Assembly (NCBI GenBank): GCA_028713285.1
Contig: JAQTOP010000002.1
Coordinates: 36,427 to 100,426 of the forward strand
Source of the DNA: Terrimicrobiaceae bacterium
GTDB lineage: Bacteria > Verrucomicrobiota > Verrucomicrobiia > Chthoniobacterales > JAATET01
Direction of reading: 5' to 3'
Length of the DNA: 64,000 bases
Within the stretch, counting starts at the first letter, position 1. The number at the start of each line of letters is the position of its first letter. This document shows, piece after piece, positions 1-64,000 of this stretch. The notes beneath the pieces were generated by a model. The model made no database searches, was not told where the DNA came from, and saw only the letters and a program-made list of their open reading frames with translations. Both the position numbers and the translations under genes were made by a program.

Positions 1-1275
1 CTGCTCGCCGGCATGAACCTCGGCAAGGTGCCCGCTCCATTGGGCGCGGAACTGTTTCTCAACGAGGCCGTTCGCGCGGCGCTCGGCCTGCCCGGAGCGA
101 CGGAACGCCGCGCGCGCGACGCCTACTTCCTCGCGCGCCTGCTCGCGATGCGCCCGCCGGGAAAAGGCCGCCTGGATGCGCTCGTGGTGCAGATGGATGC
201 CGAGGGATCGCCCCTTGCCCCGTCCCCGCTGGTCTTCGCCGGCGCTGGAACGGCGCTGCCCGCGCGCGTCGAGCGTCTGTTCGCCGACGCGCGACCGCCG
301 CAGCCAGATCCGGCATGGACCGCGGGCTGGCGGCTCGATCCGCCCGCGAAGGAAATGAAGCGCGCGATCTCGGTGACGGATTTCGAACGCTACCTCGATT
401 GCCCGTTCACATTTTATCTCGGGCGCGTGTTGAAGATGGAATCCTTTGCTCCCGCCGCCGACGAACTCGACGCCGCGCAGTTCGGCGATCTTGCGCATGC
501 GGCGCTCGAGGGCTGGGCGCTCGACGAGGCGGCAGGCCGCTCGACGGATCCCGCCGTCATCGCCCGGGCTCTCGACGCGCAGGTGACCGCGTGGGTCGAG
601 AGAAACCTCGGCCGCCGCCTCGCGCTCCCGCTGCGCGTGCAGGTGGACTCCGCGCGGAGCCGCCTCGGGGCCTTTGCGGCCTGGCAGGCGGAGGACCGCC
701 GCGCGGGATGGCGCATCCGGGCGGTCGAGAAGCCGTTTCACGAGATTCTCGGGCGGCCCTGGGAATTGGATGGCTGGACGATTGCCGGCCGCGTGGACCG
801 ACTGGACGAGAACGAACGCACCGGGCAATGGCGCGTGGTCGATTACAAGACGTTTGACGCCGCGGACAGTCCCGCCAAGAAACACCTGCGCGCCTTTCGC
901 CCGGCGGGCCTCACCTGGCCGCCGGACTACGCGCGAGTGCCGGGCTCCGCCGATTGGTGGATCAATCTGCAACTGCCGCTCTATCGTCAGTTGCTCATCG
1001 AAAGCGGACGCGATCCCGCGATGGTCGCGTGCGGCTACTTCAATCTCCCGAAGACCATTTCGGAGACCGGCCTGCAGACGTGGGACGCCCTCGACGAATC
1101 GCTCCAGGCCTCCGCGCTCGCCTGCGCGCGCAGCGTGCTCGCCGACCTCGCCCGCCGGCGGTTCTGGCCTCCGAACCCTCGCGCGGCCCACGCCGAATTT
1201 GCGGACTTTTTTGCGCCCGATCCCCTGCGGATCGTCGCACCCGACGGCGCCTTCGTTCGCTCCTGCGTGCAATGA
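1..1275 (+). CDS. AddB-like PD-(D/E)XK exonuclease, C-terminal part (5' end outside window)
   Basis: The open frame runs in from the window edge, so the ATG at 13 is probably internal: the local LLAGMNLG matches the conserved LxGLNEG region of AddB-type proteins. Counting from that ATG, DCPFTFYLG (about residues 129-137) resembles the FeS-associated segment. GDLAHAALEGW, GRVDRLD and VVDYKT (about 158-280) form a PD-(D/E)XK nuclease core with His162, Asp262 and Asp278. A Cys near the C-terminus (SCVQ) could complete an FeS cluster. In this family the protein pairs with a UvrD-like helicase to resect double-strand breaks for recombination. The next gene is that helicase and overlaps by ATGA, indicating translational coupling. 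The helicase-like N-terminal half is not visible. Confidence 0.85.
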   Translation: MLAGMNLGKVPAPLGAELFLNEAVRAALGLPGATERRARDAYFLARLLAMRPPGKGRLDALVVQMDAEGSPLAPSPLVFAGAGTALPARVERLFADARPPQPDPAWTAGWRLDPPAKEMKRAISVTDFERYLDCPFTFYLGRVLKMESFAPAADELDAAQFGDLAHAALEGWALDEAAGRSTDPAVIARALDAQVTAWVERNLGRRLALPLRVQVDSARSRLGAFAAWQAEDRRAGWRIRAVEKPFHEILGRPWELDGWTIAGRVDRLDENERTGQWRVVDYKTFDAADSPAKKHLRAFRPAGLTWPPDYARVPGSADWWINLQLPLYRQLLIESGRDPAMVACGYFNLPKTISETGLQTWDALDESLQASALACARSVLADLARRRFWPPNPRAAHAEFADFFAPDPLRIVAPDGAFVRSCVQ

Positions 1276-3752
1276 TCGCGGTCGAAAGTGAAGCCATCCT
1301 CGCCTCGGCGGGAACGGGAAAGACGCACGCGCTCACCAGCCGCATCCTTCGCCTGCTCGCGCTGGGCGTAAAGCCCGAGGCGCTCATCGCGCTCACCTTC
1401 ACGCGCAAGGCGGCAGGCGAGTTCGCTGCCACCGTCTTCCGCCGCCTCGCGACGGCGGCCCGCGATCCCGACGCCGCGCGCGAACTCTCTGCCGATCTTT
1501 GTCTTGAAGGATGGGACGCGTCCCGCTTCCAGGCATTGCTCGCCGTCGTCGTCGGGGCGATTGAGCAGCTGCAATTCCGCACGTTCGACGCATTCTTTCA
1601 GCGAGTGGTAAACGCCATGCCGTTCGAACTCGGGCTGCCCGGCGGCGTGCAGATGCTCGACGACGCCGAGGCGGCTGCGATGCGCGACCGGGTGCTATCC
1701 GGCCTGCTCGCCGCGGATTTCGATTCGGGCTCGCAGACCGCCCTTCTCGCCGCCTATCGCGACGCGACCTGGGGCGCGGAGGAAAAGGGCCTGCGACGCA
1801 AGCTCGAGGGCTTCATCAAGACGAGCCACTCTCTTTATCTCGAGTGCCGCGAGGCCAGCCAATGGGGCGGTGCGGATGGCATATGGCCTGCCGGCTGCGG
1901 ATGGCTGAACCCGGCGGAGGCGCGCGACGACGCGCTCGCGCTCGGACGCTGGGCGCAATCGAAGGACGGCGAGATCTACCGCGCCGTCGAATCGCTGGCT
2001 GTCGCGGCGCAGAAATGGGAGCCGGCCATGCGATTGCCAACCGGCCGAGTATTCGAGCAACTGCTCGAACAGCTCGCGGCGGATCCCTCCGCGACCGCAC
2101 TCACGCTCACGTATCGCAACAAGGAGTTCGAGATCGACGCGTCCATCGTACCAGCGATTCACCGCGTGATCGGACGGTTGATTGGCGAATCCCTGCGCCG
2201 CCATCTGCGAATCACGACGGGCATACGCCGCGTGCTCGAGCCATTCGACGCGGCCTACCACGAGGAGGTCCGCCTCACGGGCCGCCTCGCCTTTGCCGAC
2301 GTCGTCGAGATGCTGCGCCTCATTCCGGCGCTCGAGTGGCAGGCCCGGCTCGACGCCCGCGTGGACCATTGGCTGTTCGACGAATTCCAGGACACGAGCC
2401 TGCAGCAATGGGCCGTCGTGGAAAACCTCGTGGACGAGGTGCTGCAGGACGACTCGGGCCGGCGCAGCGCGTTTTTCGTCGGCGATCCAAAGCAATCCAT
2501 CTATCGCTGGCGCGGCGGCGAACACCGGCTGATGGAGCAAATCCTCGCGCACTACCGCGGGCGCATCCGCGAGCGGGTGCTGGCGAAATCCTACCGGTCG
2601 GACCCCGCGGTGCTCGAGCTCGTCAACCGCTACGGCGCGGTCGCCGCCGATCCGTCCAACGGCCTTCCGGCCGAGGTGGTGACCGAATGGGCGCGCTTCT
2701 GGCAGCCTCACGAGTCGGCGGCAAAGGACAGGCAGGGCCACGCGACGGTGCGCCTGCTCGAGAGCGCGGATGAGCTGCCGGACCGAGTGCTCGCGGATCT
2801 CGAGCGGATCGATCCCATCGGGCGCGGGCTCACTTGCGCCGTGCTCACGCGCGACAATGCCGCCGCGCGCACTCTCGCCGCGGCGCTCCGGGAACGCGGG
2901 TATCTCCGCGTCGCCGCCGAAACGGACGAATCGATTGCCACCGACGCGCCGGTAAATCGCGGCCTCCTCGCGCTGCTCGCTGCGGTCGCGCATCCCGCGG
3001 ATACCGCGTCGATCGCGCTCGTCGAAATGTCGCCTCTCGGCGCGCTGCCCGCGGCGGAAGGCTGGCCGGCATTTCGCACCTGGTTCCTTGCGCGCCTGAC
3101 CGCCCGCGGGCTCGAGGCCGCGCTGCGCGCCGTCATCACCCGGCTGCCGGAGGGCGGACCGCCCGATGACTTCAGCCGCCAGCGACTGCGGCTCTTGTTT
3201 GAATTTGCGCGCAAACACGACGCAGCAGGCCGGGGTGGGTTGGACGACTTTCTTCGGCTCGCGACCACGCATGGCCGCCGGGAAGTGGCGTCGTCCGCGA
3301 ACGTGCAGATCCTCACCATCCATCGGGCCAAGGGACTCGGCTTCGACGTGGTGCTGCTGCCGGTATTCGACACCACGCGCATGGACGGCGCGCCGCGAGA
3401 CACCTTCCTCGCCTGGCGGAGCGAATCGCTTGAAACCCGGTGGCTGCTCCACCGACCGGCCGCGGCGGTTTCGGACATGGATCCCGTCCTGGCCGCGGCG
3501 CAGCGGCAGCAAATCCACGCCGCGGCCTACGATGCGCTCTGCGTGTGGTATGTCGGGCTCACGCGCGCGAAGCACGCGCTGCATGTCTTCACGCTCGCTC
3601 CCGGCAAATCGGGCGGCGCCTCGCCGGTCGCGCTCTTGCGCCGGGCGCTGAGCGCAGCCGAGCCTGGCGCCGACGGGCTGCTGTGGGAAGCGGGTGACGT
3701 CGGGTGGTTTCGCGCGGTGTCCGCGCCGACGCGAGATCTACCCTGCCCGTGA
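1272..3752 (+). CDS. AddA/UvrD-like superfamily 1 helicase lacking a C-terminal nuclease domain
   Basis: The ORF track starts at a TTG (954), but the ATG at 1272 overlaps the AddB-like stop codon and places Walker A (ASAGTGKT) at residues 11-18, as in AddA/RecB. SF1A motifs follow in order: TFTRKAAGE, FDEFQDTS (about 370), GDPKQSIYRWRGG (about 404), TIHRAKGLGFDVV (about 680) and YVGLTRAKHALHVF (about 760). The predicted protein is 826 aa, whereas AddA proteins are usually 1,100-1,250 aa and end in a PD-(D/E)XK domain. Here the frame stops about 65 residues after the last helicase motif, in the sequence RDLPCP, 7 bp from the end of an opposite-strand glycosyltransferase. Either the partner supplies the only nuclease, or the 3' end was lost by rearrangement. 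Confidence 0.88.
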   Translation: MIAVESEAILASAGTGKTHALTSRILRLLALGVKPEALIALTFTRKAAGEFAATVFRRLATAARDPDAARELSADLCLEGWDASRFQALLAVVVGAIEQLQFRTFDAFFQRVVNAMPFELGLPGGVQMLDDAEAAAMRDRVLSGLLAADFDSGSQTALLAAYRDATWGAEEKGLRRKLEGFIKTSHSLYLECREASQWGGADGIWPAGCGWLNPAEARDDALALGRWAQSKDGEIYRAVESLAVAAQKWEPAMRLPTGRVFEQLLEQLAADPSATALTLTYRNKEFEIDASIVPAIHRVIGRLIGESLRRHLRITTGIRRVLEPFDAAYHEEVRLTGRLAFADVVEMLRLIPALEWQARLDARVDHWLFDEFQDTSLQQWAVVENLVDEVLQDDSGRRSAFFVGDPKQSIYRWRGGEHRLMEQILAHYRGRIRERVLAKSYRSDPAVLELVNRYGAVAADPSNGLPAEVVTEWARFWQPHESAAKDRQGHATVRLLESADELPDRVLADLERIDPIGRGLTCAVLTRDNAAARTLAAALRERGYLRVAAETDESIATDAPVNRGLLALLAAVAHPADTASIALVEMSPLGALPAAEGWPAFRTWFLARLTARGLEAALRAVITRLPEGGPPDDFSRQRLRLLFEFARKHDAAGRGGLDDFLRLATTHGRREVASSANVQILTIHRAKGLGFDVVLLPVFDTTRMDGAPRDTFLAWRSESLETRWLLHRPAAAVSDMDPVLAAAQRQQIHAAAYDALCVWYVGLTRAKHALHVFTLAPGKSGGASPVALLRRALSAAEPGADGLLWEAGDVGWFRAVSAPTRDLPCP

Positions 3753-3759
3753 ACGCCGG

Positions 3760-4647
3760 TTATTTCGGGAAGAAATACCGTTCCTTTTGCCGCCGGGAGA
3801 GTTCGCGATGCGCATGGTTGCCGCGCCATGCTCCGTAATACTGGCACGCGCGGAACGCGGCAATCTCCGGAAGTTTGCGGAACAATTGCCGCCGGGAAAG
3901 CGCCAGCGCGGCGTCGCCGAGCACCCCTGCCGCGAAATAGCGCAGGGCGTCGTGCCAGTGGACATGCACCTCCGGCATGATTCGGTGCAGGGCGATGGCT
4001 TCGCGCTCGTAACGCCGCCGCACCTGCGACCAGCGCTCGTGATGGTGGTGAAGGACGCCCGCCTTCGGCACGTAGCGCACCAGCAGCCCGCGCTCGACCA
4101 GCCGCTGCGCAAGGTGCATGTCCTCGAGGCCGGTGAGCGATTCGTCGAACCGGTGCGCGGCCCATTCCGACCGGCGGACGGCGGCGTTCGCATTATTGCA
4201 AAAGAACGGGGCCTGCCCCGATGGCCGGTGCGCGGGAAAGTATTTCTCGAACAGCACGTGCTCGCTGAATTTCGTCTCCCGCCCGCCGATCTGCCGGCCA
4301 TATGTCACCGCGACCCGCGCATCCTCGAAGGGTTTCACCAGTTCCTCCAGCCAGCGCGGCGTCGAGGGCACGCAGTGGCCGCTGATGAAAACGAGCGTCT
4401 CCCCGCGCGCCGCCTCGCAGCCGATGTTGAGCGACCGGCCGAACGAAAATTCCTCGCGCCGGATTCCCACGATGCGGCAGCCGTGCCGTGCGGCGATCTC
4501 GACCGTGCCGTCGGTCGAACCGGAATCCACCAGGACCACCTCGCGCCGGTTCGGCGGCCACGTTTGCTTCGCTATCGCATCGAGCAGCTCGCCGAGGTAA
4601 CGCGCCTCGTTGAAAGTGCGGATGATGATGGAACAGCCATGGCTCAT
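3760..4647 (-). CDS. Glycosyltransferase family 2
   Basis: This 295-aa protein begins with the GT-A nucleotide-sugar fold: CSIIIRTFNEARYLGELLDAI, then VLVDSGSTDGT. The place of the DxD metal-binding motif is taken by FISGHC, and the downstream acidic pair appears as GLEDMHLAQR. No membrane segment is obvious, so a cytosolic enzyme adding sugars to a surface polysaccharide or glycolipid is likely; donor and acceptor cannot be read from the sequence. It converges on the helicase gene (7 bp apart) and diverges from the DUF1919 gene, whose family is also linked to exopolysaccharide clusters. Confidence 0.85.
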   Translation of the reverse strand: MSHGCSIIIRTFNEARYLGELLDAIAKQTWPPNRREVVLVDSGSTDGTVEIAARHGCRIVGIRREEFSFGRSLNIGCEAARGETLVFISGHCVPSTPRWLEELVKPFEDARVAVTYGRQIGGRETKFSEHVLFEKYFPAHRPSGQAPFFCNNANAAVRRSEWAAHRFDESLTGLEDMHLAQRLVERGLLVRYVPKAGVLHHHHERWSQVRRRYEREAIALHRIMPEVHVHWHDALRYFAAGVLGDAALALSRRQLFRKLPEIAAFRACQYYGAWRGNHAHRELSRRQKERYFFPK

Positions 4648-4761
4648 CGTCGGGAAACTCCCGATAGACGTGCGGGCGGTTCCTCAGGCGCAAGAAAAAA
4701 CGTTTCTTCCCCCGCCGGGAAAATGCTTGCCCCGGTCGCGGACGGCGGAATGCTGCCACCC

Positions 4762-5388
4762 ATGAAGCCCGGAGTGATCCTCCACGCGATTTCCGACCGC
4801 GCCAACCGGTTTCGCCTCCGTGCGCGGGTGCGCAGGCCGTTTGCGATCCTCACGAACAACTGCTGGGGCTCCGCCCTGTATCGCGACCTCGACATCCCCT
4901 ATAACACGCCATTCGTCGGCACTCTCGTCCCGCCGGAGTGCTACCTGCGCCTCCTCGCCGACGTGCGCGGCCACCTCGACCAGCCGCTCCGTTTCATCGA
5001 GACCTCCCGCTACGGATGGCCCATCCGCTACCCGCTCGCCCTGCTTGGCGATTCCGAGATTCATTTCAAACATTACCGCGACCGGGCGGAGGCGGCGGAG
5101 AAATGGACCCGCCGGCTGGACCGCATGCCCCGCGATCCGGCGGCCTGGCGCGTGAAATTCTGCGATCATCACCTCAGCCTCGATCCGGTCGAAGCCGGCG
5201 CGATGCTGCACGCCTTCGACCGGACACCCTTTGAGCACAAGCTCTGCCTCCTCGGCCGGCGCGAACCTGCGCTCGCCTGCGGCGTCGTCCTGCGCGAGTG
5301 CCTGCCCGCGGGCCGCGTGCCCGACGGCCACGCCGCCTACCGCCCGTCGCTGCGCTATTTCAACGCCTCCGCCTGGCTCAACGGGTAG
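4762..5388 (+). CDS. DUF1919 family protein (exopolysaccharide-associated)
   Basis: The 208-aa product carries the family signatures FAILTNNCWGSALYRDLDIPYNTPFVGTLVPPE (quoted here in pieces: TNNCWG, YRDLDIPYNTPFVG), then YPLALLGDSEIHFKHY and VKFCDHH. DUF1919 members occur in polysaccharide and capsule clusters and are often annotated as putative acyl- or glycosyltransferases, but their biochemistry is not established. Three in-frame ATGs exist (4723, 4750, 4762). I chose the last because its product begins just before the conserved core and no clear ribosome-binding site favours the others. The neighbouring divergent GT2 gene supports a surface-glycan role. Confidence 0.75.
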   Translation: MKPGVILHAISDRANRFRLRARVRRPFAILTNNCWGSALYRDLDIPYNTPFVGTLVPPECYLRLLADVRGHLDQPLRFIETSRYGWPIRYPLALLGDSEIHFKHYRDRAEAAEKWTRRLDRMPRDPAAWRVKFCDHHLSLDPVEAGAMLHAFDRTPFEHKLCLLGRREPALACGVVLRECLPAGRVPDGHAAYRPSLRYFNASAWLNG

Positions 5389-5446
5389 CCTCGCTCGATT
5401 CACGCCGCGCTTGCGAGATGGGCAATGGACTTTAGACTCTGCCAAA

Positions 5447-6835
5447 ATGGCGCGCTCCCAACCGACCGTCCTCATTGTCGATGACGAAAAGAACACCCGC
5501 GAAGGACTGCGGGACGCCCTCGAGGACGACTTCAACGTTTACATCGCGGGCGACCTCGACGGCGCGCTCGCGACACTCGAAACCGAGCCGGCGGACGTGA
5601 TTATCACCGACCTGCGCCTCGGCGCGGATGACGGCATGCAACTTATCGAGCGCGTGCTGAAGCGTCCCAAACCACCCGTCTGCATCATGATGACGGCTTA
5701 CGGCTCGGTCGATACCGCCGTCGAGGCAATGAAGCGCGGCGCCTACGATTTCGTGACGAAGCCGGTGAACATCGACCGGCTCGAGATGCTCATCCGCCGC
5801 GCCCTTTGCGAGCGCGACACCCGCAGCGAAAACGTCGAGCTCAAGGAGCGCGTGCAGCGCAACGAATCCATCGACGCGATGATCGGCCGCTCGCCGGCGA
5901 TGATCGAGGTGTTCGACACCATCAAACAGGTCGCACCGTCGCGCGCCACCGTGCTCATCGAGGGCGAGAGCGGCACCGGCAAGGAACTCGCCGCCCACGC
6001 GATCCATCGCCTCAGCCCGCGCGCGGAGAGGAAATTCGTCGCCGTGCATTGCATGGCCCTCTCGCCGCAACTGCTCGAGAGCGAGCTGTTCGGCCACGAG
6101 CGCGGCGCATTTACCGGCGCGACTGAGCGGCGCGCCGGGCGGTTCGAGCAGGCGAACGGCGGCACCCTTTTTCTCGATGAGATCGGCGAGATCGACCCCT
6201 CCGTGCAGGTGAAAATTCTGCGCGTGCTCGGCGAACGGACGTTCGAGCGCGTGGGCGGCAACCAGACGATCCAGACGGACGTGCGCCTGGTCGCCGCGAC
6301 GAACAAGGATCTCGCAAAGCTCGTCGCCGAGGGCAGATTCCGCGACGACCTGTTCTTCCGGCTGAACGTCGTCCCCATCACCCTTCCGCCGCTGCGCACG
6401 CGCAAGGAGGACATCCCGCTGCTCGTGCAGGAATTCCTCAAGGAGGCCGCGCGCGAAAATGGAAAACCGTTTCGCGAACTCTCCCCCGAGGCCATGGCCT
6501 GCATTCTGGACTACGACTGGCCCGGCAATGTGCGCGAGTTGCGCACCGCGATCGAGCACGGCGTCGTCATGTGCGGCACGCCACGCATCGGCATGCGGGA
6601 TCTGCCCGCCAGCGTTCGCGCCGCGATTCCCATTGACGCCGCCTCCCCCGCCGGTTCCGAACCCGCCGACTCGCGGAGACCCGACGCTTTGGATTTGCAC
6701 CACGCCGAGCGAGTCCTTATTTTCCGCGCGCTGGAAGAGAGCGGCGGCAATCGCTCCGCGGCCGCCGAGCGGCTCGGCATCAGCCGCCGCACCCTGCACC
6801 GCCGGCTCAAGGAACTCAACGTCACCAAACACTAG
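5447..6835 (+). CDS. Sigma-54-dependent response regulator (NtrC/AtoC type)
   Basis: The 462-aa protein has three modules. A receiver domain (residues 5-120) contains acidic pair DDE, phospho-acceptor Asp55 (IITDLRLG) and KPVN. An AAA+ domain (about 145-380) has Walker A GESGTGKE (173-180), the sigma54-contacting GAFTGA loop (220-225), Walker B TLFLDEIGEI and the arginine-finger region RFRDDLFFRLNV. A Fis-type helix-turn-helix (about 420-460, NRSAAAERLGISRRTLHRRLKEL) ends the protein. Such proteins remodel RNAP-sigma54 at -24/-12 promoters when phosphorylated. No histidine kinase lies in this window, so it is an orphan here. The start at 5447 gives MARSQPTVLIVDDE; the longer tracked ORF would read through the end of the DUF1919 gene. 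Confidence 0.93.
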   Translation: MARSQPTVLIVDDEKNTREGLRDALEDDFNVYIAGDLDGALATLETEPADVIITDLRLGADDGMQLIERVLKRPKPPVCIMMTAYGSVDTAVEAMKRGAYDFVTKPVNIDRLEMLIRRALCERDTRSENVELKERVQRNESIDAMIGRSPAMIEVFDTIKQVAPSRATVLIEGESGTGKELAAHAIHRLSPRAERKFVAVHCMALSPQLLESELFGHERGAFTGATERRAGRFEQANGGTLFLDEIGEIDPSVQVKILRVLGERTFERVGGNQTIQTDVRLVAATNKDLAKLVAEGRFRDDLFFRLNVVPITLPPLRTRKEDIPLLVQEFLKEAARENGKPFRELSPEAMACILDYDWPGNVRELRTAIEHGVVMCGTPRIGMRDLPASVRAAIPIDAASPAGSEPADSRRPDALDLHHAERVLIFRALEESGGNRSAAAERLGISRRTLHRRLKELNVTKH

Positions 6836-6850
6836 CCGACTTCCCGTCCC

Positions 6851-8584
6851 ATGAATGACTCCTCCGGCCAGGGCTTCCAGACGTTCGTCCACTCAATCGA
6901 GCAGGGAAAATTCGCCCCGCTTCTCCGCGGGATCGCCGGCGGCGTGGTGCTGCTCACCGTCGTCCTGCTCTATCTGTTCGTCCAGTTCACCGGCTTCGAT
7001 TCACCCGCCGCGATGGATCAGGGCCAGATCTCCCGTTCGCTGGCCTCCGGCGAAGGCTTCTCCACGAAATACATCCGCCCCATGGCGCTCTGGCAGCTCA
7101 ACCATGCCGGAAAGGCGATCCCCGCCGGCAACTTCCCCGACTTCATCGAGCCGCCGCTGTCACCCCTCGTCAACACGATCCCGCTCCTCCTCGCGAAGGC
7201 GCATTGGACGATGAACCCGAAGGACATCGTCTATGCCGGCGACCGCATCATCGCCTTTTTCTCGATCCTGCTCTTCCTCGCCGCCGTCGCGGTCGCCTAC
7301 TGCGTCGCCCGTCGGCTCTTCGACGCGCAGCTCGCCTTCATCGCCTGCCTGCTCGTGCTCGTCACCGATCTGCTCTGGCAATTCTCGCTCTCGGGCCTCC
7401 CGCACATGCTCCTGCTGCTGCTCCTGATGCTCGCGAGCTGGGCCATCGTGAAGGCGATGGACGAACAGGAGGACGCACCCCAGGCCCCGGCGCTCAAAAA
7501 ATGGCTGCTCCAGGCCCTCATCGGCGCGCTCTTCGGCCTCATGACGCTGTCGCACTGGCTCGCATGCTGGTTCTTCTTCGGCTACCTGTTCTTCGCGTTC
7601 TTCCATTTCAGGCCGCGCATCCTTCCACTTGCCGCGATCGTCGGCTTTGCGGTCGTGCTCACGCCCTGGATCGTGCGCAACGTGCTTGTGAGCGGCCACC
7701 CCTTCGGCATCGCGCTCTACCCGCTCGGGCAGGATCCCCTGCTGCTCCGCTCGCTCGATCCCGACTTCAGCGACCTGTTCTACGGCTTCAAAATGAAAGT
7801 GCGCTTCGGCATCCTGGACCAGGTCGGGAAAATCTTCGCCTACCTTGGCCTCAACCTCGCCGCCGGCGCGTTTTTTGTCGCGCTCCTTCATCCCTTCAAG
7901 AGCCCGACCGCCGCGAGGTTTCGCTGGTGCGTCCTCGCGATGTGGGTCGCCGCGGTGCTCGGCATGGCCGCCTACGGCCCGATCTCCGGCACGGTGAGCG
8001 AGCTGCAGCTCCACGCGGTGTTCATCCCGCTCATGATCTTCTACGGGCTCGCGTTCCTGCTCGTGCTCTGGAACCGGCTCGGCTTCCAGCACTCGCTCAT
8101 GCGGCTGGTTTTCAATGTCATCATCGTTTTTCTCGCCGCGATCCCGATGCTGCTCACCCTCTTCGCCGGCCAGGGCCGCTCGATCAACTGGCCGCCCTAC
8201 ATCCCGCCCTACATCGCGATCCTCGGTGATTGGTATAAGCCGAAGGAGGCGCTCTGCTCCGACATGCCGTGGGCCGTCGCCTGGTATGCGAATCGCAAAT
8301 GCCTGCTCCTGCCCGACTCGCCGAAGACCATGGTCGAGATCAGCGATTACAACGTCATCGGCGCGCCCATTTCCGGGCTTTACCTCACGCCAATCACCGG
8401 CGATGCGAAACTCCTCAGCGAAATCGCCTTCGGCACCTACAAGCAATGGGGCGGCATCATCCTGCGCCAGCCCCAGAGCCAGCGCAACTTCCCGCTCAGC
8501 GTCGCCCGCCCGCTGCCGATCGACGGCAAGGTGATCCTCTATTCGGACCGCGACCGCTGGTCCGACGCCGAAAAGCAACCGTGA
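6851..8584 (+). CDS. GT39/ArnT-like polytopic membrane glycosyltransferase
   Basis: The 577-aa product has about nine to eleven hydrophobic segments, including VVLLTVVLLYLFV, IIAFFSILLFLAAVAVAY and MLLLLLLMLASWAI, followed by a soluble C-terminal region of about 130 residues. An acidic residue in the first extracytoplasmic loop (AAMDQGQISRSLASG) matches the placement of the catalytic Asp in PMT/ArnT-type enzymes. These transfer sugars from polyprenyl-phosphate donors on the periplasmic face of the inner membrane. The acceptor is unknown. It starts 15 bp after the response regulator and overlaps the next gene through GTGA, suggesting one transcription unit from the regulator through dxs. Confidence 0.7.
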   Translation: MNDSSGQGFQTFVHSIEQGKFAPLLRGIAGGVVLLTVVLLYLFVQFTGFDSPAAMDQGQISRSLASGEGFSTKYIRPMALWQLNHAGKAIPAGNFPDFIEPPLSPLVNTIPLLLAKAHWTMNPKDIVYAGDRIIAFFSILLFLAAVAVAYCVARRLFDAQLAFIACLLVLVTDLLWQFSLSGLPHMLLLLLLMLASWAIVKAMDEQEDAPQAPALKKWLLQALIGALFGLMTLSHWLACWFFFGYLFFAFFHFRPRILPLAAIVGFAVVLTPWIVRNVLVSGHPFGIALYPLGQDPLLLRSLDPDFSDLFYGFKMKVRFGILDQVGKIFAYLGLNLAAGAFFVALLHPFKSPTAARFRWCVLAMWVAAVLGMAAYGPISGTVSELQLHAVFIPLMIFYGLAFLLVLWNRLGFQHSLMRLVFNVIIVFLAAIPMLLTLFAGQGRSINWPPYIPPYIAILGDWYKPKEALCSDMPWAVAWYANRKCLLLPDSPKTMVEISDYNVIGAPISGLYLTPITGDAKLLSEIAFGTYKQWGGIILRQPQSQRNFPLSVARPLPIDGKVILYSDRDRWSDAEKQP

Positions 8585-8883
8585 AAAAATCCGAAGAACC
8601 CGAACCGGCCGCCGAACCGTGCTCCGTCTCGCTCGAGGCTGCGCTCGAGCCATCCGCTGTCTCGCTCGAGGCTGCGCTCGAGCGACTGGACGCCATCGTG
8701 CGGGAGATGGAATCCGGCGACCTTCCGCTCGAGTCCCTCATCGCGAAATACGAGGAGGGCGTCGGCCTCACGAAGGTCTGCCAGGAAAAGCTCGACCGCG
8801 CCGAGGAGCGCATCCGCATCATCACCCGCGACGCCGCTGGCAAACCCGTGCTTGAGGAATTCGATGCAACCGGCGAGGAATAG
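8581..8883 (+). CDS. xseB: Exodeoxyribonuclease VII small subunit
   Basis: The 100-aa product starts at a GTG that overlaps the previous stop codon (GTGA). The XseB core is clear: LEAALERLDAIVREMESGDLPLE, then KYEEGVGLTKVCQEKLDRAEERI, two amphipathic helices that bind the XseA catalytic subunit. XseB is normally 70-85 aa; here an N-terminal extension contains the module VSLEAALE twice, encoded by a tandem repeat. xseA is not in the window. XseB just upstream of an isoprenoid gene (here dxs) is a common bacterial arrangement. Confidence 0.9.
   Translation: MKKSEEPEPAAEPCSVSLEAALEPSAVSLEAALERLDAIVREMESGDLPLESLIAKYEEGVGLTKVCQEKLDRAEERIRIITRDAAGKPVLEEFDATGEE
8626..8682 (+). repeat. Tandem duplication inside xseB (24 bp identical, period 33 bp)
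   Basis: The 24-bp unit beginning gtctcgctcgaggctgcgct occurs at 8626-8649 and again at 8659-8682. In frame it duplicates the peptide VSLEAALE, the start of the first XseB helix, so the gene has gained 11 codons without a frame change. The identity of the copies suggests a recent slippage or duplication event. Confidence 0.9.
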
Positions 8884-8887
8884 GCAG

Positions 8888-10780
8888 ATGCCGCTTCTAC
8901 AGCGAATCCATACGCCGGCCGATGTGAAGGCATTGCCGGAATCCGACCTTCCCAGGCTGGCAACCGAAGTGCGCGAAGAATTGATCGGCGTGCTTTCGCA
9001 GACCGGCGGCCACCTTGGCCCGAACCTCGGCGTCGTCGAACTCACCATCGCGCTGCACCGCGTCTTCGACACGCCAAAGGACAAATTCGTCTTCGACGTG
9101 AGCCACCAGGGATACGTCCACAAGCTCCTCACCGGCCGGCGCGAGCGCTTCGACACGATCCGCCAATACGAAGGGCTCAACGGCTTCCTCCTCCGCACCG
9201 AGAGCGAGCACGATTGCTACGGCGCCGGGCACGCGGGCACCGCCCTCTCCGCCGCGCTCGGCATGGCCGTGGGCCGCGACCTGCGAGGCGGCGACGAGCA
9301 CGTTGTCTGCGTCGCGGGCGACGCCGCCTTCACCTGCGGCGTGAGCTTTGAAGCGCTCAACAACGTCGCGAACTCCACCGACCGCCTCATCGTCGTCCTC
9401 AACGACAACGAATGGTCCATCGCGAAAAACGTCGGCGCCATCGCCGAGTATCTCAACCGCATCGTCGCGAACCCCGCCTACGCGCACCTCCACGAGAAGG
9501 CCGCCCAATTCGTCGAGCGTCTTGGCGGCAAGACCGCGCGCAAACTCGCCGGCAAGGTCGAGGCCAGCATCAAGAACCTCATCGCGCCGTCCGTCATCTT
9601 CGAGGATCTCGGCCTGCGCTACTACGGCCCTATTGACGGCCACGACATCGGCCTGCTCACCAGGACGTTCGAGTTTCTCAAGACGCAGACTGAGCCTGTC
9701 ATCCTCCATATCCTCACGCAGAAGGGCAAAGGCTATGCCCCGGCGCTCGCAAAGCCGGATAAGTTTCACGGCCTCGGCAAGTTCGAGCCAGACACCGGCG
9801 AGACCGCCTCCGCGCCCACGCCGACCTACTCGGAGCTGCTCGGCCGCACGCTCGCGGATTTCGCCGACCGCGACAACCGCATCGTCGCCATCACCGCCGC
9901 CATGCCGACCGGAACCGGCCTCCTCCATTTTGCGCAGCGGCATCCGAAGCGCTTCTTCGACGTCGGCATCGCCGAGGAGCACGCAGCCCTCTTCGCCTGC
10001 GGGCTCGCTGCGCAGGGAATGAAGCCCTTCCTCGCGATCTACTCGACCTTCATGCAGCGCGCCTACGACATGATCATTCACGACATCGCGCTCCAGCGTC
10101 TCGACGTGGCGCTCTGCATGGATCGCGCCGGTCTCTCCGGCGACGATGGCCCCACGCATCACGGCCTGTTCGACATCGGCTATCTCCGGCCCGTCCCGGG
10201 CTTCGTCCACATGCAGCCGAAGGACGAGGAGGAATTCGCCGACATGCTCTGGACGATGGCGCACTACCGCGGCCCCATCGCCATCCGCTACCCGCGCGGC
10301 GCAGGCACCGGCGCAAAGCCGGGTGAACAGCCCCGCCTGCTCGAGATCGGCAAGGCGGAGGTCCTCCGCCATGGCAAGCAGGTCGCACTTTTTGGCCTCG
10401 GCAACCTGTGCGAGATGGCCGTCGAGGCCGCCGACCTGCTCAAGGCTCGCGGCATCGATGCCGCCGTCATCAACCCCCGTTGGATCAAGCCGCTCGACAC
10501 CGCGACTCTGGAATTTTTCGCCCGCGGCTGCGACGTGATCTGCACCCTCGAAGACCACGTCCTCCATAATGGCTTCGGCTGCTCGGTGATGGAGCACCTC
10601 GCCGACCGGCGCATCCCGACACCCGTCGTCCGCATCGGCTGGCCGGACGAATTCATCGAGCACGGCAGCGTCCCGATCCTCCGCGAAAAGCACGGCCTCA
10701 CCGCGAAGGCTGCTGTGGAAAAAATCCTCGCCGCCCTGCCGGCCCGCCGAAAGGCGATCCCGACGTCCTCCGCGGCCTGA
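8888..10780 (+). CDS. dxs: 1-deoxy-D-xylulose-5-phosphate synthase
   Basis: The 630-aa protein makes DXP from pyruvate and glyceraldehyde 3-phosphate, the first step of the MEP isoprenoid pathway. It has the Dxs layout: SQTGGHLGPNLGVVELTIALH, DVSHQGYVHKLLTGR, the thiamine-diphosphate segment ending VVLNDNEWSIAKNVG, the pyrimidine domain with FDVGIAEEHA, and DRAGLSGDDGPTHHGLFD. The canonical GDG of the ThDP motif reads GDA (GDAAFTCG), a departure discussed in the findings. ATG 8888 lies just past the xseB stop; two upstream in-frame ATGs (8852, 8864) fall inside xseB and are less likely. Close spacing implies co-transcription with xseB. Confidence 0.93.
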   Translation: MPLLQRIHTPADVKALPESDLPRLATEVREELIGVLSQTGGHLGPNLGVVELTIALHRVFDTPKDKFVFDVSHQGYVHKLLTGRRERFDTIRQYEGLNGFLLRTESEHDCYGAGHAGTALSAALGMAVGRDLRGGDEHVVCVAGDAAFTCGVSFEALNNVANSTDRLIVVLNDNEWSIAKNVGAIAEYLNRIVANPAYAHLHEKAAQFVERLGGKTARKLAGKVEASIKNLIAPSVIFEDLGLRYYGPIDGHDIGLLTRTFEFLKTQTEPVILHILTQKGKGYAPALAKPDKFHGLGKFEPDTGETASAPTPTYSELLGRTLADFADRDNRIVAITAAMPTGTGLLHFAQRHPKRFFDVGIAEEHAALFACGLAAQGMKPFLAIYSTFMQRAYDMIIHDIALQRLDVALCMDRAGLSGDDGPTHHGLFDIGYLRPVPGFVHMQPKDEEEFADMLWTMAHYRGPIAIRYPRGAGTGAKPGEQPRLLEIGKAEVLRHGKQVALFGLGNLCEMAVEAADLLKARGIDAAVINPRWIKPLDTATLEFFARGCDVICTLEDHVLHNGFGCSVMEHLADRRIPTPVVRIGWPDEFIEHGSVPILREKHGLTAKAAVEKILAALPARRKAIPTSSAA

Positions 10781-10904
10781 CGGAACGTTCGACTCGGCCC
10801 GAGGCAGGATGCATTCCCGCCGCGATACTGCGGCACTTCCCACCACCTTCCATCGTGCCGATGCACCGGGGCGAGGACACCGGCGGCTTCGTCAAGGGGG
10901 AGAG

Positions 10905-11492
10905 TCAGTGCGCCTTCGCGAGCACGGCCGATTGCGTGGTGATTCGGTCCGTCCACGCGAGAAGCAGGGCGGAAATAACAAACGTCATGTGCACAATCAC
11001 CTGCCACATGACCACCGGCCAATCCCGCGTCACATTCAGCGTGGATTCGCTCGTCGCCCCCACTTCGATGAATGTACCCAGCAGGTGAATGGAGGAAATG
11101 CCGATCAGCGCGGTGGCCAGCTTGACCTTCAAAACCCCTGCATTCACATGCGAGAGCCACTCGGGCTGGTCGGGGTGCCCTTCGAGCCGAAGACGGGAAA
11201 CAAATGTCTCGTATCCGCCGACGATTACCATCACGAGCAGGTTCGCGATCATCACGACATCGATCAGGCGCAGCACGATAATCATTATCTCCGTCTCCGA
11301 GATGGCCGGCATCTCGTGGACCAGATGCGCGAGTTCCTTGAAAAACAGATAGACGTAAACGGCCTGCGCGACGATCAGCCCGAGATAGAGCGGCGCCTGC
11401 AGCCAGCGGCTGAAGAAGATCAGACTGCCGAGGGCTCGAAGGTAGGGCGATCGGAAAGAGGGCTCGGACATGGCGGGCTTGACGGCGTTCAT
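10905..11492 (-). CDS. YqhA/UPF0114 family membrane protein
   Basis: The protein of about 195 aa matches the YqhA family. Conserved stretches are SRWLQAPLYLGLIVAQ, LIDVVMIANLLVMVIVGGYETFVSRL and ATALIGISSIHLLGTFI, then a last hydrophobic segment (MWQVIVHMTFVISALLLAW). Four transmembrane helices are predicted. The function of the family is unknown; inner-membrane location is expected. In-frame ATGs at 11510, 11492 and 11471 are all possible starts, and the family alignment begins close to the last. The gene stands alone, divergent from glyQS. Confidence 0.85.
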   Translation of the reverse strand: MNAVKPAMSEPSFRSPYLRALGSLIFFSRWLQAPLYLGLIVAQAVYVYLFFKELAHLVHEMPAISETEIMIIVLRLIDVVMIANLLVMVIVGGYETFVSRLRLEGHPDQPEWLSHVNAGVLKVKLATALIGISSIHLLGTFIEVGATSESTLNVTRDWPVVMWQVIVHMTFVISALLLAWTDRITTQSAVLAKAH

Positions 11493-11577
11493 CGATAACA
11501 CGCCGCGCATTACCGCGCAACCGGAGGCGTTTTCCCTTCGTGCGGCGCCCGCCCTTCGTGGTTAAATCTCCGGCTCT

Positions 11578-12972
<1,395 letters not shown>

Positions 12973-12990
12973 TTCCTCCCGCCCGGCGGT

Positions 12991-13737
12991 CTATTTCGCC
13001 TTGCCCTGCGCGGCTACGGCGGCCATTGCCGCGGCGATCGCCGCCTGGTCGCCGAGATAGTAGTGGCGGATCGGCTTCAAATCGTCGTCGAGTTCATACA
13101 CTAGCGGCACTCCCGTCGGGATGTTCAGCTCGAGAACCTCGGCCTCGCTGAGATTGTCGAGATACTTGACGAGTGCGCGGAGGCTGTTGCCGTGCGCGGC
13201 GATCACGACCTTTTTGCCGGCCTTCACCTGCGGGGCGATGGTCTCCTCCCAGAGCGGGAGAAAGCGGGCGACGGTATCCTTGAGACACTCGGTGAGCGGG
13301 AGTTCGCTCTTCGGCACGCCGGCGTAGCGCGGGTCGTGACCGGGGAATCGCTCGTCGCTCTCCTCCAGCGCGGGCGGCGGGATGTCGTAGCTGCGGCGCC
13401 AGATTTTCACCTGCTCATCCCCGAACTTCGCGGCCGTCTCGCCTTTGTTCAGGCCCTGGAGCGCGCCGTAGTGCCGCTCGTTCAATCGCCAGCTTTTTTC
13501 CACGGGAATCCAGAGTTGGTCGAGTTCGTCGAGGACGATCCAGAGCGTGCGCAGGGCGCGTTTGAGCACGGAAACGTAGGCGAGGTCGAAGGTGAAACCC
13601 TCTGCCTTGAGCAATTCGCCGCCACGCCGGGCCTGCGCGCGACCTTCCTCGGTGAGGTCCACATCGTGCCAGCCGGTGAAGCGGTTTTCTTTATTCCAGG
13701 TGCTTTCGCCGTGGCGAATGAGGACGAGTTTGTGCAT
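12991..13737 (-). CDS. gpmA: 2,3-bisphosphoglycerate-dependent phosphoglycerate mutase
   Basis: From the ATG at 13737 the product is 248 aa, the usual GpmA length; the tracked ORF extends too far upstream. The catalytic histidine motif [12 protein letters not shown] opens the protein. The dPGM-specific segments [31 protein letters not shown] and the second histidine ([13 protein letters not shown]) are all present. It interconverts 3- and 2-phosphoglycerate in glycolysis. An alanine-rich tail ([17 protein letters not shown]) extends the C-terminus. The gene converges on glyQS, leaving 18 bp between stops. Confidence 0.96.
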
Positions 13738-13819
13738 GTTGCAAACGTTGGTTTCGGCGTTTATACAGACGCCACTTCCGCGTTGGCAAGACGGCGCGGA
13801 CCGCCTTTTCTTCCCGATT

Positions 13820-14590
13820 GTGAAATTCTCCGCCCTGACCTTCAACATGCAATTCGGGCAGGGGTGGGATCCGGTCGAACCGGACCGCGCACCCATCCTG
13901 CTGGACGACACCCTTGCCTTCCTCAGCCGGGAGGACGCGGACATTATCTTTTTGCAGGAGGTCGAGCGGGCGCAGCCGGGCGGGAAGCAGGTGCAGCCGC
14001 CTCCGAATTTCACGCGGCTGCACGACGCCCTGCACGAGTATCACGGCGTCTTTGCCTATCCCAGGGTGAACCCCGCCGAGCTGCCGTTCGGCATCGCGCT
14101 GGCGATTTTCGCGAAGACGCCACTGGTCGATTTCCAAGCGGTCGATTTGCCGCCTGCGCCGCTGGACTTCGAATTCGATGGCGCGCTCGTCGCTCCCTCG
14201 CACCGCCAGCTCATCGGCGCCAAGACGCGCATCGCCGGGCGGACCCTGCAGCTTTTCAACACGCACCTGCAGGCATTTTTCATGATCAATGGCTCGAGCA
14301 ACCAGCATCCCGAACAGCGCGCGCTCGTCGAGGCGGCCTTGCGCGACTCGGATGCGCCCACACTGCTCGGGGGCGATTTCAACTGCGCGCCGGGCGAGCA
14401 CCTCGTCGAGCAATTCGCCGCCGCCGGCTACCGCACCGCGCAGGATACCGAGGCCACCTGGCGGCGACGGCCCTACGTGATGGATCACCTGTTCTACAAC
14501 GCGGGCCTCAAGGTCGAGCACGTCGAGGTCCTGCCGACCCTCTGCTCGGATCACCACGCGGTGCGCGCGGAATTCCGGCTCGCGCAATAG
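13820..14590 (+). CDS. Endonuclease/exonuclease/phosphatase family protein
   Basis: The 256-aa product begins at a GTG that gives [16 protein letters not shown], the usual EEP fold start; no in-frame ATG precedes the fold except deep in antisense gpmA. Catalytic landmarks are Glu in [10 protein letters not shown], the LFNTHLQAF segment, Asp and Asn in [11 protein letters not shown], and the terminal Asp-His in [11 protein letters not shown]. The fold covers nucleases, phosphodiesterases and sphingomyelinase-like enzymes, so substrate cannot be assigned. No signal peptide is apparent. It lies 22 bp upstream of xthA, another member of the superfamily. Confidence 0.82.
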
Positions 14591-14612
14591 GCGAATCCAC
14601 CCGCCTCCCGCC

Positions 14613-15383
14613 ATGCGCATTGTTTCCTGGAACGTGAACGGCCTGCGCTCGGTGCTCGGCAAGGGTTTCCTCGAATGGCTCGCGCGTGAAAATGCCGACA
14701 TCGTATGCCTCCAGGAAACGAAGGCCCGCCCGGATCAGGTCGCCGAAGTCGCATGGCCGGGGGACTACGAGCGGTTCTGGAATTCCGCGGAGAAGCCCGG
14801 CTACTCCGGCACCGCAATCTTCACGAAAGTTCCGCCGCACGCGGTGACCTATGGCCTCGGTATCGACGCGCACGACCGCGAGGGCCGCGTGATCACGGCC
14901 GAGTTCGCCGCGTTTTATCTCGTCAACGTCTATGTGCCGAATTCCCAGCGCGGCCTCGCGCGGCTCGGCTATCGCACCGAGGCATGGGGCCCGGACTTTC
15001 TCGCGTATCTCAAGGAACTCGAGCGGAGGAAGCCGGTCATATTTTGCGGAGATCTGAACGTGGCGCACCGCGAGATCGACCTCGCCCGGCCCAAGGACAA
15101 CACAAAAAACGCCGGGTTCACGCCCGAAGAGCGCGCCGGCTTCGACCGCGTGATCGCCACGGGGTTCATCGACACATTTCGCGAGTTTACGCCCGGCGGC
15201 GGCCATTACACTTGGTGGAGCTACATGAACAACGCCCGCTCCCGGAACATCGGGTGGCGCATCGACTACTTCCTCATCTCGCCCGCGCTTCGCCCCGCCC
15301 TGCGGGCGGCGGCCATTCACGCCGAAATTCCCGGCAGCGACCATTGCCCCGTGAGCATTGATCTCGACGCGCCCCTGCCCTAG
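14613..15383 (+). CDS. xthA: Exodeoxyribonuclease III / AP endonuclease
   Basis: The 256-aa protein has the ExoIII signature order: [24 protein letters not shown] (metal-binding Glu), [59 protein letters not shown] and GSDHCPVSI (catalytic Asp-His). It incises DNA at abasic sites and trims 3' blocks in base-excision repair. Sequence features are those of the ExoA/Xth subfamily with the WRIDYF element. It probably shares a transcript with the preceding EEP gene and the small membrane protein after it (9 bp gap). Confidence 0.96.
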
Positions 15384-15392
15384 GCTCGCCCA

Positions 15393-15794
15393 ATGATGAA
15401 TATGCCCGCGCTCTCGATGATCTTCGGACTCCTCCTCGCCGCGCTTGGGGCCGGCTCATTCGCCGCAACGGGCGGCACCCATCCCACCGCGCTCATCCCG
15501 GCGGCATTCGGTGCTGTGCTCGTGCTCTGCGGCATCGCGGGCGCCGTCGCGCCGAAACTGCGCATGCATGTGATGCACGTCGCCGCACTCGCGGGCCTGC
15601 TCGGCACGGCCGGCGGCCTCGGAATGTCGCTCCCGAAACTGCACGCCCTGCTCACGGGCGGGCCGGTCGCGCGTCCGCTTGCCGTCTGGATGCAACTGGC
15701 AATGGGCTTGATCTGCCTCGTCTTTCTCGCGCTGTGCGTGAAATCCTTCATCGACGCCCGGAGCGTAAGGAATTTTCAACTTCCGCCCGCGTAG
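15393..15794 (+). CDS. Small polytopic membrane protein of unknown function
   Basis: The 133-aa product is almost entirely hydrophobic. Four predicted helices lie near residues 7-27 (MIFGLLLAALGAGSF), 32-52 (ALIPAAFGAVLVLCGIAG), 60-78 and 98-119 (WMQLAMGLICLVFLALCV). No family was recognised. It follows xthA closely and is followed by a hairpin and a T-run that could end this transcription unit. Two in-frame ATGs (15393, 15396 as MM) are equivalent starts. Confidence 0.65.
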   Translation: MMNMPALSMIFGLLLAALGAGSFAATGGTHPTALIPAAFGAVLVLCGIAGAVAPKLRMHVMHVAALAGLLGTAGGLGMSLPKLHALLTGGPVARPLAVWMQLAMGLICLVFLALCVKSFIDARSVRNFQLPPA

Positions 15795-15810
15795 GGCATC
15801 GTCGAATGCT

Positions 15811-15872
15811 GCGGCGGTCTATGACTGCCGAAAGAGATGCGACAGTCATAGACTGCCGCTACAGGTTTTTTT
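15811..15872 (+). repeat. Palindromic element with trailing T-run (REP-like or terminator)
   Basis: Arms of 17 bp at 15811-15827 (gcggcggtctatgactg) and 15843-15859 pair with one mismatch around a 15-nt loop. A T7 tract follows at 15866-15872. The hairpin could terminate the small membrane-protein transcript. Its long regular arms also look like a dispersed palindromic repeat; only one copy was seen in this window. A second short GC palindrome (ggggcg/cgcccc, 15907-15919) lies between it and the cupin remnant; otherwise 15795-15941 appears empty. Confidence 0.6.
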
Positions 15873-15941
15873 GAACAGGTAGCGATGACTCCGGGCCTCC
15901 CGATGGGGGGCGACGCCCCAACCCAGCAAAGGTCCGGTTTT

Positions 15942-16374
15942 TCAACCGAGCTTGGAAACCACTTGCTCGTAATCCCAACCATTGATCCGGCACATCGCTC
16001 TTGCGTGCTCGTCCCAGGTGGGTTCATCGGCCGGACGGCCGGCCAGAAAGCAGTCGATCGCCAGATAGCGCAACGGATGTTCCGATGTGCATTGAATGGA
16101 GTGAAGCACCGTGGGAGGAATGCGGGCCACGTCTCCCGGGAAAAACCGGATGCGGCTCCAGGTCGGACCCGATTCGAAGCACGCCTTCCCCCTCGAGAAT
16201 GTGGAAGACCTGTTCGGCATCGTCGTGCTTGTGAAGCGGAGGCGCCTCGCCGGGATTCAGAATCACCACGAACACTTCCGACGTGATGGAATCCGAGCGA
16301 TCAATGATCAGATCATTGATATGCGTCGGAAACCGGTAGCGCCTCGATGAGTCGAGTTGGTAAACGTATTTCAT
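15942..16374 (-). pseudogene. Cupin-domain protein, frameshifted
   Basis: Two overlapping frames together make one cupin of about 143 aa. The first (from ATG 16374, MKYVYQLDSSRRYRFPTHI) carries cupin motif 1, PPLHKHDDAEQVFHILEGEG. The second frame continues with motif 2, FFPGDVARIPPTVLHSI, and ends DYEQVVSKLG. They switch at an A5 run on the plus strand (16141-16145): removing one base would restore a single frame (PVFPGDVARIPP). It may be a true pseudogene, a programmed or phase-variable slip, or a sequencing error. Cupins with HxH...E bind a metal; substrate unknown. Confidence 0.75.
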
Positions 16375-16494
16375 ATTGATTGCCCAATGCCGGCTCGCGG
16401 ACGGCGAAAATGCTCCAAGTCCCAAACGTCTGTCGCATTTCTTTCGTCGGTCATGGACCGGCGCTGCAATCGAAAATATTCCCGAGCTGTCTGC

Positions 16495-17373
<879 letters not shown>

Positions 17374-17424
17374 GGGCTTGGGCGGCTTTGCGTGGGTGAA
17401 AGTTGAGTGGATTCCCGCGGAGGA

Positions 17425-18615
17425 TCATGCCTGCTGCTTCGCGGCGGCGACGGCGAGCGTCGCGGCCTCGGTGAGGCCGTTGGCGGTTTGGATCGGCAGG
17501 CCGGACTCGGCGAGGAGTTTTTTGCCGAGTTCGACGTTCGTGCCTTCGAGGCGCACGACGAGGGGAACAGGCAGGCTCACGGCCTTCACGGCGTTGATGA
17601 TGCCCTGGGCGATCACGTCGCAGCGCATGATGCCCCCAAAAATGTTCACGAGGATCGTCTTCACCTTTTCGTCGGCGATCAAAATCTTGAATGCCTCGGT
17701 GACCTGCTGCTCGGTCGCGCCGCCGCCCACGTCGAGGAAGTTCGCGGGCTCGCCGCCGTGGTATTTTACGATGTCCATCGTGGCCATCGCGAGGCCGGCG
17801 CCGTTCACCAGGCAGGCGATGTTGCCGTCGAGACCGATGTAATTGAGGTTCGACTTCGAGGCCTCGACCTCGCGCGGATCTTCCTCGGCAATGTCGCGGA
17901 AGGCGGCCACGTCGGGATGGCGGAAGAGCGCGTTGTCGTCGAAATTAAACTTCGCATCGAGCGCGAGGACGTCTCCCGTCTTCGTGATGACGAGCGGGTT
18001 CACCTCGACCATGGAGCAGTCGCAGGCGATGAAGAGTTCGTAGATCGTAAGGAAGATTTTCGCGGCCTTTGGCATCTGCGCGGAGGTGAAGCCAAGCCGC
18101 TTCGCGATTTTGCGCGCCTGGTAGGCCTGCAGGCCGAGCGTCGGATGGATCGGCTCGCGGAGAATCCTGTGTGGCATTTCCTCCGCGACTTTCTCGATCT
18201 CGACGCCGCCCTCGGTGCTCGCGATGATGAGCGGGCCGGCGATCCCGCGGTCCATGAGGATCGCAAAATAGAACTCCTTCTCAATCTCGACGCTCTCGGC
18301 GATAAGCACGGTATTCACGACGCGGCCGGCGGGGCCGGTCTGGTGCGTGACGAGCGTCTGGCCGAGCATTTTGCCCGCAACCTCCGCGGCCTGCTGCGTG
18401 CTGTCGCAGAGCTGCACGCCGCCCTTGAAGCCGCTGGTGAACATCCCTTTCCCGCGGCCGCCGGCGTGAATCTGCGCCTTCACCACGAGGTGGCTGGCGC
18501 CGAGCCCGGCCGCGACGTCCTTCGCCTCGGCGACGGTGGTGGCGGGAAATCCCTTGGGAGTGGCGACGCCGTATTTTTCGAAGAGTTGCTTGGCCTGAAA
18601 TTCGTGAATGTTCAT
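17425..18615 (-). CDS. sucC: Succinyl-CoA synthetase, beta subunit
   Basis: The 396-aa subunit starts [17 protein letters not shown] and carries an ATP-grasp domain ([15 protein letters not shown]), the [19 protein letters not shown] metal-binding segment and a C-terminal ligase domain with [13 protein letters not shown] and [18 protein letters not shown]. Its length matches typical SucC (about 390 aa). It is the first gene of the sucCD pair. Upstream (18616-18666) lies the end of an AraC-type gene on the same strand. Confidence 0.97.
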
Positions 18616-18666
18616 TCGTCGTGCGGCGACTCGCGGATCGCCCGAGGAGGTTTGCGAGCCATCGGC

Positions 18667-19554
18667 TTACCGATTCACCTTTCGCTTTGCAAGGGCGGAG
18701 CGGGATTTCAAAGTCCCGCCCGCTTCTCTTCGCGGCCGCAGTCGATACATGCTCGGACTTTGCCCGGTCACGCGGCGAAACTGTTTGTTGAAGTATTGGG
18801 GATCGGGGATGCCCACTTTGCGCCCGATTTCGAGAATCGGAAGCCTGGTGGAAAGCAGCAAATGCCGGGCGAGTTCCATGCGGCGCAAAAGAAGATAGTG
18901 CAGGATCGTCATTCCATACTGCTGGCGGAAAAGGCGGGAAAGGGCGTTGGCGCTCCGTCCCATCGAGGCGCTTAATCCCGGAACCGTGACCTGCCGGTGG
19001 GGTGTGGCATCGATGGCGCGCCGCAGATCGGCGAGCGTCTTCTCGTGCCAGATTCCCGGCCTGGCGCGCGTTCCGCGACTCCCCTGCAAGTGAAGCCAGA
19101 GCAGGAGTTCCTGAAGCGAGGCCGAAGCCGCGGCCGCGGCCGGGGAATCCTCCGCTCCGCCGGCCTGGCGATAATAATCAATCACTTTCAGAAACCGTTC
19201 CCGCGCCGCGGCGACCAGAGGACCCGGACGGAAGTGGATCGGCAGCCGAAGGTTCGTTTTTTTCCCAGCTCCCCGCGCCGGATAAAAATGGACGCACAAA
19301 TGCTGGCCGCTTTCCCGCAATTCATAGACGGATTCCCTGTTTTCCGGCGAGAGCGTCATGTCACCCGGTTGAAGGTGGAAGCAGGTCCCTCCGATCCAGA
19401 CCTTGCCCGCATAATCGTGGAGATGCACGGCGATGAGGGAATCCGAGTAACCCCGGTTGCAGCCCGGCACATTCATCGGGAATCTTCCCGCACTGCCGAC
19501 GACAGGAAGGTGGCGGGCAGGCCATGCGATGAATTTCGGCTCAGTCTTCACCAC
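18667..19554 (-). CDS. AraC-family transcriptional regulator (first regulator of the mannosidase locus)
   Basis: The 295-aa protein has an N-terminal sensing region with cupin-like strands (GKVWIGGTCFHLQPGDMTLSPE) and a C-terminal pair of helix-turn-helix motifs at about 185-285: VTVPGLSASMGRSANALSRLFRQQYG and ILEIGRKVGIPDPQYFNKQFRRVTGQSP. The tracked start is a GTG (GTGGTG). It is divergent from the isomerase-mannosidase run that begins 109 bp away, which suggests it senses a sugar and controls that operon from the shared region. The intergenic bases showed no operator I could define. Confidence 0.88.
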   Translation of the reverse strand: MVKTEPKFIAWPARHLPVVGSAGRFPMNVPGCNRGYSDSLIAVHLHDYAGKVWIGGTCFHLQPGDMTLSPENRESVYELRESGQHLCVHFYPARGAGKKTNLRLPIHFRPGPLVAAARERFLKVIDYYRQAGGAEDSPAAAAASASLQELLLWLHLQGSRGTRARPGIWHEKTLADLRRAIDATPHRQVTVPGLSASMGRSANALSRLFRQQYGMTILHYLLLRRMELARHLLLSTRLPILEIGRKVGIPDPQYFNKQFRRVTGQSPSMYRLRPRREAGGTLKSRSALAKRKVNR

Positions 19555-19662
19555 CGAGGCAATGTCAAAAAATTACCACTGATCCAAGTTTATTCCAATT
19601 GAGACACCGGGCCAAAGCAACGAGGATGCAATAAATCTACCATTTGAAAGAACGAGAGACCC

Positions 19663-21594
19663 ATGGCTTGGTTTACATCCCCCGACAACTGCATCAATCG
19701 TCCCCAACTTCCCGCCGGCTGGCTGGAGCAAATCATCAATGGAAGGGACGCGGTCGGCGAAACGATCGCGAAGTCCCTGCTGGCCGATCTCGACCGCCTG
19801 CAGCGTCCGTGCTTTCTTGCGCTCGACGGATACAAGGGCGCGAAGTTGCAGCCGTTTCTGGACGGAATCCGCGCGAGGCTTGAAGCGGCGGGCGTGGAGG
19901 TTGCCGCGCTGAACGTCAACGATGTCTTTCGCTCAAAGGCGGAGATAGATGAAATCGCGCGGCCTTGCGAGAAGCCGGAGGATCCTTCGTTCGGACGGGT
20001 GTTCGCGGGCAACATCGAGGACTTGATTGATCCGGCGAAAGTCCGGGCGACGACGGAGCGTTGGGAGAAACTGCGCGCGGCCAAGGGCAGGCGCACGGTG
20101 CTGATTTGTCACGGCGTTGGGGCGGGTCTCGCGCTGTGGCGGCATTTGTTTGACCGCGCGGCCTTTTGCGACGTGACGCGGGAGCAGGTCATCATTCGTT
20201 CGGAGCGGGGCGGGCTTTTGCCGGTGGGGGAGGACGTGTCCGCCGGCTATCCGTTCAAACGGATCTACTACTTCGAATACCCGCTGCTCAACCGGCACAA
20301 GAAGCAACTCCTCAAGAGCATCGACTGGTATATCGACGACTCCGGCGAGGAGGACCCAAAGCTTGTGCCGGCCGAGGTCTATCACGCGCTGATCACCGAG
20401 CTGGCGGGCCGGCCGGTCTGTTTCAAAGTCTTTTACATGCCGGGGATGTTCGGCGGCACGGAGTTCTCGAAGCGGTTCAATGTGCCGGGGCTGCCGAACA
20501 ATAGCTGGGACTATGAAATCAGCGTGGGCGACAATCATTTGCTCATCGATCCGGGCGATGGACGGATATTGGAAATGCCGTTTTACAATTTGATCTGGGA
20601 GCAGCCGTTGCGCTTTTTGGGGGCGTATTCCAGCGCGACTTATCCCGACCATTTTCCCATCGCCATTTATATGCAGGACGGCTGGTTCGCGGATCCGAAA
20701 GAGCCCGGATTCAAGCGGACCCACATGCCGAATCACATCCACCCCGACACCGCCTACTGTCGCGAGCATTTCAACGAGCCGATCGGGCGCTATGAAACCT
20801 ATTACATCGTGCGTGCGGACGAGGGCGCCTGCACGATGCATGGCTTCAAGGACGACGCGGACATCGATGCCTACATCGGCGAGGTCAGAAAATCGGCGGA
20901 GACCCACGAGGAATTCGACTGGCGCAAATATATCCACGAGCACCCCAGCAAGACCGGCGAGTTGCATCAGCTCCCGCCCGGCACCGTGCATGGAACGGGT
21001 GGGCGGCAGGTGATCCTGGAGATCGATACGAACCCGAGCCGCGAATCGACCGAGTATTCGTTCTTTCTCTACGACTATTGCCGGCCCTGTTTCAACTATG
21101 AGAAGCTCGACATGACCGGCAAGCCGCTGAAACTCACGGTCGAGCACAGCCTCGCCATCATGCGCCGCAACCGGCGGCAGAAATACATGGCGGAAAAAGT
21201 CCGGCCTGCGCCCGTTTGCATTCGCTCGGGGGAGGACTGGCGGGAAATGTCATTCCCGATGCATTACAACATGCCCTACCAGATCAACCGGTTCGAGTTT
21301 AAGACGAAGGTCGAGGATGATACGCGGGATATGTTTCATTGCATCGCGCTGACACTCGGAACCAAGGTGCGCGTTTATTCCAAGCGCGATCCTTCCAACG
21401 AATTCGTCCTCGAGGACTGCGACAACATCGTGCTGCCGGCCGGCTTCGGTCCGTATGTCCTGGAGAATCTAGGTGACGGCCCGTGCGAGATCATCAAGAC
21501 ATTTCTTATCACCGAACCGCGGGCGCACATCGACAAGGAGCAGGAGGAGAAAGATTGGGGCGTGGATCCAGACGGTCCGGAAAAGGTGTCGTGA
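19663..21594 (+). CDS. Class I mannose-6-phosphate isomerase-like protein with N-terminal extension
   Basis: The 643-aa protein has two parts. Residues 1 to about 230 form an alpha/beta region (RPCFLALDGYKGAKLQPFL, RTVLICHGVGAGLALW) of a kind seen in long PMI-like proteins, with no intact P-loop. The C-terminal half resembles cupin-fold phosphomannose isomerases: FYMPGMFGGTEFSK, HMPNHIHPDTAYC, YETYYIVRADEGACTMHGF, then QLPPGTVHGTGGRQVILEI, which would give the zinc His/Glu ligands. Ordinary ManA is about 390-430 aa. Fructose/mannose phosphate interconversion is the family reaction, but this subfamily is not proven to act on the phosphate. It heads the same-strand glycan-degradation run. Confidence 0.7.
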   Translation: MAWFTSPDNCINRPQLPAGWLEQIINGRDAVGETIAKSLLADLDRLQRPCFLALDGYKGAKLQPFLDGIRARLEAAGVEVAALNVNDVFRSKAEIDEIARPCEKPEDPSFGRVFAGNIEDLIDPAKVRATTERWEKLRAAKGRRTVLICHGVGAGLALWRHLFDRAAFCDVTREQVIIRSERGGLLPVGEDVSAGYPFKRIYYFEYPLLNRHKKQLLKSIDWYIDDSGEEDPKLVPAEVYHALITELAGRPVCFKVFYMPGMFGGTEFSKRFNVPGLPNNSWDYEISVGDNHLLIDPGDGRILEMPFYNLIWEQPLRFLGAYSSATYPDHFPIAIYMQDGWFADPKEPGFKRTHMPNHIHPDTAYCREHFNEPIGRYETYYIVRADEGACTMHGFKDDADIDAYIGEVRKSAETHEEFDWRKYIHEHPSKTGELHQLPPGTVHGTGGRQVILEIDTNPSRESTEYSFFLYDYCRPCFNYEKLDMTGKPLKLTVEHSLAIMRRNRRQKYMAEKVRPAPVCIRSGEDWREMSFPMHYNMPYQINRFEFKTKVEDDTRDMFHCIALTLGTKVRVYSKRDPSNEFVLEDCDNIVLPAGFGPYVLENLGDGPCEIIKTFLITEPRAHIDKEQEEKDWGVDPDGPEKVS

Positions 21595-21680
21595 GGGAGG
21601 GCTTCGCGTTCCTACCTTCTTTGTGACATTTCTTCCTCGCTTGAGCTTCTCCAGAACGGCGAAGACAAGTTCGTTCTTCC

Positions 21681-23825
21681 ATGAAGATCGTTCACATCGT
21701 TTTCAACTCCCACATCGACCCCGTCTGGCTTTGGCCCTGGCAGGCGGGGCTGGATGCCTTGCTCGCGACCTGCCGCATCGCCTGCGACATGCTGGATCGG
21801 CATCCCAGCCTGATATACAATCGGGGAGAGGCGTGGGTGTACCGGCAGATCGAGCTGATCGATCCTGACCTTTTCTCCCGAATCAAGGCTCATGTTCATG
21901 CCGGCCGGTGGGAAATCGTGGGCGGCTGGTGGATTCAGCCCGACTGCAACCAGCCCAGCGGCTTTGCCCTCGAGAAACAAATCGAGCTGGGAAGGGAGTT
22001 CTTTACCTCCCGCTTCGGGCACTTTCCAGAGGTGGCCTACAATGTGGACAGTTTCGGCCACGCCGCGACCCTTCCCGGCTACCTGGCAACCCACGGCCAG
22101 AAGTATTATGTGATGATGCGCCCGCAGGAGCATGAAAGGGCGCTTCCGGCCCGGCTCTTCCGCTGGCGCGGGTACCCCGGGGGCCAGGAAGTGACCGCTT
22201 TCCGGATCGCAGGCAGTTACAATGCGGGCGATATCAAATGGGAGCACATCGACAAATCCCTGACCGAATTGCCGGAAGGCATTCGGGATACCATGTGCTT
22301 TGTCAGCGCGGGCGATCATGGGGGAGGCCCCACCGAAAAACAAATCGCGTGGATTCAGGAAAACCAGCACGCGGTGGACGGCGTGAAGCTCGAATTCTCC
22401 TCCCCGGCCCGGTTCTTCGCCCGGGTGGCACCACAAATTCCGAGCCTCCCTCTCGTGACGGGAGAGCTGCAAATGCACGCCATCGGATGCTATTCCGTTC
22501 ATCGCCAGATAAAGGCCGGACTGCGCCGGGCCGAAGACCTGATGCATCAGGCCGATTCCATTCGCAGCCGGCTGGGGAACCGCGCCGCCTCGCTGCCGGA
22601 TCTGCGAAGAGGATGGGAGCAAATATGCTTCAATCATTTTCACGACACTCTCGGCGGGACGTGCATTCCCAGCGCCAACCTTCAGGCGATCGACCAGATT
22701 GGAGAAGCGGCGTCCCTTGCCGGCGAAAACCTCCAGTTGGGATTGCGCATTCTCCTGGCGGATCTCCCCGAGAATCCCGCGCACCGGATGGTGGTTTACA
22801 ATCCAGGCCCGCGGGACTTCGGCGGCTATTTTGAAGCGGAACCGTGGACGGAGGGCATGCCCTGGAAAAACGTGCGCATCCTCGACGAAAAGGGGAAGAC
22901 CGTTTCGGGACAACTCGTCCACACCGAGGCGAGCTGCGGGGGGATGCACCGGGTACTTTTTCCCGTCCAGGTTCCCGCCGGAGAGCGGCGCGTGCTTCAT
23001 TTGCGCCGCGACCTCAAACCCGCCCACCCAGCCGCTCCGGACGCCATCGTCAAAGGAAAGACGCTTCAAAACCGCCTGGGCGTCACCGTGGTTCCGGGTG
23101 CGCGCACGGCGCTGGTCTTCGGCTCGAAAAGCGCGGGGAACACCCTGCGTCCCGAGTTGGAACTGATCGACGATCCTTCCGACACCTGGTCGCATCGGAT
23201 CGACCGCTATGATGAAAAGGCCGCCGCCCGGCCCAGGTGGGATCGCGCGCAATTCCTCGATCATGGGCCGTTGATGGCCTCCTTTCTACAGACGGGCGCC
23301 ATCTCTCAATCCCGTCTGCGAGCCGAGTATCGCGTCCACGCCCGCCGTTCGTGGGTGGAGCTGCGATTGCAGGTCCACTGGATGGAGAAGCACAAGCTCC
23401 TCAAGCTGGTGCTGCGGCTGCCCGATCTGGGGACGGAACGGATGGACGGAATTTTGGGCGGACAGTTGACCCGGCCGAATTCCGGCGCGGAGAGTCCCTT
23501 GCGGGATTGGACACTTTTTTCCTTGGAAAATGGAGGGAAGCTCGCGGTGGTGTGCCCCGACGTTTACGCCCTGGATGCGACGAAAAGGCGCCTTCGCCTC
23601 ACGCTGCTGCGCAGTCCGCTCCTGGCCCACCACGAGCCGAATCCGGGAACGGATCCCCGCGCGACGATCGCGGATCAAGGCGTTCACGAGTTCCGCTTCC
23701 TTTTTCGTGTCGGCCCGCGTTTGCGTCCCGAGGATCTCGAACACGAAGCCTGGCAATTGCGGGAGCCGCCCCTGTATGCCGACACGACCAGGGGAATGCC
23801 CGCCAGCTGCTGGGCGGGTCTGTAG
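21681..23825 (+). CDS. Glycoside hydrolase family 38 alpha-mannosidase
   Basis: The 714-aa protein starts directly in the GH38 catalytic domain: FNSHIDPVWLWPW provides zinc-binding His and Asp, and YNVDSFGHAATLPGYL contains the nucleophile Asp. GDHGGGPTEKQI and the FNHFHDTLGGTCIP helix-bundle segment follow, then beta-sandwich domains to the end. No signal peptide is seen, so cytosolic action on imported oligosaccharides is likely. GH38 enzymes release alpha-linked mannose with retention; bacterial members vary in linkage preference. It is 86 bp after the isomerase and 13 bp before the mutarotase-like gene. Confidence 0.9.
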   Translation: MKIVHIVFNSHIDPVWLWPWQAGLDALLATCRIACDMLDRHPSLIYNRGEAWVYRQIELIDPDLFSRIKAHVHAGRWEIVGGWWIQPDCNQPSGFALEKQIELGREFFTSRFGHFPEVAYNVDSFGHAATLPGYLATHGQKYYVMMRPQEHERALPARLFRWRGYPGGQEVTAFRIAGSYNAGDIKWEHIDKSLTELPEGIRDTMCFVSAGDHGGGPTEKQIAWIQENQHAVDGVKLEFSSPARFFARVAPQIPSLPLVTGELQMHAIGCYSVHRQIKAGLRRAEDLMHQADSIRSRLGNRAASLPDLRRGWEQICFNHFHDTLGGTCIPSANLQAIDQIGEAASLAGENLQLGLRILLADLPENPAHRMVVYNPGPRDFGGYFEAEPWTEGMPWKNVRILDEKGKTVSGQLVHTEASCGGMHRVLFPVQVPAGERRVLHLRRDLKPAHPAAPDAIVKGKTLQNRLGVTVVPGARTALVFGSKSAGNTLRPELELIDDPSDTWSHRIDRYDEKAAARPRWDRAQFLDHGPLMASFLQTGAISQSRLRAEYRVHARRSWVELRLQVHWMEKHKLLKLVLRLPDLGTERMDGILGGQLTRPNSGAESPLRDWTLFSLENGGKLAVVCPDVYALDATKRRLRLTLLRSPLLAHHEPNPGTDPRATIADQGVHEFRFLFRVGPRLRPEDLEHEAWQLREPPLYADTTRGMPASCWAGL

Positions 23826-23838
23826 GGCTTTCAAGAAT

Positions 23839-24972
23839 ATGAATGGTCAAAAACGCGTTATCTCAGGACAGGAGAGCTGGACATTTTCCACGAAGGACGT
23901 CGAAGCCGCCGTGACCCGGCAGGGGGGGCATCTGGCCCCGGTGCGTTTTCGCATCGGCGGGCGATGGGTCGAGCCGTTCGATATTGCTCCCTGGGCGGAG
24001 GAGAAGGTGGCTCCGGGCACGCACCAAGTGCTCCGCGTGATGCGTGGCGATTTTTTCTGCATGCCATTTGGCGGCAATGAAACACCGAGCCACGGTGAGC
24101 AGCATCCTCCCCACGGTGAAACGGCGAATGCGCGATGGAGGCTCGAATCGGGCTCCGCCCAGCATCTGCATCTTTCCCTGCGAACTTCCATCCGGGAAGG
24201 CAGGGTGGATAAGCGGATCCGGTTGATTCCCGGCCACACCGCTCTCTATTTGCAGCATGTGATCTCGGGAATGACGGGCCCCATGTGCCTGGGGCATCAC
24301 GCCATCCTCAAAATCCCGGAGGGAGCCGCCGGGCGGGTGAGCCTGAGCCCGTTTCGATTCGGTCAGGTTTTCCCTGGTCAACTTGAGGAGTCGGCGAAAG
24401 GGGGATACTCGATCCTGAAGCCGGGAGCGAAATTTAAAACCCTGTCGCGCGTCCCTCAAACGGACGGAAAATGGGCCGACCTCTCCGTCTATCCCGCGCG
24501 CGAAGGCTACGAAGACCTCGTCCTGATGGCTTCGGAAACCACACTTCCGTTTGCGTGGACCGCGCTCACCGTGCCGGAGGAAAACCATGTGTGGTTTGCT
24601 TTGAAAGATCCCCGCGTGCTGCCTTCGACCGTATTCTGGATATCAAACGGAGGGCGGCACTACGCCCCATGGAACGGCCGGCATCGGCGCGCCATCGGGC
24701 TGGAGGAAGTGGTCGCCAATTTTCATTACGGCCTGGCAGAGTCGGCCAGGGCCAACCCGCTGACGCGCGCGGGCACGCCAACCTGCGTGCGGCTCGATCC
24801 ACAACGGCCGTTCGCGGTGAACTATATCATGGCGATGGCCGAAATTCCGCGCGGCTTTGACATCGTGAAAACCATTCATTCGTCCGCCGACGGAAAATCC
24901 GTCCGCCTTGCCTCGAAATCGGGGAAGTCCGTTTCCGTGGCGGTGGATACCTCCTTCCTTTCCACCCAATAA
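23839..24972 (+). CDS. Galactose-mutarotase-like (aldose-1-epimerase fold) protein
   Basis: The 377-aa product is beta-rich. Features resembling the galactose mutarotase superfamily include AVTRQGGHLAPVRFRIGGRWVEPFDIAPW near the N-terminus and FFCMPFGGNETPSHGEQHPPHGE with paired histidines. The recurrent antiparallel strand pattern (LRTSIREGRVDKRIRLIPGHTALYLQHV) also fits. Proteins of this fold epimerise sugars or bind them. ATG 23839 gives MNGQKRVISGQESWTF and sits 13 bp after the GH38 stop; the tracked ORF starts within the mannosidase. It probably handles the anomers released by its neighbours; the specific reaction is not assignable. Confidence 0.6.
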   Translation: MNGQKRVISGQESWTFSTKDVEAAVTRQGGHLAPVRFRIGGRWVEPFDIAPWAEEKVAPGTHQVLRVMRGDFFCMPFGGNETPSHGEQHPPHGETANARWRLESGSAQHLHLSLRTSIREGRVDKRIRLIPGHTALYLQHVISGMTGPMCLGHHAILKIPEGAAGRVSLSPFRFGQVFPGQLEESAKGGYSILKPGAKFKTLSRVPQTDGKWADLSVYPAREGYEDLVLMASETTLPFAWTALTVPEENHVWFALKDPRVLPSTVFWISNGGRHYAPWNGRHRRAIGLEEVVANFHYGLAESARANPLTRAGTPTCVRLDPQRPFAVNYIMAMAEIPRGFDIVKTIHSSADGKSVRLASKSGKSVSVAVDTSFLSTQ

Positions 24973-24985
24973 TTCCGTGCAAAAT

Positions 24986-27175
24986 ATGCGAACCAGCCAC
25001 CGAAACTACGAACAAAGCATGGGGCTTTGGATCAATGAGCCGTTGCTGCTTCATCCCGAAGAGATCGACCGATCCATCCACGAGCTTGCCGATGCGGGAT
25101 ACGACACCGTGCGGCTGTTTGTCCGGCACTCGAACTTTACCCTGCGCTGCCCGGAGGTTGTGGAAGCGGTTCGGCGCGCCGTGAAAACGGGCCATGAGCG
25201 GGGCATGCGCCTCGCCCTGGACTGCGAGCCGCACGAGCTCGTGGGGCGCGACATGGGGCGGCAGTTTCCCGGTGAAATGAGCAGCAAGCTGTTGCGGCAA
25301 TCGGTGCAAGTCGTGGATGGCCACTGGATCATGCGGGTTGAGCCGCCGTCGTTGGGCGGCTATGTGGGAGCCCCTCTGGATGGGGTTGAGGCGGCCTATT
25401 TGCGCGTGGAAGGGAACTTGAAGAAGATCGGCCTCGGCGACCATACCGTCAGTCGCGGTTTCCAGTGGTATCGCAATGGAAACGTCCACCGCGAGCTGTT
25501 CTATCGGGAAGGCGTGCCGGCGAGTCCCCACCCCGTTCACGAATTGCGCGGCTGCCTGCCAGGCAGCGTCAATGGGGAGCTGATCGTTTATCTGCGGTTC
25601 AGCGTGAGGACTGTCGTGGATTTCTGGTCGGAGGGTTGTCGCAGGTATTACGAGGAGCTTCTCGAATGCTACCGCGACATTCCGCTCGACGGCGTGGGTT
25701 GGGATGAACCTGCGGTCGCTGGCGATTGGAAGTGCTACCATTACGGCGCCGGCTTCGCCGCCGCATTTGAGAGGCTCAATGGCTATGCGCTGACTGACAG
25801 ACTTTACCTGTTGGATGAGCCGGGCATGTCCGCGGAAGCCGCCAAGGTCCGCCTCGATTACTACCGGACGCTTAACGAAGGCCTCGCGAGGGCGCAGGCA
25901 AATCTGATCGCCAAGGCGCGCTCTCTATTCGGCAAGGATCTTCTGCTCGGGACGCATCACACATGGCAGGGCGAAGCCGGCATCAACGATTACCGGTCCG
26001 GCGCGGTGGATTACTTCCGGTTGAATGACTGCATGGACGCGGGCTACACGGATGTTCCCCAATGGGACCCCGAATCGGTGGCGTATGCCTACACCTTGGG
26101 ATCCTCGCTGGGGCGGCTCACGCCATCCGGCGAAGCCGAGGTCAATACCTGGCACTGGATGCCCACGGTCAGCAACATTCACCACAACGTGAACTTGATG
26201 ACGTTGATGAATATCACCTGGTTCAACATCTGGTTCGGCCGCGACTGCGACTGCGTCATGCAGCAGGGACATTACACCTGGCCGACGACGGTGGCTTATA
26301 TGCAGCGCCACCGCGAGTTTCAGCGGCAGATCGGAAAGCGCCGCCCGGTGGCGGACGTGGCCATCTGGCACGGCTGGGAAGGCGTGTGTGCATGGAACAA
26401 GGCCAGTCTGGCCAACACTCACAAGACATTTTGTCTGAACACCAGCCGGCTGCTTATCGACCGCAGCGTCGCCGCTGATTTTATCGACAGCCGCCTCCTC
26501 GCTGGCAGCCGCATCGAGAATGGCCGGCTCGTGAACGATCTGGGCAGCTACCGTGTGCTTGTGATGCCTTACGCTCTTGTGCTGCCGGGCAAGGCATTCG
26601 AGGTGTGCGCCGCGTTCAGCCGCGCCGGAGGACGCGTCATTTTTGTCGGCACACCCGTTGCCGCCGACGATCAGGGATGCTCGCTCACCGACGCATTTGC
26701 CGGATTGCTTGGCATTCCGCCAATGACCGCGGAGCATTACATGGCGGGACTCGATGCCGTCTGCACGATGCCGGACTGCCGCCTGCAACGGCTGGAAGTC
26801 TGCCGTCCGCTTGCCGCCGGCCTGCCGCGCGCGCTGGTTTCCTGCGAGGGCGAGACGCACGGCGTGGTCAGCGAGGAGGGAAACGCGGTGTTCCTGACGG
26901 ATCTCGATCCTCAGGAACGCCTGCTCGAACGCATCGAGGATGCGCTGTCGGACGACGTGCAGGCGCACGGCAGCAATTTGCTCTGGCGGCTTTACCGGGG
27001 CGAGGAAGGGGACCTGCTGGTCGTGGTCGCGCGCGAAGACCGGCCCTTGCGCGGCATGGTGCGCTGGCAAGGCAGGTTGATCGAGCTGACCGACGGCTCG
27101 GTGGGATTATTTGAAATTCGCGGCGGAGAGCTGTCGGTCAAAGGCGATGTCGTCTGGAAGCCCCTGTCAATATGA
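24986..27175 (+). CDS. Putative TIM-barrel glycoside hydrolase of unassigned family
   Basis: The 729-aa protein begins at ATG 24986 (MRTSHRNYEQSMGLW), 13 bp after the previous stop. The N-terminal half reads like a clan GH-A barrel: HELADAGYDTVRLFVRH, a strand ending GVGWDEPAVAGDW with a candidate acid/base Glu, and LLLGTHHTWQGEAG. Near residue 510 a second region, YRVLVMPYALVLPGKAFEVC and RAGGRVIFVGTPV, resembles the glutamine-amidotransferase-like trimerisation domain of GH42-type beta-galactosidases. No standard family was confidently recognised and the nucleophile is uncertain. No signal peptide is visible. The operon position implies activity on the same glycan as the mannosidases. Confidence 0.55.
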   Translation: MRTSHRNYEQSMGLWINEPLLLHPEEIDRSIHELADAGYDTVRLFVRHSNFTLRCPEVVEAVRRAVKTGHERGMRLALDCEPHELVGRDMGRQFPGEMSSKLLRQSVQVVDGHWIMRVEPPSLGGYVGAPLDGVEAAYLRVEGNLKKIGLGDHTVSRGFQWYRNGNVHRELFYREGVPASPHPVHELRGCLPGSVNGELIVYLRFSVRTVVDFWSEGCRRYYEELLECYRDIPLDGVGWDEPAVAGDWKCYHYGAGFAAAFERLNGYALTDRLYLLDEPGMSAEAAKVRLDYYRTLNEGLARAQANLIAKARSLFGKDLLLGTHHTWQGEAGINDYRSGAVDYFRLNDCMDAGYTDVPQWDPESVAYAYTLGSSLGRLTPSGEAEVNTWHWMPTVSNIHHNVNLMTLMNITWFNIWFGRDCDCVMQQGHYTWPTTVAYMQRHREFQRQIGKRRPVADVAIWHGWEGVCAWNKASLANTHKTFCLNTSRLLIDRSVAADFIDSRLLAGSRIENGRLVNDLGSYRVLVMPYALVLPGKAFEVCAAFSRAGGRVIFVGTPVAADDQGCSLTDAFAGLLGIPPMTAEHYMAGLDAVCTMPDCRLQRLEVCRPLAAGLPRALVSCEGETHGVVSEEGNAVFLTDLDPQERLLERIEDALSDDVQAHGSNLLWRLYRGEEGDLLVVVAREDRPLRGMVRWQGRLIELTDGSVGLFEIRGGELSVKGDVVWKPLSI

Positions 27176-27218
27176 GCCACCCGCAGAGCAAAAACAAAAG
27201 GCCCTTTCAGCAGCCACG

Positions 27219-29882
27219 ATGAAAGAAAACATCGACACGATTTACCTCGTTCACCACACCCACACCGACATCGGATTCACAAACGAGCAGCCGGTGGTGA
27301 TGGATTTGCACGCGCAATTCATCGACCAGGCCATCGATCTTTGCGAGCAGACGGCGGACTATCCCAAGGGCAGCGCGTTGAAGTGGACCTGCGAGGCGAT
27401 GGGGACCGTGCTCTACTGGCTGCGGCATCGTTCCGACAGGCAAATCCAGCGGTTCGTGGATCTCGAAAAGCAGGACCGCATCGAGGTGACGGGAACTTTC
27501 GGCGTATTCAGCCAGTGCATCCCGCACGAGGCGATGTATCGGCAATTCTATCCCGCGGAAAAGCTCCGCAAGGACTACGGGATCAAGGTCACCACCGCGA
27601 TGCATTGCGACATCAACGGCCACAACTGGGGCATGGTGGAGGCGATGCTGGATTGCGGCATCGACGCCTTCAGCATGGCGATCAATGAAAACGTCGGACG
27701 CGCCGCATTCAATCGACAGCGGCCCAACGGCTTTTATTGGGAGGGAGCCAGCGGGAGGAAGATTCTGAGCTGGAACGGCCTGCACTATAACAGCAATAAC
27801 TACTTCGGATTTCCCGGCATCTGGGAACGATCCTATCGGGGTCTTCCCAGTGACAAGCAGGAGGCCGTGAAGTTGCTGCCCGCCTTCCTCGACTGGCTGA
27901 AGAAGCGGCAATATCCGTATCCGTTTTCCCTCTTCCAGGTGACTTACACCACCTTTGTCGATAACGGCCCGCCCGATCCAAGGCTGGCGGATTTTGTGCG
28001 CTGGTGGAACGAAAACGGGCATGCGCCCCGGATGGAGATCGTCACGCTGCGCGAGTATTTCGATGCGCTTCGCCGCCAACCGGCCGGCCTGCTGCCAACG
28101 CATCGCGGGGAGTGGACCGACTATTGGAATATCGGCGCGGCTTCCACCGCCTACGAAACTTCGCTGAACCGCCGCACCTATCATCGCCTCTACGAATCCG
28201 AGCTGGCCCTCGCCTGGGGCGATCCCATCCACGCGCTCGCACGCCGGCCCGAACTTCGGGAGTCCTGGGAAAACGCATGGTGGTATGACGAGCACACCTG
28301 GGGCGCCAACACGAGCATCGTCCAGCCGTTTCGCCAGCCCGCACGCAGCCAGTTGAACCAGAAGCTTAACTTCGCCTATCGCGCCCGAAGTTTTGCGCAA
28401 CTTACCCGGCTGGAAGCGATTGACCGCGTGGCCCGGTCGCTGCGAGGCGAGGGGGATGGCTACTACGTCATGGCCCTGAACCCGCTTCCGTGGGAACGCG
28501 AGGAACGCCTGCAATTTCCCTCCACATGGCTCGACACCGACGCCGCTGCAACGGTCAGCCATGTGCAATGCCTCGACCGCATCGAAGGTTCCGAACAACA
28601 GGGCCTGGGCGACCAGGCCATGGCAGTGTCGGAACCGGTCAGGATTCCGCCGATGGGCTACCGTCTGTTTCCCGCTGCTAGACTCAACGCGCAGACTGTT
28701 CCTCCGTCGCAAGGCAGGCCGGTGCGCGTGGCCAAAGCCGAGAACTCCTGGCTACGGGTCGAACTGGACGCGAAACGGGGCGGCATCAAGAGCCTCTTCG
28801 ACAAGAAGCGGCGGCGGGAGTGGGTCGATGCAAAACATGAATATTCGCTGGGCGGGTATGTCCATGAGCATTGCGAAGCTGGCAAGAATGCGACGGATAT
28901 GTATGGCGGACGGATGCAGATTTTCCTCGAGGCCGACTGGAGCAAGTTCATGGGCTATCGCGGCTGGAACGCGAATTGGCCGGCGGTCCGGCGCGGTGTG
29001 ACGAAGGTCGTCTCGCAAACCGCGACGACCTTGCCGGGCCAGATTCGATTCGTTCAAAAATGCCTCGCGCCAGGCGCGAAAAACGTCGAATACGAAATCA
29101 CGCTGGCGGAGGACAAAGCGTATGTGGACCTCAAAGTCACCATCGACAAACTGTGGGACACCGCGCCGGAGGCTTGCTATGTGACCTTTCCCTTTGCCCT
29201 GCCAAAATCGCGGCCCCGCTACCAGACGGCGGGCGGTGTGGTGCGTCCACATCTCGACCAGTTGCCGGATTGCAATCAGGACTATCACACCGCGCAGCAT
29301 TGGGCGGACCTTTCGAATGACAAATGCGGCGTCACCGTCACTACGGTGGACGCTCCCAATGTGATGTTTGGCGGATTCAACCTCGCGAAGCTGTTTGACA
29401 AACCGCGTCCAAACATTCCTCCGCTGCTATTGAGTGTCGCGATGACGAATTACTACCATGTCAATTACGCGGGCGGCCAGCTTGGTTCCACGACGTTTCA
29501 TTACCGGATCTTTCCGCACGATGCCTTTGATGGGGCGGAGTCCAATCGTATCGGACAGGAGGCGGCCTTCCCGCTGATCTGCCATCCCGTCATGAATCCC
29601 GCGGGAACCCGGCCTGGCAAATCCAGTCTCCTAACCCTAAGCAATCCCGCCATCGTGCCGCTGGCAGTCAAGCCCTCCGAAGACGGCAGGGCGCTCATCA
29701 TCCGACTCTACAACCCCCTGGACAAATCCCGGTCTCTCACGGCACGCCTGTTCTCCGAACCCCGCGAAATCTGGCAGTGCGACAACCTGGAGAACGCCAA
29801 AACCCAATTGCCGCACAAGGGAGGCAAGTTTACGGCCACCTTTTCGCCGCACGCGACGCTCGCCTTTCGGGTCGTTCTTTGA
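27219..29882 (+). CDS. Second, divergent GH38-like glycosidase
   Basis: The 887-aa protein starts MKENIDTIYLVHHTHTDIGFT, where HTHTDIG matches the zinc His/Asp element of large GH38-type enzymes but differs from HIDPVW in the first mannosidase. AMHCDINGHNWGMVEAML occupies the place of the nucleophile loop. A later NAWWYDEHTWGANTS segment and long C-terminal beta domains complete it. Overall similarity to the 21681 protein is low by eye, so this is not a recent duplicate. Substrate could be a different linkage or another sugar. No signal peptide. It lies 43 bp after the unassigned hydrolase. Confidence 0.78.
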   Translation: MKENIDTIYLVHHTHTDIGFTNEQPVVMDLHAQFIDQAIDLCEQTADYPKGSALKWTCEAMGTVLYWLRHRSDRQIQRFVDLEKQDRIEVTGTFGVFSQCIPHEAMYRQFYPAEKLRKDYGIKVTTAMHCDINGHNWGMVEAMLDCGIDAFSMAINENVGRAAFNRQRPNGFYWEGASGRKILSWNGLHYNSNNYFGFPGIWERSYRGLPSDKQEAVKLLPAFLDWLKKRQYPYPFSLFQVTYTTFVDNGPPDPRLADFVRWWNENGHAPRMEIVTLREYFDALRRQPAGLLPTHRGEWTDYWNIGAASTAYETSLNRRTYHRLYESELALAWGDPIHALARRPELRESWENAWWYDEHTWGANTSIVQPFRQPARSQLNQKLNFAYRARSFAQLTRLEAIDRVARSLRGEGDGYYVMALNPLPWEREERLQFPSTWLDTDAAATVSHVQCLDRIEGSEQQGLGDQAMAVSEPVRIPPMGYRLFPAARLNAQTVPPSQGRPVRVAKAENSWLRVELDAKRGGIKSLFDKKRRREWVDAKHEYSLGGYVHEHCEAGKNATDMYGGRMQIFLEADWSKFMGYRGWNANWPAVRRGVTKVVSQTATTLPGQIRFVQKCLAPGAKNVEYEITLAEDKAYVDLKVTIDKLWDTAPEACYVTFPFALPKSRPRYQTAGGVVRPHLDQLPDCNQDYHTAQHWADLSNDKCGVTVTTVDAPNVMFGGFNLAKLFDKPRPNIPPLLLSVAMTNYYHVNYAGGQLGSTTFHYRIFPHDAFDGAESNRIGQEAAFPLICHPVMNPAGTRPGKSSLLTLSNPAIVPLAVKPSEDGRALIIRLYNPLDKSRSLTARLFSEPREIWQCDNLENAKTQLPHKGGKFTATFSPHATLAFRVVL

Positions 29883-29914
29883 AATTAAATGGGAAAATCC
29901 CCACGCTCCGCGCA

Positions 29915-31111
29915 ATGAAAACCAAGGAATTACGCATTGGAATCATCGGTTACAACTTTATGGGCAGGGCCCACTCGAATGGCTGGCTGCAGGCTGCGAA
30001 GTTTTTCGATCTCGAAAGCCTGCCGGTTCTTCAAGTTGCGTGCGGTCGCAACGGATCCGCCCTGCGCGCTTTTGCCGATCGGTGGCACTGGAAACACATT
30101 GAGACGGATTGGAAAAAGGTTGTGGAACGGGACGACGTGGATGTCATCGACATCTCGCTGCCGCAGCACCTGCACGCCGAGGTCGCCCTTGCAGCCGCGG
30201 AGGCGGGAAAGCACATCTTTTGCGAAAAGCCCATGGCACTGTCCTCCGGCGATGCCGGGCAAATGCTTCAGGCTGCAGAAAAGGCCGGCATCAAGCATTA
30301 CGTCAATCATAACTATCGTCGTTGTCCGGCCGTGCGTCTGGCGCGCCGGTTGATCGATGAAGGCAAAATTGGGCGCATTTTTCATTGGCGTGGCGCTTAT
30401 CAGCAGGACTGGATCGTCGATCCGGAATTTCCTCTCACCTGGCATCTGCGGAAGGAAACCGCCGGCACCGGCCCGCACGGCGACCTCAATTCGCACAGCG
30501 TGGACCTGGCCCACTATCTCGTTGGCGATGTAAAGTCCGTAAGCTGCTTGATGTCGAACTTCATCAAGGAGCGCCCACTGCCCGGCGAGGGCGCGGCGAC
30601 CTTCAGCGCAGGAAAAAGCACCGGTCCGCGCCGGACCGGGGAAGTCAGCGTCGAGGACGCCTCGCTCATGCTGGTGGAATTTGCCAATGGTGCCGTCGGC
30701 TCATTCGAGGCAACGCGATTTGCTCCCGGGCGAAAAAATCGCAATACCTTTGAGATATACGGCAGCGAGGGAAGCGTTGCTTTCGACTTGGAACGCATGA
30801 ACGAGCTCCAATACTTTTCCCGGCGGGATCCGGAATATGCCCAGGGATTCCGGACGATTCTTGCCACGGAATCCTCCCACGACTACATCGCGAACTGGTG
30901 GCCGCCGGGCCATACGATTGGTTATGAGCACACCTTTGTACACGGCATGGTGGACTTTATCAACGCCATCGACGGGAATCGGCCGATCGCTCCGGATTTT
31001 GCCGATGGTCTAAAATGCATCAAGGTGCTCGAGGCCGGAGCTCGATCCGCCGAAACCGGGCAGCGGGTGGCTGTTGACTCGATGCCAGCCTTGGAACGGA
31101 TAGCCTCGTAG
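29915..31111 (+). CDS. Gfo/Idh/MocA family NAD(P)-dependent oxidoreductase
   Basis: The 398-aa product starts MKTKELRIGIIGYNFMGRAHSNGW, a dinucleotide-binding Rossmann motif (GxxGxMGxxH). Next come VDVIDISLPQHLHAEVALAAAEAGKHIFCEKPMAL, with the family EKP lysine, and HVNHNYRR-like segment KHYVNHNYRRCPA. A conserved histidine in GDLNSHSVDLAHYLVGD fits the catalytic position. The family oxidises or epimerises sugars and inositols, and some members split glycosides by an oxidation-elimination route. Its place between a GH38 and an SGNH hydrolase suggests it processes a released sugar or acts as an auxiliary deglycosylase. Confidence 0.88.
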   Translation: MKTKELRIGIIGYNFMGRAHSNGWLQAAKFFDLESLPVLQVACGRNGSALRAFADRWHWKHIETDWKKVVERDDVDVIDISLPQHLHAEVALAAAEAGKHIFCEKPMALSSGDAGQMLQAAEKAGIKHYVNHNYRRCPAVRLARRLIDEGKIGRIFHWRGAYQQDWIVDPEFPLTWHLRKETAGTGPHGDLNSHSVDLAHYLVGDVKSVSCLMSNFIKERPLPGEGAATFSAGKSTGPRRTGEVSVEDASLMLVEFANGAVGSFEATRFAPGRKNRNTFEIYGSEGSVAFDLERMNELQYFSRRDPEYAQGFRTILATESSHDYIANWWPPGHTIGYEHTFVHGMVDFINAIDGNRPIAPDFADGLKCIKVLEAGARSAETGQRVAVDSMPALERIAS

Positions 31112-31122
31112 CTTCTTCCCAC

Positions 31123-32376
31123 ATGAAATTGACTCTCCCACTGCGCCTGATTCTCCTTGCGCCATCGATATTTCTGTCGAGCGACCTGCATGCCGCGCCA
31201 CTTATTCGGCCCAATGATGTGGTCGCGATCAACGGCGATTCGATTACCGCCCAGCAGCAATACTCGGTTTTTATCGAGGAATATCTCCTGGCCTGCCAGC
31301 CGGTGAAAAATGTTCGATCGATCAACTTTGGCGTGGGAGGCGCCACGGCCGGATATTTTGACGGGCGAATTGCGAGCGACATCCTGCCATTCAAGCCCAC
31401 CGTTGCCACAGCCTGCTTTGGCATGAACGACGGCCATTACCAGCCGATCAGCAAGGAAAATCAAGAGGCTTATCGCAAGGCGTATACATCTGCTTTGGAA
31501 AAGCTGAAGGCTGGCGGGGTGCGGACGATTATCGTCGGAGGACCGGGCTGCGTGGATGGAACTTATTTTCACAAGCCCGAGGTCACGGCCGATGGTTACA
31601 ATGAAACCTTGCGGGATCTGGGTGAAATCGCCCGTGGTATTGCGAAGCAGGAGGGATTCGTCTTCGCCGATGTGCATCAGGCGATGATGTCGGCGATGAC
31701 CGGGGCAAAGGCCGCCAACGCCTCCGACAGCTTTTTTAGCGGAGGTGATGGGGTTCATCCTCCGCCCAACGGCCATCTTGCGATGGCCTATGCCTTCCTC
31801 AAGGCATTAGGTTGCGACGGCGCCATCGGGACGATCACCTTCGATCTGTCGGCAGGCAGGGCGGCGGGCACTCCGGGTCATAAGGTTCTATCCATCAATG
31901 GCGGCTCGGTCGCAATTGAGAGCACACGTTATCCCTTTTGTTTTGTCGGAGATCTCGCTGCCACCAAGATCCTTCCCTACCTTCCTTTCAACCAGGACCT
32001 CAACCGATACACACTGATTGTCATGGGGCTTAAAACTTTCAAAGCAAGGGTGACATGGGGAGCGGACTCCAAAGAGTTTTCCGCCGCGGAGCTTGGAAAA
32101 GGAATCAATCTCGCCGCCGAATTTCTTAACAACCCCTTTTGCGAGCGATTCGCCGAGCTTCAGGAGTTCGTTCTTGCAAAGCAGGGTTATGAAATACCTT
32201 TGGCTCAAGGTATTTTGCATAAGACAACGCGCTTCAAAGCTCAGGAGCCAGAGCAGGGCGCCGCTTTGGATCAAATCGCGGAGACCGGCATCGATCTTCA
32301 ACACAAGCTCGCTGACCTGGCGGCTGGACGGGTTGTACCGGTGACTCATACGATCTCGATCGAGCCCGTTCCCTGA
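31123..32376 (+). CDS. Secreted SGNH/GDSL-family hydrolase
   Basis: The 417-aa product has a signal peptide (MKLTLPLRLILLAPSIFLSSDLHA, cleavage near HA-AP). SGNH blocks follow: VAINGDSITAQQQYS (catalytic Ser), INFGVGGATAGYF (Gly), FGMNDGHYQP (Asn) and GGDGVHPPPNGHLAMA (Asp-His pair). A C-terminal extension of about 170 residues is beta-rich. These enzymes cleave esters, commonly acetyl groups on polysaccharides, outside the cytoplasm. It is the last gene of the same-strand run and is the only one there with a clear export signal, suggesting deacylation of the glycan before uptake. Confidence 0.87.
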   Translation: MKLTLPLRLILLAPSIFLSSDLHAAPLIRPNDVVAINGDSITAQQQYSVFIEEYLLACQPVKNVRSINFGVGGATAGYFDGRIASDILPFKPTVATACFGMNDGHYQPISKENQEAYRKAYTSALEKLKAGGVRTIIVGGPGCVDGTYFHKPEVTADGYNETLRDLGEIARGIAKQEGFVFADVHQAMMSAMTGAKAANASDSFFSGGDGVHPPPNGHLAMAYAFLKALGCDGAIGTITFDLSAGRAAGTPGHKVLSINGGSVAIESTRYPFCFVGDLAATKILPYLPFNQDLNRYTLIVMGLKTFKARVTWGADSKEFSAAELGKGINLAAEFLNNPFCERFAELQEFVLAKQGYEIPLAQGILHKTTRFKAQEPEQGAALDQIAETGIDLQHKLADLAAGRVVPVTHTISIEPVP

Positions 32377-32397
32377 CGAGCGTTCCCCCGGAGGGGT

Positions 32398-33201
32398 TCA
32401 CGGCTTTGGCCCAATAATTGCGAGGCCCTGACGCACTTTTCCCGGCCTGACTCCAAAATACTGGCGGAACACGCGGGAGAAATAAAACGGGTCGTCGTAT
32501 CCGCATTGCTCCGCCACCTCTGCAACCGACAGCTTCCCCTCGGAAAGAAGCCCTTCCGCCAATCGCATCCGCCGAGCTCGGGCATATTGCATCGGCGTCG
32601 TGTAGAACACAGACTGAAAGAGGCGGTGAAAATGCTCGGGGCTCAGATGAACCGTCCGTGCCGCGTCCCGCAGCGAGGGGCGTTTGTTTGCCTGACTGTT
32701 TAGGAATAGCAGCGCCGGCATCAGCCGCTCGTGGGACTGGCGAGCGCGGGGATCCTCCGTCGGCAGTCGCTCGAATGCCAGCCCCGCGACTTCCAGCAGC
32801 ATGGAATGAATGAAAAAGGCATCGTCCGCCGCGCGACGGGCAACGAATCGCTCGATTCGCCCACATGTCCGCTTCCATCGTTCCGCAGTGGCATTATCAA
32901 ACACTTGAACCCCGGGAAGCGAGCCCAGCCGTACGTCCAGCCACGGCGATACGAGACTGAAGTGCAGCCACTCGATGACGATCTCCGATTCGGCGCCATA
33001 GGAAACCTTTGAGTGGGGCGGGACCAGATAGAGTTGTTCGGGCGCGAGTCGAACGGTTTTCCCGCCAACTTCCACCCAGCCCCGTCCGCGCGTGGGATGA
33101 TAGAACTTGGCGGAGTCGCTCCATTCGTTTGTCCCTCCCCAGGATTCCGGACCGCGCACCGCAAGCCCTCCCGCGGAGATCTCCACGCCCATGTTGTGCA
33201 T
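32398..33201 (-). CDS. AraC-family transcriptional regulator (second regulator)
   Basis: The 267-aa protein has an N-terminal cupin sensing domain (TRGRGWVEVGGKTVRLAPEQLYLVPPHSKVSY) and a C-terminal double helix-turn-helix: SLRDAARTVHLSPEHFHRLFQSVFYTTP and VAEVAEQCGYDDPFYFSRVFRQYFGVRPG. It converges on the SGNH gene and diverges from the dioxygenase gene 69 bp away. That gap is AT-rich (atatattacatgttatt) and is the likely shared control region. It is not close in sequence to the first AraC regulator. Confidence 0.9.
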   Translation of the reverse strand: MHNMGVEISAGGLAVRGPESWGGTNEWSDSAKFYHPTRGRGWVEVGGKTVRLAPEQLYLVPPHSKVSYGAESEIVIEWLHFSLVSPWLDVRLGSLPGVQVFDNATAERWKRTCGRIERFVARRAADDAFFIHSMLLEVAGLAFERLPTEDPRARQSHERLMPALLFLNSQANKRPSLRDAARTVHLSPEHFHRLFQSVFYTTPMQYARARRMRLAEGLLSEGKLSVAEVAEQCGYDDPFYFSRVFRQYFGVRPGKVRQGLAIIGPKP

Positions 33202-33270
33202 ATCAATATATTACATGTTATTGTTCGGTTGAGCTATGGATATCGCCGAATAAAGCAGTATTCTCCATGC

Positions 33271-34137
33271 ATGACTCAAGCAGCACCTTCCACAATCGAG
33301 TTTGAAGAGCCTGCGGTTGATCTTTCCTTCAAACCCGTGGACAATCCGCGCCCGAAGCGGCTCAGTTCCGGCCAGATTGCCGAGTATAACGAGCGCGGGT
33401 TTCTGAAGCCCTTCGATATCTTCAACCCCCTCGAGGCTGGACGAAATCGCGCCTACTTCGACTACATTCTCGCGGCAATGCGGTCCTGCAACGACGGACG
33501 CGACACCTACGCGATCAACGGATATCACACGCGGTGCAAGGGAATCTACGAAATGGCCGTTGAACCGCGCATTCTGGACCTCGTCGAGGACATTGTCGGC
33601 CCGAACATCATCATCTGGGCGACACATTTCTTTTGCAAGATTCCCCACGATCCCAAGGCCGTGCCCTGGCATCAGGACGCATCCTACTGGCCCCTTACGC
33701 CCGCCCGGACCGTGACCGCCTGGCTCGCCATCGACGACGTGAACGTGGAAAACTCCGCGATGCACGTGATTCCACGCACCCACAACAGGGGCCATCTCAA
33801 ATGGAAAATCACCAAGGGACCCGCCGTCCTACAGCAGGAAATCGAAAGTGTGGAGCAATACGACGATCCAGTTCCAATGGAACTCCGCGCCGGCCAGATT
33901 TCCCTGCACGCGGACATGACCGTGCATGGCTCGCAGCCGAACCGGTCCGCGCGCAGACGGTGCGGATTGACCATCCGATACTGCCCTCCGGAGGTGCGGC
34001 CGCTCGACCCCTTGTGGGCCGAGAGCAGCATCATCGCCCGCGGCGAAGATACTCATGGCTGGTGGGCAAACAACGCAATGCCGCCGGGCGAAGACCTCAC
34101 CTCCAGGGACAAGCCAAGATCCATCGGAGGCAATTGA
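33271..34137 (+). CDS. Phytanoyl-CoA dioxygenase (PhyH) family protein
   Basis: ATG 33271 gives a 288-aa protein; the longer tracked ORF is antisense to the AraC gene upstream. The Fe(II)/2-oxoglutarate fold is shown by the iron-binding pair in PWHQDASYWPL, the distal histidine in LHADMTVHGSQPN and an arginine-rich strand RRRCGLTIRYCPPEV suited to 2-oxoglutarate. The family hydroxylates varied small molecules. In Verrucomicrobia and Planctomycetes PhyH proteins are often found with sugar-catabolic clusters, but a substrate cannot be named. Its divergent placement suggests control by the adjacent AraC regulator. Confidence 0.82.
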   Translation: MTQAAPSTIEFEEPAVDLSFKPVDNPRPKRLSSGQIAEYNERGFLKPFDIFNPLEAGRNRAYFDYILAAMRSCNDGRDTYAINGYHTRCKGIYEMAVEPRILDLVEDIVGPNIIIWATHFFCKIPHDPKAVPWHQDASYWPLTPARTVTAWLAIDDVNVENSAMHVIPRTHNRGHLKWKITKGPAVLQQEIESVEQYDDPVPMELRAGQISLHADMTVHGSQPNRSARRRCGLTIRYCPPEVRPLDPLWAESSIIARGEDTHGWWANNAMPPGEDLTSRDKPRSIGGN

Positions 34138-34271
34138 TTGCGGCGGGGATCCCCATGCCACTGATTTCCCTTCTGCCTCTTCAAACGGTGGTCGCCGGTT
34201 TGTAAACTACTGAAAGGGCCCGGACCCGCGCAGTCCCAACCGTCACCCTCGCGAACAAGGATCGCCAGCGG

Positions 34272-35204
34272 TTAGTTTTTGCCTTCTGGCTGGGGTGACT
34301 GCAGCAAAGCCGTAAGTTCCGCGACCCAGGCCGCAAGGTCGGGATGCGTGGGATACGCGCGAACAAGCTTTGTCATTTCAAGGAGCCCCCGATTGGCCTC
34401 GTCGATCACAATCATGTCTCGCGCCTGACGCCAGAGGAGCCTGGGGAATTCCACTTGCGCAAAGGTGTCGCGCTGGACGTCGCCCCGGGACTTTTCGGCG
34501 TTTGCGCTCTGAAATTCGATCTGGAGTTTCCAGGTATCCAGTAGATGGGGGTCCTTCTGCGCACGAAGCGAAGTCCGAATATCCTTTTCGAGGATTCCCT
34601 CCAGCGAGCCGGCGGTCATCTCCCAATCGTGCAACTTTTCAAGTTCGCCCGTCAGCAGATTTGCGCGAACAATCGGACTCGACGTGATCGGTCGATCAAG
34701 CATCGCCCTGCCGGGGTCCGTCGCTGTCATCTCACCCCCAAACTCGCTCAGTGCTCCCGACAACGCCGTCACGTAATCCCAAAGTTCGGCAAGAGGCGGC
34801 TTGCCGTCGGAATCCGCTGCGCGCTTGAGACTGATCGCCAGATAACGCAAATGTAATCGCGCCGCCGCGGCGAACGCCTTATTCTTGGTGAGCAACGCTT
34901 TGTTATTCTCGCGCCAGGTTTGAAAGCGATACGAATCGCCTGAGTTCGCCGAAAAATCGGCGTCATGCACCGAGTCGGCGTAAAGCCGGACCGCACTGTC
35001 GTCAGATTTCGCGGCCGCGAGCAGCTTCACAGCCAGAGAATCAAAGCGCTCGCGGCGGGTATTCGCCTGCTTCGCTTGAATTGCCTTCAACTCCTTGATC
35101 AGAGCAGCCTTATCAATGACCGTCCCGTCACCGCCGGTCTGCGCATTTCCAGAACCAGCCGCGGCAATTGCCACGGCGACAACACAAAGCAACTTAAGGG
35201 GCAC
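34272..35204 (-). CDS. Exported helical protein of unknown function
   Basis: From a GTG at 35204 the product (310 aa) starts with a clean signal peptide, VPLKLLCVVAVAIAAAGSGNA, cleaved before QT; AGGA lies a short distance upstream. The tracked start at 35258 would bury the signal behind 18 polar residues. The mature part is mainly helical and rich in Lys/Glu/Ala (AALIKELKAIQAKQANTRRERFDSLAVKLL) with no recognised domain. It is divergent from the LysR gene 103 bp away. A periplasmic location is inferred. Confidence 0.6.
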   Translation of the reverse strand: MPLKLLCVVAVAIAAAGSGNAQTGGDGTVIDKAALIKELKAIQAKQANTRRERFDSLAVKLLAAAKSDDSAVRLYADSVHDADFSANSGDSYRFQTWRENNKALLTKNKAFAAAARLHLRYLAISLKRAADSDGKPPLAELWDYVTALSGALSEFGGEMTATDPGRAMLDRPITSSPIVRANLLTGELEKLHDWEMTAGSLEGILEKDIRTSLRAQKDPHLLDTWKLQIEFQSANAEKSRGDVQRDTFAQVEFPRLLWRQARDMIVIDEANRGLLEMTKLVRAYPTHPDLAAWVAELTALLQSPQPEGKN

Positions 35205-35307
35205 GCCTGTTGATCCTAGCCGGCCTTGCTGCTTTGTCCAGCACCCATCTCGCGACATTCTTTGGGCTTGCCGGGTATTTCATAGGTCGTTATCATACTT
35301 AATCGGT

Positions 35308-36171
35308 ATGGAATTGCGGCATTTGAGATATTTCGTGGCGGTGGCGGAACGTTTAAATTTCACGGAAGCTGCGCGGCATTTGGGCATGGCACAGCCGCCC
35401 TTGAGCGTTCAGATCCGCAAACTTGAGGAGGAAATAGGGTGTCAGCTTTTCAACAGGAGAAACCGTCGTATCGAGCTGACTCCTTCCGCGCACCTGTTCT
35501 TAGTCCACGCCAGGGATGTTCTTGAACGAGCGGATCAGGCGATTCGACACGTTCAGGATCATGTGGAAGGTCGTGCCGGCGAAGTGTCCCTCGCTTGGAC
35601 GGACGGTGCGCTTTCGGAGAGGCTGACACGCCGACTGCGGAAATTTTTGCGCAAACACCGGGGACTGCGACTCCATGTTCGGCGGGCGGAATACGGAGCC
35701 CGTTTGACTCGTGCCAGGGAAGGGGCTGATGGGATGATCACGGAGTTTTCCACGATCGACCTGCCATCGGAGGCCATTCCGCTCGAGCGAAGCCCCGTGC
35801 AAGTCGCCGTTCACCCCAAACACCGACTAAGCGATCGAAATGAGTTTGTCCCGGCGGACCTTGTCGGTGAAACCCTGATCCTTTCCCCTTTTGAGCAACG
35901 AACCCCCGGCGAGCGAAGCCTGCTCGATCAAATCGAGGCGGCAGACATCAAAGTGTCGGTTCTTTTGGGCCCAACCAGTCTCCAGGACCGCTTTTGGCAG
36001 GCTTCGCTCGGCTTGGGAATCTGCGTTTGTACCGGAGCAGACCGGGGTGGGTTGGACTGCAAACGTCTGACATGGAGCGGGTCGCCCGTGGAGATTGTCA
36101 CGGCCCTCCTTTTGAACCCGGATTCACGGGCGAGCGCTCTGCCGGCGCTGATCGAGGCTATTCGGGAATAA
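35308..36171 (+). CDS. LysR-family transcriptional regulator
   Basis: The 287-aa product starts [40 protein letters not shown], the canonical LysR winged helix, followed by [18 protein letters not shown]. The effector-binding domain has the usual subdomain pattern ([23 protein letters not shown]), most like the HcaR/CynR group by eye. Stop codons of this gene and mnmG overlap convergently by 14 bp. Regulated genes are unknown; the divergent exported-protein gene is the obvious candidate. Confidence 0.92.
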
Positions 36172-38032
36172 GTTCGCGGTAGCCCCGTCCGAGCCACACT
36201 GCCAGCAGGCTTAAATCGGCCGGTGTAACCCCGCTGATTCGCGATGCCTGGCCCAAAGTCGCTGGTTGGATCGCTGCGAGCTTTTCAACCGCTTCCCGCC
36301 GCAGACCGCGGATCTGGCAATAGTCGAGTCCGGTGGGGATGGGGCGTCTTTCGTGGCGAACTGCGCGAGCCAATTGCTCCTCCTGCCGGTGGATATATCC
36401 CTCATACTTGAGATCCGTTTCGACGAGATCCCAGATCGGATCGGGGAATTCGGACCGAATTGCCGATGGAAGATTCTGCCGCCGATTTTCGGGACGCTTG
36501 AACCAGAGCGAAAGAGGAATTCCATCGACCCGCCATCGTTGAAGCTTTCCGAGCAATTCATTGTGCAAAAGTTTCTTTCGCTCGAAATGTTTTTGGCGTT
36601 CAGGGCTCGCCAGTCCGCAGCCTGTCGCGCGCCCGGTGAGCCGAAAGTCGGCGTTGTCTTGGCGTAAAAGCAGGCGGTATTCTGCCCGGCTGGTGAACAT
36701 CCGATAGGGTTCCAGCGTGCCGACCGTAACCAGGTCGTCGATGAGAACCCCAATGTAAGCCTCCGATCGGGCAAGGACGAATTCCGCTTTCCCCAACCGC
36801 TTGAGCGCCGCGTTTGCTCCGGCGACCAGACCTTGGGCCGCGGCCTCCTCGTAACCTGACGTGCCATTGATCTGGCCGGCGAAATAGAGTCCCGGCACGC
36901 GCTTCGTTTCCAGAGTGCGTTGAAGCTGGGTGGGCGGGCAGTAATCGTATTCCACTGCGTAGCCGGGGCGAAGGATCTCCGCGCGTTCGAGGCCCCGCAC
37001 ACTGCGAATGAATCGATACTGCACGTCATAGGGAAGGCTGGTGGACGCTCCGTTCACATACACTTCGCCCGTGTGGCGACCCTCCGGCTCCAGAAAGAGT
37101 TGGTGACTCGTTTTCTCGGTAAACTTTACGACCTTGTCCTCGATCGAGGGACAATAGCGCGGGCCCACGCCCTCGATACGACCCGAGTAAAGTGGCGATT
37201 GATGCAGATTCTCTCGAATGATGTCGTGCGTTTGGGCGTTCGTGTGGGTGATCCAACAGGGGATTTGTTCCACGTGGAACTTCCCGTCCTTCATGCGATT
37301 GAGAGTAAACAGTTCCGAATCGTTGATCGCGAGATCCCCAGGAAGAAAGCTAAACCGGGGCGGCGGATCATCGCCGATCTGTTCCTGACACTTCTCGAAA
37401 TCGATGGTGTTTGCCAGCAGCCGGCACGGAGTGCCCGTCTTGAAGCGCGCCACTTCGAAGCCCAATTCGCGCAGGCAATCACTGAAGGTTGACACCGTGT
37501 CGCCCATTCGACCGCCGGACTGGTTTCGCAGCCCCACATGCAAGAGGCCCCGCATGAACGTTCCCGTAGTGACGACAACCGCGTGCCCCGTAAAGGCAAC
37601 GCCAAAACTCGTTTCGACTCCAGCAACCGCGTCTCCCTGCAGGATCAGGCGCGTCACATTGCCCTGCTTGAGATCGAGCAGCGGGGTCGCTTCAAGCTGG
37701 GCCTTCAGACGAAATTGGTAGGCCTTCTTGTCACACTGCGCCCGCGGCGCGCGGACACTTGGCCCCTTGGTCGTATTGAGCATGCGGAACTGAATTCCTG
37801 TTGCATCCGCGTTCAGCCCCATCGCCCCGCCCAACGCGTCAATCTCCCGCACCATGTGCCCCTTGGCCAGGCCACCGATGGCCGGATTGCACGACATCTG
37901 GCCGATCGTGTCCGCATTCTGAGTCAGCAGCAACGTTTCGCATCCCAGCCGCACGGCAGCAAGCGCCGCCTCGATACCGGCATGGCCGGCTCCAATCACG
38001 ATTACGTCGTATGGCTTCGGATAAGAAAACAT
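36158..38032 (-). CDS. mnmG: tRNA uridine-5-carboxymethylaminomethyl(34) synthesis enzyme MnmG (GidA)
   Basis: The 624-aa protein begins with the FAD-binding motif [24 protein letters not shown], then [24 protein letters not shown], both strongly conserved in MnmG. Further landmarks are [33 protein letters not shown], and [25 protein letters not shown]. With MnmE it installs cmnm5 on wobble U34 of several tRNAs. The length is normal. mnmE is not in the window. A cytidine deaminase gene lies just upstream on the same strand. Confidence 0.97.
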
Positions 38033-38102
38033 GTCGCCAGCCGGAAAAGTAGCCCAAGGATTGCGGAAAGGGAAACTCTCATCCTCAGTTCCACGTGGAA
38101 CA

Positions 38103-38498
38103 TCAGGAGCGGTTCAGAATCCCCGTGGCGGCTCGGGGCAGGAGCTGACCCAAACTAAATCGCTCGCGGCCGCCCCTCATTGTGCAAAGGTGAATCTCCA
38201 GCCCCGGATCGAACTCCGCGAGTACCTGCCGGCACGCCCCGCATGGGCTGACCGGTTGATCGGTATCGGCAAGGATGATGATCGCGGCGAATTCCCGCAC
38301 ACCATCCGTGATGGCGCGGCCAAGGGCCACGCGTTCCGCGCACATCGTGAGTCCAAAACTGACATTCTCGACATTGCATCCCGGAAAGACGCGGCCATCG
38401 CGCGCGACCAAAGCCGCGCCCACTTTGAATTGCGAATACGGGGCATACGCCCGCTCGCGCGCTGCCCGTGCCACTGCAACCCATTGCTCGATTTCCAC
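38103..38498 (-). CDS. cdd: Cytidine deaminase
   Basis: The 131-aa product is the homotetrameric short form. It contains [22 protein letters not shown], the zinc-site motif [13 protein letters not shown] (Cys and catalytic Glu) and [13 protein letters not shown] (two zinc cysteines), with [10 protein letters not shown] contacting the nucleoside. It converts cytidine and deoxycytidine to uridine forms in pyrimidine salvage. The start is a GTG (VEIEQW...). It lies 70 bp upstream of mnmG on the same strand. Confidence 0.95.
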
Positions 38499-38645
38499 TT
38501 TCGTGGATTATGCCGACGGTCACTCGCAAAACAAGCTCCGAAGCGCATTGGACATTCCTTGTCTCATACCTTCGCGCGCGGCGGAATCGAGTCGTCAAAG
38601 GCCCGCGCTTGCGTCACGCGCGGAGAGCTGCTTGTATTTTGATTG

Positions 38646-38960
38646 ATGGACTCGAATCCACCGGAGGAGGCATCCCCTGCAAAATCGGTAATCGAAGAGC
38701 TCGATATCCTGCGAATCGAATTCCGATCCGCGTTGCAGGCCTATGCGAGCCGAATCGAGGAGGAAATCGGCCTCATCCAGCAATCCACCGCAAAGCAGAC
38801 CACCAAGACCAAAATTGCCCCGGCGAAACTACGCGACCTGCGCGACATGCTCACCCTGCTTCGCAAGTTTTCAATCAAGTCCGAGAAAGGCCGCCGAAAG
38901 GACCTTAAAAAAATCGATACGCTCGTGGGCGATCTCACGATGCTCATCGAGCACTGGTAG
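38646..38960 (+). CDS. Small charged helical protein of unknown function
   Basis: The 104-aa product starts at ATG 38646 (the tracked start is the preceding TTG). It is almost wholly helical and charged, with a likely coiled coil at about 17-50 (IEELDILRIEFRSALQAYASRIEEEIGLI) and a basic stretch at about 58-90 (KLRDLRDMLTLLRKFSIKSEKGRRKDLKKI). No domain was recognised. It diverges from cdd and precedes msrA by 37 bp. The basic middle could bind nucleic acid, which is only a guess. Confidence 0.6.
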   Translation: MDSNPPEEASPAKSVIEELDILRIEFRSALQAYASRIEEEIGLIQQSTAKQTTKTKIAPAKLRDLRDMLTLLRKFSIKSEKGRRKDLKKIDTLVGDLTMLIEHW

Positions 38961-38997
38961 TGCGGGAATAAATCGCCGGTGCGCGCCTCTACAGAGC

Positions 38998-39588
38998 ATG
39001 AAGTTCCGGCTACTGGCCACCGCGCTTGCGGTAGGCGCACTATTCACCGCTTGCGCTGAAGATATGAATGCCATGCACAAGACCGCCGTCGTAGGAGGAG
39101 GCTGCTTCTGGTGCGTAGAGGCACTTTACCAAGGCCTCCCCGGCATCGAGTCAGTCGTTTCCGGATACGCGGGCGGCACGACCCCCAATCCCACCTACGA
39201 GCAAGTCTCGACGGGCCGCACCGGCCATGCCGAGGTCGTCCGCATTACATACGATCCCGCGAAAATCTCCTACGAGAAGGTGATCGACCTGTTTTGGAAG
39301 GCCCACGACCCGACCACCTCGAACCGCCAGGGCGCGGATGTCGGCACCCAGTATCGCTCGATCATTCTCACGCAGAACGACGAGGAACGTGAAATCGCCG
39401 AGCGCTCGAAGGCCGCCGCGCAAAAGGACTTCAAGGATCCCATCGTCACCGAAATCAAGCCGCTCGAAGCGTTTTATCCCGCCGAGAAATACCATCAGGA
39501 TTTCTACAAAAATAATCCGGATTATCCCTACAGCGCGGCGGTCATTGAGCCAAAGCTGGAAAAGTTTCGGAAAGCGCAGGCGCAATAA
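38998..39588 (+). CDS. msrA: Peptide methionine-S-sulfoxide reductase, predicted exported/lipoprotein form
   Basis: The 196-aa product has MsrA active-site GGGCFWCVEALYQGLPG, then VSGYAGGTTPNPTYEQVSTGRTGHAEVV and EKYHQDFYKNNP. Ahead of the catalytic domain, MKFRLLATALAVGALFTACAED looks like a signal peptide with a lipobox-like FTAC, placing it in the periplasm, possibly lipid-anchored. It reduces methionine-S-sulfoxide in oxidised proteins. Only the GCFWC catalytic cysteine is clear; no obvious C-terminal resolving cysteine is present. Confidence 0.93.
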   Translation: MKFRLLATALAVGALFTACAEDMNAMHKTAVVGGGCFWCVEALYQGLPGIESVVSGYAGGTTPNPTYEQVSTGRTGHAEVVRITYDPAKISYEKVIDLFWKAHDPTTSNRQGADVGTQYRSIILTQNDEEREIAERSKAAAQKDFKDPIVTEIKPLEAFYPAEKYHQDFYKNNPDYPYSAAVIEPKLEKFRKAQAQ

Positions 39589-39777
39589 GCGCCGCTCACA
39601 CGAATCGGCGCACAAGCGCCGCCGCCGTTTCAAGGCTCCTCAAAAGGTCGCCGGGCGAGGATTTCGCGTTTTTCCCTGTTGCCAAGGCGGGCGGCGCCGG
39701 GAGATATTCCATGGCTGGCTTGGAACTCTTTGTGCTCTCTGATTCCGCGGCCGCCCATCATCCGCCTATCCGAAATT

Positions 39778-40869
39778 ATGACCGAAACCCCAGCCGAAGT
39801 CGAAGTCAGCCCGGTGGACTACGCGAAAGCGCCCATCAATGCCTCGCTCACCGCGGAGGACAAGGTCCGACTTTTGCGGCAGTTGTATTCGATTCGCAAT
39901 TTCGAGCGTGTCGCCCTTAAACACTACAACGAAGGCAGGATGGGGGGGTTCCTCCACCTCTATATCGGCCAGGAATCCGTCGCGGTCGGCACCTGTTCGC
40001 TCCTTGGAGAGAACGACCACGTCATCACCGCCTACCGCGATCACGGTCACGCCCTCGCCGTTGGCATGGGCATGAACGAATGCATGGCCGAGCTCTTCGG
40101 CAAGGCCACCGGCTGCTCGAAGGGAAAAGGCGGCTCCATGCATTTCTTCGCTCCCGACAAGAATTACTGGGGCGGCCACGGCATCGTCGCCGGTCAGATA
40201 CCGCTGGGCCTCGGCCTCGCTTTTGCCGTGAAATATAAGGGCCTCACCGGTTCCTGCCTCGCCTTCCTCGGCGATGGCGCGGTGAACCAGGGCGTCGTTT
40301 ACGAGAGTTTCAATATCGCGTCGCTCTGGGACCTCCCGGTGATCTATATCATTGAGAACAATCGCTACTCGATGGGCACGAGCCTGGACCGCTCCTCGGC
40401 CTTCAGGAATTGCCTTGCCGAACGCGCCGACGGATTTCGCATCGTGTGGGACATCGCAAACGGAGAGGACATCTACGAAGTGCGCGCCAAGACCTGGACT
40501 GCCATTGAGCGCGCGCACAACGAGTCCCGTCCCACCGTCCTCGAGATCGATACCTACCGCCACTACGGCCACTCCGTCGCCGACGCCAAGCACAAGGGCG
40601 GTTACCGCACCGCCGAGGAGATCGAAAAATACAAAAACCTCCACGACCCGGTGCTGGTCTGGCGTCGCCGCGTCATTGAGGAGGGCGTCGTCGCCGCCGA
40701 GGAAGCCGACGCCATCGACAAGGAAACCCGCGCCGAAGCGACTGCCGCTGTCAAGTTTGCCGAGGAAAGCCCGGTGCCGACCGTCGAAGCCGTGCAGCAG
40801 GACGTGTATTTCGAGGTGGACCGCCAGACCGAAGCCGGCCGCACGGGCCGCCATTTCTTCAACGACTGA
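39778..40869 (+). CDS. pdhA: Pyruvate dehydrogenase E1 component, alpha subunit
   Basis: The 363-aa product has the E1-alpha core: LLRQLYSIRNFERVALKHY, GFLHLYIGQESVAVG, ITAYRDHGHALAVGM, and the ThDP motif LGDGAVNQGVVYESFNIASLW ending ENNRYSMGTS. The phosphorylation-loop-like HYGHSVADAKHKGGYRT is also present. With PdhB it decarboxylates pyruvate onto the lipoyl arm of E2. ATG 39778 is chosen; the tracked start is upstream of any homology. It opens the pdhABC operon (23 bp to pdhB). Confidence 0.95.
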   Translation: MTETPAEVEVSPVDYAKAPINASLTAEDKVRLLRQLYSIRNFERVALKHYNEGRMGGFLHLYIGQESVAVGTCSLLGENDHVITAYRDHGHALAVGMGMNECMAELFGKATGCSKGKGGSMHFFAPDKNYWGGHGIVAGQIPLGLGLAFAVKYKGLTGSCLAFLGDGAVNQGVVYESFNIASLWDLPVIYIIENNRYSMGTSLDRSSAFRNCLAERADGFRIVWDIANGEDIYEVRAKTWTAIERAHNESRPTVLEIDTYRHYGHSVADAKHKGGYRTAEEIEKYKNLHDPVLVWRRRVIEEGVVAAEEADAIDKETRAEATAAVKFAEESPVPTVEAVQQDVYFEVDRQTEAGRTGRHFFND

Positions 40870-40892
40870 GTCCTGCGCCCGTTCATTGCCTT

Positions 40893-41867
40893 ATGCCACT
40901 CATCGAATATCGTGACGCCCTGAACGAGGCCTTCGCCGAGGAAATCGAGCGCGATCCGAACGTTTTTCTGATCGGCGAGGAAGTCGCCGAATACGACGGC
41001 GCCTACAAGGTCACCCGCGGCCTCTGGCAGAAATACGGCGACAAGCGCCTCGTCGATGCGCCCATCAGCGAAGCCGGTTTCATCGGCCTGGCGGTCGGCG
41101 CTTCCATGCTCGGCTTGCGGCCCATCGTCGAGCTGATGTTCTGGAGCTTCTGCACCGTCGCCTACGACCAGATCATCAACAACGCCGGCTGCGTGCGCTA
41201 CATGTCCGGCGGCCTCATCAATTGCCCCATCGTCATTCGCGGACCGGCGAACGGCGGCACCAGCGTCGGCGCCACCCACTCGCACACGCCCGAAAATTGG
41301 CTCGCGAACATCCCCGGCCTCAAGGTCGTCAGTGCCGCCACCGCCTACGACGCGAAGGGGCTCATGAAGACCGCGATCCGCGACAATGACCCGGTCATGT
41401 TCATGGAAAATACGCTGCTCTACGGCGAGAAAGGCGAAGTGCCCGACGAGGAATATCTCATCCCGCTCGGCAAAGCCGACGTCAAGCGCGAAGGCGCGGA
41501 CATCACCTTCATCGGCCACGGCCGCGCGGCGCTCACCGCGCTCCAGGCCGCCGGGCAGCTCGCCGAGGAGAGGGGCATCCAGGCCGAAGTCATCGACCTG
41601 CGTTCGATCCGTCCGATTGATGAAGAGGCGATCCTGAATTCTGTCGCGAAGACGCACCGCGTCGTCCTCGTCGATGAGAACAAGCCCTTCTGCGGCGTCT
41701 CCGCCCAGGTCGCGACGATGATCCAGGAAAAAATCTTCGACGAGCTCGACGCCCCGATTCGCCGCGTCTGCACCCTCGACGCCCCGGCCATCTACAGCCC
41801 GGAAGTCGAGAAGCTTCAGCTCCCCACGGTCGAGCGCATCGTCGCCAAGGCCCTGGAAATTCTCTAG
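40893..41867 (+). CDS. pdhB: Pyruvate dehydrogenase E1 component, beta subunit
   Basis: The 324-aa product begins MPLIEYRDALNEAFAEEIERDPNVFLIGEEVAEYDGAYKVTRGL. It contains RLVDAPISEAGFIGLAVGASMLGLRPIVELMFWSF, GATHSHTPENWLANIPGLKVV and EVIDLRSIRPIDEEAI, all typical of transketolase-like E1-beta. It pairs with PdhA to form the E1 heterotetramer. It sits between pdhA (23 bp) and pdhC (34 bp). Confidence 0.96.
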   Translation: MPLIEYRDALNEAFAEEIERDPNVFLIGEEVAEYDGAYKVTRGLWQKYGDKRLVDAPISEAGFIGLAVGASMLGLRPIVELMFWSFCTVAYDQIINNAGCVRYMSGGLINCPIVIRGPANGGTSVGATHSHTPENWLANIPGLKVVSAATAYDAKGLMKTAIRDNDPVMFMENTLLYGEKGEVPDEEYLIPLGKADVKREGADITFIGHGRAALTALQAAGQLAEERGIQAEVIDLRSIRPIDEEAILNSVAKTHRVVLVDENKPFCGVSAQVATMIQEKIFDELDAPIRRVCTLDAPAIYSPEVEKLQLPTVERIVAKALEIL

Positions 41868-41901
41868 CCTCCCCTCCGTTTTACCATTCGATCCCGCCGC
41901 C

Positions 41902-43128
41902 ATGCCATTTATCAACATGCCCAAATTGAGCGACACCATGACCGAGGGCACCGTCGCTCGCTGGCTCAAGAAGGAGGGTGATCGCATCGAAATGGGCGAT
42001 ATCCTCGCCGAGATCGAGACCGACAAGGCGACGATGGAAATGGAATCCTTCGACGAAGGCGTGTTGAAGGAAATCTTAGTCAAAGACGGCGGCAAGATTG
42101 GCGTCGGCCAGAGGATGGCGCTCATTCTCGATGAAGGTGAAGTCGCAGACGCGCCCGCGGAAAAATCGGAGGCAAAATCCGCCGCACCCGTCAAGGACGC
42201 GCCAAAATCCACCGCTCCAACGACCGAGCCAACCCCCGCTGCCCCTCCCACAGGCAGTCGGGTCAAAGCCTCGCCGCTCGCGAAAAAAATCGCCGCCGAG
42301 CGCGGTGTCAGCCTCGACGGCGTCGCCGGCTCCGGGCCGGACGGGCGCATCGTCGCCAAGGACGTGCCCGAGTCCGGTTCCGCTCCCAAATCCGCCGACG
42401 TGCCCGCACCGATCCGGCTCGAAAAGACGGGCGGTGAAGAGCGCCGCATCGAGCTCTCCGGCATGCGCCGCGTCATCGCCGACCGCCTGCTCGCCAGCAA
42501 GACGCAGATTCCGCACTTCTACCTCTCGATCGAAGTCGATGCCGCTCCGCTCATGCGCCTGCGCGCCGAGGTCAACACCGCCAACGAGGCCGGCGGCCAG
42601 CCGAAGATCACCGTCAACGATTTCGTCCTCCTCGCCGTCGCGCGCGCCGCGCAGCAGTGCCCGAAGGTGAACTCCGCATGGGGCGGCGACCATGTCGTGG
42701 AATACGGCAGCGTCAATATCTGCGTCGCCGTCGCCGTCGATGACGGCCTCGTGACCCCGGTCATCCGCAACGCCCAGTCGCTCTCGCTCCGCGAGATCAG
42801 CGCTGCGGTGAAGGACCTTGCGAAACGCGCCCGCAACAAAAAGCTCAAGCCCGAGGAATTCTCCGGCGGCACGCTCACTGTCTCGAATCTCGGTGCCTAC
42901 GGCATCGAGCAATTCTACGCGATCGTCAATCCGCCGCAGGCCGCGATCCTCGCCGTCGGCGCCATCGTCAAAAAACCCATCGTCAACGCGAAGGACGAAA
43001 TCGTCATTGGCCAGCGCATGAGCGTCTCGCTGAGCGGCGACCACCGCGTCGTCGATGGCGCCGTCGGAGCCGAATACCTCGCCGCGCTCCGCAAGCTCAT
43101 CGAAAATCCGGCACTGATGCTGTTTTAG
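41902..43128 (+). CDS. pdhC: Dihydrolipoamide acetyltransferase (pyruvate dehydrogenase E2)
   Basis: The 408-aa product has one N-terminal lipoyl domain (lipoylated Lys in EIETDKATMEMESFDEG). A Pro/Ala-rich linker follows, then a peripheral-subunit-binding domain (VKASPLAKKIAAERGVSLDGVAGSGPDGRIVAKDV) and a catalytic domain from about residue 180 ending in SGDHRVVDGAVGAEYLAAL with the active-site His and Asp. It transfers the acetyl group to CoA and forms the complex core. The last gene of the contiguous pdh operon; lpdA (E3) lies 2.2 kb further on. Confidence 0.95.
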   Translation: MPFINMPKLSDTMTEGTVARWLKKEGDRIEMGDILAEIETDKATMEMESFDEGVLKEILVKDGGKIGVGQRMALILDEGEVADAPAEKSEAKSAAPVKDAPKSTAPTTEPTPAAPPTGSRVKASPLAKKIAAERGVSLDGVAGSGPDGRIVAKDVPESGSAPKSADVPAPIRLEKTGGEERRIELSGMRRVIADRLLASKTQIPHFYLSIEVDAAPLMRLRAEVNTANEAGGQPKITVNDFVLLAVARAAQQCPKVNSAWGGDHVVEYGSVNICVAVAVDDGLVTPVIRNAQSLSLREISAAVKDLAKRARNKKLKPEEFSGGTLTVSNLGAYGIEQFYAIVNPPQAAILAVGAIVKKPIVNAKDEIVIGQRMSVSLSGDHRVVDGAVGAEYLAALRKLIENPALMLF

Positions 43129-43133
43129 CCCCC

Positions 43134-43160
43134 CGGAGGGCAAGGCCCCCCGCCGAACCG
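43134..43160 (-). repeat. Degenerate GEAPAEP-type palindromic repeat, copy 1
   Basis: Immediately after the pdhC stop codon, ggagggcaaggccccccgcc and the following bases align to the consensus of the three copies below with a few substitutions and one inserted base. Like copy 2 it is followed by a T-run. It marks the left edge of the repeat-rich, toxin-antitoxin debris region. Confidence 0.5.
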
Positions 43161-43239
43161 ATTTTTTAGCCGTATCGCGTTCACCGCCGGGGCCGGTTCG
43201 AGCTTGACACCGAAACATCCCCCTGGAAAACCTCGCCCT

Positions 43240-43398
43240 TCATTTATGAGAATCCGCAGGGGCGTAGGAAGACCGCCCCTCTTCTCCCCACGTTCCGATG
43301 GCTGCCAAGCCGGCAGCCTTTTTTGGCAGGTAGGCGCCAATGGCGTTCGCCGAGTCCAGCATATCGCGCAGCAAGCCTTCCTGCTTTCCATCGAGCAT
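43240..43398 (-). pseudogene. Truncated HEPN (DUF86-like) remnant
   Basis: A 52-codon frame reads MLDGKQEGLLRDMLDSANAI and then GAYLPKKAAGLAAIG before losing resemblance. The beginning looks like the first helix of a HEPN partner of a minimal nucleotidyltransferase, normally about 110-140 aa. Its ATG overlaps the end of the nucleotidyltransferase homology, the usual arrangement of MNT-HEPN toxin-antitoxin pairs. The catalytic RxxxxH motif is absent because the gene ends early. Identification from such a short stretch is tentative. Confidence 0.4.
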
Positions 43399-43711
43399 AG
43401 ATGGTCAGCGGATTGGCTAGAATCGCGCGACGGCAGATGGCACTGCGGCCTTGGAGCACGGCAGGCCGGCTGAGCAGGTCCACAAGGCAGCCCAACCGCT
43501 CTTCGAGCTCTTCCTTCAGCGCTCCCATCTCGAGGAGTCCGACTTTGGCCTGTGAAGCAAATTCCACCAGCAAATCCACATCACTGCCCACCCGAGGCGT
43601 GCCCCTGGCAACAGAGCCAAAAAGTTCCACGCGCGCTACGGGGCGATGCTCGCAGACGGAGCGCACTGCGGAACGCACAGTGTCGAGACGCGGCGGATGA
43701 GCGGGCGGCAT
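43244..43711 (-). CDS. Minimal nucleotidyltransferase (MNT) antitoxin-like protein with read-through tail
   Basis: From ATG 43711 (MPPAHPPRLDTVRSAVRSV) the frame contains the nucleotidyltransferase core VELFGSVARGTPRVGSDVDLLVEF (GSxARG and DxD metal residues) and ends its recognisable part at residue 106, NPLTIYA. The frame then continues another 49 codons, overlapping the HEPN-like frame out of register. Codon 107 is CGA; a single C-to-T change would make TGA and restore the expected short protein overlapping the HEPN start. MNT proteins act as antitoxins that modify or bind their HEPN toxin. Whether it is still functional without an intact partner is doubtful. Confidence 0.7.
   Translation of the reverse strand: MPPAHPPRLDTVRSAVRSVCEHRPVARVELFGSVARGTPRVGSDVDLLVEFASQAKVGLLEMGALKEELEERLGCLVDLLSRPAVLQGRSAICRRAILANPLTIYARWKAGRLAARYAGLGERHWRLPAKKGCRLGSHRNVGRRGAVFLRPCGFS
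43300..43324 (+). terminator. Rho-independent terminator candidate downstream of pdhC
   Basis: On the plus strand a perfect 7-bp stem, ggctgcc (43300-43306) and ggcagcc (43312-43318), closes a 5-nt loop and is followed directly by six Ts (43319-43324). It lies 172 bp beyond the pdhC stop and would end the pdhABC transcript. The same bases code in the antisense HEPN remnant, so coincidence is possible. Confidence 0.6.
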
Positions 43712-43991
43712 GATTTCTCTCCAAATGAATCCCCGAGCCCTTTCAACCCACGCGACCATTCACCAAATCGACGACTCGCACGCACCTTTCCTCTTCGCTA
43801 GCCGCACAAAGCAGCAGGCGGAGCGGCTAAAGAAGGCGCTTCGGGATTACGGCGTCCCCGAAGATCGGCTGAAATAAAAAACTGGCCACTGCACACCGAG
43901 CCGTCGCGCCGTCAGCGCCAGTCTCCGGTCCAGCGACCAGAGCGCAACGTCCGAATCAAGCCGCTCGTGACGGGGCCATCCGGGAAAAACC

Positions 43992-44067
43992 GGGAGGACG
44001 AGGCTCCCGCCGAGCCGGCTTTTTAATGACGGAGGATTCCACGGCTCAGCGGGAGCTTCGCCCTCCC
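43992..44067. repeat. Inverted pair of GEAPAEP-type palindromic repeats (copies 2 and 3)
   Basis: Copy 2 (43992-44017, gggaggacgaggctcccgcc and on) and copy 3 (44042-44067, cggctcagcgggagcttcgc and on) are 26-bp sequences in opposite orientation with three mismatches, 24 bp apart. Each unit can itself fold (gggag/ctccc). Read on the minus strand copy 3 encodes GEAPAEP, a peptide that recurs in bacterial annotations because this repeat family overruns ORF ends. The pair resembles a REP doublet mobilised by a RAYT transposase; no such gene is in the window. Confidence 0.8.
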
Positions 44068-44339
44068 CTTCCGGTAAATCGCGTGACTGCCGATATCCAC
44101 CGTCCAAACCGTGCCGCCTTCCAGATAAAAAAACCACGCGCAGGTCGCCCTCAACCACCACGGAATGAGTCGTTCGGCCGTAACGCGCACTCAGGCTATG
44201 AATGCGATGAGTGCCCAGCCGGGGATCAAAGGGATCGCTTTTAAAAATCTCCCAAGCCGCCGCGTGGTGGCTTTTGTGCGAGGGAAAGTGCCTAGAATTT
44301 TTTCAAGAACGTCTCGCTGAGTCGGAACCGATAGATCAT
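44023..44339 (-). pseudogene. RelE/YafQ-like toxin gene with two frameshifts
   Basis: Translation in pieces gives a RelE-superfamily toxin of about 100 aa. It starts MIYRFRLSETFLKKF (from ATG 44339) and meets a stop. It resumes one frame over as SHHAAAWEIFKSDPFDPRLGTHRIHSL and VVVEGDLRVVF, then after an A7 run on the plus strand (44127-44133) continues as YLEGGTVWTVDIGSHAIY. Two indels therefore break it. The 3' end runs into repeat copy 3. Intact relatives are mRNA interferases. Its ATG overlaps the stop of an antitoxin-like fragment (ATGA). Confidence 0.7.
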
Positions 44340-44428
44340 GCCTTCGGATCAGCGGAAGGCGTCTCTCGTAGGGCTGTTTCCATCTCTATCACCCGGCCGG
44401 CGGTAATATCTTCCATTCCCTGCCGAAA
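44336..44428 (-). pseudogene. C-terminal fragment of an antitoxin preceding the RelE-like remnant
   Basis: The frame RQGMEDITAGRVIEMETALR followed by ETPSADPKA ends in a TGA that overlaps the toxin ATG, the typical coupling of an antitoxin to its toxin. GMEDIxAGRV-type tails are common at the C-terminus of small antitoxins. The N-terminal, DNA-binding part is missing: upstream in another frame the sequence belongs to a HicA-like remnant, with the junction at a 14-bp tandem duplication. Confidence 0.45.
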
Positions 44429-44574
44429 GGATTCCGGAAAAAGGATTCCGGAACACAACCCGAAGCGCCTCTGCGAAGGATGGCATGGCTACCTTTTTGC
44501 CGGACAAACACAAATCCGAGTCTCGACAGTGCCTTGACGGCTTCTTTCCCCGACACACAGGGCAATTTAGGGAT
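44389..44574 (-). pseudogene. HicA-like toxin remnant
   Basis: The frame reads IPKLPCVSGKEAVKALSRLG then FVFVRQKGSHAILRRGASGC, a close match to the first 40 residues of HicA/YcfA proteins, including the conserved GSH histidine. The expected ATG is ATC here (ATCCCTAAATTG). The C-terminal part (normally about 20 residues ending GTLxxILRQAG) is replaced by unrelated PESFFRNPFGREWKILPPAG. No HicB partner is seen. The fragment seems fused by deletion to the antitoxin remnant of the next system. Confidence 0.6.
44426..44453 (+). repeat. Perfect 14-bp tandem duplication at the junction of two toxin-antitoxin remnants
   Basis: aaaggattccggaa occurs twice head to tail (44426-44439 and 44440-44453). 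It sits where the HicA-like frame ends and the antitoxin fragment begins, so it may be the scar of the deletion or slippage that joined them. A 14-bp unit also shifts the reading frame. Confidence 0.85.
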
Positions 44575-44675
44575 GAGCCACCGATCCCTCGTATGTGGTG
44601 AGCACCGGATACGGCGGTGAGCGTCATGCCCCTTACCTACACGCCACAAGGAAAGACGCAACTCTGCATGATGCG

Positions 44676-45167
44676 ATGAAGACTTCCACGGCTCGGCGGG
44701 AGCCTCGCCCTCCCGGGAAACGATATGCGGAACTTGCCACCGGGTTTCTCGCGTGGAAGGCCTTCGACTACGCGCTCTATCCCTTCGTGATCTGGAAGCT
44801 CGGGCCATGGGCGAGCGGGGCGATCATGACGCTGCTCTCGCTGGTTTTCTGCCTGTTTCTGCTGCGGCTCTACGACCGACTGGGCCGCAACTGGCTGGGC
44901 CTCGAATTCGTCAAACTCTGCGGCGCTACGAAGGCGCCTCGCGCTGGCGGCGGGCACTGGCTGGTCTCGCGAGGCGACGGCGTCGCCTTCGTGGTCTTGT
45001 CCGTGAAATACGACCCCTTCATCACCACGGCGTATCTGCGGTGCGACGCTTACACCGGGAGGAACGGACGCGACTGGACCATCTTCCTCGCAAGCTGGCT
45101 CGCGGCCAACGGCCTGTGGATCGCCGTCTGCTACGGCGGGGTCTCCGTGCTGAGAATCCTGTTTTGA
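44676..45167 (+). CDS. Membrane protein of unknown function with repeat-derived N-terminus
   Basis: From ATG 44676 the product is 163 aa. Hydrophobic segments lie near residues 28-46 (YALYPFVIWKLGPW), 47-65 (GAIMTLLSLVFCLFLLRLY), 105-120 and 138-160 (FLASWLAANGLWIAVCYGGV). The first 15 residues (MKTSTARREPRPPGK) are encoded by repeat copy 4, so the insertion either supplied the start codon context or replaced the original N-terminus. No family was recognised. It lies between the toxin-antitoxin debris and lpdA. Confidence 0.6.
   Translation: MKTSTARREPRPPGKRYAELATGFLAWKAFDYALYPFVIWKLGPWASGAIMTLLSLVFCLFLLRLYDRLGRNWLGLEFVKLCGATKAPRAGGGHWLVSRGDGVAFVVLSVKYDPFITTAYLRCDAYTGRNGRDWTIFLASWLAANGLWIAVCYGGVSVLRILF
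44689..44714 (+). repeat. GEAPAEP-type palindromic repeat, copy 4 (consensus form)
   Basis: cggctcggcgggagcctcgc and the six following bases match the reverse complement of copy 2 with one mismatch and copy 3 with two. On the minus strand it encodes GEAPAEP. It is inside the predicted 5' end of the 44676 membrane-protein gene. Confidence 0.85.
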
Positions 45168-45312
45168 TTTGTCGGGGAGGGCGTGCGGCCCCGCACGCCG
45201 CCTTTGATATTCACGGCTCGACCTCCGTTTGGCCCAAACTACGCCCACTCGTGTGCCGCTGGCGTATGCACGTGTCAAGCCGCGCGCCCTTGCCCTCTCA
45301 CCAGTCCTTGTA

Positions 45313-45339
45313 AATCCTGCCAATCCCGTTAATCCTGTC
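45313..45339 (+). repeat. Three degenerate tandem 9-mers upstream of lpdA
   Basis: aatcctgcc, aatcccgtt and aatcctgtc are adjacent 9-bp units ending 6 bp before the lpdA start codon. They translate in frame as repeating N-P-(A/V). Short AATCCTGTT-type arrays are reported as dispersed low-complexity repeats in related genomes (recollection, not checked). They occupy the place where a ribosome-binding site would be expected and no better one is visible. Confidence 0.55.
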
Positions 45340-45345
45340 CCACTC

Positions 45346-46737
45346 ATGGCCAACTACGATCTCCTCGTCATCGGCGCCGGACCGGCTGGATATGTCGGAG
45401 CCATTCGCGCCGCGCAGCTCGGTAAAAAAGTCGCGGTCGTCGATTTCGAACGCGGCGGCGGCACTTGCAACAACTACGGCTGCATCCCCACCAAGGCGCT
45501 CCTGAAAAACGCCGAATTCTACCACGACATGAAGCACCGCGCCGCGGAATTCGGCTTCAAGATCGAAGGGCTCAGCTACGATTGGGCGAAGATCATCAAG
45601 CGCTCGCGCGACGTCTCCGAGAAAGGCTCCGCCGGCCTCGACTACCTCTTCAAGAAAAACAAGATCGACTTCATCCGCGGCACCGCCTCGCTCGAGAAAG
45701 CCGGCGAAGTGAAGGTCAAACTCGCCGACGGCAAGGAGGAGACGCACGCCGCCAAGAACATCCTCATCGCCACTGGCTGCGTCTCGCGTCCCATGCCGGG
45801 CTTTCCATTCAATGGCAAGACCGTCATCGGCTCCAAGGAAGCGCTCCTGCTCACGGAACAACCGAAATCGGCCATCGTCATCGGCGCCGGAGCAATCGGC
45901 ATCGAATTCGCATATTTCTGGAACGCCTTCGGCACGAAAGTCACCGTCGTCGAGATGCTCCCGAATGTCCTGCCCGTCGAGGATACCGAAGTCTCCGTTG
46001 CGTTGGAAAAATCCCTCACCAAGCAGGGCCTCACGCTCCTCCCGAATCACAAGACGACCAAAACCGAAACCACCGATACCGGCGTGAAAATCACCGTGGC
46101 CGATCCGAAGGGAGAGGAGAAAACGTTCGAGGCCGATCTCGCGCTCGTCGCCATCGGCGTCGCCCCCGTGCTACCCGGCGGAGCCCTCAGGATTGGCCTC
46201 ACGGACCGCGGCTACATCCAGACGAGCGACCGCTACGAGACCACGCTCAAGGGCATCTACGCCGCCGGCGACATCATCGGCCCGCCGTGGCTCGCCCACG
46301 TCGCGAGCTACGAGGCTGTGCAGGCCGTCGAGGGCATGTTCATTCCAGGCTTCAAACCGAAGAAGGTCACGATCTTCCCCGGCTGCACCTATTGCCACCC
46401 GCAGGTCGCCAGCATCGGCCTTACCGAGCGGGCCGCGAAGGAAAAAGGTCTCCAATACAAAGTCGGCAAATTCGCATTCATGGCCAGCGGCAAAGCCCGC
46501 GCCATCGGCGAACTGGACGGCTTTGTAAAGCTCATCGTCGGCGAGAAACACGGCGAAATCCTCGGCGCGCACATCATCGGAGCCGATGCCACGGAAATGA
46601 TCGCCGAGCTTGGTCTCGCCATCAATCTCGAGGCGACCTACGAGGAGCTGATCGCGACCATTCACGCGCACCCGACGCTCAGCGAGGCCGTCCACGAAGC
46701 GGCGCACGCCACGCAGGGGCACGCGATCCATTCGTAA
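45346..46737 (+). CDS. lpdA: Dihydrolipoamide dehydrogenase (E3)
   Basis: The 463-aa flavoprotein begins MANYDLLVIGAGPAGYVGAIRAAQLG (FAD site) and has the redox disulfide in GGGTCNNYGCIPTKALLKN. An NAD-binding motif (AIVIGAGAIGIEFAYFWNAFG), FAD-contacting GIYAAGDIIG and the C-terminal His-Glu pair in HAHPTLSEAVHEA complete it. It reoxidises the lipoyl arms of E2. ATG 45346 is the first plausible start; the tracked ORF extends through the upstream repeat. It is the likely E3 for pdhABC although the two are separated by 2.2 kb. Confidence 0.95.
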   Translation: MANYDLLVIGAGPAGYVGAIRAAQLGKKVAVVDFERGGGTCNNYGCIPTKALLKNAEFYHDMKHRAAEFGFKIEGLSYDWAKIIKRSRDVSEKGSAGLDYLFKKNKIDFIRGTASLEKAGEVKVKLADGKEETHAAKNILIATGCVSRPMPGFPFNGKTVIGSKEALLLTEQPKSAIVIGAGAIGIEFAYFWNAFGTKVTVVEMLPNVLPVEDTEVSVALEKSLTKQGLTLLPNHKTTKTETTDTGVKITVADPKGEEKTFEADLALVAIGVAPVLPGGALRIGLTDRGYIQTSDRYETTLKGIYAAGDIIGPPWLAHVASYEAVQAVEGMFIPGFKPKKVTIFPGCTYCHPQVASIGLTERAAKEKGLQYKVGKFAFMASGKARAIGELDGFVKLIVGEKHGEILGAHIIGADATEMIAELGLAINLEATYEELIATIHAHPTLSEAVHEAAHATQGHAIHS

Positions 46738-46768
46738 CCCGCCGATCCGCGCGGATTTTCGCAGATTC

Positions 46769-48082
46769 ATGAATATCTGTGCTCCTCTCCGCCCTCTCTG
46801 GATCGCCTTCCTCCTCGCCAGTCCGCTCCGCGCCGAGGTCGCGGTGCAGGCCTTTGGCGAGATTCCGCCCAACGCGGTGGACTCGCTCGGCGATACCATC
46901 GGCGGACTCGGCTCCGCCGTTTGTTACGACGCGAAAACCCGCAGCGTCTTCATGATGCCCGACCGCGGCGCCGGGGACGGCGCCATCGACTACCGCCCGC
47001 GCTGCTACCGCATCCGCTTCACACGAAATGCCGCAGACCCCAAGCGGCTGGACTACAAGATCGAGCAGACGATTCTTTTTCGGGACGCGGAGGAAAAGCC
47101 CTTCACGGGACTGCTTGCGGGCACCCGCTCAAAACCGCTGCGCGACGGCAGTCGCTGCCTGGATCCGGAAGCCATCTCCACCGCCCCCGACGGCACCCTC
47201 TACGTGAGCGACGAATACGGGCCCGCGCTCATGCAATTCGACCGATCGGGCCACCTCTTGCGCGCCATCCCGCTGCCGGAATGGTTTCGGCCGCGTGGCC
47301 GCGACGGCCGGCCGGATTATCGTCCAGCGCCCAACCTGCGATCCGGCCGCGATGACAACCGCGGCGCGGAGGCAATGGGAATCCTGCCGGACGGAAAACG
47401 CGCCATCCTCATCCTGCAAAGCGCGCTCGTGCAGGATGGCGGCAGGCCCGCCGGCACGACCCGGGTGGTCATTCTCGATCTTCGCACCGGCGCTCCGCTG
47501 GCGGAATATGCCTACGCGTTCGCCGATCCACAGCCGTGGAATCCCGCAGCCGCAAAGCCCCGCCTGGGGTTCCGTGACCTCTCGGTGAACGACCTCGCCG
47601 TGGTGAACGATCACACCCTGCTCGTCCTCGAGCGCGACGGGCTCGGCCGCGACGGACCCATCAAGCCGACGGTCGCCCGCTACAAATCGGTCTGGATCGC
47701 GAACCTGTCCGGCGCGACCAACCTGCTCTCCCTGCCCGGCCGGCCGTATGACCAATTGCCCGGGCACCCTGCATTCAAGCCGCTCTCGCGCCATGCGCCG
47801 GTATCCTTTGTCCGTAAGACACTGCTCTTCAATCTCCCCGATCTCACGCCGCCCTTCGGCATCTCCGCAAAATCTCTCGCCGCCAAATGGGAGGGCCTCA
47901 CCCTCCTGCCGCCAAAATCGCCGCAGCACTTCCGCCTCCTCATGACGGCCGACAACGATTTTCTCAATCCAAAGCTCGTGTTCAACGGCGTTACTCATCG
48001 ATTTCCCCGCGCGCGCGACGCCGTCCCGACACAGATTGTCGAAATCCTCGCCCGCGTGCCGAAGCCCATCATCACCCGATAA
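46769..48082 (+). CDS. Exported esterase-like phytase-domain protein
   Basis: The 437-aa product has a short signal peptide (PLWIAFLLASPLRA, cleavage before EVAV). It then has a beta-propeller-like domain matching the esterase-like activity of phytase family: DTIGGLGSAVCYDAKTRSVFMMPDRGAGDG, CLDPEAISTAPDGTLYVSDEYGP, NRGAEAMGILPDG and KWEGLTLLPP. Paired acidic motifs at blade edges suggest metal binding. Such proteins are periplasmic and may be phosphodiesterases; substrate unknown. The ABC permease gene starts 8 bp later. Confidence 0.78.
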   Translation: MNICAPLRPLWIAFLLASPLRAEVAVQAFGEIPPNAVDSLGDTIGGLGSAVCYDAKTRSVFMMPDRGAGDGAIDYRPRCYRIRFTRNAADPKRLDYKIEQTILFRDAEEKPFTGLLAGTRSKPLRDGSRCLDPEAISTAPDGTLYVSDEYGPALMQFDRSGHLLRAIPLPEWFRPRGRDGRPDYRPAPNLRSGRDDNRGAEAMGILPDGKRAILILQSALVQDGGRPAGTTRVVILDLRTGAPLAEYAYAFADPQPWNPAAAKPRLGFRDLSVNDLAVVNDHTLLVLERDGLGRDGPIKPTVARYKSVWIANLSGATNLLSLPGRPYDQLPGHPAFKPLSRHAPVSFVRKTLLFNLPDLTPPFGISAKSLAAKWEGLTLLPPKSPQHFRLLMTADNDFLNPKLVFNGVTHRFPRARDAVPTQIVEILARVPKPIITR

Positions 48083-48090
48083 AAAAAGGC

Positions 48091-48867
48091 GTGATCGCTC
48101 CGCTCTTCTTCGACCGGCCGCAGGCTCCCTCCCCCCGTTGGGTGCGCATCGCCACGGTCCTCGTCCTCGCCGCCGCGCTCGCCGCGATCTGCTGGGGCCT
48201 GCTCGCGGCTTCCACCTCGAACTGGTCCGCGATCTGGCGCTACCGGGCCGTTTTCTGGCAGGGCTGGCTCCTCACCATCGGCATTTCCCTCGCCGCCCTC
48301 GCGCTCAGCACGGCAGCCGGCGTCCTGCTCGCCCTTGCGCGCCGCTCGACATTCCTGCCCCTCCGCTCGCTCGCGCTGCTCTACATCGAACTGATCCGCG
48401 GTTCGCCGCTCCTCGTGCAGATTTTGTTCTTTTGGTATGTCGTCGCCGACCATTTCAACATCACCGACCGCCTCCTCGTGGGAACCCTGGTTCTATCCGG
48501 ATTCAGCTCCGCCTATCTCGCCGAAATGATCCGCTCCGGCATCGAAAGCGTCGGCGCCTCTCAACTTGAATCCGCCCGCGCAATCGGCCTCTCGCCGTTC
48601 CAAACCTATCGGTTCGTCATTTTTCCACAGGCCATCCGCCAGGTCCTGCCATCGCTTGCGGGCCAGTTCGCCTCTTTGATCAAAGACTCCTCGCTCCTCT
48701 CCGTGATCGGGCTTCCGGAATTCACCCAAGGCGCTCTCCAGGTAAACTCGGCAACCTACAGCACCCTCGAGAGCTTCGTCCCGCTCGGGATCGGGTATCT
48801 CATTTTGACCCTCCCGATCTCCGCCCTATCGCGACTGCTCGAACGCCAATTTCATTATGAAAGTTGA
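48091..48867 (+). CDS. Amino-acid-type ABC transporter permease (HisM/GlnP family)
   Basis: A GTG at 48091 with an AAGG-containing A-rich leader gives a 258-aa product; the tracked ORF starts inside the preceding gene. It has five or so helices (VRIATVLVLAAALAAICWG, WQGWLLTIGISLAALALS). The family loop ELIRGSPLLVQILFFWYV and the EAA motif GASQLESARAIGLSPFQTYRFVIFPQAIRQVLP contact the ATPase. It imports polar amino acids or relatives in this family. No substrate-binding protein gene is adjacent. Confidence 0.87.
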   Translation: MIAPLFFDRPQAPSPRWVRIATVLVLAAALAAICWGLLAASTSNWSAIWRYRAVFWQGWLLTIGISLAALALSTAAGVLLALARRSTFLPLRSLALLYIELIRGSPLLVQILFFWYVVADHFNITDRLLVGTLVLSGFSSAYLAEMIRSGIESVGASQLESARAIGLSPFQTYRFVIFPQAIRQVLPSLAGQFASLIKDSSLLSVIGLPEFTQGALQVNSATYSTLESFVPLGIGYLILTLPISALSRLLERQFHYES

Positions 48868-49588
48868 GCTGCACGGCGTGACCAAGCGCTTCGGCGGGCA
48901 GACGGTTCTCAATCGCATCACCTCGACCATCGAGTTCCCCCATACGCTCGCGCTCATCGGCCCCTCCGGTGGCGGGAAATCCACCTTCCTCCGGCTTTTG
49001 GCCGGCTTGATCGCTCCGGATGCCGGCACGATCACCATTGACGGCGAACCCATTCCCGGTGAGTCCCCGGCGCTTCGCCGCTATCGCGCCCGGATCGGCA
49101 TCGTCTTTCAGGCGTTCAATTTATTCCCGCATCTCTCGGCTCTCGATAATATCCGGCTCGCCCTCACCGAGGTTCATGGGCTTTCGCCTTCCATGGCCAC
49201 CACACGCGCGATGGATGCCCTCGCCCGCTTCCAACTCGCGGATCACGCCCACAAACGCCCCGCCACGCTTTCCGGCGGCCAGCGTCAGCGTGTGGCCATC
49301 GCCCGGGCCATCGCCATCCAGCCGAAGTTTCTGCTTTTCGACGAACCTACCTCCTCCCTCGATCCGGAAATGACCGCCGAGGTGCTCGAGCTCCTCGCCA
49401 CGCTTCGCTCGGAAAATCGCACGATGATCCTTGTCACCCATGAGATGGGATTTGCCCGGCACACGGCGGATCTCGTCGCCTTTATCTCCGGCGGATCGAT
49501 CGAGGAAGTCGATGCACCCGAGCGCATTTTCGGCGAAGCAAAAAATCCGACGGTTCGGAATTTCCTCGCCCGGGTTCTGCGCTATTGA
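48857..49588 (+). CDS. Amino-acid-type ABC transporter ATP-binding protein (GlnQ-like)
   Basis: The 243-aa ATPase has Walker A GPSGGGKSTFLRLL, Q-loop VFQAFNLFPHLSALDNI, signature TLSGGQRQRVAIARAIA, Walker B LLFDEPTSSLDPEMTAEVLEL and the switch histidine (ILVTHEMGFARH). This is the polar amino acid subfamily pattern. It overlaps the permease gene by 11 bp, so the two are translationally coupled. Confidence 0.94.
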   Translation: MKVELHGVTKRFGGQTVLNRITSTIEFPHTLALIGPSGGGKSTFLRLLAGLIAPDAGTITIDGEPIPGESPALRRYRARIGIVFQAFNLFPHLSALDNIRLALTEVHGLSPSMATTRAMDALARFQLADHAHKRPATLSGGQRQRVAIARAIAIQPKFLLFDEPTSSLDPEMTAEVLELLATLRSENRTMILVTHEMGFARHTADLVAFISGGSIEEVDAPERIFGEAKNPTVRNFLARVLRY

Positions 49589-49887
49589 AGAACCGTGGCG
49601 AAAGGCCTTTACCGTTCGTCACCGACTTGTTCACAGCTAGAAGATTAATGATTTTTTGGCTGTCCCATTCTTCTTAATCTTAAGGATGTGAATGGATGGG
49701 CAAAAACTTGTTCCTCTGTGATTTCAAGCCTGTTCCACGCCCATTTGACGATGTGAATGACTTCGCAGGTCTTGCGCCCACCTGCCGATAAACGCCTCGC
49801 GAAGGGCATTTCCGCACAAGCACGCTCAATAATTCACCAGTTATTAACATTTTACCCCCAACGCACACGGTGCTGAACCGCGCCGCT
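49589..49887. other. Non-coding stretch with one stem-loop
   Basis: No gene was supported between the ATPase and the exported unknown. An 8-bp inverted repeat, aagattaa (49641-49648) and ttaatctt (49674-49681), frames a 25-nt loop that contains a T6 run; it could aid transcription termination of the ABC operon but lacks a GC-rich stem. The rest is AT-richer than its surroundings, with tracked ORFs that look like noise. Confidence 0.5.
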
Positions 49888-50415
49888 TCAGGGGGTGTAG
49901 CGCGCCGCGATAATCGTCGTGTAATTGTAGGAGACGATGGTCGCCCGACCCTTGATCGCGGTTTGCGTTTTTCCAATGCGCTGGGCAACCGAGATGAGCT
50001 GGGGCACACCACCGGCGACCGAAGCAGATCCCGTGTAGAGGCTCTCGCGAAATTTTCTCAGCCCAATTTTGACGCCTTCGAGGATCCGGATGCTAACGGA
50101 AAGCCGGGAACCGTTGAGGGAGCCGGAAACATCCGCGCGCTGGTTGGTCAGACGCGTCGTGCTGGCGAATTTGCCACCGGGAGAAACAGCCAGAGTTTGA
50201 GTGAAGACCACATAGCCGCCGCGCAGCGCGGGAACATTCGTCTCGGTGCGGTCCGAATCCGTGATTTGTGCGAGGTCCACGCCATTGAGCGCCTGCGCCA
50301 TCGCGGTGGGATCGCGCGGGTCGGTGAATTGCATCACGGCAATGTCGAGTCGCCCGGCATGGGCGGCCAGCGGGGTGAGGAATGAGACGGCGGCGAGAAG
50401 AAGGGGTATGCGCAT
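49888..50415 (-). CDS. Exported protein of unknown function
   Basis: From ATG 50415 the product is 175 aa with a signal peptide MRIPLLLAAVSFLTPLAAHA (cleavage before GRLD). The mature part has TNVPALRGGYVVFTQTLAVSPGGKFASTTRL and VSGSLNGSRLSVSIRILEGVKIGLRKF, alternating patterns that suggest beta structure. DIAVMQFTDPRDPTAMAQAL near the start recalls curli-assembly or penicillin-binding-protein-activator type periplasmic proteins, but this is weak. It diverges from the alpha/beta hydrolase gene 46 bp away. Confidence 0.6.
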   Translation of the reverse strand: MRIPLLLAAVSFLTPLAAHAGRLDIAVMQFTDPRDPTAMAQALNGVDLAQITDSDRTETNVPALRGGYVVFTQTLAVSPGGKFASTTRLTNQRADVSGSLNGSRLSVSIRILEGVKIGLRKFRESLYTGSASVAGGVPQLISVAQRIGKTQTAIKGRATIVSYNYTTIIAARYTP

Positions 50416-50461
50416 GCGCAAAGGCTTCCCAGAAGGGTCCGAACCATGCAACAGAAAAGCC

Positions 50462-51334
50462 GTGAGCGAAACCGGACGACCCGAAATCTGGACTGCGCCG
50501 GATGGCAGCCGCCTCGGGTGCGTTCGGTGGTGTCCACAAGCGACCCCTCGCGCGGGCATCGTCGCGTTGCATGGGCTCGGCTGCAGGGCGGAGGATTTTG
50601 CGCCGCTGGGTGAAGCCCTGTCTGCCCGCGGCATCGGGCTGGCGGCCTGGAATCTGCGCGGCCAGGGGCTCGACCCCGTCGTGTCGCGCCGCGGAGCATG
50701 GCTCGACCTCGAGGGGATGCTTGCCGACCTCGAGGAATTCACGGCGCAGTCGTTCAACGAAGGGCTGCCGCTTTTCCTTTGCGGGGACAGCATGGGCTCG
50801 CTTCTCGCGATTCAAGCCGCGGCGCGCGCGGAGTGGCGGCGGCGCCTCGCGGGCCTTTTGCTTTGCGTTCCCGTGGTCGGCCTCGCTCAAAAAAACCCGC
50901 ATTGGATGAAGTCGCTGCTGCGCGCCGTGGCCACGGTCGCGCCCGGCTTGCGGATCAAGTCCGATTGGTTCGTCAACGGGAACACCGGTCCGCTCCAGCT
51001 CACGCGCATTCCCGAGCGCCAGCATGCCGTCGAGACCGCTCCGCATCGGCTCGGCCCCGTGACGGCGAAGTTTCTCGTCTGCATGGGCGATCTCATCGAG
51101 GCCGCGCTTCCCGCCGCGGCAGAGCTCGATTTGCCGGTCGCCGTTTTTTCGGCGGGCCACGATGGATTTGTGCTGGCGGGGCAGACCCGCGAATTCTTCG
51201 AGAAAATCCACGCCCGCGACAAAACGCATTTTCATTACTCCGAAGGCTACCACCAGCTTCTCTTCGACCTCGACGCGGCGCAGGTCGTCGCCGATGCCAC
51301 CGCGTGGATCGAGGCACGGCTTCCGAAGCGCTAA
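50462..51334 (+). CDS. Alpha/beta hydrolase (monoacylglycerol lipase-like)
   Basis: From GTG 50462 the product is 290 aa. The alpha/beta-hydrolase order is present: oxyanion region GIVALHGLGCRAEDFAPLGEAL, LAAWNLRGQGLDP, nucleophile elbow LCGDSMGSLLAI (Ser), Asp in VFSAGHDGFVLAG and catalytic His in SEGYHQLLFDL. This resembles lysophospholipase/monoglyceride-lipase proteins. An in-frame ATG at 50414 would add 16 residues but overlaps the divergent gene's start. Its stop overlaps the acyl-CoA synthetase stop by 4 bp (convergent). Confidence 0.82.
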   Translation: MSETGRPEIWTAPDGSRLGCVRWCPQATPRAGIVALHGLGCRAEDFAPLGEALSARGIGLAAWNLRGQGLDPVVSRRGAWLDLEGMLADLEEFTAQSFNEGLPLFLCGDSMGSLLAIQAAARAEWRRRLAGLLLCVPVVGLAQKNPHWMKSLLRAVATVAPGLRIKSDWFVNGNTGPLQLTRIPERQHAVETAPHRLGPVTAKFLVCMGDLIEAALPAAAELDLPVAVFSAGHDGFVLAGQTREFFEKIHARDKTHFHYSEGYHQLLFDLDAAQVVADATAWIEARLPKR

Positions 51335-53238
51335 GCGAACATCGCCGCGATGAGCGGCGCGTATTTGTCGGTCACGATGTGGCGCCGCAATTTCAATGTG
51401 GCCGTGAGTTCGTCTGCGACTTCGAACGGCTTCGGCACGAAACGCCATGCCACGATCCGCTCGAAGGCCTTGAATCCGGTCTCCGCGGCCACGAGCCGCC
51501 GAATCTCGGCATCGACCATCGAGCGGGCAACGGAGTTTTCCTCCAGCGCCGCCACGGAGTCCGCCGCAAGGCCGGCGGTGCGAAAGGCGTCCAAATGCGG
51601 CACGACGAGCGCGCCGAGAAATTTTTGATCCTGGCCGACGACCATGCATTGATCGATGAGCGCGGATTGCGTGAGCCGGTTCTCGATGGGCAGCGGTTCG
51701 ACGTTTTCGCCGCTCAGCAGGACGATCGTGTCCTTCGAGCGGCCCACGATTTTCAGGCAACCATTGAAGGTCATCAGGCCGATGTCGCCGGTATTCAGCC
51801 AGCCGTCCTTGAGCACGCGCGCCGTGCCCTCGGGGTCCTTGTAATAACCCACCATGATCTGCGGCCCCTTTGCATGGATTTCTCCGCGCAGGCCGCGTCC
51901 GCCGTGGGGGCGACGCGGGTTCGGATAAAGCACGTCGCCGGTGTTGAGGTCGATGATTCGAATTTCGGTTTCGGGATAAAGTGGGCCGACCGTGCCGATG
52001 ACGAGGCTTTTCCAGGTGCGCACGGCGAGCACCGGCGCGGTTTCGGTGAGCCCGTAGCCCTCGAGCACGGGGATGCCGATGAAGTTGAAAAACTCGTCCA
52101 CGTGCGGTTGAAGCGCGCCGCCGCCGCTGATGGTGCCGAGAAATTCGCCGCCGACCACAGCGCGCAGCTTCTTCAGAACGGAGTGGTCGAGCACCCGATA
52201 CGGAATGAGGTAGATTGCGAGACTCGCGAGGTGAAGCGCGGCGAGCGCGAGAGATTGCGGAAGCGAGCGGCCTGCGACGTCGAGCTGCTGGCCGAGGAAG
52301 AAGCGGTGCGCGCGCTTCACGCGCACCGCGCTGCGATAGGCGAGATTGAAGAGCGCGCGGCGGGGAGGCGGGGCCTTTTCGACGTTCGCGAAAATCTTCT
52401 GGTAAAGGCTCTCCCACAGCCGGGGCGCGGAGGCCATCACGGTGGGCCGCACGGTGCGCAGGTCCTCCGCGATATGGCGCAGCGTCGTGTAGTAGGTGCA
52501 GATGCCCCAGCTCATGCAAATCATTGCAAAGACGCGCTCGTAGCTGTGCCAGATGGGCAGGATCGACAGGGCGCGGCCGTCGCCGTTCGCGAGCGAAAAC
52601 GGGAGGTTGCACACCTGCGAGACCATGTTTGCATGCGTGAGTTGCACACCCTTCGGCGTGCCCGTCGTGCCGGAGGTGTAGATGAGGGTGAAGAGGTCGC
52701 CTGGTTGAATGGCCGCCATGCGCGTCTCGACGCGCCGGTCGCCCTGCGCGCGCAGCTCACGGCCGCGCGCCTCGACTTCAGCGAGGCGCAGCGTTCCCTC
52801 CGCGCCGGCGAAGGCGGGATCCATCACGATCACCGTGCGAAGCCCCCCTGCGCCGCTGCGGCGGAGCCTGTCGAGCGTCGCGGCATTTTCGACAAACACG
52901 ATACGCGTCTCCGCGTGCTCGAGAATGTAGCGAATTTCGCACTCGGTCACGTCCGTGCCGCGGGGGACATCCGCCGCGCCGCAGAGCTGCACGGCGCCGT
53001 CGCAGAGGATCCATTCCAGGCGATTGTCCGCCAGCAGGCCGACGTGTTCGCGCGCCTCGACGCCGCAGTCGATGAGTCCGGTCGCGACGCAGACGGCCCG
53101 CTCGTGAAGTTCGCGAAAGCCGGTGAACGAGAAGCTGCCGTCCTTTTTGCGCGATGCGAAACCCGGGGAGTCGCCGAAGCGCTCCGCAGCGTCTCGGAAA
53201 AGCTCGGCGATGTTCCGGGGAGTGATGGGACCGGGCAT
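51331..53238 (-). CDS. Long-chain acyl-CoA synthetase (AMP-forming)
   Basis: The 635-aa enzyme carries the AMP-binding P-loop TLIYTSGTTGTPKGVQLTH, LEGYGLTETAPVLAV, GWLNTGDIGLMTFNGCLKIVGRSKD and the adenylate-contacting ENVEPLPIENRL. The pattern is that of the large FadD/FAA type, which activates long-chain fatty acids to acyl-CoA at the membrane. A hydrophobic stretch (LALAALHLASLAIYLIPYRVL) in the middle may attach to the bilayer. It is the last gene of the minus-strand operon and starts 11 bp after infA. Confidence 0.93.
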   Translation of the reverse strand: MPGPITPRNIAELFRDAAERFGDSPGFASRKKDGSFSFTGFRELHERAVCVATGLIDCGVEAREHVGLLADNRLEWILCDGAVQLCGAADVPRGTDVTECEIRYILEHAETRIVFVENAATLDRLRRSGAGGLRTVIVMDPAFAGAEGTLRLAEVEARGRELRAQGDRRVETRMAAIQPGDLFTLIYTSGTTGTPKGVQLTHANMVSQVCNLPFSLANGDGRALSILPIWHSYERVFAMICMSWGICTYYTTLRHIAEDLRTVRPTVMASAPRLWESLYQKIFANVEKAPPPRRALFNLAYRSAVRVKRAHRFFLGQQLDVAGRSLPQSLALAALHLASLAIYLIPYRVLDHSVLKKLRAVVGGEFLGTISGGGALQPHVDEFFNFIGIPVLEGYGLTETAPVLAVRTWKSLVIGTVGPLYPETEIRIIDLNTGDVLYPNPRRPHGGRGLRGEIHAKGPQIMVGYYKDPEGTARVLKDGWLNTGDIGLMTFNGCLKIVGRSKDTIVLLSGENVEPLPIENRLTQSALIDQCMVVGQDQKFLGALVVPHLDAFRTAGLAADSVAALEENSVARSMVDAEIRRLVAAETGFKAFERIVAWRFVPKPFEVADELTATLKLRRHIVTDKYAPLIAAMFA

Positions 53239-53249
53239 GTGGCGCGGTC

Positions 53250-53510
53250 CTACGGCGTCGGCGGTTGCGCGCCGGGATCGCGCGGCGGAGCGCCCGATTC
53301 GCGGAAGGTAATGCGCGCCTTCGTGAGGTCGTAGGGCGAGAGTTCGACCGTGACGGCATCGCCGGGAACGATGCGGATGAAGTGCTTGCGCATTTTGCCG
53401 GAGATGTGCGCGAGGACGACGTGACCGTTCGCCAGTTTCACGTGAAACATCGTTCCCGGCAGCACGTCGGTAACCACGCCCTGGCTGACGATGGCTTCTT
53501 CCTTGGCCAT
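53250..53510 (-). CDS. infA: Translation initiation factor IF-1
   Basis: From ATG 53510 the product is 86 aa: [69 protein letters not shown] in family terms (motifs [32 protein letters not shown]). IF-1 is usually 72 aa; here a 14-residue Pro-rich tail ([16 protein letters not shown]) is added. It is an OB-fold protein that binds the ribosomal A site with IF-2 and IF-3. Unusually it sits between a LuxC-like reductase (16 bp upstream) and an acyl-CoA synthetase (11 bp downstream). Confidence 0.95.
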
Positions 53511-53526
53511 ATGAGCGGCGGGTATA

Positions 53527-54627
53527 TTACGCCGCCGGCTCGAAATCAACCCATCTCACGAGCGACGCAAGATTCGGCCCGCCCTCCGCGTGCCACGTCA
53601 CCGGGGGGAACTGCATCCGCCCCAGCGGACAAATGCGGGCCGCGCCGAAAGCGGCGATGCGGTTCGCGTTTTCCTCCGTTGCCGGCCAGATGCCGGTGGC
53701 TCCGAGCCAGACGCGCACCGGGGCGAGCGTGCCCGCGAGGTCGGAGGGCAGAGGCTTCACGAAGACGACGCGGTTGAGCGGCGACGTGGCGAACCACGGG
53801 TCGTCCTCGTAGATCACGGTCCAATCAGTCGAGTCCGGGCTCGCCCATAATTGCACGCGCAGATCGTTCGCGGAGCGGAACGCATAGCTCGCGCGCAAGT
53901 CCGCGATCTCCGCCGCTCCGCCGATCCCGAGCGTGCGGCGGGGCGTGTGCGCATTAAACGCTGACATCGCCTCCGCCAGCCGGGCGGCGTAGGTGCGGGC
54001 CGAGGTCCCGCCCGCCTCGCTCACGTAAATGTCGTGCGGCGAGAGACACCCGCGCTGGTCGTAGAGCGACACATCGCGCGCGGCGGCGGCAACGGATTCG
54101 TAAGCCGGATCGTCGAACACGACGCCGAGGCTCACGCGATGCCCGTGCGACTGAAAAAGGATGCCGGGCCGCACGCGCGCGCGAAAATGCGCGATGGTCT
54201 CATCGCTGCCAAACACCACCACCGCTTCCGCCTCGCGCAGCCAGGCATCGGGCAGGGTGGTCGAAGCCTCGATCCGCGCGGCGAGGGCGTCGGGTAGCGC
54301 TGCGCGGAAGGCATCGACCTCGGGCAGGTCCGCAGCGGGCAGCTTCACCCGATTGTGCGCGCCGAGCAGCAGGCCGCGGATGAGGCTTTGCAGCGCGGCG
54401 TGCGGCGTGTTTTCGCTGACCACGTGAAGGATCGAGGCCGGCGCGACGGCGCGCGCGAGATGCGCGGCATACGGCCGGAAGCCGTCGAGGATTTCGGTAT
54501 GGCCCAGTTCGATCGCGACCCAGCCGAGCAGGTCCTCCGCGGTGACCGGACCGAGGAGCGAAAAATTTCCCGCCGCCCGAGCCAGAGCGGCCGCGCGATC
54601 CGCGGTGCGCAGGAAGTCGCCGCTCAA
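53527..54627 (-). CDS. LuxC-like acyl-CoA reductase
   Basis: The 366-aa frame most likely starts at a TTG (54627) that overlaps the preceding stop codon as TTGA; no ATG or GTG lies nearby. It matches the LuxC/acyl-CoA reductase family: [49 protein letters not shown] and [16 protein letters not shown], where Cys is the candidate acyl-thioester nucleophile. LuxC reduces activated fatty acids to aldehydes with NADPH. No luxD or luciferase genes are present. The acyl-CoA synthetase two genes downstream could provide its substrate. Confidence 0.8.
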
Positions 54628-55526
54628 TTTCCCGCCGGAGCCGGCGACGGCGACGGCTCGCCGCCGAGGGAGCCGATGTTCATGAACGGGAGCACGCCCG
54701 AGCCCTGGATGCGGGGGAGGGTGCCGTCCCATTTTTCCACGGCGCGAAGCTGGATGATCTCCGGGCTCGAGCGCAGCGATTCCGCTTCGCGCTTGATCGC
54801 GTCGGCGCGGGCCTTTGACTGGACCTCGGTGCTGTAGGCCTCGGCGTCGGCCGAGAGCTTGCGCTCGGCGGCGGAGGCCTCGGCCTGCGTCACGCGCATG
54901 ATCTTTTCATTTTTGGCGCGGAGGGCTTCCTGTTCGGCCTTCACCTTGGCCTCGATGGCGCGATTGAACTCCTCGCTGAATGCGAAGTCGGTGATCGCCA
55001 CATTCGCGAGTTGCACCGCGTTGCCGATGCCTTTTTCCTTGAGGGTATTGTCAATGAACGTCGTGATGGCCTGTTGGATGGCCTGCTTGACGATCGCGCG
55101 TTTCGTCACCAGTTCCTCCGCGGTGTATTGCGCGGTGATGGCCTTGATGGATTCCTGGATGGCGGGTTCCACGAGGGCGGCGGCGACATTGGCCGTGCTG
55201 CCGACTCGCTGATAGACGAGCGGGGCGAGCGCGCCGTTGAGCGAGAAGGCGACGTTTACCTCGGCGGAAACGGTCTGGAGATCCTTCGACGCGGCGGTCG
55301 CCTTCGCGTTGATGTAGAGGAGGCGCATATCGACCTGGTCGATCTGATCCACGAAGGGCTGCTTGAAGTGGAAGCCCTCCTTGAGCGCCTCGGGCTGCAC
55401 GGCGCCGAGCCGTTTCACGACGCCGACGTGGCCGGCCTCGATCACGACGAAAAGGCTGCTGAGCAGCGCCAGGGCAAGGATGACGATGACGGCGATGGGA
55501 ATGAGGGCTTTGCTGAGTGAATTCAT
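54624..55526 (-). CDS. SPFH/prohibitin-family membrane protein
   Basis: The 300-aa protein has one N-terminal membrane anchor (LIPIAVIVILALALLSSLFVV). An SPFH domain follows (EAGHVGVVKRLGAVQPEALKEGFHFKQPFVDQIDQVDMRL), then a long coiled coil (NRAIEAKVKAEQEALRAKNEKIMRVTQAEASAAERKL) and a Pro/Ser-rich tail. Prohibitin-like proteins form ring scaffolds that organise membrane microdomains or FtsH proteases. It overlaps nitroreductase upstream (ATGA) and the LuxC-like gene downstream (TTGA), so expression is coupled. Confidence 0.87.
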   Translation of the reverse strand: MNSLSKALIPIAVIVILALALLSSLFVVIEAGHVGVVKRLGAVQPEALKEGFHFKQPFVDQIDQVDMRLLYINAKATAASKDLQTVSAEVNVAFSLNGALAPLVYQRVGSTANVAAALVEPAIQESIKAITAQYTAEELVTKRAIVKQAIQQAITTFIDNTLKEKGIGNAVQLANVAITDFAFSEEFNRAIEAKVKAEQEALRAKNEKIMRVTQAEASAAERKLSADAEAYSTEVQSKARADAIKREAESLRSSPEIIQLRAVEKWDGTLPRIQGSGVLPFMNIGSLGGEPSPSPAPAGN

Positions 55527-56179
55527 GAGGGGATGTGGGTGATGAGTTGATCTTTGGCGAAGCGGACTTTGGCGCGGGAGGCGGATTTATCCCCGGCAGC
55601 GCGGTAGCCGGAAGGGCATACGGCGACGGTGAAATAGCCGGAGCCTTCCAGCCCGAGCGCCTTGTCGTAGGCCGCGGGATCGAGGCCCTCCATGGGGCAG
55701 GTATCCACGCCGAGCAGGGCGGCGGCGGTCATGAATCCACCGAAGGCCAGATAGACCTGGTGGGTGGACCACGAGAGCACGTCGAGGCCGGGGGGTGGAT
55801 TCGTGAGGAATTCCGTCACGACGTTCTCGAATCGGGCGAGGTTTTCGACCGGCGTGCCATGCACCGCGGCGGTCCGCTCGATGTGGCTGCGCACATGGGC
55901 GGCATCGACCGGATGCCTGACTGTGAAGACAACGACGTGCGACGCGTCGGCGATCTGGCGCTGGCCGTAGGAGAGGGGGACGAGGGATTCCTTCACCGCC
56001 GGATCGGTGATGACGATGAACTTCCACGGCTGCAGGCCGAAGGACGAGGGCGCGAGAACGAGGGTCTCCTCGAGCGCGGCCCAGGTGCGGGGATCGATCT
56101 TTTTGGCGGGGTCGAACTGCTTGGTCGCGTATCGCCACCGGAGCGCCGCCAGCAAATGCTCCTCCTCGATCCGTTTCAT
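55523..56179 (-). CDS. Nitroreductase-family flavoprotein
   Basis: From ATG 56179 the product is 218 aa: MKRIEEEHLLAALRWRYATKQFDPAKKI opens the FMN-binding fold. LAPSSFGLQPWKFIVITDP (FMN-contacting Ser/Gln), YLAFGGFMTAAALLGVDTCPMEGLDP and the late glycine-rich GYFTVAVCPSGYRA are NfsB-like. The family reduces nitroaromatics, quinones or flavins with NAD(P)H. It is the first gene of the operon; its own promoter would lie in 56180-56273, shared with the divergent PEP-CTERM gene. Confidence 0.88.
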   Translation of the reverse strand: MKRIEEEHLLAALRWRYATKQFDPAKKIDPRTWAALEETLVLAPSSFGLQPWKFIVITDPAVKESLVPLSYGQRQIADASHVVVFTVRHPVDAAHVRSHIERTAAVHGTPVENLARFENVVTEFLTNPPPGLDVLSWSTHQVYLAFGGFMTAAALLGVDTCPMEGLDPAAYDKALGLEGSGYFTVAVCPSGYRAAGDKSASRAKVRFAKDQLITHIPS

Positions 56180-56273
56180 TGCGCCGAATGGTGAGCGATG
56201 AAACCCGAGCGGCAAGCGCAAAGATGCGGGTTGACTGGCCGGGCGGAGCCACTAACTTTCGCGCGAAAGTTCT

Positions 56274-57314
56274 ATGAGGCGATTCATCGCGGGGTTGGCA
56301 GGGCTGGGAATGCTGGTGGCAAACGCGCCGGCGTTGGTCATCGACATCGATTACACCTACGACGGCGGGTATTTTTCGTTGAACCCGGCGGCGAAGGCGG
56401 CGCTCATCCAGGCGGCGGCCGATGTGGGAAATGCGATTACATCCACGCTCACGGCGGTGCCGGGAGACATATACAACGGTGAATTCGGCGTCGATCCCAT
56501 GGATCCGACGAGGGTAAAAATCGATTGGGGGTTCGATTTTCCGAACCCCAGCAACACGGCAGTCAACGTAACGGTGCCTGCATTCTCGTTGGCGGCGAAT
56601 CACTTCAGGCTCTACGTGGGCGCGGAAGCGCTGCCGGCGGGCAGCCCCGAGCTGGGCGAGGGTTCGGGCGTGGGATTTAGCGAGGACGTCTCCATCACGA
56701 ACGCGACCGAAGGCGAATTCCCCACGGCAATGAACAACGCCGTCGCGGCATCGAACGCCGGGATGCGACGGGGCGTTGGCCCGCAGATGAACTTGATCAA
56801 TACGTCGAGCACGCTGGGCGGAACCACCGTGAATTACACACTGCAAACGGGAGCCATTGCGGGCGTGGTGACGATGAACTCGAATGCAAACTGGCATTTT
56901 GACATCAACACAAACCCTGCCCCGCTCGAGTCCGACTTTTATTCCGTGGCGCTGCACGAAATCCTGCACACCCTTGGCGTTGGCACGTCCTTCACCTGGG
57001 ACAGCCAGGCCAACGGCACGAATTGGAGCGGGCAAAACGCGATGACGCTGAATGGCACCGGGACGAATCTTATTTCAACCGATGGCGGGCACATTGCCGA
57101 GGGCACGATGAGCACGAGCATCGTGACCGGGCTGCCCCAGGAGGTCGCGATGGATCCCACGCTCACGCAGGGCACCCGGAAGACGATCACCCAGCTCGAC
57201 CTCGCGTTCCTGCGCGATCTTGGCTACACGACGATCGCCGTGCCCGAGCCCGCGACGGTCGTCCTGCTGGGCGTCGCGGCGCTGGGACTGGTGATGATTC
57301 GCCGACGGGCGTAG
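56274..57314 (+). CDS. PEP-CTERM-anchored zinc-protease-like protein
   Basis: The 346-aa product has a signal peptide (MRRFIAGLAGLGMLVANAPALV). A metzincin-like helix follows, DFYSVALHEILHTLGVGTSFTW (HExxHxxG), with a possible Met-turn in QEVAMDPTLTQG. The C-terminal sorting tag is VPEPATVVLLGVAALGLVMIRRRA. The third zinc histidine normally three residues after the Gly is absent; STDGGHIAEG may supply it. PEP-CTERM tags direct proteins to the exosortase/EpsH pathway at the cell surface or extracellular matrix. Exosortase is not in this window. Confidence 0.82.
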   Translation: MRRFIAGLAGLGMLVANAPALVIDIDYTYDGGYFSLNPAAKAALIQAAADVGNAITSTLTAVPGDIYNGEFGVDPMDPTRVKIDWGFDFPNPSNTAVNVTVPAFSLAANHFRLYVGAEALPAGSPELGEGSGVGFSEDVSITNATEGEFPTAMNNAVAASNAGMRRGVGPQMNLINTSSTLGGTTVNYTLQTGAIAGVVTMNSNANWHFDINTNPAPLESDFYSVALHEILHTLGVGTSFTWDSQANGTNWSGQNAMTLNGTGTNLISTDGGHIAEGTMSTSIVTGLPQEVAMDPTLTQGTRKTITQLDLAFLRDLGYTTIAVPEPATVVLLGVAALGLVMIRRRA

Positions 57315-57321
57315 GTCGCGC

Positions 57322-60300
57322 CTACACTGCGCCGACCGGGGCGGGTGCCAGCGCGGCTCGCAGGTCATCGTCCGGCCGGGTCTTCGTGCGCTTTTTTGCG
57401 ATGAACATGTAGATCGCGGGGACGACGAAGAGCGTGAACGCCGTGCCGATGACCATGCCGGTGCAAAGCACGATGCCGATGCTGTTGCGCGCACCCGCGC
57501 CCGGGCCCGTGGCGATGACGAGCGGGAAGTGGCCGACGACCGTGGCGGCGGTCGTCATGAGGATCGGACGCAGGCGGGTGCCCGAGGCCTCGAGTATGGC
57601 GCGAAGTTTTTCGACGCCGGTTTCCTGGAGGTGGTTTGCGAACTGGACGATGAGGATGCCGTTTTTTGCGACGAGGCCGACGAGCGTGATGAGGCCGACC
57701 TGGCTGTAGATGTTCAGCGACGTGAAGCCGAAGAAGGTGAAGAGGAGGGCGCCGGCGAGGGCGAGCGGCACGGAGCCGAGCAGGATGATGAACGGATCGC
57801 GGAAGCTCTCGAACTGCGCGGCGAGCACCAGGTAGATGAGGACGAAGGCGAGCCCGAGCAGCGGAAGGAACTTGCTGCCCTCGACGCGGAGCTGGCGGGA
57901 CTGGCCGGCGTAGTCGATGCTGAAGCCGGCGGGCAGGCTGTCCTTCACCTCGTTCTCGAGCACCTTGAGAGCGCTGTCGAGCGGGACGCCAGGGGTGGGG
58001 ACTCCCTGGATGCGCACGGCGTTCATCTGCTGGAAGCGCTTGAGTTCGCGCGGCTCGGTGGTGGTCTTGATCGTCGCGAAGGTCGAGAGCGGGACGAGCC
58101 TGCCCTGGGGGCCCGTCACGTAGATGTCGCCGAGCTGGTCGGCATTCAACCGGGCCACGCGCTTGATCTGCGGGATGACCTTGTAGCTGCGGCCGGTGCT
58201 GCTGAAGCGGTTCACCCAATTGCCGCCGAGCATCGCGGAGAGGTCGGCGCCGACCTGCGAGAGATCGATGCCTTGCGCGCGCACCTTGTCGCGATCAAAG
58301 ACGACCTCCGCCTGGGGTTGATCGTATTTAAGATCCGCATCGGCAAATTGAAACAGGTGGCTCGCGTAAGCCTTCCCGACGAGCTTGTTGGCGACATCGA
58401 GCAGGACCTTCGGCTCGGCGGTCGAGCAAATCACAAAATCCACGGCGAACTGCTCACCGCCGCCCGGCAGCGGCGGCGGCGTGAAGGGAATGATGCGGAC
58501 TCCGGGGACCTTGCTGAACTCCATCGCGGCGACGGTTTGCAACTCGGCGGCGCTGCGTTTGCGCTCGGTCCAGGGCTTTGTCACCATGCCGCTGAATCCC
58601 ATCGCGGGATTGATGATCTCGAAGATGTTCTTCGCTTCGGGGATGCCGTGGAAGACGTCGTAGATTTTCCCGGCGAAGAGCTTGGTCTGGTCGAGCGTGG
58701 CGTCGGCGGGGCTTTGCACGATGCCGAACACGACGCCCTGGTCCTCCGCGGGCGCGAGGTCGTTCATGGAAAACATGTAGAGCCCCGGCAGGATGACGAG
58801 AAAGATGACGCCCCAGGCGACAAAGATGGCCGGGCGGTAATTCATCGCCCGCGTGAGCAGCGCGATGTAGCCGCGGCGGATGGCGTCAAAGTGGCGGTTG
58901 ACCATGCCGGCAAAGCCGCGCTCGGTGTCGCCGGCGCGCAGGAGTTTCGACCCGAGCATGGGCGAGAGCGTGAGGGCGACGAAGCCGGAGATGACGACGG
59001 CCCCGGCGAGCGTGAAGGCAAACTCCCGGAAGAGCGCGCCGGTGAGACCGCCCTGGATCGCGACGGGTGTATAGACGGCGACGAGCGTGATCGTCATGGC
59101 GATGACCGGGCCGACGAGTTCGCGAGCGCCGAAGATCGCGGCGTGGAGGGGCGTTTCGCCGTTGTGCAGGTGGCGCTCGATGTTCTCGACCACCACGATG
59201 GCGTCATCCACGACGAGGCCGACCGAGAGCACGATGGCGAGCAGGGTGAGCAGGTTCAGCGTGAAGCCCGCGACGGACATGAGGAAGCAGGCGCCGATGA
59301 GGGAGATCGGAATGGCGATGACCGGGATGAAGACGGCGCGCACCGAGCCGAGGAAAAGGAAGATGACGATGATGACGATCGCGAGCGTCTCGGTGAGCGT
59401 CTTGATGACGTCGTGAATGGCGCTTTCGATGTAAACGGTCGAGTCGTAGGCGACGTCGGCGCGCAGGCCCGAGGGGAGGCCGGCCCGGATCTGCGGCATG
59501 ACCTCGCGGACCGCGCGGATCACGTCGAGCGAGTTCGCGGTGGGCAGCACCCAGAGGCCCAGGAATGTCGCAGTCTGGCCGTCGAAGCGCACGGCGTCGT
59601 CGTAGCTCTCGGCGCCGAGTTCGACGTCGGCGATCTCGCCCAGGCGGATGATCGTGTTGCCGGATTGCTTGACGATGAGGGCGCGGAATTCCTCGGGCGT
59701 CCGGAGATCGGTATTGGCGACGAGATTGACGGCGACCATGGAGCCCTTCGTGCGGCCGAGGGCGGAGAGATAATTGTTGGCGGTGAGCGCCGCGCGCACG
59801 ACGGAGGGCGAGATGCCGAGGGCGGCCATCCGGTCCGGCTTGAGCCAGATGCGCATGGCGAAGGTGCGGTTGCCGAGGATGTCGGCGCGCTGCACGCCGT
59901 TGATGGCGGTGAGCTTCGGCTGGACGACGCGCAGGAGGTAGTCGCTGATCTGGCTCGCGTTCATCGTGTCGGACGCGAAGCCGATATACATCGCGGCGAT
60001 CTGGTTGTCGGCGAGTTCCGTCTCGATCTCGGGCGCCTCGGCCTCGGGAGGAAGGTCGTTGCGCACCTGCGCGACCTTGGCCTGGATCTGCGTGAGCGCG
60101 GCGTTGACGTCGTAGTTGAGCTTGAGGTGGACCGTGATCGTGCTGAGGCCCTGCGCGCTCGAGCTCTCCATGTAATCGATGCCGTCGGCGCTGGCGATGA
60201 CGCGCTCGATCGGGGTGGTGATGAAGCCGCGCACGAGGTCGGCATTCGCTCCGACGTAGGCCGTGGTGATCCTGACGACCGCGATGTCGCTGCGCGGGTA

Positions 60301-60408
60301 TTGGCGGACCGCGAAGGTGTGGATCGACTGCAGCCCCGCGATGAGGATGACGAGATTGACGACGAGGGCCAGGACCGGCCGCCGAACGAACAGGTCGGTG
60401 AATTTCAT
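57322..60408 (-). CDS. RND-family multidrug efflux transporter (AcrB/MexB-like inner-membrane pump)
   Basis: From ATG 60408 the product is 1,028 aa, normal for HAE1 pumps. It starts MKFTDLFVRRPVLALVVNLVILIAGL and has two repeats of membrane helices separated by large periplasmic loops. The proton-relay acidic pair is in LLAIVLSVGLVVDDAIVVVENIERHL. PLALAGALLFTFFGFTSLNIYSQVGLITLVGLVAKNGILIVQF marks the second half. It exports drugs or lipids using the proton gradient. It lies 10 bp after the adaptor gene; no outer-membrane channel gene follows. Confidence 0.95.
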   Translation of the reverse strand: MKFTDLFVRRPVLALVVNLVILIAGLQSIHTFAVRQYPRSDIAVVRITTAYVGANADLVRGFITTPIERVIASADGIDYMESSSAQGLSTITVHLKLNYDVNAALTQIQAKVAQVRNDLPPEAEAPEIETELADNQIAAMYIGFASDTMNASQISDYLLRVVQPKLTAINGVQRADILGNRTFAMRIWLKPDRMAALGISPSVVRAALTANNYLSALGRTKGSMVAVNLVANTDLRTPEEFRALIVKQSGNTIIRLGEIADVELGAESYDDAVRFDGQTATFLGLWVLPTANSLDVIRAVREVMPQIRAGLPSGLRADVAYDSTVYIESAIHDVIKTLTETLAIVIIVIFLFLGSVRAVFIPVIAIPISLIGACFLMSVAGFTLNLLTLLAIVLSVGLVVDDAIVVVENIERHLHNGETPLHAAIFGARELVGPVIAMTITLVAVYTPVAIQGGLTGALFREFAFTLAGAVVISGFVALTLSPMLGSKLLRAGDTERGFAGMVNRHFDAIRRGYIALLTRAMNYRPAIFVAWGVIFLVILPGLYMFSMNDLAPAEDQGVVFGIVQSPADATLDQTKLFAGKIYDVFHGIPEAKNIFEIINPAMGFSGMVTKPWTERKRSAAELQTVAAMEFSKVPGVRIIPFTPPPLPGGGEQFAVDFVICSTAEPKVLLDVANKLVGKAYASHLFQFADADLKYDQPQAEVVFDRDKVRAQGIDLSQVGADLSAMLGGNWVNRFSSTGRSYKVIPQIKRVARLNADQLGDIYVTGPQGRLVPLSTFATIKTTTEPRELKRFQQMNAVRIQGVPTPGVPLDSALKVLENEVKDSLPAGFSIDYAGQSRQLRVEGSKFLPLLGLAFVLIYLVLAAQFESFRDPFIILLGSVPLALAGALLFTFFGFTSLNIYSQVGLITLVGLVAKNGILIVQFANHLQETGVEKLRAILEASGTRLRPILMTTAATVVGHFPLVIATGPGAGARNSIGIVLCTGMVIGTAFTLFVVPAIYMFIAKKRTKTRPDDDLRAALAPAPVGAV

Positions 60409-60418
60409 CGGACGGATT

Positions 60419-61555
60419 CTAGCTATCGACCGGCGTGGGCGCGGTGCTGTTCGCAGGCTGCTGGGTATTGTTGCGCTCGATGGCGGCATTCGGCGCGAGC
60501 TTGAAGCCGCCGGAAGTGACGACTTCCTCGCCGGGCTTGAGCCCGCTCACCACGGCGACCTGATCGCCCTGGCTCGCGCCGAGTTTCACGACCTGCTGCC
60601 GCACGCCGTCATAGGCGTGACCGTCGGCGTCCTTCATCCTCTCGATGACGAAGACCGAGTCGCCGTAGGGCGCGTAGTTGATGGCCGTGGCCGGCACGGC
60701 GAGCACCTTCTCCTTCATGGGCAGCATGACGTCGGCATTCACGAACATGCCGGGGCGCAATTTCCTGCCTGGGTTTTCGAGCGTGGCCTGCACCATCACA
60801 TTGCGGGTGGCCTCATCGACGACGGCGTTGACCGAGGTGATCCTGCCGGTGAAGGTTTCGCCGGGCAGTCCGTCGGCCAGGACCTTCACATCGCCCCCGG
60901 GCTGGAGATCCTGCAGGCGCTGCTGGGGCAGCCAGAAGTTCACGTAGATCGGATCGAGCGACTGGAGGGGAACGACGGCGTTGCCGCTCTGGAGGTATTG
61001 GCCGAGGTTCACCTGCCGGATGCCGAGCACGCCGGTAAATGGCGCGCGGATGATCTTGCGCTCGATGGTGGCCTTTGTTTCGGCGACCGCGGCCTCGGCC
61101 TGCCGGAATTCCGCCTGGGCGGCATCGAAGTCGGATTGCGAGGAGACGCGCTTCTGGAGCAGGCCCTGCTGCCTGTCGAGATTGGACTTCGCGAGCTGGA
61201 GGCGCGCAAGACCGGAGTTAAGCTGGGCCTCCTCCTGCTTCGTGTCGAGCTTCACCAGCGGATCGCCCAGCTTGACCTGCTGGCCGGAATCAAACGTGAT
61301 CTTCTCGACGATCCCGGGCAGATCGGTGCTGACGGTCACGCCCTGGACCGCCTGGACGGTGCCGACGGAGGCGAGCGTGGGCTGCCATTCCTGCTCGCCG
61401 AGCTTCATTGAAGTCACCGCGATGGGCGGCATCTTGAATTTCATGCCCGCGAAGGAACGGAATTGCATGACCTTGTAAAACACAAGGCCGCCGATGATGA
61501 CCGCCAGGATGGCGGCCATGATCAGGATGGAGAGCCCGGTTCTACGCCTGAGCAT
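60419..61555 (-). CDS. RND efflux periplasmic adaptor (membrane fusion protein)
   Basis: The 378-aa product has an N-terminal anchor (GLSILIMAAILAVIIGGLVFY). A lipoyl-like half-motif follows (GIVEKITFDSGQQVKLGDPLVKLDTKQEEAQL), then a hairpin of helices (QLAKSNLDRQQGLLQKRVSSQSDFDAAQAEFRQAEA). RAPFTGVLGIRQVNLGQYLQ and the beta-barrel segment PGETFTGRITSVNAVVDEATRNVMVQA complete it. It bridges the RND pump to an outer-membrane channel. Its start overlaps the MarR gene by 14 bp. Confidence 0.94.
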   Translation of the reverse strand: MLRRRTGLSILIMAAILAVIIGGLVFYKVMQFRSFAGMKFKMPPIAVTSMKLGEQEWQPTLASVGTVQAVQGVTVSTDLPGIVEKITFDSGQQVKLGDPLVKLDTKQEEAQLNSGLARLQLAKSNLDRQQGLLQKRVSSQSDFDAAQAEFRQAEAAVAETKATIERKIIRAPFTGVLGIRQVNLGQYLQSGNAVVPLQSLDPIYVNFWLPQQRLQDLQPGGDVKVLADGLPGETFTGRITSVNAVVDEATRNVMVQATLENPGRKLRPGMFVNADVMLPMKEKVLAVPATAINYAPYGDSVFVIERMKDADGHAYDGVRQQVVKLGASQGDQVAVVSGLKPGEEVVTSGGFKLAPNAAIERNNTQQPANSTAPTPVDS

Positions 61556-62108
61556 AGGCTACTGCAACTGGAGGCGCACTTTGGTCCGCGGTCTCTTGCT
61601 CAATGAGTTTCGTTCCCGCGAGATGCAGGCCGTCCTGGAGCTTTCGGCTGAGGCGAATGAATTCCGCGCGCTCTTCCTCGGTGAGGGTTGCGGGAATCGT
61701 GGCCACGAGGCGGAAGTAGCCCGGGAGGACTTTCTTGAGCAATTCGCGGCAGGCCGGGGTGCTCTCGACGCGCATCGAGCGGCGGTCGCTCGGATCGATC
61801 GCCCGGCCCACATAGTGGTCGCGCTCGAGGGTGTCGAGCAGACCGGTCATGGTCGCACGGGTGACGCCGATCAAGTCCGCGAGCTCGGAAGGTTTTCGCG
61901 TGATGCTTTCTTCGACGCCCAGCAGCAGCATGACGGCAAACCGGCCCGGCGTGATGCGATGCTCGGCCAAATACCGGGCTTCGACCTCGGAAACGGCCTC
62001 ACCGGTATTCAGCGCGGCCACGAACATATCGTAGGCAGCGGCATCGAACTCCGGTCGGGACCTGGCGGCTTCGAGAAGGGGGGCGTGACGGGGTATTTCC
62101 TTGGACAT
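61542..62108 (-). CDS. MarR-family transcriptional regulator
   Basis: The 188-aa protein has a winged helix: EHRITPGRFAVMLLLGVEES, KPSELADLIGVTRATMTGLLDTLERDHYVGRAIDPSDRRSMRVESTPACREL, the classic MarR recognition helix and DxR wing. Helices at both ends would form the dimer interface. It is the first gene of the efflux operon and overlaps the adaptor gene by 14 bp. It most likely represses its own operon, probably through a palindrome just upstream, and is released by a pump substrate. Confidence 0.93.
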   Translation of the reverse strand: MSKEIPRHAPLLEAARSRPEFDAAAYDMFVAALNTGEAVSEVEARYLAEHRITPGRFAVMLLLGVEESITRKPSELADLIGVTRATMTGLLDTLERDHYVGRAIDPSDRRSMRVESTPACRELLKKVLPGYFRLVATIPATLTEEERAEFIRLSRKLQDGLHLAGTKLIEQETADQSAPPVAVAYAQA

Positions 62109-62141
62109 TTACAGAGATAGGGTTGTGGGTTTTTGTAAGGT

Positions 62142-62160
62142 TAATCGACTTGATGGATTA
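62142..62160. promoter_or_regulatory. Candidate MarR operator upstream of the efflux operon
   Basis: The 19-bp imperfect palindrome taatcgacttgatggatta has outer arms taatc/gatta exactly inverted and one further inner matching pair. It begins 34 bp upstream of the MarR start codon in the 215-bp gap (62109-62323) that is AT-richer than the coding DNA. MarR proteins bind palindromes of this size near their own promoters. No convincing -35/-10 pair was located. Confidence 0.4.
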
Positions 62161-62323
62161 TGGCATAAGAAATAAGGTCGCATACGGCGAGCGCAAGTCT
62201 TTTTATGACCGTGCAAGAAGGCGGTCACAGAGGGATCGATCCCTTTCAAATACCGATGGATTGCTTCCGCGACATGTCAAATGGGATCTTCGGCGGAAGA
62301 TTCCGCACGGGAAAGCGATGGCA

Positions 62324-63667
62324 TCAGCGAGCGGCACCCGGCGCTGTCGGGATGGTCTCGGCGATGATGCGGTAGATGTCCGTGTTATCGAGGTAGCCAT
62401 GCACCTTGTCGCTGCCGGGACCGTCGCCGAGAAGCCACACGTCTCCGCCGGTGTGCATCGCGGCGCGCGCCGCCATGGCGGCTGGCTGCAGGTAATCGGG
62501 ATCGGAAGGCAGCCTGGGCTCCACGACCGTGCGCGGCGGCTGATTCGGCTCGGTGACGACGCGCTCGCGGACGTTCGCCTTCGCCTGGTCGAAGCCGGGG
62601 CCGGTTGCCCACGTGAGAATGCTGGCGGCATTGGTAATGGGGTTGCGCCCGAGCAATGTGTCGCCGCGCGTCGTCAGGGGCACAGGCGGCCCGTTGATTG
62701 CGAGGCCTCCGTTATTGTGGTCGGTCGTGGCGAGGATCAGAATGCGCGGCGGCAGCTCCCTGTGGAGCGCCTCGAGCATGGCATCGAGTTCGAGCACCTC
62801 GACGATGGCGCGCTTCGCATTCCCGAGATGGCACGCCTTGTCGGGCAGGGCCGCCTCGATCATCAGGAAGAAAGGGCGCTCCTTCGCTCGCAAGAAACGC
62901 ACCGCCTGCGTCGCGAGGTCCGCGAGCCGCAGCGAACGCAGGCCGTCGGCGTAATACGGAAATTCCACCGGGGAGAAAGTGCCCAGCACCGGCCGGTCGT
63001 CACCGCCCTTCGCGACATGATCCACGAACGGCTGCCACGCGTCGAATGCGGCGATCTTCGCGGCGGCGAGCTTCGCCTGCGTCGCGCGCACGACGGGCAA
63101 CTCGCCTGGCTCGTAGGAAATTCCGGATTTCCCGGAGAGATCGGCGACCCATTTCGCGCCGCCGCCGAGCAGGAGATCGGCGCGCGGGCCGAGCTGATCC
63201 ACCATTTTTGCGGCGATCAGCGCGTTCTCATCGCGGTTGCCGTGCTCGATGAGAAACGGCGCCTCGGTCGCGCCCGTGATCGAGTCGTCCGTGACGATGC
63301 CCGTGGACCATCCTGCCTTGCGGGCGAGATCGAGCAGGCTCGGCGGGCTGTCCTTCGAGCGTGCGTGCGCCATGCCGACGACGCGATCGTCGGCCTTGAT
63401 GCCGCGAGCCAGCGCGGTGGCCGCCGCCGCGGAATCGGTGACGACATCCGAGCCCGAGTAAGTGCGCACGATGGCAGTCTGCGGGAAGGATTCGAGCGCG
63501 AGATGTCCCTTCACGCCCCGCGCGTAAATGCGGGCGGCGGTGAGGAGCTCCTGCGAGGTTCCGTCGGAGATGACGAGCACGATGCCCGCGAGCGGCACCT
63601 CCTGCGCAGTCGCCGGGAAAGGGAGGAGCAGTGTGAGCAGGGCGCAGAATAAAAAGGGACGAGGCAT
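62324..63667 (-). CDS. Exported alkaline phosphatase
   Basis: From ATG 63667 the product is 447 aa with signal peptide MPRPFLFCALLTLLLPFPATA. Alkaline phosphatase landmarks: LVISDGTSQELLTAARIYA (first metal Asp), DVVTDSAAAATALARGIKADD (Ser nucleophile), FFLMIEAALPDKACHLGN (metal Glu, Asp and His; family form EGGRIDxxxH) and LILATTDHNNGGLAI (Asp-His). It hydrolyses phosphate monoesters in the periplasm. The nucleophile and third-site residues are kept while the EGG becomes EAA. The ORF-track start at 63802 overlaps dinB and is too long. Confidence 0.88.
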   Translation of the reverse strand: MPRPFLFCALLTLLLPFPATAQEVPLAGIVLVISDGTSQELLTAARIYARGVKGHLALESFPQTAIVRTYSGSDVVTDSAAAATALARGIKADDRVVGMAHARSKDSPPSLLDLARKAGWSTGIVTDDSITGATEAPFLIEHGNRDENALIAAKMVDQLGPRADLLLGGGAKWVADLSGKSGISYEPGELPVVRATQAKLAAAKIAAFDAWQPFVDHVAKGGDDRPVLGTFSPVEFPYYADGLRSLRLADLATQAVRFLRAKERPFFLMIEAALPDKACHLGNAKRAIVEVLELDAMLEALHRELPPRILILATTDHNNGGLAINGPPVPLTTRGDTLLGRNPITNAASILTWATGPGFDQAKANVRERVVTEPNQPPRTVVEPRLPSDPDYLQPAAMAARAAMHTGGDVWLLGDGPGSDKVHGYLDNTDIYRIIAETIPTAPGAAR

Positions 63668-63740
63668 CGCGGCAGTGGCGGACGAAGGACGTGTAAAGCG
63701 GCGGCGTGGGAATGACAAACCGATCGTGGTCGCGAATTTG

Positions 63741-64000
63741 TCACTTTGCGCCGGCGGCTGAATGCGCGCGCGATTTGAAATCGGAGGGAGGAGGATCGTC
63801 AAAGAGGTCCGGCTGCGCCTCCGCGTCGTCGGCGAATCGCACGCCGGTTCCGAGCAGGCGCACGGGCAGGCTGCGGCGTCCGTGGGCCGCGTCGAGCAAT
63901 TGCAGGAACACCGCGACCGTCGGCTCCGGGCACACGCATTCCCGCGTCGTGCGCGTGAAATCGGCGTATTTGATTTTCACGAACGCCTTCCGGATGCGGC
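63741..64000 (-). CDS. dinB: DNA polymerase IV, C-terminal fragment (5' end outside window)
   Basis: The frame enters from the right edge as RIRKAFVKIKYADFTRTTRECVC and ends with SLPVRLLGTGVRFADDAEAQPDLFDD and a short tail. This is the little-finger domain end of Y-family polymerases; QPDLFDD resembles the beta-clamp-binding QxxLF motif. The GTG at 63980 shown in the track is internal. The polymerase carries out translesion synthesis. The catalytic palm lies outside the window. Confidence 0.88.
   Translation of the reverse strand, partial: RIRKAFVKIKYADFTRTTRECVCPEPTVAVFLQLLDAAHGRRSLPVRLLGTGVRFADDAEAQPDLFDDPPPSDFKSRAHSAAGAK

Follow-up and report, generated by a model that had tools for sequence, protein, structure and literature searches.

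A 729-amino-acid protein encoded within 64,000 nt of a Terrimicrobiaceae contig (this whole stretch is here called the window) raises the question of how to classify, and what function to assign to, a protein that resembles several glycoside hydrolases and carries the name of none. The initial annotation read it as a putative new glycosidase family in which a clan GH-A barrel is joined to a GH42-like amidotransferase-fold domain, with a candidate acid/base Glu in the motif GWDEPAVAG. Its reading frame has no internal stop and opens at an ATG (24986) that agrees with the N termini of its relatives; the antisense strand, read in the same frame register over this interval, is interrupted by stops. 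The frame lies 13 bp from the upstream stop (24972) and 43 bp from the start of the GH38-like gene that follows (27219), in agreement with the coordinates and gaps first reported. Because full-length, stop-free homologues exist across other genomes, the frame is real beyond chance, and it is a genuine gene (Table 1).

Table 1. Coordinates in the window of the gene, its predicted domains and candidate active-site residues, and its neighbors.
Feature	Position	Strand	Basis
Gene for the 729-aa protein, unnamed family sister to GH106 (outside every sampled GH106 group)	24986..27175	+	Homologue searches, profile, alignment
(beta/alpha)8 barrel with active site, residues 1-430	24986..26275	+	AF2 secondary structure; barrel-only hhalign to GH106
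Beta-rich insert past barrel strand 3, residues 98-211	25277..25618	+	AF2 strand pattern
Amidotransferase-fold (GH42M-like) domain, residues ~456-575	26351..26710	+	Pfam GH42M E 0.0053 (sub-cutoff); AF2
C-terminal beta domain, residues ~616-729	26831..27172	+	AF2
Arg47, end of strand 2, invariant in family, absent in GH106	25124..25126	+	Alignments
Asp79 and Glu81 (Asp81 in clade 2), end of strand 3, family-specific acidic pair, candidate relocated base	25220..25228	+	Alignments
Trp239-Asp240-Glu241-Pro242, end of strand 4, candidate general acid and metal ligand; D240 = D458, E241 = S459 position	25700..25711	+	Alignments, PMC6828813 numbering
His324, strand 5, BT_0986 E538 position	25955..25957	+	Alignments
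Asp342, invariant in family	26009..26011	+	Alignments
Asp356, strand 6, BT_0986 E561 position; canonical GH106 register uncertain by one residue	26051..26053	+	Alignments
Asn387, strand 7, where GH106 has its general base (BT_0986 E593)	26144..26146	+	56-sequence alignment
AraC-type regulator, divergent from cluster	18667..19476	-	Domain search
643-aa protein, mannose-6-phosphate-isomerase-like C-terminal part	19663..21594	+	PDB 1qwr E 0.0019, residues 358-475
GH38	21681..23825	+	Pfam GH38 N E 7e-44
Mutarotase-like protein, 377 aa, putative label	23839..24972	+	Sub-threshold matches
GH38-like	27219..29882	+	Pfam GH38 N E 1e-19
Gfo/Idh/MocA dehydrogenase, levoglucosan-dehydrogenase-like	29915..31111	+	Pfam, NCBIfam
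GDSL hydrolase	31123..32376	+	Pfam
AraC-type regulator, convergent at cluster end	32398..33201	-	Domain search

About 19 intact homologues were found. A single-sequence scan of GTDB contigs returned no relatives, whereas an alignment-based scan of the same contigs returned 17 records, all with full-length homologues (24 to 65% identity, no internal stops), from Lentisphaerota, Verrucomicrobiota, Armatimonadota and one Fibrobacterota bin. Among 388 genomes of the window's phylum, eight others carry a full-length homologue and one more a distant outlier (L010); seven of the 17 GTDB loci are the same genes as those in the phylum search. The family is set off by a sharp gap in profile score, with members at 765 to 1085 bits, L010 at 165 and everything else at 82 or below, nearly all of it matching through the amidotransferase-fold domain alone. 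By identity to the window protein, its members form two clades, one at 42 to 65% (clade 1) and the other at about 25% (clade 2). The distribution is patchy, since the gene is missing from the one congeneric genome sampled and from those sampled within the order. Inspection of the N termini by eye, without a predictor, revealed no signal peptide in any of the 17 GTDB members, and the family proteins are most likely cytoplasmic. The outlier (L010:673-2880), which comes from the same class as the window genome, has an apparent signal peptide and keeps the WDEP/His/Asp/Asn signature; it may represent an early or exported branch of the family.

The window protein could not be placed in a named family at the outset, and this holds for Pfam, NCBIfam and the PDB. 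The Pfam search that had been proposed as a check gave no match over the cutoff, PF02449 (GH42) included, and one weak hit, to GH42M (E 0.0053); neither NCBIfam nor PDB sequences gave a significant match. Two marginal hits, to NCBIfam AlphaRhamBT4145 (E 0.02) and to PDB 5vym (E 0.009), were set aside as clues to function, as both are restricted to the amidotransferase-fold domain. We found no paper on the family in the open-access literature, and a check for likeness to viral proteins gave no fold match with E <0.001. A CAZy number may already exist.

An AlphaFold2 (AF2) model built from an 18-row alignment (pLDDT 90.1, pTM 0.92) places barrel strands at residues 11-16, 41-46, 75-79, 236-238, ~320, 353-358, 384-389 and 410-417, which we number 1 to 8 by our own reading of the secondary-structure string. 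Together with Foldseek and the sub-threshold GH42M match, the model bears out a barrel joined to a GH42-like amidotransferase-fold domain. GH42 does appear among the top Foldseek matches in the PDB, as the first reading would have it, but the best is a GH106 enzyme, RHA-P (6q2f, E 1.7e-19); GH112 (E ~1e-17), GH42, a beta-1,2-glucosyltransferase and GH106 BT_0986 (5mqm) come next. Fold cannot by itself pick the nearest family, because TM-scores are alike (0.5 to 0.6) for GH106, GH42, GH112 and the glucosyltransferase. The same order of barrel and amidotransferase-fold, trimerisation-type domain occurs in GH164 and in the verrucomicrobial GH5 enzyme Op5Man5 (PMC8233224), which we liken to the family by architecture alone.

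Profile comparisons separate these candidates. Against GH106 alignments built from PF17132 matches within the same phylum, the full-length family profile aligned with hhalign probabilities of 99.2 to 99.7, spanning residues 15-588 at most. The barrel alone still matched GH106 (probability 97.6, E 4e-12) and did not match GH42 to any comparable degree (18.7, over 77 columns), whose similarity is limited to the amidotransferase-fold domain; GH112, represented by two sequences, gave 0.1 to 0.2, that is, no profile similarity. As the hhalign E-values are single comparisons, the gap to the two controls, GH42 and GH112, outweighs the raw numbers. On this evidence, the closest known relatives are the GH106 alpha-L-rhamnosidases, not GH42, GH5 or GH35. 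In a midpoint-rooted tree, the family, the Ram106B type, an Asp-Glu variant group and canonical GH106 each fall on one side of a branch (SH-aLRT 98 to 100), and a long branch connects the family to GH106. With L010 itself a long branch, we use "sister" in the sense of lying outside every sampled GH106 group and make no rooted claim.

We next compared active sites. The key residues of BT_0986 are D458, S459, E461 (acid), E538, E561 and E593 (base), and the Ram106B subgroup has an altered set (Asp-Glu, His, Asp) with the base retained (PMC6828813). Alignment to PDB chains confirmed the BT_0986 positions, including in 5mwk, which has Gln at 461, and the Ram106B signature (DEP, a Gly-preceded His, PG(V/I)D and the base Glu) is present in 14 homologues of 750 to 798 aa from the window's phylum. 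A joint MAFFT alignment of 56 sequences (20 from the family, 36 from GH106) assigns D240, E241, H324, D356 and N387 to the five GH106 active-site positions. The D240 column is Asp in all 56; the E241 column is Glu in Ram106B-type and variant members and Ser in canonical GH106; the H324 and D356 columns are His and Asp, respectively, in the Ram106B type. At the general-base column (BT_0986 E593), in contrast, all 20 family members have Asn and all 36 GH106 sequences have Glu. The register of D240, E241, H324 and N387 was the same in four of five alignment settings, in three of which the Asp356 column was misplaced for canonical GH106. The fifth, BLOSUM45, lost most GH106 registers and was discounted as failed, since it also broke the invariant Asp458 column.

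The family is thus closest in pattern to Ram106B-type GH106, known from Thermotoga, Caldicellulosiruptor and Thermoclostridium (PMC6828813) and present here in Verrucomicrobiota (L075-L077, L140-L149). Both have the barrel followed by the amidotransferase-fold domain, a similar length (777-798 aa in the Ram106B type), and Asp-Glu-Pro, His and Asp at the positions of BT_0986 D458/S459, E538 and E561. The family differs in having Asn387 for the base Glu, in Arg47, Asp79, Glu/Asp81 and three Trp residues, in forming a separate clade and in scoring below the Pfam GH106 cutoff. Canonical GH106 (BT_0986, RHA-P) is more distant: barrel and second domain are homologous and Asp240 corresponds to D458, but S459, E538, E561 and E593 are all different in the family, the acid position E461 is Ala, Gly or Ile, and the GH2-like C-terminal sugar-binding domain is missing. 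Residues specific to the family and invariant or nearly so are R47, D79, the acidic residue 81, W239, T323, T326, W327, T355 and W389. A set of long GH106-like proteins from Verrucomicrobiota (L011-L015, L017, L074) shows a further variant active site, in which an Asp-Glu motif is combined with Asp at both E538 and E561 and with the retained base Glu, unlike both canonical and Ram106B-type GH106.

The homologous barrel and second domain, and the Asp-Glu alternative to the E461 acid, agree with GH106 membership. We nevertheless do not count the family as a GH106 member because two other points tested came out negative: the window protein has no match to PF17132, with a best E of 0.065 in one of ten members tested, and the general base is replaced. 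Judged from sequence, it is a family related to GH106 whose active site is altered, and we hold its placement beside GH106, together with the active-site pattern, with high confidence.

These residues also decide against the clan GH-A barrel first proposed. Enzymes of this clan carry an Asn-Glu-Pro motif at strand 4. A classical retaining glycosidase akin to GH42, its acid/base being E241 and its nucleophile another Glu, would account for the resemblance of the invariant W239-D240-E241-P242 to that motif, and for an architecture and fold shared with GH42 beta-galactosidases, in which a barrel is likewise followed by an amidotransferase-fold, trimerisation-type domain. Of the barrel carboxylates, however, whose absence the initial annotation had named as grounds for rejection, one of two is gone: the strand-4 site is kept and the strand-7 site is lost to the invariant N387. 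The nearby E385, considered in its place, gives way to Asp, Val, Tyr or Phe elsewhere in the family. With the GH42 barrel profile match also not significant, the alignment largely refutes this reading, and we regard it as very unlikely. E241, the Glu of GWDEPAVAG, nevertheless appears to be the best candidate for a catalytic acid, as the initial annotation had suggested. Loss of the base Glu might also point to a catalytically dead sugar-binding relative. Two clades that are only about 25% identical nonetheless share many invariant polar and aromatic residues in the barrel, D240, E241, H324, D342, D356 and N387 among them, which a dead protein would hardly retain; catalytic death is accordingly implausible, the least probable of the readings considered.

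Our preferred reading, to which we give a probability of roughly 0.45, is that the family consists of cytoplasmic glycoside-cleaving enzymes related to GH106, metal-dependent and inverting, with E241 as the acid and a relocated base. As the GH106 base residue is lost, a hydrolase must have relocated it. An oligosaccharide would be imported and then processed intracellularly; D240, H324, D356, N387 and perhaps E241 would hold a divalent metal that binds the subsite -1 sugar through its ring hydroxyls; the leaving group would be protonated by E241; and water would make a single inverting attack, activated by a carboxylate away from the GH106 base position. That carboxylate would most likely be D79/E81 or D342/D356. 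Of these we favor D79 with Glu/Asp81, an acidic pair that no group but this family has gained. A divalent metal is suggested because Ram106B enzymes lose activity with EDTA and are activated by Co2+, Ni2+, Mn2+ or Mg2+ (PMC6828813). Taken on its own, the metal-dependent inverting hydrolase mechanism is a tentative proposal, with the odds somewhat against it.

It is possible, though we lean against it, that base loss changed the chemistry itself, giving a phosphorylase, transglycosylase or substrate-assisted enzyme on the scaffold of a metal-dependent inverting glycosidase; if so, this would be a new CAZy-level family, and the first case of a GH106-type active site put to such a use. The main rival of this kind is an inverting glycoside phosphorylase in which E241 would be the sole catalytic residue and phosphate, bound by Arg47, His324 and Thr323/Thr326/Asn387, would stand in for the base, yielding a sugar-1-phosphate and a shortened oligosaccharide. 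Inverting phosphorylases require one catalytic residue, with phosphate as the nucleophile (PMC8950772), and the uniform Asn at the base position, the gain of invariant Arg47 and the predicted cytoplasmic location are consistent with this, as is the high rank among fold matches of the GH112 galacto-N-biose phosphorylases, inverting enzymes with one catalytic residue and a similar multi-domain fold. Yet GH112 has no profile similarity to the family; GH130 uses three conserved basic residues (PMC4599007), of which only two possible counterparts, Arg47 and His324, are invariant here; the conserved new acids D79 and E/D81 would be unfavourable to phosphate binding; and no gene for handling sugar-1-phosphate was recognised in the window cluster. 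We consider phosphorolysis unlikely.

In GH20 hexosaminidases, an Asp-Glu dyad works together with a nucleophile that the substrate itself supplies, its 2-acetamido group. Asp240-Glu241 could form such a dyad, with a substrate-derived nucleophile held in a pocket of Trp239, Trp327 and Trp389; the adjacent Asp-Glu at strand 4, the lack of a nucleophile at strand 7, the three invariant Trp residues and a GH20 gene adjoining one relative would all fit. The Asp-Glu pair is also found, however, in the Ram106B-type and variant GH106 groups, and Ram106B enzymes cleave rhamnosides, which have no acetamido group (PMC6828813), making substrate assistance improbable.

What, then, might be the substrate for the metal-dependent hydrolase that we favor? 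The gene lies in a cluster (19663-32376) flanked by two AraC regulators. The GH38-like identity of the downstream neighbor stands, and the upstream gene, first described as mutarotase-like, has aldose-epimerase matches that are all sub-threshold (PDB hexose-6-phosphate mutarotase, E 0.4; Pfam Aldose_epim, E 0.077 in one of 13 members) and nothing significant in Pfam or the PDB; by these matches, the label is plausible. Its 377-aa family, which has no Pfam model, occurs in 17 of 195 genomes of the phylum (35 to 55% identity over 12 aligned loci). The 643-aa protein at the start of the cluster has no Pfam match and a long N-terminal part of unassigned kind. The nearest model for the dehydrogenase is levoglucosan dehydrogenase (376 bits against a cutoff of 650), and its product is possibly a sugar-3-dehydrogenase.

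Conserved synteny was looked for and not found: the relatives have no close homologues of these neighbors alongside them, so the neighborhood cannot define the substrate. Carbohydrate genes do, in a raw tally, lie beside many relatives: GDSL and sulfatase genes (L031, L036), a pectate-lyase-like gene (L033), GHL6 (L035), GH4 and GH35 (L039), GH20 (L042) and an MGH1/GH63-like gene (L044). A glycoside-degrading context is supported, and with the GH106 homology it makes the glycosidase role anticipated at the outset likely. The two GH38 neighbors hint at a manno-configured glycone on an oligosaccharide processed inside the cell, a doubtful proposal as it stands.

Rhamnose is doubtful as a substrate because the genome (97.8% complete assembly) lacks RhaA, GH78 and GH106, with no PF17132 match, and the organism is unlikely to break down rhamnose in the usual way. 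This absence bears on a further alternative, that the family is an ordinary GH106 subgroup of alpha-L-rhamnosidases tolerating Asn at the base position. Homology and the four of five active-site positions kept would agree with it; set against the genome content, the position outside all sampled GH106 groups and the score under the Pfam cutoff, we think it quite improbable.

What emerges is a compact, unnamed family of probable glycoside enzymes, tied to GH106 through residue matches that can be tested. Its invariant Glu-to-Asn change at the general base is a natural experiment, from which one would expect that the base has moved or that phosphorolysis has taken over from hydrolysis. The Asp-Glu/His/Asp active site of the Ram106B type is not confined to a single clade, a point relevant to any subdivision of GH106.

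Methyltransferase-type genes, two URO-D-like and one MTTB, lie near three relatives (L039:12219-13529, L042:7068-8093, L043:1187-2638), and methylated substrates are a possible theme of the family. Elsewhere in the window, a 310-aa frame (34272-35204) with no Pfam match at E 0.001 sits between PhyH and GidA genes, and two endonuclease/exonuclease/phosphatase family genes adjoin one another at 13736-14590 and 14613-15383.
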